Below, one piece after another: positions 1 through 34,912 of a stretch of DNA of 34,912 bases. The notes below the pieces were generated by a model. That model was not told the DNA's origin. It saw only the letters and a program-made list of their open reading frames with translations, and did no database searches. The position numbers were made by a program, and so were the translations under genes. How positions within the stretch are numbered: position 1 is the first letter of the stretch; the number at the start of each line of letters is the position of its first letter. Origin of the DNA: Candidatus Bathyarchaeota archaeon (GTDB taxonomy: Archaea; Thermoproteota; Bathyarchaeia; 40CM-2-53-6; RBG-13-38-9); NCBI GenBank assembly GCA_026015185.1, contig JAOZGX010000104.1:1-34912 (forward strand). Reading direction: 5' to 3'.

Positions 1-114
1 GGTGCTGTATCGAGATTGATTGCTGGATAAATTGTACGCTCGCTAGAAAAAACTGATCTATAATTGGATTGAAAAAATCTTAATTAGTCAATTTGAAGAT
101 AATCTGTTTTCTAT

Positions 115-1320
115 ATGCCAAACTATACAACCTCTGGTCCAATAGTAATCATCTCTGATATGCATCTAGGTAGGAGAATATTTAAGACCAAATCATGTCG
201 CCCTGAAGATTTAGTGAATTTCTTCGATTGGTTAAAAAATAATAGAAAAATCAAAGGAAAGAATGGAGCTATTACCAAAGCTAAGATTCCTAAAAAGATT
301 ATCTTACTAGGAGATGTCTTAGAACTTTGGGCACCTGCTTCTGAACGAGAAATCTTGTTACATGTTAATCCTGTTCTATTCAAGTTAATAAAAATCGTAA
401 GAGAGGATCAAGACATTATTTATGTACGAGGAAATCATGATCAGAATATCAAACGCTATGTTGGAAAATTTGAACCGAACCTTCATATCTATGATAAATA
501 TGTAACAATAAATTTTCAGCCGAAAAATTCTAAATCAAAAAAGATCGTCTTATTGCATGGCGATGCGTTTATTTGGGGACGTAGCAGAGGAATATCTTCT
601 AGGATCATGGGGTACTTTTATCGAATAGCTTCTGACCTAGACGAATCTACGAGACTAACTATTTCAGCGGCATTCATTATTTTCTCATTACTCTATTATC
701 TCATTTTCTATACAGAATTATTTCAAGGATTTCCAGTTCCAAGTTTAATTAGAGATCTATACATGGGACTATTGGGGATAGGTTGTTTCTATGCAGTCCC
801 AACTTTAATTAGAATTCTAGGTCTTCGACTTATAGAAAGATCAGCGATTAAAGGCATTCGGAAACTAAAAATCAGAAAGTTAATACTTCAACATGAGGCT
901 GAAAAGGTCTCTTCAGAGATTAGACAAAGATTCTATGATGCCGTGCAAAAGCCATCATATGCTATGATGAAGGAGATAATTAGTGGGACTTTTAAGACAT
1001 TGTGGTGGAATTTTCAAGATTGGTGGAATCGACATTGGAAAGATAAGACATGGCGGCCAGAGATAATTATTTTTGGTCATACGCATGTTCCAGAAGGGCC
1101 TGTGAGGATCAAAGATATCGAGGGGGTTGATAAGTCGAAAATAACAAAGAAATTTGAAAATACAATTTTGGTCAACTCGGGATCATGGATAAAAGAAGGA
1201 ATCGAGGACAATACGAATTTTATCTTCATTGATGATGGCGAAATTCGCTTATGCAGTTTCGATGTAAATAGAAAAATTGGAGTTGAGTTAGGTAATTTAA
1301 AAGAACCCTACTCAAAATAG
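115..1320 (+). CDS. Calcineurin-like metallophosphoesterase with two internal membrane segments
   Basis: A 401-residue member of the calcineurin-like phosphoesterase superfamily. The five metal-binding motifs are in order: D-x-H at residues 15-17, GD at 66-67, GNHD at 106-109, HGD at 148-150 and GHTH at 321-324. They imply a dinuclear metal centre that hydrolyses a phosphoester or pyrophosphate. Two hydrophobic stretches (about 181-203 and 213-238) lie between the fourth and fifth motifs, so the catalytic domain appears interrupted by a membrane hairpin, with a basic linker at 238-260. The nearest known type is the LpxH-like group (UDP-diacylglucosamine hydrolase), but archaea lack lipid A, so the substrate is unknown and may be a lipid or nucleotide-sugar pyrophosphate. 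The ATG at 115 gives a natural N-terminus just before the first beta strand. The family call is firm; the substrate is not. Confidence 0.85.
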   Translation: MPNYTTSGPIVIISDMHLGRRIFKTKSCRPEDLVNFFDWLKNNRKIKGKNGAITKAKIPKKIILLGDVLELWAPASEREILLHVNPVLFKLIKIVREDQDIIYVRGNHDQNIKRYVGKFEPNLHIYDKYVTINFQPKNSKSKKIVLLHGDAFIWGRSRGISSRIMGYFYRIASDLDESTRLTISAAFIIFSLLYYLIFYTELFQGFPVPSLIRDLYMGLLGIGCFYAVPTLIRILGLRLIERSAIKGIRKLKIRKLILQHEAEKVSSEIRQRFYDAVQKPSYAMMKEIISGTFKTLWWNFQDWWNRHWKDKTWRPEIIIFGHTHVPEGPVRIKDIEGVDKSKITKKFENTILVNSGSWIKEGIEDNTNFIFIDDGEIRLCSFDVNRKIGVELGNLKEPYSK

Positions 1321-1335
1321 TGATGCCAGAGTTTT

Positions 1336-1368
1336 AAAAATTAATAGCTTATACTAACATTAATTTTT
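1336..1368 (+). terminator. AT-rich hairpin ending in five Ts
   Basis: Two 10-base arms (AAAAATTAAT at 1336-1345 and ATTAATTTTT at 1359-1368) are perfect reverse complements around a 13-base loop. The structure sits 16 bases after the phosphoesterase stop and ends in a T run, which fits transcription termination. It is 25 bases upstream of the next start, so it could instead be an operator for that gene. Confidence 0.4.
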
Positions 1369-1392
1369 GATATTTACTTGAAGTAAAAATTT

Positions 1393-2010
1393 ATGGTGGT
1401 TATTTTGTCAGTTCAAGAGAGAAATATCTTATATTTTGATAAGCCTGGTTTTCAAAATACAAACCCTGTAATCGAAGCTGTTAAAAAAAGGCTTGAATCT
1501 GGAGATCTTAAACAAGTGATAGTCCCAGTTACCACAGGTAGAACTGCTGAACAATTCATTCGTGAATTAGGAAAAGAAGTAAGAATTGTGACAATCTCTG
1601 AAGTGGAAGTTGCACATGCTTGCAAAAGAATGGCTGAGACTGATGAAGGTATGCTTGGGAAATTGATCTCAAAGAGGCTGAAAAAGAGATCAGGTAAAAT
1701 GGATAAGTCATTTCGTGATGTTGTTGATATAACCTTTTTGCCTTTTTGCAAAGAGGCTTGGAATGTAGCAAAAGAGATTCTTTATGCCTTTAGTCAAGGA
1801 ATGAAAGTAGCGATAGAGGTGTCGCTTGCTGCTGTTGAGATAAAAAAGGTTGAACCTTATACAAGAGTTATCGCGGTAGGAGGAACTGGCGAGGGTGCAG
1901 ATACAGCTATAGTCGTTAGATTAGCACTTCAAAAAGATGCGTTTGGAAAGGATCCAGATAAAAGACTTTCAGTAGAGGAGATTTTAGCTATTCCAATAAA
2001 CAAATGGTAG
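1393..2010 (+). CDS. Stand-alone pyruvate kinase alpha/beta (C-terminal) domain protein
   Basis: A 205-residue protein resembling only the C-terminal alpha/beta domain of pyruvate kinase. An early VPVTTGRTAEQF segment (residues about 45-56) matches the part of that domain where pyruvate kinases recognise phosphate. A glycine-rich VGGTGEGADTA segment lies near residues 157-167. The TIM-barrel catalytic domain of pyruvate kinase is absent, so it cannot be that enzyme. Such single-domain proteins are recurrent in archaea and are thought to bind a small molecule; no function is established to my knowledge. The start at ATG 1393 is followed by an in-frame GTG at 1396, so the exact start is uncertain by one codon. 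The next gene begins directly after its stop codon, suggesting co-transcription. Confidence 0.65.
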   Translation: MVVILSVQERNILYFDKPGFQNTNPVIEAVKKRLESGDLKQVIVPVTTGRTAEQFIRELGKEVRIVTISEVEVAHACKRMAETDEGMLGKLISKRLKKRSGKMDKSFRDVVDITFLPFCKEAWNVAKEILYAFSQGMKVAIEVSLAAVEIKKVEPYTRVIAVGGTGEGADTAIVVRLALQKDAFGKDPDKRLSVEEILAIPINKW

Positions 2011-4290
2011 ATGTCTATTCAATTACGTTGTGGATTTATGCGGTTTTTGAGATTTTCGATAATTCTTCTGTTATTGGTGATATTTTCAAGATTCTACTTT
2101 ACTGAAGGTTCGTCAAACGAAGATTCGAGTTATTTATATGGTCAAGTCATTGAGACTAGTGGCGGTTCAATTCGCCCACTAGTTCACGCAAGAGTATCCG
2201 TTTATAATGAAGGATTTGTAACTCAAACCTGGACTTTACGAAATGGAACCTATTCTATTGCCCTTGATCCAGGAAAATATACCGTTGAAGTCCAACGGAG
2301 TAATTACATAACTAAAAGAATTCACATAGTTCTCGAACCAAATTCAACATTAAAACTTGATATTCATTTGGAATTGAGTATCTCGCCTTTTGTTGTTACT
2401 ATCTTGCTAAAAGATCTCCCAGATGGGGTTTATCCAAAGATGCATCTTGATGGCCTTTTCCATGGTCATGTTATGAATGGAACTGAACTCATGTTCAGAG
2501 GGGTTTCGTTTCATATTATAGAGATTAATGAAATAATCTCAGATAATATCAAGTATGTTCCAAAAGATCCAATCTTCCATATATATGGAGAAAAAGATGC
2601 AGTTTCATTTATATTTCTACCATCATTCAACGTTAACTCAACTACACATCCTTGGATAAACAATTGGTACGCCAATGGGGAAATAATACATCTAGAAGCC
2701 AGGAATATTATTGAGTTTGATAATTCAACGAGATTGATCTTCGATGGGTGGAATAAAGAAGGAGAGATTATAAAAGAAAATCCTGTGGATATTGAAGTAT
2801 TTTCAAGTTTCCAGATTGATGCTCAGTATAGAAAGCAATATCTTCTATCAATTAATTCAGAAAGGAGTTCTACAAAAGGTAGTGGATGGCATGATGAAGT
2901 ATCTATAGTCAACATCTCTATAGCGGAAACTGAGGTTGGTGCTTTACCTCTTAAGTATAAGTTCGTCGGTTGGAGGGGTGATCTAGTAAGTCAAAATGCT
3001 TCAACCAATATTCTGATGGATGGACCAAAGGAGGTATGGGCAGAATGGGAGATAATTCAGTTTCTTGAAGTGAGAAGACCAGATCCGATTTATAGAGCCA
3101 TAATAACTATTAGTCTACTAATTTTTGCGGCTAAAATATTAGGAAGTATTTTTTCAAGATTTGAATTACCAGAAGTTCTGGGCGAATTATTTGCTGGTGT
3201 TATTTTAGGTCCTTATGCTATAGGCAGTTTACTTTTTTTCGGCGATCCTATCATGGAATTAAATGAATATGTCTTAGGTTTTGCAGAGATCGGTGCAATA
3301 CTCCTTCTCTTTATTGCTGGGTTACAGATCAGCTTTAGTGATTTTAAAGCTGTAGGGTCGCAGTCAATTATCGTCGGTACATTTGGTGTAATAATCCCTT
3401 TCTTATCTGGATTATATATTCTACAATTATTAGATTATCCTTGGGGGGTCACTCTTCTTGTTGCTGCAACACTTACAGCAACAAGTATCGCAATCACACT
3501 GAGGACCTTAGAAAGCATGGGTGAGCTTGCTTCTATTGAAGGAAAAATAATGATAAATTCGGCTGTTATCGATGATGTATTAGGATTAGTTGTACTCGCT
3601 GTAGTGATCTCCATTGTAACACCTGGAATGTCGTTTACTCCTTACGATATATTTTGGATTCTCTTTCGCACAATCGCTTTCTGGCTGATCTTGTTGGGAA
3701 TAATGCTAAAATTAGCACCTCGGATTATTGGAGTGGCATCGAGATGGAGGGCCAGAGGTTCGATTGAAGCGATAGCCACATCGATCTGTTTTGGAAGTGC
3801 TGTAATAGCATCGATCATAGGCATATCTCCCTTGGTTGGAGCTTTTGCGGCTGGCATGGCATTGGCAAGTTCTAAGGTAATAGTCAGAGTTAGGGATTAC
3901 ATAGATAAATTGGGATTGCTTTTCTCCCCAATTTTCTTTGCGGTTATCGGAGCTCAGTTCAATATCAGATTATTGAATTTTGAGGTTTTTTGGATAATTC
4001 TAATTTTAATAGCTATCGCTATAGCTAGCAAGATTATAGGATGCGGGTTCCCAGCAGTTGCTATGCTTAGAAATATGAAAAAGGGGATGAGGGTCGGAAT
4101 TGGTATGATCTCACGAGGGGAAATAGGGTTAATAATCGCAGGTATTGGGGTAACAACTGGAATTATGAGTCAAAGTCTGTACGGTGCAGTAGTGACTATG
4201 GTAATAGTAACCACAATATTAGCGCCAATTGCATTAAAATGGACATATAACAAGAAAGAGGAAAAGAGCCCAAACATTCTTAATGAGTAG
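2011..4290 (+). CDS. Fusion of extracytoplasmic beta domains with a CPA2-type Na+/H+ antiporter
   Basis: A 759-residue membrane protein in two halves. The N-terminus has a signal/anchor helix (about 13-30), then a carboxypeptidase-regulatory-like beta sandwich (about 41-122), then a less defined region, and a repeat-like domain at about 276-348 with W-x-GD and MDGPK-x-V-x-A-x-W patterns typical of secreted beta repeats. From about residue 360 to the end it is a Kef/NapA-type cation:proton antiporter with roughly a dozen membrane helices. The paired aspartates at 521-522, in an AVIDDVLGL motif, mark electrogenic CPA2 exchangers. Several N-x-S/T sites in the outer half fit exposure outside the cell. 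Its ATG abuts the upstream stop; an internal ATG at 2038 would give a cleaner signal sequence and may be the true start. The family call is firm, while the fusion role (sensing or surface anchoring) is inference. Confidence 0.88.
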   Translation: MSIQLRCGFMRFLRFSIILLLLVIFSRFYFTEGSSNEDSSYLYGQVIETSGGSIRPLVHARVSVYNEGFVTQTWTLRNGTYSIALDPGKYTVEVQRSNYITKRIHIVLEPNSTLKLDIHLELSISPFVVTILLKDLPDGVYPKMHLDGLFHGHVMNGTELMFRGVSFHIIEINEIISDNIKYVPKDPIFHIYGEKDAVSFIFLPSFNVNSTTHPWINNWYANGEIIHLEARNIIEFDNSTRLIFDGWNKEGEIIKENPVDIEVFSSFQIDAQYRKQYLLSINSERSSTKGSGWHDEVSIVNISIAETEVGALPLKYKFVGWRGDLVSQNASTNILMDGPKEVWAEWEIIQFLEVRRPDPIYRAIITISLLIFAAKILGSIFSRFELPEVLGELFAGVILGPYAIGSLLFFGDPIMELNEYVLGFAEIGAILLLFIAGLQISFSDFKAVGSQSIIVGTFGVIIPFLSGLYILQLLDYPWGVTLLVAATLTATSIAITLRTLESMGELASIEGKIMINSAVIDDVLGLVVLAVVISIVTPGMSFTPYDIFWILFRTIAFWLILLGIMLKLAPRIIGVASRWRARGSIEAIATSICFGSAVIASIIGISPLVGAFAAGMALASSKVIVRVRDYIDKLGLLFSPIFFAVIGAQFNIRLLNFEVFWIILILIAIAIASKIIGCGFPAVAMLRNMKKGMRVGIGMISRGEIGLIIAGIGVTTGIMSQSLYGAVVTMVIVTTILAPIALKWTYNKKEEKSPNILNE

Positions 4291-4339
4291 CTTTCGCTAA
4301 GTTAAACGAATAGAAGAATTAGCCTTGGCCGCTTCAGAA

Positions 4340-4516
4340 CTATGCTTTTTCTTCTACGACTATTCTTTTTACTCCAGGATCAAAACTTACCTTCACTTTT
4401 ATTGATGAAGTAATTGAAAAAGGAAAGGCTGTATCTTCTACAAGATCCTTTGGGAGATAGACAAAATATTTTCCGTCTTTTCTTCTGAATATACTTCCAA
4501 TTCCATCAGCAACCAT
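4340..4516 (-). CDS. Small AbrB/SpoVT-like conserved archaeal protein
   Basis: A 58-residue ORF on the minus strand, starting ATG (complement of 4514-4516) and ending TAG. Its central stretch reads RRKDGKYFVYLPKDLVEDTAF, followed by V-K-V-S-F-D-P-G and a basic/acidic tail. This alternation of a short strand, a PKDL turn and a valine-rich strand looks like the swapped-hairpin AbrB/SpoVT fold of small DNA-binding or antitoxin-like proteins. An AGAGGT ribosome-binding site lies 9 bases upstream and a strong TATA box at 4555-4567, so it is almost certainly expressed as a single gene. A TTG one codon upstream is an alternative start. No toxin partner is adjacent. The fold assignment is a visual guess; the reality of the gene is better supported than its function. 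Confidence 0.65.
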   Translation of the reverse strand: MVADGIGSIFRRKDGKYFVYLPKDLVEDTAFPFSITSSIKVKVSFDPGVKRIVVEEKA

Positions 4517-4554
4517 CAAAGAAAACCTCTAATTTGATTGAGGGTAAGTTATCA

Positions 4555-4567
4555 CCATATATAAATG
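4555..4567 (-). promoter_or_regulatory. TATA box for the small AbrB-like gene
   Basis: Read on the minus strand this is CATTTATATATGG, a near-ideal archaeal TATA box. Transcription would begin about 25 bases downstream, near 4532, leaving a leader of roughly 15 bases that just includes the AGAGGT ribosome-binding site. Confidence 0.6.
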
Positions 4568-4664
4568 TTTTATCAGAATTCTAAAATAATTTAATTAGAT
4601 TTCCTCAACCGTATTTAAAAATGCGGCATAAGTTATTTATTTTTATATTCCAATCTCCTTGTTT

Positions 4665-5042
4665 TCAGAATTCCCTCAGACCATATAGAATGGGAATTAG
4701 TGCAGCAATTAAGATAATTATATTGATAATTACATTGAAGTAAGCCTCAAGATAAACAGATATTGCAGTATCAGGAATAAACCAAATTATTAAACCTACC
4801 AAAATTGCTTTTAGAAGAAAAGAATTTTTTTGGGCAAATGCATATCGTCCTACAAAAAATATAGTGATGGCCCATCCCATCATTGTTGAGCCCAATATTC
4901 CTAAAATTAATTTTGTGACTGCTGACTGTTTGATTGGTAAAGTAGTTGGATCCATAAAAAATGCCATAAAGAAGCCAAAAAATAGAATCCCGATTGAAGT
5001 AGCACTTAACCAAATCTTGAATAATTTGTTCTTGTTAATCAT
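4665..5042 (-). CDS. Small four-helix membrane protein, unknown function
   Basis: I do not recognise this 125-residue protein. It has four predicted membrane helices (about 10-31, 41-64, 73-93 and 97-121) with very short loops and few charged residues. No catalytic motif is visible. Its start ATG is preceded by AAGGT at a suitable distance. It lies just downstream of, and on the same strand as, the ZIP-like gene (65-base gap), so the two may be co-transcribed. The ordinary reading is a small integral membrane protein, possibly an accessory to the neighbouring transporter-like protein, but nothing in the sequence proves that. Confidence 0.6.
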   Translation of the reverse strand: MINKNKLFKIWLSATSIGILFFGFFMAFFMDPTTLPIKQSAVTKLILGILGSTMMGWAITIFFVGRYAFAQKNSFLLKAILVGLIIWFIPDTAISVYLEAYFNVIINIIILIAALIPILYGLREF

Positions 5043-5106
5043 AATTATTACCTTAGTATTCTAATTATTCATTCGTTCTTTATTTATAGAATTAATCTAA
5101 TCTGAG

Positions 5107-5796
5107 TCAACCCATATAGTTTAACAGTGTAATAAATAGAATCACTAATGCACCTACTACGAAATAGAGAGGTCTGCCTTCCTTTTGAGGGGGTATCATA
5201 TCTCGAATAATTATATAAATAATAAAACCAGTTGCGATCGATAAAGCTATGAATAGCCATACTTCACTTGCGGAAAGAATTAGACCTGATATAGTCCCAA
5301 TCATGAAAGGGGTATTTTTTAAAATAATATATAATCGACTTTCATTTTTTTCACTAATATGAGCTGATGAAACAGAGATAGCAAAAGTCCTAATAAAAAA
5401 TGGGGCAACTATCAGATATGCAAGTTGTTCGAAAGCTTCAAAATAAACAGCAATGAAAAATCCTATGAAAAATCCATGAGCGGCCAATCCTGCTTTTTCA
5501 AATAGAATAATATCTTTAGCTATTTCCCGTTTACTTCTAGCGTGTTGATAAACATATTTTTCTAAAATATGAATTAGAATAAATCCGATTAGAAGAAATA
5601 CATAGACGAATTGGCCTAAAAATTGTTCGCCGAGAGTAATATGTGGTAATATTTCAAGAAAAAAAATTCCAACCATTAGGCCCGCCCCAAAACTTAGAAG
5701 CTCCCTGTGAAATTTTTCTATATGTTTTGAGAATTTTTCGCCAATAATATGAACTAAAATGATAGCTAATGTAACGAGTATTGCTTCTAACCACAC
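5107..5796 (-). CDS. Divergent ZIP-like membrane protein
   Basis: A 229-residue protein with about seven or eight membrane helices. The segment SFGAGLMVGIFFLEILPH (residues about 35-52) closely resembles helix 2 of ZIP-family divalent metal transporters, and IRDMIPP near the C-terminus resembles the ZIP IYVAL-E-LLPE region. Helix 4, where ZIP proteins carry the HNFPEG metal site, here reads AAHGFFIGFF: the histidine is kept but the acidic and proline residues are not. The HEIPEE equivalent is also not evident. It may therefore be a ZIP relative with altered or lost metal transport. The start is GTG 5796 with GAGGAA about 8 bases upstream. It is divergent from the SpoIIM-like gene. Family placement is moderate. 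Confidence 0.6.
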   Translation of the reverse strand: MWLEAILVTLAIILVHIIGEKFSKHIEKFHRELLSFGAGLMVGIFFLEILPHITLGEQFLGQFVYVFLLIGFILIHILEKYVYQHARSKREIAKDIILFEKAGLAAHGFFIGFFIAVYFEAFEQLAYLIVAPFFIRTFAISVSSAHISEKNESRLYIILKNTPFMIGTISGLILSASEVWLFIALSIATGFIIYIIIRDMIPPQKEGRPLYFVVGALVILFITLLNYMG

Positions 5797-5910
5797 AATA
5801 AATTCCTCGATATTGCAAATGATTTAATATTGATTATGAAAAATAATGACTTAAACCTGATTAATAATATTAATAAGAAATAAGTAAAGAGTTAAAAAAA
5901 GGAATCAATA

Positions 5911-6570
5911 TTGCAAAAGGTCGAGGAAATTCTAAATCAATCTTTTCAAACTGCTAAGAAAATGAAAAGGCTACTGTATCTAGTTGTACTCATCTATTTT
6001 ATATCATATATGATTGGATACTTTATGATCACTTACAATATGCCATTTGCCTTAGAAATGAGTGAATCGCTCCTTGGAGATATTCCCGAAAATCCGATTT
6101 TTAAGCCAGTATTAGAAGCTATTGAGAATAAGAATCTTCCATTCGCAATTATTTATACATTCACGATTAATCTATTGAGCGGTGCTTTCTTAACAACAAC
6201 ACTACCAGGTGCTATCCCTCTCCTTGGAGCAATTATATCTATCACAGTCTCAGCATTTAGAGGATTCATGATTGGTGCCTTATTTACCTATGCTGCTTCA
6301 CTGAATTCTGAAGTATCTGCCGAATTTGGGTGGGCACTTTTGAGTTTAGGTACTATGATACTTGAGCTTGGTGCTTATGTTTTTTCAGCAGCTGCAGGAA
6401 TCAATATCAGCTTGAGTACAATGTTTCCAGAACGTTACAAAGTCAAAAGCAGATGGATCGCATTCAAAGAAGCTTGGAAGGACACTGCGAGAATTTATGT
6501 TATAGTAATCATTATGTTAGTGCTTGGAGCAATATGGGAAATGGGTGGAATTTTCATTTTCGCTCCTTAG
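5911..6570 (+). CDS. SpoIIM-like (DUF95) integral membrane protein
   Basis: A 219-residue protein with five hydrophobic segments (about 20-41, 75-98, 102-128, 139-170, 194-216). The arrangement, an N-terminal helix followed by NLLSGAFLTTTLPGAIPLLG and an ELGAYVFSAAAGI segment, matches the stage II sporulation protein M family, which is widespread in archaea that do not sporulate. In bacteria SpoIIM takes part in septal peptidoglycan remodelling; in archaea the role is unknown and probably concerns membrane organisation. Translation is predicted from TTG 5911, with AAGGAATCA just upstream as ribosome-binding site. The following small membrane-protein gene is 53 bases away on the same strand and may be co-expressed. 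Confidence 0.78.
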   Translation: MQKVEEILNQSFQTAKKMKRLLYLVVLIYFISYMIGYFMITYNMPFALEMSESLLGDIPENPIFKPVLEAIENKNLPFAIIYTFTINLLSGAFLTTTLPGAIPLLGAIISITVSAFRGFMIGALFTYAASLNSEVSAEFGWALLSLGTMILELGAYVFSAAAGINISLSTMFPERYKVKSRWIAFKEAWKDTARIYVIVIIMLVLGAIWEMGGIFIFAP

Positions 6571-6623
6571 GTAATTATTTAAGATATATTTGTTGATTCA
6601 GTCAATATTTAGAGATTAGGTGT

Positions 6624-7085
6624 TTGTATTTGGTATTCGAATTTGGATTGGGTGTATTTTCTTTTGTTCAAGAGTTTATAGAATTCTTACTTAGTGACAT
6701 TTCATCGATACCGTTCACAATTTCCCTTGGAGCAGCTGTTTTATTAACATTCATGTATCTGGCAAATTTTGTTTCAGATATATTATTACGAATGATTGTA
6801 ATACCGATGTGGGTATTTGTAATAATTACATTCTTCTTTCCAAGTTTAATACCAAAGGAGTATGAGTTTGTTTCGCTTATTATTTTTGCTTTAATGATAT
6901 TCATTACTATATTGACAATAGGACGATATAGAAAGAAACGAGAGAAGACGAGAAAAAATAGAGCAGCAACGGATATCTCTAATTGGTTAAATAATAAACG
7001 GTTATTGAGTTTGAGAAAGAATTTTACTGAAGAGGATATCAAGGAAAAAATAATCGAAATTCTTGAGAAGTATAAGTTAGATTGA
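6624..7085 (+). CDS. Three-helix membrane protein with charged cytoplasmic tail
   Basis: I do not recognise this 153-residue protein. Three membrane helices are visible (about 30-50, 53-74, 82-101), followed by a strongly basic stretch (residues 101-113, RYRKKREKTRKNR) and a C-terminal alpha-helical tail ending in EEDIKEKIIEILEKYKLD. The basic belt after the last helix implies a cytoplasmic C-terminus. Translation begins at TTG 6624, with AGATTAGGTG upstream. It probably forms a transcription unit with the SpoIIM-like gene. No catalytic motif is evident. Confidence 0.6.
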   Translation: MYLVFEFGLGVFSFVQEFIEFLLSDISSIPFTISLGAAVLLTFMYLANFVSDILLRMIVIPMWVFVIITFFFPSLIPKEYEFVSLIIFALMIFITILTIGRYRKKREKTRKNRAATDISNWLNNKRLLSLRKNFTEEDIKEKIIEILEKYKLD

Positions 7086-7159
7086 CAAACATTAATTACT
7101 AAATTCTATTTTGTTATTTAGGAAAGCTTAGTCAAACAACGCTGTCAAGGAAATGAAAG

Positions 7160-8428
7160 ATGAAAGCATCTCTAAAAAGAGATATCAGCATGTTCGAGGC
7201 AACTACATTCGGTATTGGTATAATTCTGGGAGCGGGAATTTATGCAATAATAGGTCCCGCAGCAGCTACAGCAGGGAATTCTCTTTGGCTATCCTTTGTA
7301 ATAGGAGCAATAATAAGCTCATTTACTGGATTAAGTTATGCTGAACTTTCTACAATGTTTCCAAAGGCCGCTGCTGAATATGTCTATACTAGACGAGCAT
7401 TCAAAAAAGAATTCTGGGCATTTTTATTAGGATGGTTAATAATTCTTACAGGCATTATAGCTGCATCGACAGTAGCTATTGGATTTGCTGGTTATCTTAG
7501 ATCATTTGTTAATGTTCCAATATTCATAATTGCTATGATTCTAATTGCATTGCTCTCTATCCCGAATTACTTAGGAATTGAAAAATCCTCAAAATTGAAT
7601 ATACTTTTTACAATAATCGAAGTTTCAGGACTAGTCATAATTATATTATTAGGTATGAGTCGATTTCCAAATGTAGACTATTTAGAGGCTCCTTATGGAT
7701 TTCAAGGAATATTAGCTGCATCTGCGTTAATATTCTTTGCTTATATTGGTTTCGAGGACATAGTGAATATTGCTGAGGAGATGGAGAATCCTATAAAGAC
7801 CATTCCTAGAGCATTAATCCTATCTATTCTATTTACTACTTTCTTCTACGTTCTAATAGCAATCTCTGTGGTAAGTCTAGCTAGTTGGAGTGAGCTTGGA
7901 GCCTCTGATGCCCCACTGGCATTCGCAGCCTCCAAATCCTTAGGAGAAAGTGCCTTCCTGGCTATTTCTGTTATAGCGCTTTTTGCAACAGCAAATACTG
8001 TTCTAATTTTATTGATAGTAGGATCAAGAATGGTATATGGTATGGCTAGAAGTGGTTCGCTTTCAAAGATTTTCTCAAAGGTCCATAGCAAACATGGTAC
8101 ACCATGGGTTGCGGTTTTACTGGTGATGACATTATCGATGATTTTTGCTTCATTAGGTGATTTGAAATTAATTGCAGGGATAACGAATTTTACGGCTTTT
8201 GCTATCTTTGCTTCAGTTAACTTCACCTTAATTTGGCTTCGGTATAATGAACCTGAACTAGAAAGGCCATTTAAAGTTCCATTAAACATTGGAAGATTTC
8301 CATTGATCCCATTCCTTGGTCTAATATCGTGCATATTCCTAGTATCTCACTTAGATCTTTTAGCGATCTTTCTTGGTATCCTTGCACTTTCAAGTGGAGC
8401 ATTGGTGTACAAATTAATTAAGAAATGA
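7160..8428 (+). CDS. APC-family amino acid permease
   Basis: A 422-residue transporter with about twelve membrane helices. The first helix carries the family hallmark GIGIILGAGIYAIIG (residues about 18-32), the unwound substrate-binding turn of the amino acid-polyamine-organocation superfamily. The following segment LSYAELSTMFPKAAAEYVY is also characteristic, as is FFAYIGFEDIVNIAEEMENP near the middle, the helix 6 region. It likely imports amino acids by proton or sodium symport, or works as an exchanger. The substrate cannot be named from sequence alone. ATG 7160 is preceded by CAAGGAA; an ATG at 7153 is in another frame. The gene stands alone in its transcription unit. Confidence 0.88.
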   Translation: MKASLKRDISMFEATTFGIGIILGAGIYAIIGPAAATAGNSLWLSFVIGAIISSFTGLSYAELSTMFPKAAAEYVYTRRAFKKEFWAFLLGWLIILTGIIAASTVAIGFAGYLRSFVNVPIFIIAMILIALLSIPNYLGIEKSSKLNILFTIIEVSGLVIIILLGMSRFPNVDYLEAPYGFQGILAASALIFFAYIGFEDIVNIAEEMENPIKTIPRALILSILFTTFFYVLIAISVVSLASWSELGASDAPLAFAASKSLGESAFLAISVIALFATANTVLILLIVGSRMVYGMARSGSLSKIFSKVHSKHGTPWVAVLLVMTLSMIFASLGDLKLIAGITNFTAFAIFASVNFTLIWLRYNEPELERPFKVPLNIGRFPLIPFLGLISCIFLVSHLDLLAIFLGILALSSGALVYKLIKK

Positions 8429-8491
8429 AATATATGAGGGGGAATTTTCTATCAAATCAATAAATATAATAATTCCTCGTCATTTTAGACC

Positions 8492-8514
8492 ATAATGATG
8501 GCTTTAATCATTAT
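8492..8514. repeat. Perfect 8-bp inverted repeat between permease and caspase-like gene
   Basis: ATAATGAT and ATCATTAT flank a 7-base loop, followed by a T-rich stretch (CATATTTCTTTT). It lies 63 bases after the permease stop and 20 bases before the next start, so it could be a terminator or an operator of the downstream gene. The sequence does not decide between them. Confidence 0.3.
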
Positions 8515-8534
8515 CATATTTCTTTTCGGATAAG

Positions 8535-9446
8535 ATGAAATATCCTATGAAAATAAAGAGTAAACTTAGAAAGTTTCGAAGAAGATTTGTTGAAATCTCA
8601 GTAGCAACTCTGATGATAGCATATTTAATCTTCATGATTTTCACTATATTTTACCCTTCTTTTTACACACCTGAAACTCAAGATATGGCTGGCTTTGATG
8701 AAAAAAAGAAAGTGGCCATTATCGATCAGCTCAGCCTATATGATAACAGCACCTCTTTCACCGATAATATGACTGTGACTTTGAATTCTGCAGGATATCA
8801 TGTAGATGTTTATAGGGATAGGGAGATTACAATAGGCTTTTACAAGAATTTACCTTTATTGGAGCATCGACTCATTATTTTTAGAGTTCATTCAGCACCA
8901 TCTCACGTAGAATTTATGCCTAATGCGACTCAATCCCAACCTTGGTGGTCAGTCTATCTATTTACATCAGAACTCTACAGCCCCTTTATGCACCCCATTG
9001 AACAACTTTCGGGCCAGATTGTACAAGCAGCCATCACTGAAGCTTCACCTCGTTACTTCGCTATAGGACCAGATTTCATTCGAAAAAGCATGCGTGGTGA
9101 ATTTAATGATCCAATAATAATTATGAGTTCCTGCAAAATACTTAACGAATCTGATCTAGCTGATGCACTGATAGATAGGGGAGTAAAAGGTGTGATTTCA
9201 TGGAATGATTTAGTAGAGTTGAACCATACTGATAGAGCAGTTGAAGTATTGATTGAAAATCTAATTATCGAGGAAATGACAGTAAAGGAAGCTGTCGAGG
9301 CAACGATGGAAGAAGTTGGACCAGATCCATATTACGGAAGTAGTCTAGTTTTCCATCCCGATGGAATAGGTAAAGTAGATTTAGAAAGACTGATTTTCGC
9401 TTCCAATAGTCAAATAATGGCTTCAGAAAGAAAGGGCTTTATCTGA
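8535..9446 (+). CDS. Membrane-anchored protein with possible caspase-like (clan CD) peptidase fold
   Basis: A 303-residue protein with a basic N-terminus and one membrane helix (about 20-42), so most of it should face outside the cell. The soluble part starts with KVAIIDQL, then GYHVDVYRD. It has His119 at the end of a hydrophobic strand (LIIFRVHSA) and Cys200 at the end of another (PIIIMSSCKI), followed by DRGVKGVISWNDLV. In caspases, gingipains, clostripain and CHAT proteins the catalytic His and Cys sit at exactly these strand ends, about 40-90 residues apart; here the distance is 81. I infer a clan CD-like fold with an intact dyad, but overall similarity is low and activity is unproven. 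It is a single gene between a permease and argS, with no visible substrate or partner. Confidence 0.5.
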   Translation: MKYPMKIKSKLRKFRRRFVEISVATLMIAYLIFMIFTIFYPSFYTPETQDMAGFDEKKKVAIIDQLSLYDNSTSFTDNMTVTLNSAGYHVDVYRDREITIGFYKNLPLLEHRLIIFRVHSAPSHVEFMPNATQSQPWWSVYLFTSELYSPFMHPIEQLSGQIVQAAITEASPRYFAIGPDFIRKSMRGEFNDPIIIMSSCKILNESDLADALIDRGVKGVISWNDLVELNHTDRAVEVLIENLIIEEMTVKEAVEATMEEVGPDPYYGSSLVFHPDGIGKVDLERLIFASNSQIMASERKGFI

Positions 9447-9562
9447 TCTCATATTTAGTAGAAAATGAATTCCAATTCAATGAATCTTTTATAATCTATA
9501 CATTAACGGTTTAATTATAGTACACATCAAATATTCTATCGTATATTGGGAGAATTAGCCCT

Positions 9563-11500
9563 TTGACCTTGAATCCTTTTTACGAGTTCAGAGAGCAATG
9601 CAAACAAGCTTTGAAAAATGCATTAATCAAACTTTATGAGAAAGAAATTAAAGATGTGCCGCTAATACTAGAGATACCGCCCTCTAGAGAATTTGGAGAA
9701 CTGGCAACTACTATCTGTTTTGAGATATCAAAAAGATCAGGGGCTAAACCCTTTGAAATAGCTTCTGTTATTGCTAAAGAGATTGATCTCCATGATTTTA
9801 CACTTATAGATTCCACCAAGAATCTTAAAGGCTATTTGAATTTTAGTTTGAACTATCCAGAGTTTGTTAAATTAACATTAAACTCTATCAGAGAACTAAA
9901 CGAGAATTACGGCTTTGTTAAGAGTGATCAAGTCAATAAGATTATTGTAGAGCATAGCAGTTTCAATCCGATACATGCTATCCATGTTGGGCAGGCAAGG
10001 AGTCCAATTCTAGGTGACGCCTTATTTAGGATGTTAAAAAATAGGGGCCATGAGGTCTCAAGGCATTTCTATATTGATGATACTGGAAGACAAAGTGCTA
10101 TAATCGCATATGGATATGAGTTGCTTGGGCTTCCAAAACCACCAATTAAGCCAGATCATTTCATGGGCCAAATATATAGTATCATGAATTGTTTACTTGA
10201 AATCAAGAAACTTCAGGAGAAAATAGAAGAGCCCGAAGATACCGATAATATTTCAGAAATTAAACAAAAATTGAATGAGTGGGTTGATATTAGTGAGGAA
10301 TTGAAAACCAAACATTCAAAGCTTTTTAGCAAACTAGAAAAAAAGATGAGTGCTGAAAAAGAACAAGAATTGAAATTGAATAGATTTTTGAAAAATTATG
10401 AGGAGAAGGAATCAACCTATGAACAATTGATTAGGAAAGTGACCAATCTATGTTTGAAGGGTTTTAGTGAAACACTGAATAAATTAGGAATTGAGTTTGA
10501 TAGTTGGGATTGGGAAAGTGATTTAATTTGGTCTGGTGATGTCAAAGAAGTAATACAAAAGCTCCAAGATACTGAATTCGTTTTGACAGAAAACGGTGTT
10601 TTGAAGTTAGATGCCGAAAGACTAGTGAATGAACTTGATTTAAGAGAGCTTCTTTGTATCAGCAAAGATTATGAAATTCCTTCAGTATCTCTTACGAGGT
10701 CAGATGGTACAAGTCTTTATGTAACAAGAGATATCGCCTATTCTCTTCACAAATTCAAACTAGCAGAGAATGTAATAAATGTAATAGGCTCAGAACAGAA
10801 GTTAGCACAATTACATGTTAAAATTGCTTTGTGTGCTCTGGGAAAAAAGAAATTTGCTACTAAACAACATCATTTTGCATTTGGCTTAGTAGAGCTGCCA
10901 CAGTATAAAATGTCTAGCCGTCGAGGAAGAATAATAGCATTGGACAAAATAATTGATGAGGCGATTAAGATTGCTCATGAAAAGGTATCAGAGCAACATA
11001 GGTCTATAAGTAAGAAAGAGGAAGAAAACATAGCAAAGTGTATTGGATTAAACGCTATCAAATATGCTTTGTTATCTGTAGAGCCATCGAAGAATGTTAC
11101 TTTTACTTGGGACAGAGTTTTAGACTTTAAAAGAAATAGTGCTCCCTTTATTAATTATGCGTCTACTAGAATTCAAGGTATTTTGAGAAAAGTTGGAACA
11201 GTGCCTGATGAGATTAAATATGAACTATTGAAAGAGAATTTGGAAAAAGAAATCATACTCTATTTATCACGTTTTCCAGAAATTTTTATAGATTCCTGCG
11301 ATAATTTACGACCCGATGCTATAGCGAATTATGCTAATCTTTTATCAGAAAGGTTCCACGAGTATTACGAAAAAGTGGATATTTCTCATGTAGATGATGA
11401 AGGGTTGAAATTTGCACGGTCTGCATTGATTAGCTCAATTCAAATTGTCTTGAATAATGCCATGAATACGCTTGGAATTGAAATGACCGAAAAGATGTAG
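9563..11500 (+). CDS. argS: Arginyl-tRNA synthetase
   Basis: A 645-residue class I synthetase that charges tRNA-Arg with arginine. The N-terminal tRNA-recognition domain spans about 1-115. The catalytic domain opens with the HIGH-type motif HVGQ (141-144) inside SSFNPIHAIHVGQARS. The KMSKS-type motif KMSSRRG is at 449-455, and the C-terminal DALR anticodon-binding domain begins around 530 with APFINYASTRIQGILRK. A lysine- and glutamate-rich helical insertion (about 212-290) looks like a coiled coil. Glutamine at the fourth position of the HIGH motif is a mild deviation from the usual histidine or asparagine. The start is TTG 9563 with GGGAG upstream; a second TTG two codons later is possible. 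All domains are present at usual length, so it should be functional. Confidence 0.95.
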   Translation: MTLNPFYEFREQCKQALKNALIKLYEKEIKDVPLILEIPPSREFGELATTICFEISKRSGAKPFEIASVIAKEIDLHDFTLIDSTKNLKGYLNFSLNYPEFVKLTLNSIRELNENYGFVKSDQVNKIIVEHSSFNPIHAIHVGQARSPILGDALFRMLKNRGHEVSRHFYIDDTGRQSAIIAYGYELLGLPKPPIKPDHFMGQIYSIMNCLLEIKKLQEKIEEPEDTDNISEIKQKLNEWVDISEELKTKHSKLFSKLEKKMSAEKEQELKLNRFLKNYEEKESTYEQLIRKVTNLCLKGFSETLNKLGIEFDSWDWESDLIWSGDVKEVIQKLQDTEFVLTENGVLKLDAERLVNELDLRELLCISKDYEIPSVSLTRSDGTSLYVTRDIAYSLHKFKLAENVINVIGSEQKLAQLHVKIALCALGKKKFATKQHHFAFGLVELPQYKMSSRRGRIIALDKIIDEAIKIAHEKVSEQHRSISKKEEENIAKCIGLNAIKYALLSVEPSKNVTFTWDRVLDFKRNSAPFINYASTRIQGILRKVGTVPDEIKYELLKENLEKEIILYLSRFPEIFIDSCDNLRPDAIANYANLLSERFHEYYEKVDISHVDDEGLKFARSALISSIQIVLNNAMNTLGIEMTEKM

Positions 11501-11584
11501 ATTTCTAATTACAATTAACAAAATGTTGAATATGAAAGTATTAAATATCAAATAATGATTATCAATTTATTCTAGTGAGGAAAT

Positions 11585-11821
11585 ATGCCCATAGCTTTTG
11601 TTTTAATAAATGCGGAATTGGGAAAAGAAGAAAGTATTCTTGAAGAGCTTAGGAATATCGAACAAGTTAAAGAGGCGCATTTTGTTTATGGAGTCTATGA
11701 CATTATCGCTAAAGTCGAAGCAGAAAGTATGGATAAGCTAAAGGAGATCGTTACATTCAAGATTAGACGTTTAGGCGACGTAAGAAGTACTTTAACAATG
11801 ACCGTTGCTGAAGGAATCTAA
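11585..11821 (+). CDS. Stand-alone Lrp/AsnC effector-binding (RAM) domain protein
   Basis: A 78-residue protein that corresponds to the C-terminal ligand-binding domain of Lrp/AsnC regulators (AsnC_trans_reg). Typical features are the strand FVLINAELGKE, the VKEAHFVYGVYDIIAKVEAES segment and a final strand LTMTVAEG. The DNA-binding helix-turn-helix half is missing. Such stand-alone RAM proteins are common in archaea; they assemble into rings of dimers and bind amino acids, and may modulate full-length Lrp proteins. A GTGAGG sequence lies about 4 bases before ATG 11585. The gene is monocistronic and is followed by a long T tract. Confidence 0.88.
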   Translation: MPIAFVLINAELGKEESILEELRNIEQVKEAHFVYGVYDIIAKVEAESMDKLKEIVTFKIRRLGDVRSTLTMTVAEGI

Positions 11822-11827
11822 GAAGGA

Positions 11828-11845
11828 TTTTTTTTTCTTTTTTTT
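11828..11845 (+). terminator. Poly-T terminator after the RAM-domain gene
   Basis: Eighteen bases that are all T apart from one C start 6 bases after the stop codon at 11821. Intrinsic termination in archaea depends largely on such U tracts. The converging mch gene ends at 11886, so this tract lies between two convergent units. Confidence 0.6.
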
Positions 11846-11885
11846 AAATAAATCAGATTTTCGTTACAGGATTCTTAGCCCAAAG

Positions 11886-12851
11886 CTATCTTTTAATGTC
11901 CATTGACTTGATCAATACCTCATCATTTATTTTCCCAAACCTGTAAGTCCTACCACTTTTCTTATTGTTGAGGTATATTACAGCCGGTGCAAAAAGATTG
12001 GTATCTATCTTATAGAAATCAAATCCAGCTGCTTTAAAGGTCTCATAGAATGGCTTACCATAATCTTTTGATGTTGATGAAGGCACTTTTGAGCCGATTT
12101 CCATAAGCTCTTCATCATTTTCTACATCGACAACATAAGAGGCAATCCCTCCGTAGCACAATGCATCATTTGTCCTTCCCATGCATATAGCTGAGTCCGA
12201 GTGTAGCGGAGCTATTGGGGCAATTCCACATCCATAGATTATTTTGTTAACATTGAAACCTACTTCATGTAGCTTGTGAATTCCCGTCTCAACTATTCTT
12301 CCAGATATCTGAACTGCGCCTACCATTGAGCAGGTTGGAGCAACAATCGTGTAAAGATTATTCAGTTCAACCTTACATTCATCAGCAATGTACTCCAAAA
12401 CCTCTATAGGCGGAATTTTATCTGTCTCTAAAAGTATTACTGCGTTTTCGGAGTTGTCCTCGTAACTTATCTCATCATAGAGTTTTTTTGGTTTCAAGGC
12501 CAATGCCCTTGCAGGACCAGATCCCATCGCAAAATACTTGTCTTTTTTAATGTTCCAGCCTGCAAATTGAGCGCCTAATGTTGCAATTGTTGGATAACTT
12601 GTTTCTACAAAAATTGATGGCAAATTTATATCATTATAATTATTATAGGAAATAGAAGTTTTAGCTAAACCACCCAAACTAGCTTCAGTTACGAAACACC
12701 CAGCGCTTTGACCTCCAATGGCTCTTATCCCTGCATCAATTATGGTGGCTTCAGATTCCTTTATCTGCTCAATTCTTAGTAATTCCTTATTCTGTAGAGC
12801 ATTTTCAATCAGCTTAAGTGCATTACTATTAACACTAATATCTTTGTTCAT
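11886..12851 (-). CDS. mch: Methenyl-tetrahydromethanopterin cyclohydrolase
   Basis: Mch interconverts N5-formyl-H4MPT and N5,N10-methenyl-H4MPT (EC 3.5.4.27) in the cytoplasm. The protein of about 321 residues has the full family pattern: AGIRAIGGQSAGCFVTEASLGG near the N-terminus, YFAMGSGPARALALKPK in the middle, and the signature CGIAPIAPLHSDSAICMGRTNDALCYGG toward the C-terminus. It is the last gene of the mtd-fwdDBAC-mch operon and starts 2 bases or so after fwdC ends. A GTG at 12860 would add three residues, but the AGGTG ribosome-binding sequence overlaps it and is properly spaced for ATG 12851, which I prefer. Length and motifs are normal. Confidence 0.95.
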   Translation of the reverse strand: MNKDISVNSNALKLIENALQNKELLRIEQIKESEATIIDAGIRAIGGQSAGCFVTEASLGGLAKTSISYNNYNDINLPSIFVETSYPTIATLGAQFAGWNIKKDKYFAMGSGPARALALKPKKLYDEISYEDNSENAVILLETDKIPPIEVLEYIADECKVELNNLYTIVAPTCSMVGAVQISGRIVETGIHKLHEVGFNVNKIIYGCGIAPIAPLHSDSAICMGRTNDALCYGGIASYVVDVENDEELMEIGSKVPSSTSKDYGKPFYETFKAAGFDFYKIDTNLFAPAVIYLNNKKSGRTYRFGKINDEVLIKSMDIKR

Positions 12852-12862
12852 AACTATCACAC

Positions 12863-13699
12863 CTAAACTTCCATATCGAGATAGTCTTCACAATATTTCA
12901 AGCCATCATTTCCCTCTTTTCTAACATACAATCTGCCTTCGCCCTCTTCGTTACCATCGCCAACGAATAGAAAGAATGGGCCTTGGATCTTCTCTTTACC
13001 TAATCTAGCACTTCCCCTAACACCTTCAATAGTAAAACTCGGCAATATTTCAGGAATTTTACCATCAATTATTATTTTTCCACCAGACATCTGTGCGCCG
13101 GCCCTACAAAGGCAATTTTTGCCAACATAAATTGTACCATTTTTCATGTGCGTTCCTGGATAACCCTCTGAATTTCCCATAATCTGAATGGTTCCTCCTT
13201 TCATCCAACATCCGATTTCATTACCGGCATCTCCGTGAATCAAAATCATACCACCTTTCATTCCTTCGCTTTTTCCTCGATAAGAGGCACCTACAAAATC
13301 ACCAGCATTGCCTTTTACCTCAATCATTCCTCCTTGCATAAATGCGCCTAACCAAGATCCTGCATCCCCACTTACAATTATGCTTCCATCCTTCATCTTG
13401 TTGCCAAGGTACACTCCAGCATTTCCATCGATCTGAATGTTTCCCCCACTCATTTTTTGTCCAATTCTTTTTACTTTAGAAACATCTCCAATAATTTTGA
13501 TATGCAGCTCTTCGATCTTATCTGCTTGCTCACCATTTACATCGAAAATCTCGCAAAGTTTTATTTTCCTATTACCTTCCCAGATCTCTATATTACGAAC
13601 CTCATCAAGGGATTTGCCAACAATAATATCGGGATTTAGATCTGGAGCATCTACTGGAACTTTTAAGGTCTTTTTAATCTTGAATGTTATTTCGACCAT
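12863..13699 (-). CDS. fwdC: Formylmethanofuran dehydrogenase subunit C
   Basis: FwdC/FmdC is a structural subunit of formylmethanofuran dehydrogenase, which fixes CO2 onto methanofuran. The 278-residue protein has a short N-terminal region and then, from about residue 80 to 210, a run of right-handed beta-helix repeats of the form GG-x-I-x-(I/V)-x-G-(D/N)-AG-x3-G, for example GGMIEVKGNAGDFVG. This repeat domain is shared with the C-terminal domain of glutamate synthase. Two adjacent ATGs exist (13702 and 13699); GGAGGT sits 3 bases from the first and 6 from the second, so the second is more likely. It overlaps or abuts the fwdA stop, showing translational coupling. Confidence 0.95.
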   Translation of the reverse strand: MVEITFKIKKTLKVPVDAPDLNPDIIVGKSLDEVRNIEIWEGNRKIKLCEIFDVNGEQADKIEELHIKIIGDVSKVKRIGQKMSGGNIQIDGNAGVYLGNKMKDGSIIVSGDAGSWLGAFMQGGMIEVKGNAGDFVGASYRGKSEGMKGGMILIHGDAGNEIGCWMKGGTIQIMGNSEGYPGTHMKNGTIYVGKNCLCRAGAQMSGGKIIIDGKIPEILPSFTIEGVRGSARLGKEKIQGPFFLFVGDGNEEGEGRLYVRKEGNDGLKYCEDYLDMEV

Positions 13700-13701
13700 C
13701 A

Positions 13702-15411
13702 TTAAACCTCCGCATTGGCTTCAATTTTTTCTGGAATATTCAGATAATCTTCTCCTATTACATAGTTGCTCATTCTGACTGTATAGTGATCTTCAAACAT
13801 ATCCCTAATATTCTCAAGCATGCTACTTTCCAAATCTTTTGAAATATTACTCTTGGCCCAATACGTTCTCCCATCTATGCATTCCAGAATCTCTCCTTTC
13901 TTTGAAACTATCTTTCCGCTTTTTATCGTATAATGTGCATTGCTGAAAGCGCTTTTGAGTTTGGGATAATGCGTAGAAGCGTCCATAGTCGAAGGATCGA
14001 AATCGTATATCGCAACGTCAGCATCAGCTCCAATACCAAGATGGCCTTTATTCTCTAATCCTAAAGCTTTAGCTGTGGCCGCTCTTGTTACAATCGCTAA
14101 TTCAGATAATGTATATTCTCTATCCATTCCGGGTAAGTCTAAACGTCTTTTAGCGCTGTTATTGATCTTAGCGAGGGTTTTCTCTCTGGCTTTTTTACTA
14201 ACTAACCAAGAAATTACTAAGGGATATTTTGTGAAAGGTGCTCCGTTGGGATTATCTGTCGTCATAAAGATTCGCCATGGATCTTTTACCAATAATGCCA
14301 GCTCAAGACCTATTCCCCATTGAATTGCATTGACGTAATTACTTCTTCTATATGTAAACGGCACAATTCCAGATCCTGTCTCGGCTTCAACATCACAATT
14401 TACCCATTTATTTCCCGATAGTTTATGTAAAAAGAACTGGAATGGACCATCAGCAGTCATTGTTGTCGTATCGCCGAAAGCTATCTGGCCTAGGTCTAGT
14501 GTTACATGCTCATGCTTGTTCACATAATCAGCTATTTCCGGTGCGCCAGAACTCAAATTCAGCCAAGAACTGCCCTTGAACCCTGTAAATTGTGTATGAG
14601 TGATGTGAATTATCGGCTTGTCTCCTGAATATAAATTGCTTACAGAATCCATAGTTTCGATAGTTGTTTGATAGTTTCCTGGAACGCCTAGATTATTTGT
14701 GTGAACATGAATCGTATGAGGAAGATTTAGCATTTTATTGGCCTTGCATAAACCAACAACGATTTCTCTTGGAGTGATACCAAAATTTGGAACTTCATCC
14801 TCAAGATTGGTTATAAAATTTCCCCAACCCCAAGCCTCAACTCCTCCTGGATCGACTATCTTAATTGCATATCCTCTAGTAGCTTCAAGCATCCACGAAA
14901 CATAAGCAGCGCATTCTTCTAATTTATTCTCCTTTAATAGTTCCATGATAAACCAGTTGTTGCCCAGAAGAGTGTAACATGCTTTATCTAAAATTGGAAT
15001 TTCATTCAACTCTTCATGAGTATGTCTTGCTTTCAAGGGTGGAGCAGCTGCTTCTATTACAGTAGTGTATCCCAGTGTAGAGTAACGATAGCCAGTGGCG
15101 AATGTAGATGGAATTGAATGCCCTACTCCTGATCTTTTTATTTTTGTTTTATATTCTACGTCCTTCTCATGGTCCTCTGGTCTTAAAATTCTCCCTGAAT
15201 TTACTTTGGAACCAGCAATATGTGAATGAATATCCACACCACCTGGCATGACTATCTTTCTAGAAGCATCCAGAACACGAGCTTCTTTTGAGACTTTATC
15301 GACTATTTTATCATCCTTGATGGAGATATCCATCTTTTCTCCATCAATATTATTAATGGGATCGAAAACTATACCATTTTTAATTAAAAGTTCAGATGTC
15401 AAAAATCTCAC
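13702..15411 (-). CDS. fwdA: Formylmethanofuran dehydrogenase subunit A
   Basis: FwdA is the amidohydrolase-like subunit that condenses formate, made from CO2 in FwdB, with methanofuran. The 569-residue protein has the dinuclear zinc motif D-x-H-x-H at residues 60-64 (VDIHSHIAGSK), a candidate carboxylated lysine at 184 in YAIKIVDPGG, the HVHTNNLGVPGN and HITHTQFTGFKG histidine clusters, and a catalytic aspartate in MTTDNPNGAPF. All active-site groups known from the Methanothermobacter enzyme therefore appear present. It starts at GTG 15411, overlapping the fwdB stop by four bases (GTGA), so the two genes are translationally coupled. Length is normal for the family. Confidence 0.96.
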   Translation of the reverse strand: MRFLTSELLIKNGIVFDPINNIDGEKMDISIKDDKIVDKVSKEARVLDASRKIVMPGGVDIHSHIAGSKVNSGRILRPEDHEKDVEYKTKIKRSGVGHSIPSTFATGYRYSTLGYTTVIEAAAPPLKARHTHEELNEIPILDKACYTLLGNNWFIMELLKENKLEECAAYVSWMLEATRGYAIKIVDPGGVEAWGWGNFITNLEDEVPNFGITPREIVVGLCKANKMLNLPHTIHVHTNNLGVPGNYQTTIETMDSVSNLYSGDKPIIHITHTQFTGFKGSSWLNLSSGAPEIADYVNKHEHVTLDLGQIAFGDTTTMTADGPFQFFLHKLSGNKWVNCDVEAETGSGIVPFTYRRSNYVNAIQWGIGLELALLVKDPWRIFMTTDNPNGAPFTKYPLVISWLVSKKAREKTLAKINNSAKRRLDLPGMDREYTLSELAIVTRAATAKALGLENKGHLGIGADADVAIYDFDPSTMDASTHYPKLKSAFSNAHYTIKSGKIVSKKGEILECIDGRTYWAKSNISKDLESSMLENIRDMFEDHYTVRMSNYVIGEDYLNIPEKIEANAEV

Positions 15412-16709
15412 TTTCTAATCTTTTTTACTCTCTTGAGTAACTCTTGAAGGATCTCAACGTCTGAAATAATATCATTAGGTGGATCGATGAACTTTCTTGC
15501 CTCAAGCACCACACCATCCATCCGATATATACTTCCTTCAGTTTCGATACCAACGTGAGCTGAAGGTATTACTACTTCGGAACAAAGTGTTGTTGGTGTT
15601 ACATGAGGATCTATAGTTATTAATGGGATCTTTGCCAGATTACGAGCTGCTTGATTTGGAAAGTTTGATATGGGATCTGAGGCTACAACCAAAGCTGCAT
15701 CGCATTCATCTCGTATCAATATATCTACTGCTGAAGTATCACCAGGATTGTAGAGTGGAAAGCCTTTGCTTAAATCCACTGCGAAAGGGTATCCAGTCTG
15801 CCAAGCTGTAACTTGATTTGCTCCTGCGACGTTGAAATGTCCACGCATTGGCATTATAAGGAATTTGGTACGTTTGTTCAATTCTCTAACAAGCGAAAGA
15901 GCCATATCGATATTTCTACTCTTACCTGAGCTCATGGTTATACCTAAGCCGAAAAAGATTATTCCGAATTCACAATTGACCATTATGTCCGCTAAATTCT
16001 CTATCTCTTCCAATAGTACACCTGCAACTTTGTCCTGTTCTATCTCAAGATCCTTTACTGCAGCCGTTAGAGCTGAAAGCAACTCATAATCTTTGTTGGG
16101 TTCAACTTTAATGAAGGAATCTGAGATCTTTGCTGTATCTGTCTTTCTAACATCTACAGTGATAACATTTCTATCTTTTCTTGTTGCTCTGAATCTTCCT
16201 TTACTGAGAGCTGAATATCTCATCATATGATTGGGATGAGCATGAACGGGATTGGCTCCCCAATAAATTATCAAATCGGCTCTATGCTTTACTTCACCTA
16301 ATGTGCATGTTGATTCTCCAACATCCTGTATTCCTATAATGCCTGGACCATGACAAGTACCGGTAGTATTATCTATAACTCCTCCGATGTAATCCGCTAA
16401 TGCTACCCCAAGCTCAATAGCTTCACAACTGGTTAGACTCCAACCATACAAAATTGGGTACTTTGCATTAGCAAGAATGGCAGCAGCCTTATCAATAGCT
16501 TCCGAAAAGGGTGCTTTTGATAATTTATCTCCTTTTCTCACCATCGGAAAATTATTTCTCTCTTTGTTAAAATTCATTAGTTTGCCTAATGACATTGCAC
16601 ACGCATTTTTTGCACGGCTTATATTCCCATCCTTGATTTCTATCTCTAAGTTATCGCAACAACAACCGCAAACTGTACAGATAATATCCTCAAAAATTTT
16701 TGAACTCAT
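15408..16709 (-). CDS. fwdB: Formylmethanofuran dehydrogenase subunit B (Mo/W catalytic subunit)
   Basis: FwdB carries the molybdopterin active site that reduces CO2 to formate. The 433-residue protein begins with a cysteine cluster CTVCGCCCDN (residues 11-20) that holds a 4Fe-4S cluster. The metal ligand is Cys119 in GTCHGPG, encoded by TGT; some methanogens use selenocysteine here, but this organism does not. YWGANPVHAHPNHM and VDPHVTPT are typical pterin-binding stretches. The gene lies 6 bases after fwdD and overlaps fwdA. No FwdE, FwdF or FwdG polyferredoxin gene is nearby, so the electron-delivery subunits must be elsewhere. The cysteine does not settle whether Mo or W is used. Confidence 0.95.
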   Translation of the reverse strand: MSSKIFEDIICTVCGCCCDNLEIEIKDGNISRAKNACAMSLGKLMNFNKERNNFPMVRKGDKLSKAPFSEAIDKAAAILANAKYPILYGWSLTSCEAIELGVALADYIGGVIDNTTGTCHGPGIIGIQDVGESTCTLGEVKHRADLIIYWGANPVHAHPNHMMRYSALSKGRFRATRKDRNVITVDVRKTDTAKISDSFIKVEPNKDYELLSALTAAVKDLEIEQDKVAGVLLEEIENLADIMVNCEFGIIFFGLGITMSSGKSRNIDMALSLVRELNKRTKFLIMPMRGHFNVAGANQVTAWQTGYPFAVDLSKGFPLYNPGDTSAVDILIRDECDAALVVASDPISNFPNQAARNLAKIPLITIDPHVTPTTLCSEVVIPSAHVGIETEGSIYRMDGVVLEARKFIDPPNDIISDVEILQELLKRVKKIRK

Positions 16710-16715
16710 GAGCAG

Positions 16716-17117
16716 TCATTTACTTCGAATTATTTCAACAATTTCCTCTATTGTTAGAACTTTTTCCTTCGTCGCAGCCGAAATAGTAGCATTAATTCCT
16801 TTGAAAGTCGGCATACCTGTACTATGTGTCTTGGGATCGACTAAGAATTCAGCCCATGGACCATATGGCATGAATGCCATGCCTTTCTCTAAAGCTTGTG
16901 TTCCTAATGAAGCTTTGACAACTACGCTCCCAAAATTAGTAATGATTTTGACATTTTGTCCTTTTTCGATACCTAAAACATTCAAATCATCTTGATTTAA
17001 TTCACAACATGCAACGTTATTTAGATAATCATCTGAGAGTTTTCCTTGTTCCTTAAGTCGACCCTGAATCAAACTTCTTCCAGTTATCAGATTGACTTTA
17101 AGTAATTTGGATGTCAT
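16716..17117 (-). CDS. fwdD: Formylmethanofuran dehydrogenase subunit D
   Basis: FwdD is the small subunit with the molybdopterin-dinucleotide-binding barrel that complements FwdB; in some organisms the two are fused. This 133-residue protein shows the usual NLITGRSLIQGR start, a CELNQDDLNVLGIEKGQNVKI barrel segment, and the family signature MPYGPWAEFLVDPKTHSTGMPTFKG. It lies second in the operon, 24 bases after mtd and 6 before fwdB. The separate-gene arrangement with FwdB is typical of archaeal Fwd/Fmd loci. Length and motifs are normal. Confidence 0.93.
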   Translation of the reverse strand: MTSKLLKVNLITGRSLIQGRLKEQGKLSDDYLNNVACCELNQDDLNVLGIEKGQNVKIITNFGSVVVKASLGTQALEKGMAFMPYGPWAEFLVDPKTHSTGMPTFKGINATISAATKEKVLTIEEIVEIIRSK

Positions 17118-17141
17118 TTTGATACCTTTTGAAGGCTAAGA

Positions 17142-17975
17142 TTATTTCGGTTTTTCCATTAACTTCCTCTTTTCAGCTCTAGTTCCATCTTTAGAGTGTG
17201 GATTCCTGAACACTGCATCGTTGCTTTTTTCAATTTCTCTAGCTTCGTCAGCGAGCTTTGCTGCTGTACGTATTAATTCATGTGCAGTGGCCACAGTAGC
17301 GGTGTATTGTTCCCAATCTTTTTGCTTGAAACAACCTTCAACTGAAAGTTTACCTACCTTCTCAGCCATTTCAAATGCAGCAGCAGCTTTTGCTTTTGCA
17401 TATGGATTTTGGAAGTTTGCGGCTGAAACACTGACCTCGCTATTTACAACAATTTTTGGTAAGTTTATAGTTTTACCCTTTTTGATCGACTCAACTAAAG
17501 CGTCTATCTCATTCATTAGAATATTAAAAACTCCTGTAATCGAAAGAACTCGGATAACATCTGCATTAAACAAGCTCATCTCTATAGTATCCAAGAATTC
17601 TCTTCGAGCGCCTATCATCGCATCAGATTCTACAATAATATATCCCATGCCAAGCTCTTCTATCTTCTCTAGAGCTCTCTTAGCTGGGCTATCAGATACA
17701 ACCACAGCGGGAATCCCCTTTTCTTTGAATTTTTCCATGGCCTTCATTGGTGCTGGTAGAGAAGCATTTGGAGTGGTTAATATTATTAAATTGGGTTTTG
17801 GTTCAACAACTTTCTCAGCTATATCACTCGCATGTTTAGGAGTTAACTTCGAGCCAGATCCAAATACTAGTACATCGATGTCTTCTCTCTCAGCTCTCTC
17901 ATCAAGAATGAATTCTATTAAAGGGGCTGAACCGATATTACCCACTTTTGCAAATCCTATGAGTACTTGTTCCAT
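17142..17975 (-). CDS. mtd: F420-dependent methylene-tetrahydromethanopterin dehydrogenase
   Basis: Mtd reduces methenyl-H4MPT to methylene-H4MPT with reduced coenzyme F420 (EC 1.5.98.1). The 277-residue protein matches the family end to end: GFAKVGNIGSAPLIEFILDERA at the start, a central GMGYIIVESDAMIGARREFLD block (the most conserved Mtd region), MSLFNADVIRVLSITG, and a C-terminal helical part with CFKQKDWEQYTATVATAHE. Its presence implies that the organism makes and reduces F420. It is the first gene of the minus-strand operon; GGGGATT lies 8 bases upstream of the ATG and a TATA box at 18013-18025. It is divergent from ftr, so both may share regulation. Confidence 0.95.
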   Translation of the reverse strand: MEQVLIGFAKVGNIGSAPLIEFILDERAEREDIDVLVFGSGSKLTPKHASDIAEKVVEPKPNLIILTTPNASLPAPMKAMEKFKEKGIPAVVVSDSPAKRALEKIEELGMGYIIVESDAMIGARREFLDTIEMSLFNADVIRVLSITGVFNILMNEIDALVESIKKGKTINLPKIVVNSEVSVSAANFQNPYAKAKAAAAFEMAEKVGKLSVEGCFKQKDWEQYTATVATAHELIRTAAKLADEAREIEKSNDAVFRNPHSKDGTRAEKRKLMEKPK

Positions 17976-18012
17976 TTTTTTTTAATCCCCATGATTCTAA
18001 AAACAATATTGG

Positions 18013-18025
18013 TTTTAAATAAAAT
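18013..18025 (-). promoter_or_regulatory. TATA box of the mtd-fwdDBAC-mch operon
   Basis: On the minus strand this reads TTTTATTTAAAAC, an archaeal TATA box 38 to 50 bases before the mtd start. A transcription start near 17993 would leave a leader of about 18 bases containing GGGGATT. Confidence 0.5.
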
Positions 18026-18088
18026 GATATTGCAAGATAAAAAAGAAGTGGTCTTAGAAAATCGTAAAATTAAACAAGTCGATATTTC

Positions 18089-18098
18089 TTTAAATTTA
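18089..18098 (+). promoter_or_regulatory. TATA box of ftr
   Basis: TTTAAATTTA lies 36-45 bases before the ftr ATG. A start of transcription about 25 bases downstream (near 18118) would coincide with the GAGAGGAG ribosome-binding site at 18118-18125, giving a very short leader. Confidence 0.45.
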
Positions 18099-18133
18099 AG
18101 CTTGATTCAATTGATTTGAGAGGAGAAAAAAGA

Positions 18134-19021
18134 ATGGCTGATGTGGAAATTGAAGATACTTTTGCTGAAGCTTTCCCAATGATTGCTGGAAGAGTTTTGA
18201 TCACAGCAGAAAACGATGATTGGGCAATGAATTCTGCTAGAAGTGCAACAGGTTTTGCTTCATCGATCATTATGTCCCCAGCAGAAGCGGGAATAGAAGG
18301 CCCAAAAGCTTCACCTAAGAAAACACCTGATGGCAGACCAGGTGTGTATATTCAAGTTTATCATAGAACTGGAAGAGAATTTAAAGTGCAGATGCTCACT
18401 CGTATTGGTCAATGTATTCTAACATGTCCCACAACAGCAGCTTTTGATGCAATTCCAAAGGCCAAGAAAAGGCTCAAATTGGGTAGAATGATCCGATATT
18501 TTGGAGATGGTTTCCAAAAAAAGGATCAAATGGCTGGCAGAGATATCTGGAGAATACCAGTCATGGATGGGGAATTCATAATTGAAGATAAATTCGGAGT
18601 TAAAAGAGCTGTTGCAGGAGGCAATTTATTGATAATGGCAAAAGATCAAATGATTGGTCTTGAAGCAGCTGAAAAAGCTGTACATGCAATTAAGGGTTTA
18701 GAAGGTGTTATCACGCCTTTTCCTGGAGGAATATGTAGATCAGGTTCAAAATTAGGTTCGATGAAGTATAAACTACTAGCCTCAACAAATCATCCTTTCT
18801 GTCCTATACTAAAGAATTCAATAGAAGATTCAATGTTGCCGGCTGGAACTGGTGCTGTTTATGAAATCGTAATAAACGGATTGACTTTAAATCTAGTTAA
18901 ACGTGCGATGAAGGTTGGTTTAAAGGCGGCAATGGACGTAGAAGGGGTAATAAAAATTACAGCAGTCAATTTCGGTGGTAAGCTAGGTCCGTTCAAAATA
19001 AATTTGAAAGAGCTTCTCTGA
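18134..19021 (+). CDS. ftr: Formylmethanofuran:tetrahydromethanopterin formyltransferase
   Basis: Ftr moves the formyl group from formylmethanofuran to N5 of H4MPT (EC 2.3.1.101), the step between Fwd and Mch. The 295-residue protein shows the standard start DVEIEDTFAEAFPMIAGRVLITA, the TGFASSIIMSPAEAGIEG block, RIGQCILTCPTTAAFD, and the C-terminal PAGTGAVYEIVINGLTL. The frame is open from TTG 18116, but GAGGAG at 18120-18125 is spaced correctly for ATG 18134, which also gives the usual N-terminus. It is the only methyl-branch gene here on the plus strand, divergent from mtd. Length is normal. Confidence 0.96.
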   Translation: MADVEIEDTFAEAFPMIAGRVLITAENDDWAMNSARSATGFASSIIMSPAEAGIEGPKASPKKTPDGRPGVYIQVYHRTGREFKVQMLTRIGQCILTCPTTAAFDAIPKAKKRLKLGRMIRYFGDGFQKKDQMAGRDIWRIPVMDGEFIIEDKFGVKRAVAGGNLLIMAKDQMIGLEAAEKAVHAIKGLEGVITPFPGGICRSGSKLGSMKYKLLASTNHPFCPILKNSIEDSMLPAGTGAVYEIVINGLTLNLVKRAMKVGLKAAMDVEGVIKITAVNFGGKLGPFKINLKELL

Positions 19022-19162
19022 TAAATGTACTGTACAAGCTAATGCTCTTCAGTTCAAAGAACGCTATATAACACTTCACCGCGACTATGTTGTTAGCGAT
19101 GAATAAGAAGATAAGAACGTCTAAAGCTGATTTCCCTGAGGTCAAAGATAAACTCTAAGATA

Positions 19163-19987
19163 TTATGCTCTTTCTCCTAAAGAGCATCTTGGATACTTGC
19201 AGTCTTTACATTCTGGTGGATCAGCTAGAGGTTCAGAAGTGCCCTTTATAGAATCTATAAGCCTTATGCTTGCATTCACTTCTTTTTCTGATCCTTTAAT
19301 TACAAGAGTTATTGCGCCTTCTGCGCCACCAACTCCTCCTGCACCTATAGGAATTGCTTCTACACCGGTTAAAATCTGAAAGGCTTTTACTTCATCTATA
19401 ACGGTTCCATTTAAAGGCAATAAACCGACCGGCATACCCATTGAGTAATCCATCTTTCCAATACCTGATTCGGAAGACGCATCAAAAATCGAAGTGGGTA
19501 TCATTTTCTCTAAACCTACAGGGATTATCATCTTTATACCTCTTGCCATTGCAACACCAATCACTTTCCCTATAGTTCCTCCAATTGAACTCCCAAGAAA
19601 AATACCAACATTTCCATCAGGGTCGATGGCATTTGCACCTTTAATGAAAACATCCTCAGATCCCATTCGTTTTAAGACATCATCGATTGGAATGTCTTCG
19701 TAAAGCTTGCCTTTTTCAATAATCCAGTTCCTAGCATAACCTCTTTGTCGTATTGAATCGAGCATCTCCTTCATTAGACAAGTTCCGCGTGGTATAACTA
19801 TTCCACAACCATAACCTTTCTCTACTTTTTTATTAGTCAGTTCTTCTAACACGAATGCACAAGTAGTACTCGAACCTAAGAGTATTATACCATCTTTTAG
19901 TGCTCTCTTTACTGAATCCAGGGAAACTACAGCTTTAGCTATAAACGCTTTGGATTCTGGTGGCGTTAAAGTAATTTGTGCTTGCAT
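19163..19987 (-). CDS. Uncharacterised protein, possibly NagB/RpiA-like fold, with C-terminal cysteine motif
   Basis: I do not recognise this 274-residue protein securely. It has many glycine-rich turns after hydrophobic strands (GIILLGSSTT, YGCGIVIPRG, FIKGANAIDPDGNVGIFLGSSIGGTIG, GAGGVGGAEGA). The KGANAI...GGTIG pattern recalls the isomerase/CoA-transferase (ISOCOT) fold of NagB, RpiA, DeoR and LUD proteins, suggesting a sugar-phosphate or CoA-ester ligand. The end carries C-x2-C-x4-C at residues 260, 263 and 268, preceded by a proline-rich linker, which could bind a metal or Fe-S cluster. It is convergent with ftr, 141 bases away, and has its own promoter with a 15-bp palindrome. Functional calls beyond a soluble, probably ligand-binding protein would be guesses. 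Confidence 0.6.
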   Translation of the reverse strand: MQAQITLTPPESKAFIAKAVVSLDSVKRALKDGIILLGSSTTCAFVLEELTNKKVEKGYGCGIVIPRGTCLMKEMLDSIRQRGYARNWIIEKGKLYEDIPIDDVLKRMGSEDVFIKGANAIDPDGNVGIFLGSSIGGTIGKVIGVAMARGIKMIIPVGLEKMIPTSIFDASSESGIGKMDYSMGMPVGLLPLNGTVIDEVKAFQILTGVEAIPIGAGGVGGAEGAITLVIKGSEKEVNASIRLIDSIKGTSEPLADPPECKDCKYPRCSLGERA

Positions 19988-19996
19988 GTTCTCTAG

Positions 19997-20011
19997 TTTA
20001 GTCTGACTAAA
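19997..20011. promoter_or_regulatory. 15-bp palindrome between TATA box and start of the uncharacterised gene
   Basis: TTTAGTC and GACTAAA flank a single central base. It lies 10-24 bases upstream of the minus-strand start at 19987 and directly downstream of a TATA-like GCTTTTTAAT (20012-20021, minus strand). That position would cover the transcription start, as expected for a repressor operator. Confidence 0.45.
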
Positions 20012-20047
20012 TTAAAAAGCTTCACATACAAGCTTTATTTTTTTAAA

Positions 20048-20566
20048 TCATTTTTCTAGTTTCTTGATTAGTTTTTTCGTCCTGCTTATAATCATAGGAC
20101 TGTCTAATTGAATAAATTCTTGAAGTTTCTTTAGGATGAACGACTTTCTATTCTGATCTTTTTCTGCAATATTTGCCAAAGTTGTTATTGAAAATACTTT
20201 TACAATTTTGCTCTTACTAGTATCAATAAAAGATAATAAAATCTCAATGACTTTATCCCGCTCATCTTTACTAAGATCCAAATACGAGAACATCTGAGCA
20301 ACATGCCAACGGACTTCTTGTTGTTCTATCTTTGAGACTTCATTTATCAACTTACCCCTGAATGGTTGAAGATACTCAGGATGAATGGATTAGACTTTTT
20401 CTAATGCATCAGCACTCCGCATCCTAACTATTGGATCATCGTCTAACATTCCTTTGAATATTTCACCAAATAACCTTGGATTTTTTATGATATCCTCAAC
20501 TACTTCGTCAGCTTTTCCAATGGAACGCAAATCTCCACCTTTCAATTTCTTTAAGATTTGATCCAT
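20048..20566 (-). pseudogene. HEAT-repeat protein gene interrupted by an in-frame TAA
   Basis: One continuous reading frame on the minus strand runs from ATG 20566 to the stop at 20048 but contains a TAA at 20390-20392 (codon 59). The first part encodes 58 residues (MDQILKKLKGG...MLDDDPIVRMRSADALEKV); the second continues without any frame change (SIHPEYLQPF...) into a 100-residue segment from TTG 20350. Both parts have HEAT-type helical pairs such as LDDDPIVRMRSADALEKV and KIEQQEVRWHVAQMF, so the intact product would be about 172 residues, a small protein-interaction scaffold. A point mutation to TAA, a base-calling error, or two separately translated pieces could explain this. TAA rules out pyrrolysine readthrough, which uses TAG. 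It follows the nucleotidyltransferase gene by 19 bases and was probably co-transcribed with it. Confidence 0.7.
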
Positions 20567-20585
20567 TATTCAATGCCTGTTTGTG

Positions 20586-21623
20586 CTAAGTTTTGATCTT
20601 TATGTAATCCATTCCTTTTGCATCTAATGAACCTACAACGAACCTGTAGCTTGTCTCATTATTCTTTATATCAAATACTTTTTCGAGTTTTCCTTTGAAG
20701 ATAATTGTCTCACCTTTTTCAGCCAAATCGGCATAATTTCTATCATAACTGACAAGCTCATTTACATCTTGAATTTTTGAACCTCTGGTTATGTGTGTTT
20801 CTTCAATAGCATAATTTGCTGGAATAAACATGTTCTCAGAGGAATCAATTACACAAGCTTCAGCTTCTATCAGACCTACTGATGAATATTTCTTATCATT
20901 ATAATTTTCAGCTATTTCAGTTTCGATTTTAACTGGGTTAACTGAAAAGAATGTACCTTTGAATGTTCCTCTATTCCACTTGCGTTCAAAAAATATTTTC
21001 AATTGTTCTTTATTCATGAATCTAAATCGTTGCTCTGACTTTAAGAGAAATTCTCCATCTGCTTTTTTTATTGAAGCATCATTATTTTTAAAAATTCTAA
21101 GTAAAGTTTCTTTTACTTTTAGACTATTTTCTTTTCCATATACTGTAATATCGATATCAGAAAAATTAGGATCATGAATCCCAAGAAGAATAGATCCAGT
21201 TATTCCAAAGTCATTAATTGAAATCCCGCTCTCTTTGGAGAGTCGCTTTGTTAAATCTAACGCTTTTTGACTTAAAGAATCTAAGTCAGATGAAACTAAT
21301 AAATCCGACAATTTCTCTTCTGGAGTAAAATGCTTCTTTATATCAATAATTGGTACAGATGGAAATTTAAAATCATAATTATCTAACCGACAAAGATAAT
21401 GTGGATAATTCTTTTCCACGATCTTTATTGATTCAACTAAATTTGGGATATCATATTGCTTGATAGTCCTTATTAGATTGCTCTTACTCTCTTTTGAGGA
21501 TTTTGGAAAATATTTGAGATATGAAATTATTCTATTTTGCGGATGAATATTACCAACCACAGTAAAGTATAATCCATCCCTTGTAAGAAGATGATCTCTA
21601 TCTCTAAAAGTTCGTATTGGCAA
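20586..21623 (-). CDS. Predicted archaeal nucleotidyltransferase (COG2413-like)
   Basis: A 345-residue protein with a polymerase-beta-type nucleotidyltransferase core: G-S at 143-144 followed by S-D-I-D (aspartates 156 and 158) in GSILLGIHDPNFSDIDITVYG, the usual two-metal site. N-terminal residues 1-90 (TFRDRDHLLTRDGLYFTVVG) and C-terminal residues 250-345 form extra domains seen in an archaeal family of predicted nucleotidyltransferases. The substrate is not known to me; RNA, protein or a cofactor could be adenylylated. ATG 21623 lies about 20 bases from a short palindrome (21644-21656). It is upstream of the broken HEAT gene on the same strand and divergent from the CitG-like gene. Confidence 0.7.
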   Translation of the reverse strand: MPIRTFRDRDHLLTRDGLYFTVVGNIHPQNRIISYLKYFPKSSKESKSNLIRTIKQYDIPNLVESIKIVEKNYPHYLCRLDNYDFKFPSVPIIDIKKHFTPEEKLSDLLVSSDLDSLSQKALDLTKRLSKESGISINDFGITGSILLGIHDPNFSDIDITVYGKENSLKVKETLLRIFKNNDASIKKADGEFLLKSEQRFRFMNKEQLKIFFERKWNRGTFKGTFFSVNPVKIETEIAENYNDKKYSSVGLIEAEACVIDSSENMFIPANYAIEETHITRGSKIQDVNELVSYDRNYADLAEKGETIIFKGKLEKVFDIKNNETSYRFVVGSLDAKGMDYIKIKT

Positions 21624-21643
21624 TTCATTTCCACATTTTAATA

Positions 21644-21656
21644 TGTTACGATAACA
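21644..21656. promoter_or_regulatory. 13-bp inverted repeat upstream of the nucleotidyltransferase
   Basis: TGTTA and TAACA flank CGA, 21-33 bases upstream of the minus-strand start at 21623, overlapping the expected promoter. With the 12-bp palindrome at 21675-21686 it makes two symmetrical elements in one 104-base divergent region. Short AT-rich palindromes do arise by chance. Confidence 0.25.
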
Positions 21657-21674
21657 AATCTTATGAAATGTAAG

Positions 21675-21686
21675 CTTTAATTAAAG
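21675..21686. promoter_or_regulatory. 12-bp palindrome in the divergent CitG/nucleotidyltransferase region
   Basis: CTTTAATTAAAG is perfectly symmetrical and lies 42-53 bases upstream of the CitG-like start. The TTTAATTAAA core could equally serve as a TATA box, since TATA boxes are often self-complementary, so its meaning is ambiguous. Confidence 0.25.
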
Positions 21687-21727
21687 TCGGTTGTAATTTA
21701 AGATTCCATTGAGTTGATTATCGATTA

Positions 21728-22663
21728 ATGATAGGCGAGCAGGTATCAAATTGCTTACAACTTGCGATGCTTTTAGAAGTAAGTGCCTATCCAAAACCGG
21801 GTAACATTCATAGGACTGCTGATTTTAAAGATACAAAATATGAACATTTTCTCGCATCAACGATCGCAATTGGAGAACAATTTCGTTATGCTTCAAATAT
21901 TGGTGTTAAAATTTCTAAGAAAGAAATAGAATTAGAAAATATTGGAATCGGTAGAGCGATAAACAATACTGTAAGCGATATGTTATCATGGCAAAGTGGT
22001 GGCAACACTAGCTTAGGTGTAATTATACTTCTAATGCCTATTGCAATTTCGGCTGGTATGGTTTTTGGTCAGGGGGATTTTTCAAGAACAAAATTACGAA
22101 ATGCTTTGAGAGATCTTATCAAATCAACTACCTACGAAGATGCATTAGAAACTATTAAAGCAATAAGGAAGGCAAAGCCCGGAGGTTTAGGAAGGGTTGA
22201 ATCTTTCGATATTACCGATAATAACATAGAAAAACGGATTTTAAAAGAAAAACCTACCTTATTAGATCTATTCAAGATTTCTTCAGAATATGATTCGATA
22301 GCCAATGAGTGGGCAGATAATTATCCAATTTCATTTGACATAGGTTATCCATATTTCATAGATTGCATTAATAATAATCTCGATACAAATAGTGCAATAG
22401 TCCAGACTTTTATGCATATTTTGTCAGAATTCCCAGATAGTCTAGTTATAAGAAAACATGGTATAGAAAAAGCAAGAAAAGTCTCTGTCAATGCTAAAGA
22501 GATTCTCAATCTAGGTGGAATCACTTCAATTGAAGGAAGAGAGAGATTGAACCAATTGGATAAGGAATTTAGAAGTGAAAAACGCAAAATAAACCCTGGT
22601 ACTACAGCAGATCTTACAGCGTCTACTCTTTCCATAGCTATTTTGGATGGATTTCGTCCTTGA
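21728..22663 (+). CDS. CitG/MdcB-family triphosphoribosyl-dephospho-CoA synthase-like protein
   Basis: A 311-residue all-helical protein of the CitG family. Key motifs are AYPKPGNIHR (residues 21-29), matching the PKPG-x-V-x-R block of CitG, and QSGGNTSLGVIILLMPIA (89-106), matching the conserved N-T-x-x-G helix. CitG makes the prosthetic-group precursor of citrate lyase from ATP and dephospho-CoA, displacing adenine to form a ribosyl bond. No citrate lyase or malonate decarboxylase gene is here. The neighbours are a CofE-like ligase and an MptN-like ligase, so I infer a role in C1-carrier (methanopterin-type) cofactor synthesis, which also contains a phosphoribosyl unit. Its stop and the stop of the convergent CofE-like gene are 2 bases apart. 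The family call is firm; the role is inference. Confidence 0.78.
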   Translation: MIGEQVSNCLQLAMLLEVSAYPKPGNIHRTADFKDTKYEHFLASTIAIGEQFRYASNIGVKISKKEIELENIGIGRAINNTVSDMLSWQSGGNTSLGVIILLMPIAISAGMVFGQGDFSRTKLRNALRDLIKSTTYEDALETIKAIRKAKPGGLGRVESFDITDNNIEKRILKEKPTLLDLFKISSEYDSIANEWADNYPISFDIGYPYFIDCINNNLDTNSAIVQTFMHILSEFPDSLVIRKHGIEKARKVSVNAKEILNLGGITSIEGRERLNQLDKEFRSEKRKINPGTTADLTASTLSIAILDGFRP

Positions 22664-22665
22664 AT

Positions 22666-23514
22666 CTAACAATTTAATCTTCTTACAATCACCATAGGTC
22701 TATGAGTTATACTTTCTAGCATTTCCCAAGAAACCTCTGTAATTCCAACGTTAAAATGCCGAGACATGTCCCATACAGTTCTTCCAGCCCCAGATTTAAT
22801 CGCCTTATTAGCGATCGCTGCTATTTTCAAAGATATTTCTGGAGATAAATATTCGCATGACGCTGCAATTGGTGTGGATCTAGCTCTCAATTTTAGAAAT
22901 CTGCCAAGTGAATAAGCAAAAGGCCCTACATTCAATATTTTCTTTAAAGATGTAGGTCTTGAGGTTAAATGTAAGCCCTTAAAACTGAATGATTTATCGC
23001 TATCCATAATCATAACAATTAGGTTAATACCGATTTTTTCTTTTAAAAATGAGTATATCTCCTTTGCTATTAATTTTGGATCTTCTAATGGCAAAGATAC
23101 ATATTCATATGGCAGATTACTTCCATCTATACCGCCTTCAGAAAAATTTTTCAAAGCATAAATTGGTCCAGCATAAGATAATATGGTTTGTTTGTGAGTG
23201 GCTCCCTCTTTTATCGGATAATTTTTTAATCTCTCTAAATTGATTTGATTAATCCTTGCTAAAGGTCCAAGTAAATATCCCCAAATCTTTCTCATCCAGA
23301 AACCTGCCAGGAGTCGTGCCGATAACCCTGATGATATCTTTGCCTCGTTAATAATCCTGCCACGAGCAATTGAGATTGCTTTTTCTGATATTACGAGAAA
23401 ATCATTATCTTTTGCGTGTTTTCCTACAAACTCTAGAATCTGTTTTAGGTAATCCTCACCCGGCCTCCAGTATTTTGTTCTCATTGTAAAAGTTTTATAT
23501 TTGATTTTGGGCAT
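22666..23514 (-). CDS. CofE-like (coenzyme F420-0:glutamate ligase family) protein
   Basis: A 282-residue protein related to CofE, which adds gamma-linked glutamates to F420-0 using GTP. Matching blocks are DNDFLVISEKAISIARGRI (CofE: GD-x-L-V-V-x-S-K-x-V-S-x-x-EGR), EGGIDGSNLPYEYVSLPLEDP (CofE: AGIDxSN...LLPxDPD), and IVMIMDSDKSF (CofE: IISDTxGR). The region between is changed: an extra KIWGYLLGPLARINQINLERLKNYP segment replaces the usual ES-x-VVR part. It is therefore a diverged paralogue whose acceptor may not be F420. It is divergent from the MptN-like gene (119 bases apart) and convergent with the CitG-like gene. The ribosome-binding site is weak (GAAAGAG). The superfamily call is solid; substrate unknown. 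Confidence 0.75.
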   Translation of the reverse strand: MPKIKYKTFTMRTKYWRPGEDYLKQILEFVGKHAKDNDFLVISEKAISIARGRIINEAKISSGLSARLLAGFWMRKIWGYLLGPLARINQINLERLKNYPIKEGATHKQTILSYAGPIYALKNFSEGGIDGSNLPYEYVSLPLEDPKLIAKEIYSFLKEKIGINLIVMIMDSDKSFSFKGLHLTSRPTSLKKILNVGPFAYSLGRFLKLRARSTPIAASCEYLSPEISLKIAAIANKAIKSGAGRTVWDMSRHFNVGITEVSWEMLESITHRPMVIVRRLNC

Positions 23515-23633
23515 CTCTTTCGGAAAACCAACTTTAACATTTTAGTAATCATTAATAATTTCAAGATAATCTTTTAGAGTCTTAAATCAATCTTTTTTTA
23601 ATTCGATGATCTACAAGAGTATTTGAATCCAAT

Positions 23634-24512
23634 ATGAAGATCGGGATACTTACAAGAAATGAAGAATCTTGGTGCTCCTCACAATTAATTAAGGCTTTAA
23701 GAAAACGCAATGTGGAATCATTGTGTCTGAATTTCTCAAATTTAGTAGCTAAAGTCGGTGAACTACCTTATGTTTCTTTTAGGGAAATGAATTTGTTGGA
23801 TGAACTTACAGCATTGTTAGTCCGTCCAATTGGGCGTTGCTCAACTGAAGAGATAATTTTCCAAATGGATGTACTTCACAAACTGAATAGAGAAGGTTTG
23901 ATCATTATCAATCACCCTTCAGCTATAGAAAAAGCTGTTGATAAGTACTATACTCTCTCTTTGCTTAAGGATTCAGGGTTACCAGTTCCCAGAACCATTG
24001 CCACAAGAAGCATTAAGGATGCAATAAGAGCATTCAAGGATTTCGGTGGAGAAGCCATAATTAAGCCATTATTCGGTTCAAGAGGAATAGGTACTGCGAG
24101 AATATCGGATGCCGATGTTGCTGAAAGAGTTTTTAGAACGCTAAAATTTTATCGTCATGTAATATATATTCAAGAATACATTCCCCATGGAAATAAAGAT
24201 GTAAGAACATTTGTTGTAGGAAATGAAATAATTTCATCTATGCGAAGGATTTCAGATTCATGGAAAACAAACATAAGTAAAGGTGCTAAACCGACTAAGA
24301 TGAAAATTGAAGGGGATATTAAAGAAATGAGTCTAAGAGCTGCTAAGGCAATCGGATGTGAAATAGCAGGTGTGGATCTTATGGAGACAAATAAAGGCCT
24401 TTTCATACTTGAAGTTAATTCTCAACCAGGATGGAGAGGACTCCAATCCATTTCAGAAGTAAATATAGCTGGAAAGATCATTGATTATTTAATCCAGAAA
24501 TGTGACAGGTAA
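23634..24512 (+). CDS. mptN: RimK-type ATP-grasp ligase, likely tetrahydromethanopterin:alpha-L-glutamate ligase (MptN-like)
   Basis: A 292-residue ATP-grasp enzyme of the RimK group, which joins a carboxylate to an amino acid with ATP. Visible elements are the PSAIEKAVDKYYTLSLLKDSGLPVPRT entry region, the ATP-binding IIKPLFGSRGIGTARI loop (about residues 141-156), IQEYIP-x-x-NKDVRTFVVG, and the metal-binding end AGVDLMETNKGLFILEVNSQPGW. In methanogens the closest-named relatives are MptN, which adds glutamate to H4MPT to give tetrahydrosarcinapterin, and CofF, which caps F420 with glutamate. I favour MptN because the window is full of H4MPT enzymes, but CofF, LysX or RimK cannot be excluded. 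ATG 23634 is the natural start. A TATA-like CTTAAAT lies about 50 bases upstream. Confidence 0.65.
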   Translation: MKIGILTRNEESWCSSQLIKALRKRNVESLCLNFSNLVAKVGELPYVSFREMNLLDELTALLVRPIGRCSTEEIIFQMDVLHKLNREGLIIINHPSAIEKAVDKYYTLSLLKDSGLPVPRTIATRSIKDAIRAFKDFGGEAIIKPLFGSRGIGTARISDADVAERVFRTLKFYRHVIYIQEYIPHGNKDVRTFVVGNEIISSMRRISDSWKTNISKGAKPTKMKIEGDIKEMSLRAAKAIGCEIAGVDLMETNKGLFILEVNSQPGWRGLQSISEVNIAGKIIDYLIQKCDR

Positions 24513-24608
24513 TCATATATTAAGAGAATCTTAAAATCTTTTATTTTTACATTATCATGATTTATAGAATCTAGATGTAAAAAGCACTTTTTTCTAGGGA
24601 TCTGATTG

Positions 24609-25346
24609 ATGAGTAGCATTGTCTCTATGGGCAGAGGGGGTACGGGAAAGACCAGTTTTATCGCTTTATTAACCAAGTATTTTATCGAAAAGGATGAGAC
24701 TCCTTTACTTCTTGTTGATGCTGATCCAGATCAAAGTTTAGCTGAAATGGTTGGAGCTAAGTTAGAAAAGACGATCTCAGAAATTTTGTATGAATTTCTA
24801 GAAGAAGGGGGTAATATAACAGAAGCATCCCCTCAAGAAAGGTTGGAACCTAGAGTATTAGAAAGTTTGTACGAAGGTGAACAATTCGATCTTATGGCAA
24901 TAGGAACCAAATGGAAAGAGGGTTGCTATTGTCTACCAAATGATCTATTAAAGAAGATATTTCCGACTCTAACAAGAAATTATAAGCACGCATTGATTGA
25001 TTCTCCTGCCGGCTTAGAGCATTTGAATAGAAGGATAACGGCTGAGGTGGATTACATATTCGATATTCTCAACCCTTCTAAAAAAGCATTTGACCATCTC
25101 AAAAGAGCCTTTAAGATAATTGAAGAACTGAAAATAAAATACGGAAATCTGTATTTAGTAGGTGGATATAATTTTCCAGAGAGATTATCAAAGCGTGCTG
25201 AAGAAACTGGATTTACATATTTAGGTAAAATTGATTATGATAAGGATTTAGAATCTTATGTTTTGGAGGGGGAGTCTCTTCTTGATTTGCCACTCACTTC
25301 TACAGCCTATATTTCGTTAAAAGAGATTATGAAGAAGATTACCTAA
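24609..25346 (+). CDS. cooC: CooC-type nickel-insertion ATPase for CODH (first copy)
   Basis: A 245-residue P-loop ATPase of the MinD/ParA/CooC group that helps load nickel into the C-cluster of carbon monoxide dehydrogenase. It has a deviant Walker A, GRGGTGKT at residues 8-15, a switch region VDADPDQSLAEMVGAKL, a CxC metal motif (Cys106 and Cys108 in GCYCLPND) and a Walker B-like ALIDSPAGLEHLNRR. CxC is the residue pair by which CooC dimers bind Ni. The frame is also open from TTG 24606, but ATG 24609 is adjacent and more likely. It precedes cdhA by 156 bases but has a T-rich stretch (25382-25392) after its stop, so it may be a separate transcript. A second CooC lies after cdhE. Confidence 0.83.
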   Translation: MSSIVSMGRGGTGKTSFIALLTKYFIEKDETPLLLVDADPDQSLAEMVGAKLEKTISEILYEFLEEGGNITEASPQERLEPRVLESLYEGEQFDLMAIGTKWKEGCYCLPNDLLKKIFPTLTRNYKHALIDSPAGLEHLNRRITAEVDYIFDILNPSKKAFDHLKRAFKIIEELKIKYGNLYLVGGYNFPERLSKRAEETGFTYLGKIDYDKDLESYVLEGESLLDLPLTSTAYISLKEIMKKIT

Positions 25347-25381
25347 TAATCGCTAGCTAAGATTCACTAATCTCTGGACTA

Positions 25382-25392
25382 TTTTTTCTTTT
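25382..25392 (+). terminator. T-rich tract after the first cooC gene
   Basis: Eleven bases, ten of them T, lie 35 bases after the cooC stop and about 20 bases before the cdhA TATA box. A U-rich end of this kind is enough for intrinsic termination in many archaea. Confidence 0.4.
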
Positions 25393-25410
25393 ATAGCGTT
25401 AGTTAGAAAG

Positions 25411-25422
25411 AATATTTATAAC
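25411..25422 (+). promoter_or_regulatory. TATA box of the cdhABCDE operon
   Basis: AATATTTATAAC preceded by GAAAG, which resembles a purine-rich BRE element. A start about 25 bases downstream would be near 25440, leaving a leader of roughly 60-85 bases before cdhA. Confidence 0.5.
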
Positions 25423-25432
25423 AATGTTATAA
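25416..25432. promoter_or_regulatory. 17-bp perfect palindrome overlapping the cdh TATA box
   Basis: TTATAAC (25416-25422) and GTTATAA (25426-25432) are perfect reverse complements around AAT. The left arm is shared with the TATA box, so a dimeric protein bound here would block TBP or be displaced by it. I infer an operator controlling the whole CODH/ACS operon. Confidence 0.45.
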
Positions 25433-25450
25433 TAATTAATCTCCCAGTAT

Positions 25451-25540
25451 ATGAAAGATTTTTTAGTAGCTGAAAAAAATAAGGGTTCTCAATATCGGAT
25501 CCTTGTGTTACGCGGTGGCGTTATTATTGGCCAGACGTAA
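25451..25540 (+). other. 29-codon leader ORF overlapping the cdhA start
   Basis: ATG 25451 opens a short frame (MKDFLVAEKNKGSQYRILVL..., stop TAA at 25538-25540) that runs through all candidate cdhA starts in a different frame. No good ribosome-binding site is visible before it. It may be untranslated chance, a coupling leader, or the original N-terminus of a frameshifted cdhA. Confidence that it is a real gene is low. Confidence 0.2.
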
Positions 25541-27878
25541 GAAAGTTGAATTAGACATAAAAGAATTGAATTCTAGCATCGGTGTAATGAAAGATCTAAA
25601 GCTTTCAATAGGCGGCGTCCTTGAGAAAGCTAAAAAAGAAGAGCTTGGGCCAACATCTTGCCCAAGTGTTACTGATCTTAGAGATTGGGATTTTAAGCTT
25701 CTCCAAAGATATAAGCCCTTCTATATGCCTTTCTGCGACCTTTGCTGCCTTTGTACTTTTGGCAAATGTGACTTAAGCGATGGTAAGAGAGGAGCTTGTG
25801 GACTTGATATGGAGGCCCAACAATCTAGGATCGTATTAATTGCAAGCTGTATAGGTGCTGCCACACACATAAGCCACGCTAGGCATTTAATTGATGAATT
25901 AATTCAGAAATATGGTCGGAAAAATCCAATTGATGTTGGAGGTACAAATGTGGATCTGAATGCTCCTGTAACTCAATTAATAACAGGAATTGAACCTAAA
26001 ACCTTGAGCGACTTGGAAGATATTTTGGACTATCTTGAAACAGAAATTAACCACTTGCTTTCAGCAACTCATACTGGACAAGAAGGTAGCAATATTGATT
26101 TCGAGTCAAAAGTGCTGCATGCAGGAATGATGGATCAAGCCGGATTGGAGATTGCAGATATTGCACAGATTTCAACTTATGGTTTTCCAAAAGGAGATCC
26201 TGAAGCTCCACTTGCAGACATAGGTCTTGGAGTGGTTAATGCGACCAAACCTGTGATCATGATAGTTGGCCATAATGTAACTCCTTCGATTGGAATTATA
26301 GATTATCTTACAGAAAACAACCTCTATGATGAAGTTGAGGTTTGTGGTCTATGTTGTACTTCTCATGATATCACAAGATATAGCCCAAAAGCAAAAATTG
26401 TTGGGCCTATTTCATGGCAACTTCGATTTATTCGAAGTGGAATTCCTGATGTAATTGTAGTAGATGAGCAGTGTATTCGAGCCGACTCATTAGATGAAGC
26501 TAAGAAGATAGGGGCTCCTATAATTGCATCAAGCCCAAAGAACTGCCTAGGCTTAAAGGATAGAACTAAGGATTCCGTGGATGAAATTGTTGCTGATTTG
26601 GTGAATGGGAAAGTATCAGGTGTGTTAATTCTAGATTCAGATAAAGTAGGGGAAGTAGCCGTACGAACGGTAATGGAGATCGCTCCAAAAAGAAGTAAAT
26701 TCAAAACCATTCCTAATTTGGATGAATTGATTAAAAATGCAAAGAAATGTACGCAGTGTGATGAATGCAGAAGAGCTTGTCCAAATGATATGAAAATTTC
26801 AGAGGCAATAAACGATGCTGCAAAAGGTGAACTAACTAAATTAATAAAACTCTATGAGGAATGCATCGGTTGTTCGCGTTGCGAAAATGCTTGCCCTAAC
26901 GAGCTACCAATCCACAGCTTTATTGTGAAAGCAGCTGAGAAAAAATTGAAAGAAGAAAAGTTCAAGATACGTACGGGCAGGGGAGCCATACAAGATGTGG
27001 AGATAAGAAGGGTCGGAGGACCAATTGTTCTTGGAGAGATACCCGGTGTTGTAGCTCATGTTGGATGTGCTAACTACCCGAAAGGTGGAAAAGAAGTAGC
27101 TGAGATGATAGAAGAATTTGCAAAGCGTAGGTATATAGTAGTTACCTCTGGATGTGCTGCTATGTCAGCGGCTATGCATAAGAATGAAGATGGTAAGACG
27201 CCTTATGAAAACTTTTCAGGTGATTTCGATGCTGGTGGTTTATTAAATGTCGGCTCATGCGTATCTAATGCTCACATAGCCGGTGCTGCCATTAAGATTG
27301 CAAGTATTTTTGCAAAACGGAAATTAAATGCAAATTATGAAGAAATTGCTGACTATGTACTTAATCGTGTTGGAGCAGTTGGCATCTCATGGGGAGCCAT
27401 GTCCCAAAAAGCAGCCTCAATAGCGAGTGGGTTTTGGAGGCTTGGCGTTCCAGTCATAGTTGGTCCCCATGGTTCTAAATACAGGAGAATGTTACTTGGA
27501 AGAAAGGACAAAGAAGAAGATTGGTATGTCTATGATGCTCGCACAGGAGAGCGTGTTTATGTAGGTCCAGCACCGGAGCATCTGTTTTATGCAGCTGAGA
27601 CAAAAGAAGAAGCTATGGTAATGACAGCCAAACTATGTATGCGCCCAAATGATACGACCAAGGGTAGGGCAATTAAACTTTCTAATTATATAGATCTTCA
27701 CAAAAGATACTACGGAAAACTCCCTGACGACATACACCTTTACGTACGTCGATTATCAGATGTACCGATTACTATGAAAGATGAAATTGTTCGTATCCTT
27801 GATAAAAAAGACTGGAAAGAGAAAATAATTCCAGATCCAACATTATTACCAAGAATGATTAGAAAAAAAGGAAATTAA
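25503..27878 (+). CDS. cdhA: CODH/ACS complex alpha subunit (carbon monoxide dehydrogenase)
   Basis: CdhA reduces CO2 to CO, or the reverse, at a Ni-Fe-S C-cluster. The protein of about 790 residues has the N-terminal cluster FCDLCCLCTFGKCDL, which holds the B and D clusters, then HIDE-like helical parts with ESKVLHAGMMDQAG and VCGLCCTSHDITRY. Two ferredoxin-type motifs (CTQCDECRRACPND and CIGCSRCENACPNE) are typical of the archaeal form only. C-cluster cysteines appear in VGCANYPKGG, TSGCAAMSAA and NVGSCVSNAH. No ATG start is available. Candidates are TTG 25503, GTG 25515 and TTG 25527; GGTGG lies 8 bases before the last, which I judge most likely and which removes an odd hydrophobic tip. 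cdhB follows one base after the stop. Confidence 0.95.
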   Translation: MCYAVALLLARRKKVELDIKELNSSIGVMKDLKLSIGGVLEKAKKEELGPTSCPSVTDLRDWDFKLLQRYKPFYMPFCDLCCLCTFGKCDLSDGKRGACGLDMEAQQSRIVLIASCIGAATHISHARHLIDELIQKYGRKNPIDVGGTNVDLNAPVTQLITGIEPKTLSDLEDILDYLETEINHLLSATHTGQEGSNIDFESKVLHAGMMDQAGLEIADIAQISTYGFPKGDPEAPLADIGLGVVNATKPVIMIVGHNVTPSIGIIDYLTENNLYDEVEVCGLCCTSHDITRYSPKAKIVGPISWQLRFIRSGIPDVIVVDEQCIRADSLDEAKKIGAPIIASSPKNCLGLKDRTKDSVDEIVADLVNGKVSGVLILDSDKVGEVAVRTVMEIAPKRSKFKTIPNLDELIKNAKKCTQCDECRRACPNDMKISEAINDAAKGELTKLIKLYEECIGCSRCENACPNELPIHSFIVKAAEKKLKEEKFKIRTGRGAIQDVEIRRVGGPIVLGEIPGVVAHVGCANYPKGGKEVAEMIEEFAKRRYIVVTSGCAAMSAAMHKNEDGKTPYENFSGDFDAGGLLNVGSCVSNAHIAGAAIKIASIFAKRKLNANYEEIADYVLNRVGAVGISWGAMSQKAASIASGFWRLGVPVIVGPHGSKYRRMLLGRKDKEEDWYVYDARTGERVYVGPAPEHLFYAAETKEEAMVMTAKLCMRPNDTTKGRAIKLSNYIDLHKRYYGKLPDDIHLYVRRLSDVPITMKDEIVRILDKKDWKEKIIPDPTLLPRMIRKKGN

Positions 27879-27879
27879 T

Positions 27880-28413
27880 ATGAGCTATACACCTTGGCAT
27901 ACTGCAGAGGTACCCGGTCCAAAGAAAGGAATTCCATTATTAAGACCAGAAACGCTTCTTTCGATTTTAAAAAAAGCTAATCATCCAATCTTAATAGTCG
28001 GGCACAGAGCTGTAGAAATTGAAGTGGGTAATAGAAAAATTATAGATTATATTATAGATTTTGTCGAAAATAGTAGGATGCCGGTAATAGCAACAGCCCA
28101 TACAATAAATGATTTTATCAAAAGAGATTTTAATACCGCCATATCGATGTCAGCTATGGATGTCGCAAATAGACTCAGCGATCCCAACTGGAAAGGTCTG
28201 GATGGAACAGGCCAATATGATCTGGCGTTATTCGTGGGGATTCCTTATCAAATGCAATGGTTAATATTATCAGGACTTAAGAATTCTAAACTTAGAACAA
28301 TCAATATAGATGGGTACTTCCAACCTAATGCTTCATGGTCTACTCCAAATTTGTCGCCCTTGGAATTGAAAGAGTTCTTTGATGCTTTATTAGAAAAATT
28401 TGGTGAGAAGTAA
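27880..28413 (+). CDS. cdhB: CODH/ACS complex epsilon subunit
   Basis: CdhB is the small subunit that binds CdhA to form the alpha2-epsilon2 CO dehydrogenase and may help with electron transfer to FAD or ferredoxin. The 177-residue protein has a Rossmann-like, DHS-type fold. Recognisable segments are TPWHTAEVPGPKKGIPLLRPE at the start (the usual CdhB opening), PILIVGHRAVEIE, MPVIATAHTINDFIKRD and DLALFVGIPYQMQWLILSGLK. It starts at ATG 27880, one base after the cdhA stop, and ends just before cdhC. Length is typical (about 170). Confidence 0.93.
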   Translation: MSYTPWHTAEVPGPKKGIPLLRPETLLSILKKANHPILIVGHRAVEIEVGNRKIIDYIIDFVENSRMPVIATAHTINDFIKRDFNTAISMSAMDVANRLSDPNWKGLDGTGQYDLALFVGIPYQMQWLILSGLKNSKLRTINIDGYFQPNASWSTPNLSPLELKEFFDALLEKFGEK

Positions 28414-28414
28414 T

Positions 28415-29797
28415 ATGTCAATGTTCAAAGACATTCCAGTTGATGTAGGAGTTGTATATGAAGGAGAACGAATTAGAAAGTCCGATCTGTATGTTGAACT
28501 TGGTGGACCTAAAATAGAGAGGAAGTTTGAGCTAGTACGAGTTAAAAAAATGAACGAAGTTAAAGATGAAGAGATTAAGATATTCGGTCCAGACATCAAA
28601 GAAATAAAAGAAGGAAGCAGCATCCCCTTCGGGATCTATATTGAGGTTGCTGGTAGAGAGTTAGAAGATGAACTAGAAGGTGTAATCGAAAGGCGAATAC
28701 ATGAATATGCGAATTTCGTTGAAGGATTTATGCACTTGAATCAACGTTATGATATGTGGTGTAGATTAAGTAAGAAATCAGTTGAGAAGGGTTTAAACTC
28801 ATTTAAGCTCATAGGAAAAATATTAATACGATTATTCAAAACCGAACTACCTTTCATCAGAGCTATGCAGGTAACCTTCATTACAGACCCTAAAAAGGTT
28901 AATGAGATGTGGGACGACGCTGTGAAGATATATGAGGCAAGAGATGCAAGAGCAAGAAAGCTCACGGATAATGATGTGAACGAATTCTATGGTTGTGATT
29001 TATGTCAATCATTTGCACCAACTCACATATGTACAATAACACCACAAAGATACTCAAATTGTGGAGCAATAAGTTGGTTCGACGGCAGAGCTGCTTCAAG
29101 AATAGATCCAAAAGGCCCTATATACAAGATCAACAAAGGCGAGTGTTTGGATCCGACTAAAGGAGAATACACGGGAATAAATGAAAATGCGAAAAAGAAG
29201 TCTTTGGGAGAAATAGAACGCGTTTGGCTTTATACAGCTTTTGGGTATCCACATACTTCTTGTGGATGTTTTGAGGGAATATCTTTCTATATTCCTGAAG
29301 TGGATGGATTAGGAATAGTACATAGAGACTTTAGTGGTAAAACTGTAAATGGACTCCCATTCTCCACAATGGCTGATTCTGCAGCTGGCGGAAGACAAGT
29401 AGACGGTTTCCATGGTCTTTCTATTGAATATATGAGATCGAGGAAGTTTCTCCAAGTCGATGGGGGATGGAATAGAATTGTATGGATGCCGAAGACTATT
29501 AAAGAGCGTCTTAAAGATTTCATTCCCAAAGATATCTATGATAAAATCCCAGCAGAGGATGATGTTAAGAATATCGAAGGTTTGAAGGATTTCCTAAAGT
29601 CTCATGAACATCCAATAATTGAGCGATGGAAAGAAATGCCTGTTGAAGCTGAAATCCCAGAAGTTGAAGAGATCTCCGTAGAAACCTCAACGCCTTTGGT
29701 TGGTATGCCGATTTCAAGTGGCGGATACAAGATTATTTTGAAAGGTGCGAAGATTCAAGCGAAAAAGATTATCATCAAAGCCCCTAAGAAAAAGTAG
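28415..29797 (+). CDS. cdhC: CODH/ACS complex beta subunit (acetyl-CoA synthase)
   Basis: CdhC makes acetyl-CoA from CO, a methyl group and CoA at its Ni-Ni-4Fe4S A-cluster. The 460-residue protein is the short archaeal form without the N-terminal CODH-contact domain of bacterial ACS. A-cluster cysteines are in FYGCDLCQSFAPTHIC (Cys194, 197, 206) with NCGAISWFDGRAASRID after it, and in SCGCFEG (Cys283 and 285), the C-G-C pair that bridges the two nickels. The C-terminal tail GGYKIILKGAKIQAKKIIIK is usual for CdhC. The frame is open from TTG 28400, inside cdhB, but GGTGAG at 28402-28407 is well placed for ATG 28415. All ligands look intact. Confidence 0.95.
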   Translation: MSMFKDIPVDVGVVYEGERIRKSDLYVELGGPKIERKFELVRVKKMNEVKDEEIKIFGPDIKEIKEGSSIPFGIYIEVAGRELEDELEGVIERRIHEYANFVEGFMHLNQRYDMWCRLSKKSVEKGLNSFKLIGKILIRLFKTELPFIRAMQVTFITDPKKVNEMWDDAVKIYEARDARARKLTDNDVNEFYGCDLCQSFAPTHICTITPQRYSNCGAISWFDGRAASRIDPKGPIYKINKGECLDPTKGEYTGINENAKKKSLGEIERVWLYTAFGYPHTSCGCFEGISFYIPEVDGLGIVHRDFSGKTVNGLPFSTMADSAAGGRQVDGFHGLSIEYMRSRKFLQVDGGWNRIVWMPKTIKERLKDFIPKDIYDKIPAEDDVKNIEGLKDFLKSHEHPIIERWKEMPVEAEIPEVEEISVETSTPLVGMPISSGGYKIILKGAKIQAKKIIIKAPKKK

Positions 29798-29808
29798 TTG
29801 ATGAAAAG

Positions 29809-31017
29809 TTGGTAGAGAAGGAGAAAAAGAAGTCAGAAGATAGCATCAACATAGATATCCTAGATACTTTGAATAAATTCGAAGAATTAGAACTTGAAGA
29901 TGTAGAACTCGAAGTGGGTGAGCTAGAACTCTGGATTCAACCAGGTGCTGGAAAAGTTACAGTGGCCCCAAGAGTTGAGCCTGAAGAAAAACCAACAAGA
30001 ATGCTAGAGGTAGAATTCAAACCTCCAATCATGACTTATCCAGGAAAAATATTGGAAGTTAAACTTGGAGCCACGAAAAAAGAAGGTGGAAGTCGAAGCA
30101 AATCACTTGTAATTGGTGGAGAGACTACTCTACCATTCTATAATTTTGAGTCAAAAATGATTCACAAACCGGTTATTTCTTTAGATGTTTTCGATACCAA
30201 AATTCCATTAGCTAAACCTGTTAAAAAAGAATTCGAAGAAGTTCTGGAAGACCCTTCTGCATGGGCAAAATTTTCAGTCGATAAATTCGGAGCAGAAATG
30301 GTAAATCTTCATCTTATAAGTATAGATCCTTTAATAAAAGATACCAAGCCCAAAGATGCAGCTAAAACCGTTGAGAATGTACTCCAAGCGGTTGATGTTC
30401 CAATAGCTGTTGGTGGATGTGGGGATCCAGAGAAGGATCTAAAAGTTTTTGATAAGATTGCAGAAGTGGCGGAAGGGGAAAACATTCTCATAAACTCTGT
30501 GACTCTAGACATGAATGTAGAAAAAATGGCTGATATTGTTAATGACCACGGCCATACAATTATTGCATTCACTTCGATGGATCTAGAAGATGCTAAAGAA
30601 TTGAATAGAAAGTTGTTCAGTTTTCTTCCACGAAATAAAGTCGTTATTGATACAACGACTGCTGCTTTAGGTTATGGTCTTGATTACGCATTCACAGTAA
30701 TGGAACGAACTCGTATAGCAGGCCTAATGGGAGATGCGCAAATACAAAATCCGCTCTCGTCTGGAACTACTAATGCTTGGGCTGCTAGAGAAGCATGGAT
30801 GAAGATGGATCCTAAATGGGGTCCAAGAGAATTACGTGGACCTATCTGGGAAACTGTTACTGCATTAACTCTTCTATTAGCCGGTGTAGATTATTTCATG
30901 ATGATGCATCCAAGTGCTGTAAAAACGGTAAAAAATGTCATTGAAAACCTTACGAGTCATTCCAAAATTCTGAAGCCTGAAATCGCGTCAAATTGGGTAA
31001 CTAAAAATTTGGGATGA
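29809..31017 (+). CDS. cdhD: CODH/ACS complex delta subunit (corrinoid Fe-S protein small subunit)
   Basis: CdhD pairs with CdhE as the corrinoid Fe-S protein that carries the methyl group to CdhC. The 402-residue protein has a charged N-terminal tail (residues 1-70, rich in glutamate and lysine), then a TIM-barrel part starting near ISLDVFDTKIPLAKPV. Typical blocks are VGGCGDPEKD, GENILINSVTLDMNVEKMADIV, VIDTTTAALGYGLDYAFTVMERTRIAGLMGD, and PLSSGTTNAWAAREAWM. The only start codon near the front of the frame is TTG 29809. The ribosome-binding site is weak, suggesting translational coupling to cdhC 11 bases upstream. cdhE follows 3 bases after the stop. Confidence 0.94.
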   Translation: MVEKEKKKSEDSINIDILDTLNKFEELELEDVELEVGELELWIQPGAGKVTVAPRVEPEEKPTRMLEVEFKPPIMTYPGKILEVKLGATKKEGGSRSKSLVIGGETTLPFYNFESKMIHKPVISLDVFDTKIPLAKPVKKEFEEVLEDPSAWAKFSVDKFGAEMVNLHLISIDPLIKDTKPKDAAKTVENVLQAVDVPIAVGGCGDPEKDLKVFDKIAEVAEGENILINSVTLDMNVEKMADIVNDHGHTIIAFTSMDLEDAKELNRKLFSFLPRNKVVIDTTTAALGYGLDYAFTVMERTRIAGLMGDAQIQNPLSSGTTNAWAAREAWMKMDPKWGPRELRGPIWETVTALTLLLAGVDYFMMMHPSAVKTVKNVIENLTSHSKILKPEIASNWVTKNLG

Positions 31018-31020
31018 AAC

Positions 31021-32463
31021 ATGACAGAAAGAGAAGTCAAGAAGGTTAGTATCAAGGAGATTAGTCCATTAGATGTATACAAACTTTTACCCAGAACTAA
31101 TTGTAAAATATGTGGTGAAGAAAATTGTATGGCCTTCGCTACAAAAGTAGTAAATCGTGAGCTCGTTTTAGAAAAATGTACTCCATTAATAGATGAGGAT
31201 AAGTACAAGAAGAATTATCAGATCCTTTGGGAGATGCTCAAACCACCGGTCAAAGCAGTCAAAATAGGCGAGGGTGAGAAGGTTGTTACTATTGGTGGAG
31301 AATTCGTGATGTACCGCCACGAATTTACTTACTACAATCCAACAGCAATAGCTATTGATATCCCAGATGATCTTAATAATGAAGATATCTCTACAAGAGC
31401 TAACCAAATTCAAGATTTTATATACCAATATATTGGTCGCGATCTAAAACTCGATTTAGTAGCGATAAGATCGGTTTCAAACAAACCTGAAAAATTTGCT
31501 ACAGCTGTAAAAGAAGTTGTAAAAGCCGTAAAACTTCCCATAGTGCTATGTTCTCTCAATCCAAAAGTTATGAAAGCAGGTCTTGAAGCTTGTAAGGGAA
31601 AGAGACCTCTTATTTTTGCAGCTACAAGAGAGAACTGGCATGAGATGGCTGATTTAGCTCTAACATATGATTGTCCTTTAGTTGCATCTGCCCCTAATGA
31701 TCTTAAAGTTATCAAGTCACTCACAAAAACTTTAATTGGATATGGAATTGAGGACCTAGTACTCGATCCTGGAACTTTTTCTGATAAGGGACTTGATATT
31801 ACTATCAACAATTTAACAATGCTTCGTCGTTTATCTTGTAAGATAGGGGATGAATTGTTAGGTTTTCCATTGATTGGAACTCCAATTATTGCATGGACAA
31901 ATGATAAAGAATCGCCTGATAGCAAAATGTGGGATGAGTCTTATCTTGCTTCAATGCTTGTAACAAGATATACTGATATCTTAGTTTTGCATAGTCTTGA
32001 AGGGTGGGCATTATTACCATTAATTATCTTAAGAGATAATTTGTATACAGATCCTAGAAAACCTATATCAGTAAAAGCTGGATTAAGAACCTTTGGAAAA
32101 CCAAATGAGAACTCACCAGTGCTTATGACTTCAAACTTTGCGCTTACATATTTTACAGTTGCTTCAGACATAGAGAAGATTGATTGTTATCTGATCGTTA
32201 TTGATACTGAAGGCAATTCTGTTGAAAGTGCTGTTGCGGGGAGGAAACTTACATCAGATAAGGTTGGAGAAGCCATCAAATCAACGGGCATAGAAACGAA
32301 AGTCAAACATAAAAAGTTGATAATTCCTGGAAGAGCTGCCAGAATAAGTGGTGAGATCGAGGAGGCAAGTGGATGGGATGTCATTGTAGGATCTTTAGAT
32401 TCTTCTGGCATTCCAGCTTTTCTTCACGAGAAATGGCAGGAGAAAAAAGTAGCTCAGAAATAG
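31021..32463 (+). CDS. cdhE: CODH/ACS complex gamma subunit (corrinoid Fe-S protein large subunit)
   Basis: CdhE accepts the methyl group from methyl-H4MPT onto its cobamide. The 480-residue protein starts with the 4Fe-4S domain, with Cys28, 31, 36 and 53 in NCKICGEENCMAF...EKCTPL, the low-potential cluster that reactivates Co(II). A TIM barrel follows (TFYNPTAIAID-like HEFTYYNPTAIAIDIPDD, DLVLDPGTFSDKGLDITINNL), and then the B12-binding domain at the C-terminus (SSFALTYFTVASDIE-like NFALTYFTVASDIE, LIIPGRAARISGEIEEASGWDVIVG). All parts appear present and of usual length. It ends the core cdhABCDE block; cooC starts 21 bases later. Confidence 0.95.
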   Translation: MTEREVKKVSIKEISPLDVYKLLPRTNCKICGEENCMAFATKVVNRELVLEKCTPLIDEDKYKKNYQILWEMLKPPVKAVKIGEGEKVVTIGGEFVMYRHEFTYYNPTAIAIDIPDDLNNEDISTRANQIQDFIYQYIGRDLKLDLVAIRSVSNKPEKFATAVKEVVKAVKLPIVLCSLNPKVMKAGLEACKGKRPLIFAATRENWHEMADLALTYDCPLVASAPNDLKVIKSLTKTLIGYGIEDLVLDPGTFSDKGLDITINNLTMLRRLSCKIGDELLGFPLIGTPIIAWTNDKESPDSKMWDESYLASMLVTRYTDILVLHSLEGWALLPLIILRDNLYTDPRKPISVKAGLRTFGKPNENSPVLMTSNFALTYFTVASDIEKIDCYLIVIDTEGNSVESAVAGRKLTSDKVGEAIKSTGIETKVKHKKLIIPGRAARISGEIEEASGWDVIVGSLDSSGIPAFLHEKWQEKKVAQK

Positions 32464-32484
32464 ATTTTCGATCTGAGGATAGTT

Positions 32485-33261
32485 ATGAAGATTGCTATTA
32501 CTGGAAAAGGTGGCGTTGGTAAAACATTTATCACTGGCACATTAGCACGTTTGCTAGCTCGTGATGGATTCGATGTCTTGGCAATAGATATCGATCCAGC
32601 CATGAATCTCTCATATGCTCTGGGCATAAAAGCCGAGATGGCATCCAAAATAATCCCCATCAGCGAAAATCAGGAACTCATTGAGGAGAGAGTCGGAACC
32701 GGACCAGTGTATAGTCTTACACCCAATGTTAAAGATATTGCAGAGAAATACGGAGTTAAAGGACCGGAGGGTGTTCTACTTCTTGTAATGGGAACTGTAC
32801 GTTCAGGTGGATCCGGATGTATGTGTAATGCAAATTCGCTAATTCATGCATTAATACGACATTTGATGTTGGAACGAAAAGATGTAGTTATCATGGATAC
32901 AGAAGCAGGTTTAGAACACTTAGGTCGAGCTACAGTTAAGGGATTTGAGATTTTATTGTGTGTTGTTGAGCCTGGAAAACAATCATTAGCAACTGCCAAA
33001 AAGATCAGTGATTTAGCAAAAGACCTAGGTATTAAGAAAGTATTTGCTATAGCAAATAAAATTATGAAAGAGGAGGATATGAACTTCATAGAGGAGAATC
33101 TCAAAACATATGGTATTAAAATAATGGGCTCTGTACCTTTTGATGAAGAAATTCTTAAAGCAGATAATATGGCTATAGCTCCAATAGATTTTGCATCGAA
33201 TTCGAATGCTGTAAAGGCAATAAAGGGATTCAAAGATTTCATTGAAAAAGAGTTTCAATAA
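32485..33261 (+). CDS. cooC: CooC-type nickel-insertion ATPase for CODH/ACS (second copy)
   Basis: A 258-residue P-loop ATPase of the CooC/MinD group. It has GKGGVGKT at residues 7-14 (the deviant Walker A with signature lysine 8), AIDIDPAMNLSYALGI, the Ni-binding CxC motif (Cys112 and Cys114 in SGCMCNAN) and a MDTEAGLEHLGR segment. It is closer to classical CooC than the first copy at 24609, which has GRGGTGKT with arginine in place of the signature lysine. It sits immediately after cdhE, the position expected for a factor that loads nickel into CdhA or CdhC. ATG 32485 has GAGGATAG upstream. Confidence 0.9.
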   Translation: MKIAITGKGGVGKTFITGTLARLLARDGFDVLAIDIDPAMNLSYALGIKAEMASKIIPISENQELIEERVGTGPVYSLTPNVKDIAEKYGVKGPEGVLLLVMGTVRSGGSGCMCNANSLIHALIRHLMLERKDVVIMDTEAGLEHLGRATVKGFEILLCVVEPGKQSLATAKKISDLAKDLGIKKVFAIANKIMKEEDMNFIEENLKTYGIKIMGSVPFDEEILKADNMAIAPIDFASNSNAVKAIKGFKDFIEKEFQ

Positions 33262-33297
33262 AAAACTCACATCTTAGGGCATGGTGATTTAGATAAT

Positions 33298-33999
33298 TTG
33301 CTCGATCAACAGAAGATGCTTATATGCATCTTAATTCAAGGTTGGTATGGGCAGAGAATCGTAGAAAATTTAAGAGAAAAAAGCCCTAAAAATTGGGAAT
33401 TTTATATTCATAAATTCCCAAATAAACTCCCCATAATTATAGATAAGTTAGATAAATTCATGCCCAAACAGTTCCCGAAATGCGATCTTTTAATTTCCTT
33501 AGGGGAAGACCCAGCTATTATTTCACTTTTACCTGATTTAGTAAAGAAATCTGGAGCTAAAGCGATTGTTGCTCCTGTTGATAACTCAGATTGGAATCCA
33601 CCCGGATTGAGGAAACAGGTTTCGAATGAATTGAAAAAGCTTGGAGTTGCCTTTTCATTTCCAAAACCGTTTTGTTCTATGAATTCAAATTCAAAAAATG
33701 AAATTATTGACGGTTTTGCTGAAAGGTTTGGAGCTCCTAACTTAAAAATTACTTCAGAAAAAGGCATTATTAAAGAAATCAAAGTATTACGAGGTGCACC
33801 ATGTGGTGCAACACATTTTGTTACTGAAAAGCTTAAAGGTTCAAGTGATAACGAAGCCAAGAGTAAGGCAAGCCTTCTTGTTCAAACTTATCCTTGCCTT
33901 GCATCGAGAACCAAAGATCAAGAGTGCGGTGAACATTTAATTCATGTAGCAGCATACATAATTAAAGGAGCTGTTCATAAGGCCTTGACTAATTCGTAA
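33298..33999 (+). CDS. DUF166 family protein (first copy)
   Basis: A 233-residue protein of the archaeal DUF166 family, found in methanogens and relatives; function is not established. The N-terminal half is Rossmann-like (MLICILIQGWYGQRIVENL, then CDLLISLGEDPAIISLLPDLV and AKAIVAPVD). The C-terminal half has Cys126, Cys169 (RGAPCGATH), Cys200 (YPCLAS) and Cys210 (QECGEH), which could hold an Fe-S cluster or metal. Starts are TTG 33298, with GGTGAT 9 bases upstream, or ATG 33316. It lies between cooC and the corrinoid-protein gene on the same strand, so an accessory role in CODH/ACS or corrinoid maturation is likely by context only. A paralogue starts at 34680. Confidence 0.75.
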   Translation: MLDQQKMLICILIQGWYGQRIVENLREKSPKNWEFYIHKFPNKLPIIIDKLDKFMPKQFPKCDLLISLGEDPAIISLLPDLVKKSGAKAIVAPVDNSDWNPPGLRKQVSNELKKLGVAFSFPKPFCSMNSNSKNEIIDGFAERFGAPNLKITSEKGIIKEIKVLRGAPCGATHFVTEKLKGSSDNEAKSKASLLVQTYPCLASRTKDQECGEHLIHVAAYIIKGAVHKALTNS

Positions 34000-34027
34000 A
34001 TACTAAGACTATGAAGTGAATGAAAAT

Positions 34028-34675
34028 ATGTCTAGTAAGAGACAGATCAAAGAAATTCTAGAGGCTTTACTTGATTTTAAGGGAAAGAAGATTGAAAATT
34101 ATTGTTCACAAAAAATAAACGACGGTTTACAACCCAACGATATTTTCAAGGAGCTTTCTTTAGGTTTGGATGAGATAGGAAGAGGCTTTGAAGATGAAGA
34201 ATTTCAAAGATATTTCACATCTGACTTGATAGTTTCTGGTAGAAATATGAAGAAAGCAATAGAGATGCTCAAATCCTATTTTAAAAAGACGGAAAAACCA
34301 ATAGGTAAAGCTGTAATTGGAACTGTAAAAGGAGATATTCATGACATTGGTAAAATCATATTTGCAATAATGCTTGAATCGAATGGTTTTGAGGTAACTG
34401 ACCTTGGTGTTGATGTTGATAAGGCCACTTTTGTAGAGGTATTAAGAAAGAATAAACCAAAAATCCTCGGTCTATCTGCTCTCTTGTCATCGACAGTTCC
34501 TTATATGAAGGAAGTTGTTGAGGAATTGAAGAATCAGAATCTGCGAGAGCAAATTAAGATCATCATTGGTGGTGGTGCGGTAACTGAGGAATTCGCTAAA
34601 GAAATCGACGCTGATGCTTATGGTAAAGATAGTATCGACGGATTGAAGAAATGTCTATCCTTTGTTGGAGCATGA
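34028..34675 (+). CDS. Methyltransferase-type corrinoid protein (MtaC/MtbC/MttC-like)
   Basis: A 215-residue cobalamin-binding protein of the type that shuttles methyl groups between two methyltransferases. Residues 1-90 form the helical cap domain (B12-binding-2; EILEALLDFKGKKIENYCSQ, GLDEIGRGFEDEEF). Residues 92-215 form the Rossmann-like B12 domain with D-x-H-x-x-G at 103-108 (GTVKGDIHDIGK), where His105 ligates cobalt, then a LGVDVDKATFVEVL helix, LSALLSSTVPYMKEVV and IIGGGAVTEEFAKEIDADAYGKD. The frame is open from GTG 34016, but ATG 34028 has GTGA 8 bases upstream. No MtxB-type methyltransferase is in the window, so the methyl source (methanol, methylamine, methoxy-aromatic or other) is unknown. 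It lies between two DUF166 genes. Confidence 0.9.
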   Translation: MSSKRQIKEILEALLDFKGKKIENYCSQKINDGLQPNDIFKELSLGLDEIGRGFEDEEFQRYFTSDLIVSGRNMKKAIEMLKSYFKKTEKPIGKAVIGTVKGDIHDIGKIIFAIMLESNGFEVTDLGVDVDKATFVEVLRKNKPKILGLSALLSSTVPYMKEVVEELKNQNLREQIKIIIGGGAVTEEFAKEIDADAYGKDSIDGLKKCLSFVGA

Positions 34676-34679
34676 ACAA

Positions 34680-34912
34680 TTGAGGATCTATGTAATTTAT
34701 TGTGGTCCTTTTGGGGAACAGATGATCAACAATATCGCATCGACAGGTTTTGCCGATAAGATCGTTAATGCATATGAGCTCAAACCTGAAACTATAAAAG
34801 AAGAACATGCTTCTGAATCCAATATCTGGTCAAAATTATGGGAAGAACCTGAAAAATACTTGCCGAAGGATTTACCAATAATTGAATGTGATCTTTTACT
34901 GGTGTTGGGAAT
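34680..34912 (+). CDS. DUF166 family protein (second copy), truncated by window end
   Basis: A frame open from TTG 34680 to the window edge (77 codons seen). GGAG at 34667-34670 is correctly placed as ribosome-binding site. The sequence RIYVIYCGPFGEQMINNIAS aligns with MLICILIQGWYGQRIVENLR of the first DUF166 protein, and LPIIECDLLLVLG with FPKCDLLISLG, so it is a paralogue of the gene at 33298. It starts 4 bases after the corrinoid-protein stop, suggesting co-translation. The cysteine-rich C-terminal half lies outside the window. Confidence 0.68.
   Translation, partial: MRIYVIYCGPFGEQMINNIASTGFADKIVNAYELKPETIKEEHASESNIWSKLWEEPEKYLPKDLPIIECDLLLVLG

Follow-up and report, generated by a model that had tools for sequence, protein, structure and literature searches.

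A CitG-family gene in an archaeal C1 locus probably belongs to the synthesis of H4MPT-type pterins

Genes for a CitG-like, a CofE-like and an MptN-like protein follow one another on contig JAOZGX010000104.1 of a Candidatus Bathyarchaeota archaeon, and the question arises which cofactor, if any, these proteins help to build. The trio sits within a complete archaeal C1 locus. We analyzed the whole stretch of 34,912 nucleotides, in the following termed the window. A preliminary description had taken the three genes for a possible C1-cofactor synthesis cluster. All three reading frames are open where it had placed them (Table 1), and Pfam and NCBIfam assignments agree with the surroundings it had reported; Mch, Fwd subunits, Mtd and Ftr lie upstream and CODH/ACS downstream. 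The explanation that we favor, and consider rather probable as a whole, is that the CitG-like protein is a ribosyl transferase of H4MPT-type pterin synthesis, accompanied by roles for a neighboring nucleotidyltransferase and for the MptN-like and CofE-like proteins. Co-occurrence, linkage, subfamily membership and fold were observed, whereas the substrates, the donor and the sequence of the reactions are inferred.

Table 1. Genes of the window considered in this work, with the evidence for their assignment
Feature	Coordinates	Strand	Evidence
CitG-family protein, 311 aa, H4MPT-type subfamily	21728..22663	+	PF01874, co-occurrence, neighborhoods, tree, motifs
Nucleotidyltransferase-domain (NTase) protein, 345 aa	20586..21623	-	NTP_transf_2 E 9e-5, linkage, predicted fold
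CofE-fold protein, 282 aa, CofE paralogue	22666..23514	-	PF01996, fold match, Ftr co-occurrence
MptN-like alpha-L-glutamate ligase (RimK-type ATP-grasp)	23634..24512	+	PF08443, MptN_Meth
Ftr, formylmethanofuran:H4MPT formyltransferase (context)	18116..19021	+	TIGR03119 410 bits, above cut-off
Mtd, F420-dependent methylene-H4MPT dehydrogenase (context)	17142..17975	-	NF002162 388 bits, above cut-off
Mch, methenyl-H4MPT cyclohydrolase (context)	11886..12860	-	PF02289 E 3.9e-120
CdhA, CODH/ACS alpha subunit (context)	25503..27878	+	TIGR00314 1184.9 bits

With 262.8 bits (E 6e-78) against a Pfam cut-off of 27, the CitG-like protein is a member of PF01874, and it shares this domain over nearly its full length with CitG and MdcB, the ATP:dephospho-CoA triphosphoribosyl transferases. 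It stays below the NCBIfam equivalog cut-offs for both, reaching 71.4 versus 272.3 bits for CitG and 72.6 versus 282.35 bits for MdcB. The motifs HxDM, NT[HQ][KR]G and PGG are present in all six classical CitG rows of our alignment and in none of the 69 other rows, that of the window included; RGEA is found in five of the six classical rows and again in none of the 69 H4MPT-type rows. A phylogenetic tree was calculated from 75 of the 119 available rows (62 archaeal ones thinned from 106, the window, Natrinema, five bacterial and six classical ones). Here, the H4MPT-type proteins form a branch separate from classical CitG (SH-aLRT 100), and the proteins from bacterial H4MPT clusters nest on its archaeal side. 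Searches with the CitF profile yielded no match in the window's genome and one weak partial match across 121 genomes, in agreement with the earlier remark that the classical target of CitG is missing here. We rejected a function as a helper of citrate lyase on the grounds of the equivalog scores, the absence of CitF and the missing classical motifs. The protein could still be a genuine triphosphoribosyl-dephospho-CoA synthase with an unrecognized acyl carrier protein as its target, as its Pfam score and the automatic annotation in bacterial clusters would have it; given the same equivalog scores, the genome without CitF, the fully supported separate branch, the replacement of all four motifs and the linkage to H4MPT genes described below, we consider this highly improbable.

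Among 121 Thermoproteota genomes, 55 contain the CitG-like gene and 46 of these also contain MptG, while nine have CitG only, three MptG only and 63 neither (Fisher p 1e-20, genomes counted singly without correction for kinship). Scored by majority per family, the corresponding counts are 16/3/1/14 (p 1e-5), and a sample of 196 genomes gave 184/4/5/3. MptG was accepted in Thermoproteota at E <= 1e-20, a cut-off set after the list had been seen, with 38 genomes yielding weaker partial matches (best 1.4e-7) counted as carrying other members of the GHMP family; in the euryarchaeal sample, the cut-off was 1e-18. All nine Thermoproteota genomes with CitG but without MptG have Ftr, such that MptG or Ftr is present in 55 of 55. 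MptG is likewise found in all 35 plasmid records carrying an Orf7-type CitG, and in a control set of 14 named genomes it was matched in four, with CitG in the same four and in Escherichia coli. A CitG-like gene together with citrate lyase in an organism without H4MPT was not seen, and archaeal carriers that lack Ftr have MptG. As a general observation, co-occurrence marks a pathway and not a step, and any unassigned step, such as dephosphorylation or a reduction, would produce this pattern as well.

The distribution of Ftr raises the possibility of a role wider than H4MPT. It is absent from 33 of the 55 Thermoproteota genomes with CitG, and CitG, DUF447 and MptG also occur in haloarchaea, which the accessible part of one article describes as folate users (PMC8305020). 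The haloarchaeal set also counts against the explanation favored here, as do the six of 28 Thermoproteota genomes with Ftr that lack CitG. In archaea without Ftr (haloarchaea, Sulfolobales), the product of CitG, MptG, DUF447 and NTase might be a ribosylated arylamine or pterin with a role other than that of the C1 carrier. Sulfolobus is reported, in the text available from PMC3697235, to use a modified folate, sulfopterin, which would cover the Sulfolobus part and make a new role unnecessary, and we regard the wider role as improbable.

Gene neighborhoods lead back to the synthesis of H4MPT-type pterins. The order mptG-mtdB-ATP-grasp-mch-RimK-CitG is found in all five bacterial H4MPT clusters that we read, and in four of them fae comes next. 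In these five clusters and on one contig from Baldrarchaeota, an MptN-like ligase directly adjoins CitG; MptG was not found in that Baldrarchaeota genome. Archaeal CitG-like genes have DUF447, MptG or NTase as neighbors. DUF447 lies less than 300 bp from CitG in 58 of 77 named archaeal loci (80 minus L063, L117 and L122, in which the ORF script called no CitG), the order DHPS-like-MptG-DUF447-NTase-CitG recurs in loci L106, L110 and L116, and CitG is also linked to H4MPT synthesis genes in L112. The window's own genome, too, holds DHPS-like-MptG-DUF447. On the other hand, the trio itself is no conserved unit, because the CofE-like gene tracks Ftr rather than CitG. Among the loci examined, the exact arrangement is confined to the window, L110 has the three genes more loosely in one block within about 15 kb, and L009/G042, the only other case in which CofE-like adjoins CitG, has just these two; we therefore rejected a three-gene unit. 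Of the cluster proposed in the preliminary description, the assignment of the CitG-like gene to H4MPT-type pterin synthesis has thus gained support from MptG co-occurrence, neighborhoods and the separate branch in the tree, whereas the trio as one conserved neighborhood had to be given up.

Since its gene travels with methanopterin synthesis genes in archaea and bacteria, the CitG-like protein probably makes the second ribose of methanopterin. Its donor would most likely be a nucleotide, probably ATP as for CitG, whose ribosyl (tri)phosphate would be placed on the ribitol 5-hydroxyl of the pterin-arylamine-ribitol intermediate; the transfer would thereby produce the alpha-ribofuranosyl 5-phosphate part of the methanopterin arm. 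As ATP is a beta-N-glycoside, transfer with inversion would yield an alpha product, in keeping with the alpha-linked ribose of methanopterin. Earlier work with cell extracts reportedly proposed PRPP as the donor for this step. Linkage and co-occurrence are compatible with any step of the pathway, and the four classical motifs are replaced, such that the enzyme may have come to use a different donor or acceptor; the CitG-like protein might accordingly act elsewhere in methanopterin synthesis or use PRPP without a triphosphate intermediate. However, the pathway needs a transfer of the kind that is the one known chemistry of the CitG family, ribosyl transfer to a hydroxyl, and residues K40, G42, N106, G110, D219, G271, A274 and D275 (numbering of the first row of CitG alignment A5) form a core that is invariant in both subfamilies. 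We hold another step or donor to be unlikely, though to a degree that warrants attention.

The gene for the NTase adjoins the CitG-like gene of the window and was missing from the list in the preliminary description. The family (A3) is present in 57 of the 121 Thermoproteota genomes, 52 of them with CitG; three have CitG only, five NTase only and 61 neither. It is located less than 1.5 kb from CitG in at least 20 genomes from nine families, a count that is a lower bound, and adjoins it in seven of seven genomes of family f22. A small profile detected it in one of the Euryarchaeota contigs (L071) among the 77 loci, and none is annotated in the five bacterial H4MPT stretches, which agrees with the lack of phosphate and hydroxyglutarate in bacterial dH4MPT (PMC8141765). 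The predicted structure (pLDDT 86.7) combines a Pol-beta-type palm (residues about 113-234) with a C-terminal OB fold (about 245-345), and G143, S144, S155, D156 and D158 of the GS...SDxD motif are invariant in the A3 alignment. In Thermoproteota, the NTase may couple the terminal hydroxy acid to this activated phosphate and so form a phosphodiester, by analogy with MdcG, which acts on the product of MdcB. The same motif of MdcG, phosphoribosyl-dephospho-CoA transferase, aligns with that of the NTase, and a publication cited in PMC5534430 refers in its title to MdcG as a relative of nucleotidyltransferases; the added OB fold sets the NTase apart. Similarity between the families is weak: the MdcG Pfam profile matches two of 12 NTase rows (best E 0.071) and hhalign gives a probability of 37%. 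MdcG/CitX is absent from the structure-search matches shown for the NTase, which excludes nothing.

Many of the best structural matches of the NTase are nucleic acid-binding proteins, and its OB fold, placed beside the palm, resembles those of SSB-type and MCM proteins (Z 7-8). Together with the occurrence of several paralogues per genome, this would suit an enzyme acting on RNA or DNA, for which linkage with CitG in Thermoproteota would be incidental to the pathway. Its near confinement to genomes with CitG, the adjacency across nine families and throughout f22, and a second copy in L110 that adjoins the MptN-like gene speak against such an enzyme, which we consider a serious but less probable reading than a function in the methanopterin pathway.

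The MptN-like protein belongs to RimK (PF08443, E 1.1e-33); its best NCBIfam model is MptN_Meth (NF040720) with 279.8 bits, below the cut-off of 350, and it is 31% identical to the bacterial Orf5-type ligase of L039. The nearest known enzymes are the alpha-glutamate ligases MptN and MyfB (Orf5), which, according to the available text of PMC8141765, act on different coenzymes. Either H4MPT or methanofuran could be the substrate, and the ligase would add glutamate to the terminal hydroxy acid or to methanofuran.

The CofE-like protein matches F420_ligase (PF01996, E 9.7e-15) and scores 33.2 bits with the CofE equivalog TIGR01916 (cut-off 180.65). A sequence search of the PDB gave no match at E 1, and the five top Foldseek matches of its model (m54890600da76) are all CofE (E 3.9e-10, for 2phn, to 1.1e-9). 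It shares the fold and a GID-SN type stretch with CofE, the F420-0:L-glutamate ligase, but is only about 23% identical to it and has an inserted WMRxxWG stretch and an extra C-terminal region. Canonical CofE is encoded elsewhere in the window's genome (G000:C75, 285.6 bits) and in all 27 Thermoproteota genomes with the CofE-like gene, which makes a function in F420 synthesis unlikely. Ftr is present in 28 of the 121 genomes, and 26 contain both genes. As its distribution follows Ftr and not CitG, the likely target is methanofuran rather than H4MPT or F420 as initially suggested, and the CofE-like protein is a candidate gamma-glutamyl ligase that would add the gamma-linked glutamates of the methanofuran side chain.

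To our knowledge, no enzyme has been assigned to the addition of methanopterin's second ribose or of the acid bound through the phosphodiester. A literature search pairing CitG or triphosphoribosyl with methanopterin found no paper on the link; key older papers lie outside its scope and may contain an earlier assignment. As of 2021, PMC8141765 described the enzymes for the glutamate chain of methanofuran as unidentified. One candidate gene can now be named for each of the three steps, and the CitG type also occurs in genetically tractable bacteria. In many archaea and in the bacterial H4MPT clusters, the designation "triphosphoribosyl-dephospho-CoA synthase" is probably a misnomer. More speculatively, and on balance with rather little expectation that all parts hold, the methanopterin arm might be built by two enzymes in the manner of the prosthetic group of citrate lyase and malonate decarboxylase. 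A CitG-type enzyme would attach alpha-linked triphosphoribosyl from ATP, and an NTase-type partner would convert the triphosphate to a phosphodiester. Steps assumed to be fed by PRPP would then draw on ATP, methylotrophic bacteria, in which the pathway ends early, would lack the second enzyme, haloarchaea would make an unreported methanopterin-like compound, and the CofE paralogue would build the gamma-glutamyl tail of methanofuran.

A structure exists for the archaeal CitG type. Entry 3H9P, a "putative triphosphoribosyl-dephospho-CoA synthase" (E 8.3e-24), presumably stems from Archaeoglobus fulgidus; the nearest of the loci fetched are from Archaeoglobus. It is 24-37% identical to 12 other rows of CitG alignment A1, and its deposited chain matches the window's protein from residue 29 onward only and hence lacks the conserved KPGN stretch. 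In bacteria, Orf7 corresponds to the CitG-like protein by gene order (mch, MptN-like Orf5, CitG-like, fae; mch-orf5-orf7-fae in the accessible text of PMC3615186), and Orf7 of M. extorquens was equated with it on this basis and not by its own sequence. According to the available part of PMC8141765, growth on methanol depends on every gene in the bacterial cluster, with orf7 itself not named there; the same text describes bacterial dH4MPT as devoid of phosphate and hydroxyglutarate. Classical CitG serves citrate lyase, the target that the window's genome lacks, while the invariant core is common to classical CitG/MdcB and the H4MPT type; and just as MdcG is the partner of a CitG-family gene, so is the NTase in Thermoproteota.

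The three genes that the preliminary description had read as a possible C1-cofactor synthesis cluster, CitG-like, CofE-like and MptN-like, are indeed present in the window. Together with a nucleotidyltransferase-domain gene (NTase), they are flanked by genes for Mch, Fwd subunits, Mtd and the formylmethanofuran:H4MPT formyltransferase Ftr on one side and by CODH/ACS genes on the other. The genome (1.8 Mb, 96.6% complete) contains one CitG copy, while its single gene for the H4MPT synthesis marker MptG resides on a separate contig, within a DHPS-like-MptG-DUF447 run, and canonical CofE is encoded on a third contig. Ftr-domain matches occur three times, on three contigs (C104:18137, C70:44850 and C67:2064).

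Gene set in the window
Gene	Coordinates	Strand	Location
NTase	20586-21623	-	between Ftr side and CODH/ACS side
CitG-like	21728-22663	+	between Ftr side and CODH/ACS side
CofE-like	22666-23514	-	between Ftr side and CODH/ACS side
MptN-like	23634-24512	+	between Ftr side and CODH/ACS side

The CitG-like gene product differs from the classical enzymes CitG and MdcB, the triphosphoribosyl-dephospho-CoA synthases of citrate lyase and malonate decarboxylase. It scores 71-73 bits against the equivalog models for CitG and MdcB, whereas 272-282 bits are required, and a 75-row tree sets six classical CitG/MdcB proteins apart from 69 others (SH-aLRT 100), with five CitG-like proteins from bacterial H4MPT clusters on the archaeal side. 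The motifs HxDM, NT[HQ][KR]G and PGG are found in 6/6 classical rows and RGEA in 5/6, but all four are absent from the 69 non-classical rows, where N[TV]x[LFM]G (66/69) and PG[TSAC]xAD (68/69) replace them. A search for the citrate lyase marker CitF yielded no match in the window's genome and one weak partial match across our phylum-level sample of 121 genomes. We assign this sample to Thermoproteota from the relatives of the window's genome, among which the tree shows named Thermoproteota and Bathyarchaeota loci. The alignment of the solved archaeal protein PDB 3H9P with the window protein starts at window residue 29; a close homologue (L045:9887-10744) extends upstream with a conserved K[PA]GN stretch, and the 3H9P construct may start too late.

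The CitG-like gene travels with methanopterin genes. CitG is present in 55 and MptG (E <= 1e-20) in 49 of the 121 genomes; 46 have both, nine CitG only, three MptG only and 63 neither. As all nine CitG-only genomes have Ftr, 55/55 CitG genomes contain MptG or Ftr. The p value of 1e-20 for the CitG-MptG association overstates the case because the genomes are related; one majority vote per family gives 16/3/1/14 and p 1e-5, with families shown for 107 of the 121 genomes. Among 196 genomes of the Methanolobus phylum, 188 have CitG and 189 MptG (neither in three, CitG only in four, MptG only in five). MptG was found in the named controls M. jannaschii, H. volcanii, S. acidocaldarius and M. acetivorans, and CitG in these four and E. 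coli. In the nine Thermoproteota genomes with CitG, NTase and Ftr and without MptG at this threshold (G001, G049, G056, G105, G111, G015, G023, G031 and G079), the RFAP route may have diverged or be a different one.

Five proteobacterial records (Azospirillum, Phyllobacterium, Thiodictyon, Aquabacterium and Paraburkholderia) have the gene order mptG, mtdB, ATP-grasp (annotated as hypothetical in Paraburkholderia), mch, RimK-type ligase, CitG-like, with fae following next in four of them. Since this equals the bacterial order mch-orf5-orf7-fae given in PMC3615186, we infer that Orf7 of bacterial H4MPT clusters belongs to the H4MPT-type CitG. This CitG type occurs in 35 plasmid records, and MptG in the same 35; five further plasmid records showed MptG only in this comparison, including one from Natrinema in which CitG was found by a separate search. 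The Natrinema thermotolerans plasmid carries a CitG-like gene directly followed by DUF447 (L042:8977-10421) and an MptG match elsewhere, though haloarchaea are described as folate users. According to PMC8305020, the MptG homologue HVO_2628 probably does not catalyze the first step to methanopterin. The haloarchaeal CitG-like/DUF447/MptG set counts against a methanopterin reading. In 58 of 77 named archaeal loci, DUF447 and CitG are no more than 300 bp apart, and in family f15 they adjoin each other in 8/8 loci. Three Bathyarchaeota loci (L106, L110 and L116) contain a block of DHPS-like, MptG, DUF447, NTase and CitG genes. Immediately upstream of CitG, a Methanolobus locus (L114:8694-9836) encodes methanogenesis marker 9 (Dus-like) protein, and related Methanosarcinales loci have genes for 380-390 aa at the same place.

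Family, linkage and co-occurrence were observed for the CitG-like gene; for donor, acceptor and order of steps we make a proposal. ATP is a beta-glycoside, and the ribosyl linkage in methanopterin is alpha. A CitG-type transfer with ATP as donor would, by inversion, give an alpha ribosyl product, matching the methanopterin linkage, and the triphosphate kept on the ribosyl would be the activated group for forming the phosphodiester with 2-hydroxyglutarate.

The CofE-like protein has the CofE fold but shares ~23% identity with canonical CofE, from which it also differs by an inserted stretch and additional sequence at the C-terminus. It is encoded in 27 of the 121 genomes, all of which also have canonical CofE, and Ftr in 28, with 26 in common (Fisher p 5e-23, uncorrected for kinship); 33 genomes have CitG without CofE-like. 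In G096, G102, G114 and G120 an Ftr match lies ~0.5 kb from the CofE-like gene. PMC8141765 describes the glutamates of archaeal methanofuran as exclusively gamma-linked and the enzymes building this chain as unidentified; a gamma-glutamyl ligase of the CofE type suggests itself as a candidate. Three genomes with Ftr and CofE-like and without CitG, MptG and NTase (G010, G093 and G099) may have another pterin carrier or be incomplete bins. One CofE-like match (G075:C60:1547-2386) contains a single in-frame TGA.

For the MptN-like gene, MptN is the best model, at a score under the cut-off. Its bacterial relative Orf5/MyfB, a type of ligase that adjoins CitG in bacteria, lengthens methylofuran (PMC8141765), and for this reason the substrate coenzyme of the window protein may be either H4MPT or methanofuran.

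The family of the NTase is present in 57 of the 121 genomes, 52 of which have CitG. No more than 1.5 kb separates it from CitG in 20 or more genomes from nine families, among them 7/7 genomes of family f22, at a guess Sulfolobaceae. In the predicted structure of the NTase (pLDDT 86.7), a palm of the Pol-beta type is combined with an OB fold. Bacterial dH4MPT is without phosphate and hydroxyglutarate according to PMC8141765, and no NTase of this type is annotated in the five bacterial H4MPT-cluster stretches. In the Bathyarchaeota locus L110, the MptN-like gene stands next to a second NTase, an arrangement that would suit a step between CitG and MptN. In genomes of the window's class, members of the NTase family stand side by side in arrays of several divergent copies (e.g., L143-L146), with up to five matches per genome. 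In two of the classical operons examined mdcB is adjoined by the gene for its partner MdcG, which has a GS...SDxD motif in common with the NTase and is called a relative of nucleotidyltransferases in a title cited by PMC5534430. As overall similarity is weak, we claim no membership of the same family and liken the NTase to MdcG by way of analogy.

Follow-up and report, generated by a model that had tools for sequence, protein, structure and literature searches.

The conserved unit at the end of the CODH/ACS operon of this DNA is formed by a corrinoid protein (corr), one kind of DUF166 protein (DUF166b) and a RACo subtype without the linker domain, and not by a pair of DUF166 proteins. Judging from sequence comparison, we tentatively prefer to regard the three proteins as an accessory corrinoid module, a methyl carrier, of the archaeal CODH/ACS, the enzyme that joins carbon monoxide and a methyl group into acetyl-CoA.

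The window, i.e. the whole stretch of DNA analyzed, is one entire contig (G000:C104) of 34,912 bases, from a draft genome of 118 contigs. Open reading frames and Pfam matches placed cooC1, cdhABCDE, cooC2, DUF166a, corr and the 5′ part of DUF166b all on the plus strand (Table 1); the product of cooC1 is presumably a CooC, a name taken from its position and from family knowledge. A previous sequence-only reading had described the order cooC, DUF166, corrinoid protein, DUF166 directly after cdhABCDE on one strand, and the order, the strand and the identities were all borne out. Elsewhere in the window, positions 11886-19021 probably hold mch, fwdCABD, mtd and ftr of the tetrahydromethanopterin (H4MPT) methyl branch, named from sequence and order.

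Table 1. Genes of the CODH/ACS operon and of its downstream end in the window
Gene	Product	Position	Strand	Basis
cooC1	CooC/MinD-type ATPase upstream of cdhA	24606..25346	+	Pfam AAA_31/CbiA
cdhA	CODH alpha subunit	25503..27878	+	ORF; orthologues in the same order in relatives
cdhB	CODH epsilon subunit	27880..28413	+	ORF; same order in relatives
cdhC	acetyl-CoA synthase beta subunit	28400..29797	+	PF03598 CdhC at G000:C104:28433-28900, E 1.1e-63
cdhD	small subunit of the corrinoid iron-sulfur protein	29809..31017	+	PF03599
cdhE	large subunit of the corrinoid iron-sulfur protein, with Fe-S domain	31021..32463	+	PF03599, PF04060
cooC2	CooC-type P-loop ATPase	32485..33261	+	Pfam CbiA / Fer4_NifH
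DUF166a	cdh-linked DUF166 protein	33298..33999	+	PF02593, E 3.6e-57; separate branch of the DUF166 tree
corr	MtaC/MtgC-type corrinoid protein	34016..34675	+	PF02310, PF02607; cassette clade; PDB 1y80, E 9.2e-39
DUF166b	5′ part, cut by the contig end	34662..34912	+	contig overlap, joined ORF; DUF166b clade with SH-aLRT 99

The part of DUF166b contained in the window matches PF02593 with E 3.6e-5, just below the cut-off, the gene being cut at the contig end. Another contig of the same draft (C56) overlaps the end of the window exactly over 147 bp, and the joined DUF166b frame has 320 amino acids, with its continuation on the minus strand of C56 (L004 6799-7656). The join is supported by the relatives, which show the same gene order. 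Beyond DUF166b, C56 carries a convergent RACo/AcsV-like gene, whose product has a 2Fe-2S domain and ASKHA domains; the 3′ ends of both genes meet, so the plus-strand run ends there. Past the RACo gene (L004 1835-5038), genes similar to nuoE, nuoF and the N-terminal part of nuoG run in the same direction as cdh. Their products are a thioredoxin-like 2Fe-2S protein, a 51K flavin subunit and a 2Fe-2S/4Fe-4S protein, and it is possible that they form an electron-bifurcating or NADH-linked unit.

Concerning the two DUF166 proteins, both passed the 24.4-bit cut-off of PF02593, with 193.9 bits for DUF166a and 101.2 bits (E 5.5e-29) for the C56 part of DUF166b, and neither of them is DfsP (NF041372), the 200-bit equivalog cut-off of which they missed with 79.2 and 34.4 bits. 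In addition, DUF166b carries a winged helix at its C terminus and a motif EHxNE...C. The N-terminal pattern that the two proteins were said to share is real (GWYGQR and CDLLISLG in DUF166a, GPFGEQ and CDLLLVLG in DUF166b). The four cysteines noted in the C-terminal half of DUF166a are present too, although only three of them (in PFC, PCG and YPC) are conserved among its relatives. The two share only about 33% of their residues. A tree built from 108 DUF166 proteins puts DUF166b into a clade of 30 rows with SH-aLRT 99, and DUF166a into another deep branch. Local duplication can thus be discarded as their origin, and the sequences indicate that they are old, separate subfamilies.

The contiguous order DUF166a–corr–DUF166b was found in four genomes, all from the window's own family (G000, G020, G076 and G123). 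In the related RBG_13_38_9 genome (G091, L077) DUF166a adjoins DUF166b with no corr gene between them, and in another family (f9) DUF166a lies behind cdhDE on a different contig. DUF166 genes outside the DUF166b clade, including DUF166a, were near cdh in 9 of 78 rows, close relatives being among these, and most have unrelated neighbors, for instance herA-nurA, or a gene of homocysteine biosynthesis in the case of large Methanosarcina-like genomes; as the DUF166 loci were picked by score and not randomly, such neighbor fractions are not rates. The DUF166 pair was therefore rejected as a functional unit of general validity, the contiguous sandwich being limited to one family. DUF166a is a separate cdh-linked protein, which in this family stands in the same operon probably by happenstance, outside the conserved core of the module. 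The proposal that the pair acts on the corrinoid protein was not supported either, since elsewhere DUF166b accompanies corr without DUF166a alongside. DUF166 genes in general do lie mainly away from cdh and corrinoid genes, which is not the case of the DUF166b subfamily.

Two groups of these other loci can be described further. In several Bathyarchaeia, at L053 (8214-11440) and related loci (L040, L044, L055 and L057-L061), the DUF166 gene stands beside a convergent pair encoding about 503 and 350 amino acids, which in L053 matches a HerA-type helicase and NurA. The loci L196, L198 and L200 belong to large Methanosarcina-like genomes with a DUF166 gene; in L196 an extra FCxxCGxxCxxCR motif was seen, and DUF166 is preceded there by a gene for homocysteine biosynthesis (HcyBio) and by a ferredoxin-like gene.

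A profile search with DUF166b recovered 13 loci in named genomes, from Bathyarchaeota/Hecatellales and Methanoregulaceae/Methanomicrobiales. In the methanogens cdhABCDE is followed by corr and DUF166b, the latter convergent with RACo, and in several of them cooC comes next. Sixteen winged-helix DUF166b genes were available in total; corr is directly upstream in 13 of the 14 with upstream DNA, and 12 of the 16 face a convergent RACo gene at their 3′ end. The gap between corr and DUF166b goes from −31 to +84 nt, with overlaps in most cases; overlaps of 4 or 31 nt recur, and that of the window is 14 nt. The corr and RACo proteins of the cassette each form one clade of 18 rows with SH-aLRT 100, from largely the same genomes. 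Besides the window's family, other families of Bathyarchaeia and the Methanoregulaceae thus share the unit. The idea of a recurrent module for methyl transfer or corrinoid repair is thus sustained as far as DUF166, an MtaC-type corrinoid protein and cdh recur together, in the company of RACo, with the correction that the unit has DUF166b alone.

The association is not uniform. A Halobacteriota group with a short DUF166b has the same protein clades in loose linkage (of 14 loci, five have RACo and three have corr no farther than 8 kb from DUF166b), and in one family (f10) corr and DUF166b lie beside cdh while the only RACo is of the general type; both facts count against a carrier module. In one genus (g4), DUF166b stands behind cdh-cooC-DUF166a in one genome and corr faces RACo convergently, alone on separate contigs, in two others, a split pieced together from different incomplete genomes and not seen in one complete genome.

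Concerning the RACo proteins, the 17 of the cassette that were tested all have the Fer2, middle and ASKHA C-terminal domains, and none of them has the RACo linker domain (PF17650), versus 14 of 19 other, general-type RACo proteins. The RACo of the window's genome matches the NCBIfam AcsV profile with E 1e-92 and a score of 311, the cut-off being 800. The cobalt-binding Ser398 of Carboxydothermus RACo aligns with Ala331, invariant in the cassette set; this position was discarded as a marker of the substrate because Ala also predominates in the general archaeal RACo set. General-type RACo genes were also found near cdh. In G150 one adjoins cdhCDE. In L206 (G525:C85, 220-10431) cdhABCDE is followed by a DUF166 gene of another subfamily and a convergent general-type RACo gene, with no corrinoid protein found; in this arrangement DUF166 may work with RACo and CODH/ACS rather than with corr. 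A search of open papers on the RACo linker domain, and on DfsP with selenoprotein, gave nothing.

The corr protein consists of a helical domain and a B12-binding domain (Pfam B12-binding 1.9e-23, B12-binding_2 1.9e-7) with the motif GDIHDIG; the D, H and G of DxHxxG are invariant in the alignment. It missed all the curated cut-offs (TIGR02370, 159.4 of 215.3; MtgC, 164.5 of 370; MtaC, 108.6 of 420). Its earlier description as MtaC-like is correct as to both domains of the MtaC type, but it is nearer to the MtgC/MtbC/1Y80 type and below every NCBIfam cut-off. No substrate methyltransferase gene was found alongside corr in the cassette. The possibility that corr replaces a degenerate CdhE was also considered, and is argued against by CdhE itself, which covers nearly the whole PF03599 profile and keeps its Fe-S domain.

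An AlphaFold model of the DUF166b orthologue in L076 (pLDDT 92.5, pTM 0.89) begins with a Rossmann-like part, continues with a mixed middle region in which the conserved cysteines lie, and closes with a domain of winged-helix order. Known corrinoid methyltransferases are TIM barrels, and DUF166b differs from them in fold. No confident relative of the whole protein was found among PDB structures (best E 0.009, TM below 0.35), nor did a PDB sequence search with DUF166 give any match; the lack of a confident relative and the non-TIM-barrel fold are points against a carrier module. For DUF166a, a biliverdin reductase fold was the only match under 0.001, and was rejected because it aligns at 7.3 Å with TM 0.34. 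Three cysteines are common to most of the DUF166 family, many members having a His beside one of them, while the EHxNE...C stretch is DUF166b's own. Binding of a metal or an Fe-S cluster by DUF166b would be a guess. The second conserved cysteine is Gly or Ser in the DUF166b of the window's family, a further difficulty for a carrier role, and is kept in f9, f10, f14 and the methanogens. In L035, L037, L039 and C56 (L004 6799-7656) DUF166b has SPGG or TPSG in the place of TPCG, and the DUF166a of the same family keeps the Cys.

The winged-helix part gave small matches to solved winged helices, mainly shape-based and with E near 0.1, among them a Sulfolobus DNA-binding protein. These weak matches and the secondary structure speak for DUF166b as a sensor or regulator that would read the redox or methyl state of corr and control cdh expression. 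We consider this decidedly improbable: with a net charge between −2 and +6, and near zero in most cases, the domain lacks a clearly basic character, the short DUF166b of Halobacteriota (about 228 amino acids) has no winged helix, and the dedicated RACo would be left unexplained.

The link of the cassette to CODH/ACS was considered at the level of the class. In the class sample, the ten genomes with DUF166b all encode CdhC and a RACo, and an association with CdhC exists also for DUF166 taken as a whole (73 of 86 versus 92 of 165; Fisher p 3e-6, kinship uncorrected). The carriers of the module are 10 among 165 CdhC-positive Bathyarchaeia genomes; since many CODH/ACS-bearing Bathyarchaeia do without it, the module is not essential to CODH/ACS, and this scarcity weighs against its being a methyl carrier of the enzyme.

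The cassette trees unite the window's family (f1), f9, Methanoregulaceae and G257. In the CdhE tree, by contrast, f9 joins the methanogens, whereas the window's family joins cassette-free Bathyarchaeia. The grouping had been defined on the cassette trees ahead of any view of the CdhE tree; when enforced on the small CdhE set of 17 rows, it was rejected (p-AU 0.0007). The cassette therefore neighbors different CODH/ACS lineages. The simplest reading of these trees is that it came to lie beside more than one of them; a cassette that stayed in place while its cdh neighbors were replaced would give the same picture. According to the family, the cassette follows cdhE, diverges from cdhA, converges on cdhE, or is split. 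From these arrangements and the different ancestry of the operons, its link to cdh has probably been rebuilt more than once. That the genes are neighbors without a functional link, by chance or hitch-hiking, is hardly credible. Most DUF166 genes outside the DUF166b clade have neither corrinoid nor cdh neighbors, which would fit such a view, but the cassette shows three corresponding protein clades and overlapping genes, in two phyla and beside cdh operons of different ancestry.

The methyl entry that had also been suggested may be taken as entry from external compounds. Apart from corr, the window's genome encodes about seven MtaC-type corrinoid proteins, several with an MTTB or URO-D family gene next to them, and it has several such methyltransferases; outside methyl groups are thus available to the organism, and a system feeding them into CODH/ACS could be imagined. 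The cassette itself, nevertheless, has no methyltransferase gene. The methyltransferases searched in the carriers were MTTB and the URO-D family only. Among five methanogen carriers MTTB was found in none and a URO-D family protein over the cut-off in two; in three of the methanogens (G251, G253 and G257) no B12-binding protein other than the cassette corr passed the cut-off, so none of these three has a second MtaC-type corrinoid protein. Methylotrophy is therefore unlikely as the purpose of the cassette, and the methyl-entry system, disfavored by the methanogens, is improbable. MtrH is present in 18 of 24 carriers, the gaps falling in incomplete or unscored genomes, so a link to H4MPT is possible.

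The carrier module is favored because the clades of its proteins match, its genes travel together and overlap, it lies beside cdh of different ancestry, and no methylotrophic system was found in the methanogen carriers. It is favored also by the missing linker domain of the cassette RACo proteins, by CdhC and RACo in all ten DUF166b genomes, by the split in g4, where DUF166b stays behind cdh-cooC and corr with RACo, by MtrH in most carriers, and by the reactivation of the corrinoid iron-sulfur protein by RACo in Carboxydothermus (PMC4934906). If it is right, corr would cycle between Co(I) and methyl-Co(III), carrying methyl groups between the tetrahydromethanopterin branch and CdhDE, with MtrH as a possible route from that branch to corr, and RACo would rescue corr once oxidized to Co(II). 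DUF166b would be a dedicated partner, docking corr to the CODH/ACS side, and might promote the methyl transfer through its conserved Cys/His site; we infer for it a role either in methyl transfer or in redox repair. A bolder, combined reading seems unlikely, in which DUF166b founds a new class of corrinoid-protein methyltransferases or transfer partners outside the TIM barrels and corr is at the same time a second methyl carrier linking the H4MPT branch to CODH/ACS.

Close behind the carrier module, and in itself somewhat unlikely, comes corrinoid repair. RACo, DUF166b and corr would then be a relay that re-reduces Co(II) on CdhDE or delivers cobamide, and corr would be outside the main methyl flux. 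The best support for it is the general-type RACo beside cdh, with no corr found there, in G150 and, with another DUF166, in G525. A redox hint comes from the conserved cysteines of DUF166, often with an adjacent His, and from the bacterial relative family DfsP, which includes selenoproteins. Furthermore, the known substrate of RACo is the corrinoid iron-sulfur protein, which Carboxydothermus RACo reactivates by ATP-dependent reduction of Co(II) (PMC4934906). Against repair, the clade of cassette RACo proteins corresponds to that of corr, and where DUF166b is elsewhere corr and RACo are still together, which points to corr as the RACo substrate; besides, a full MtaC-type corrinoid protein exceeds the needs of an electron relay.

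Compared with known systems, the cassette resembles the corrinoid methyltransferase systems (MtaC/MtbC/MtgC with MtxB and RACo/RamA) in having a corrinoid protein with helical and B12 domains and an adjacent ASKHA activase of the RACo family. In contrast to them, it has DUF166b in the neighbor place, no substrate methyltransferase and a CODH/ACS context, and its corr is far under every curated equivalog cut-off. A RACo-family gene adjoins CODH/ACS also in the bacterial acs operon, where RACo/AcsV acts on the corrinoid iron-sulfur protein, but here CdhABCDE is archaeal, the RACo is linker-less, and there are an extra corrinoid protein and DUF166b. In Bathy-6, a corrinoid protein is coupled with mtrH, the CoP-MtrH couple (PMC7886697). 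That couple too is found in Bathyarchaeia with CODH/ACS and has a corrinoid protein of the MtaC type next to which no substrate methyltransferase is encoded, but its partner is mtrH, while the partners in the cassette are DUF166b and RACo, beside cdh. In the open literature (subscription journals lying outside the search) no description of a corr–DUF166b–RACo cassette was found, nor anything on a cdhD/cdhE corrinoid gene cluster, and a whole-word search met DUF166 only in two selenoprotein reviews.

In the usual view, CODH/ACS receives methyl groups with no corrinoid protein besides its own iron-sulfur one. The presence beside it of a second corrinoid protein with an activator of its own, next to CODH/ACS of different ancestry and also in methanogens where no methylotrophic genes were found, suggests that the Wood-Ljungdahl pathway of archaea has an unrecognized step, either in the transfer of methyl groups or in the upkeep of corrinoids, and the cassette offers the first testable role for one DUF166 subfamily.
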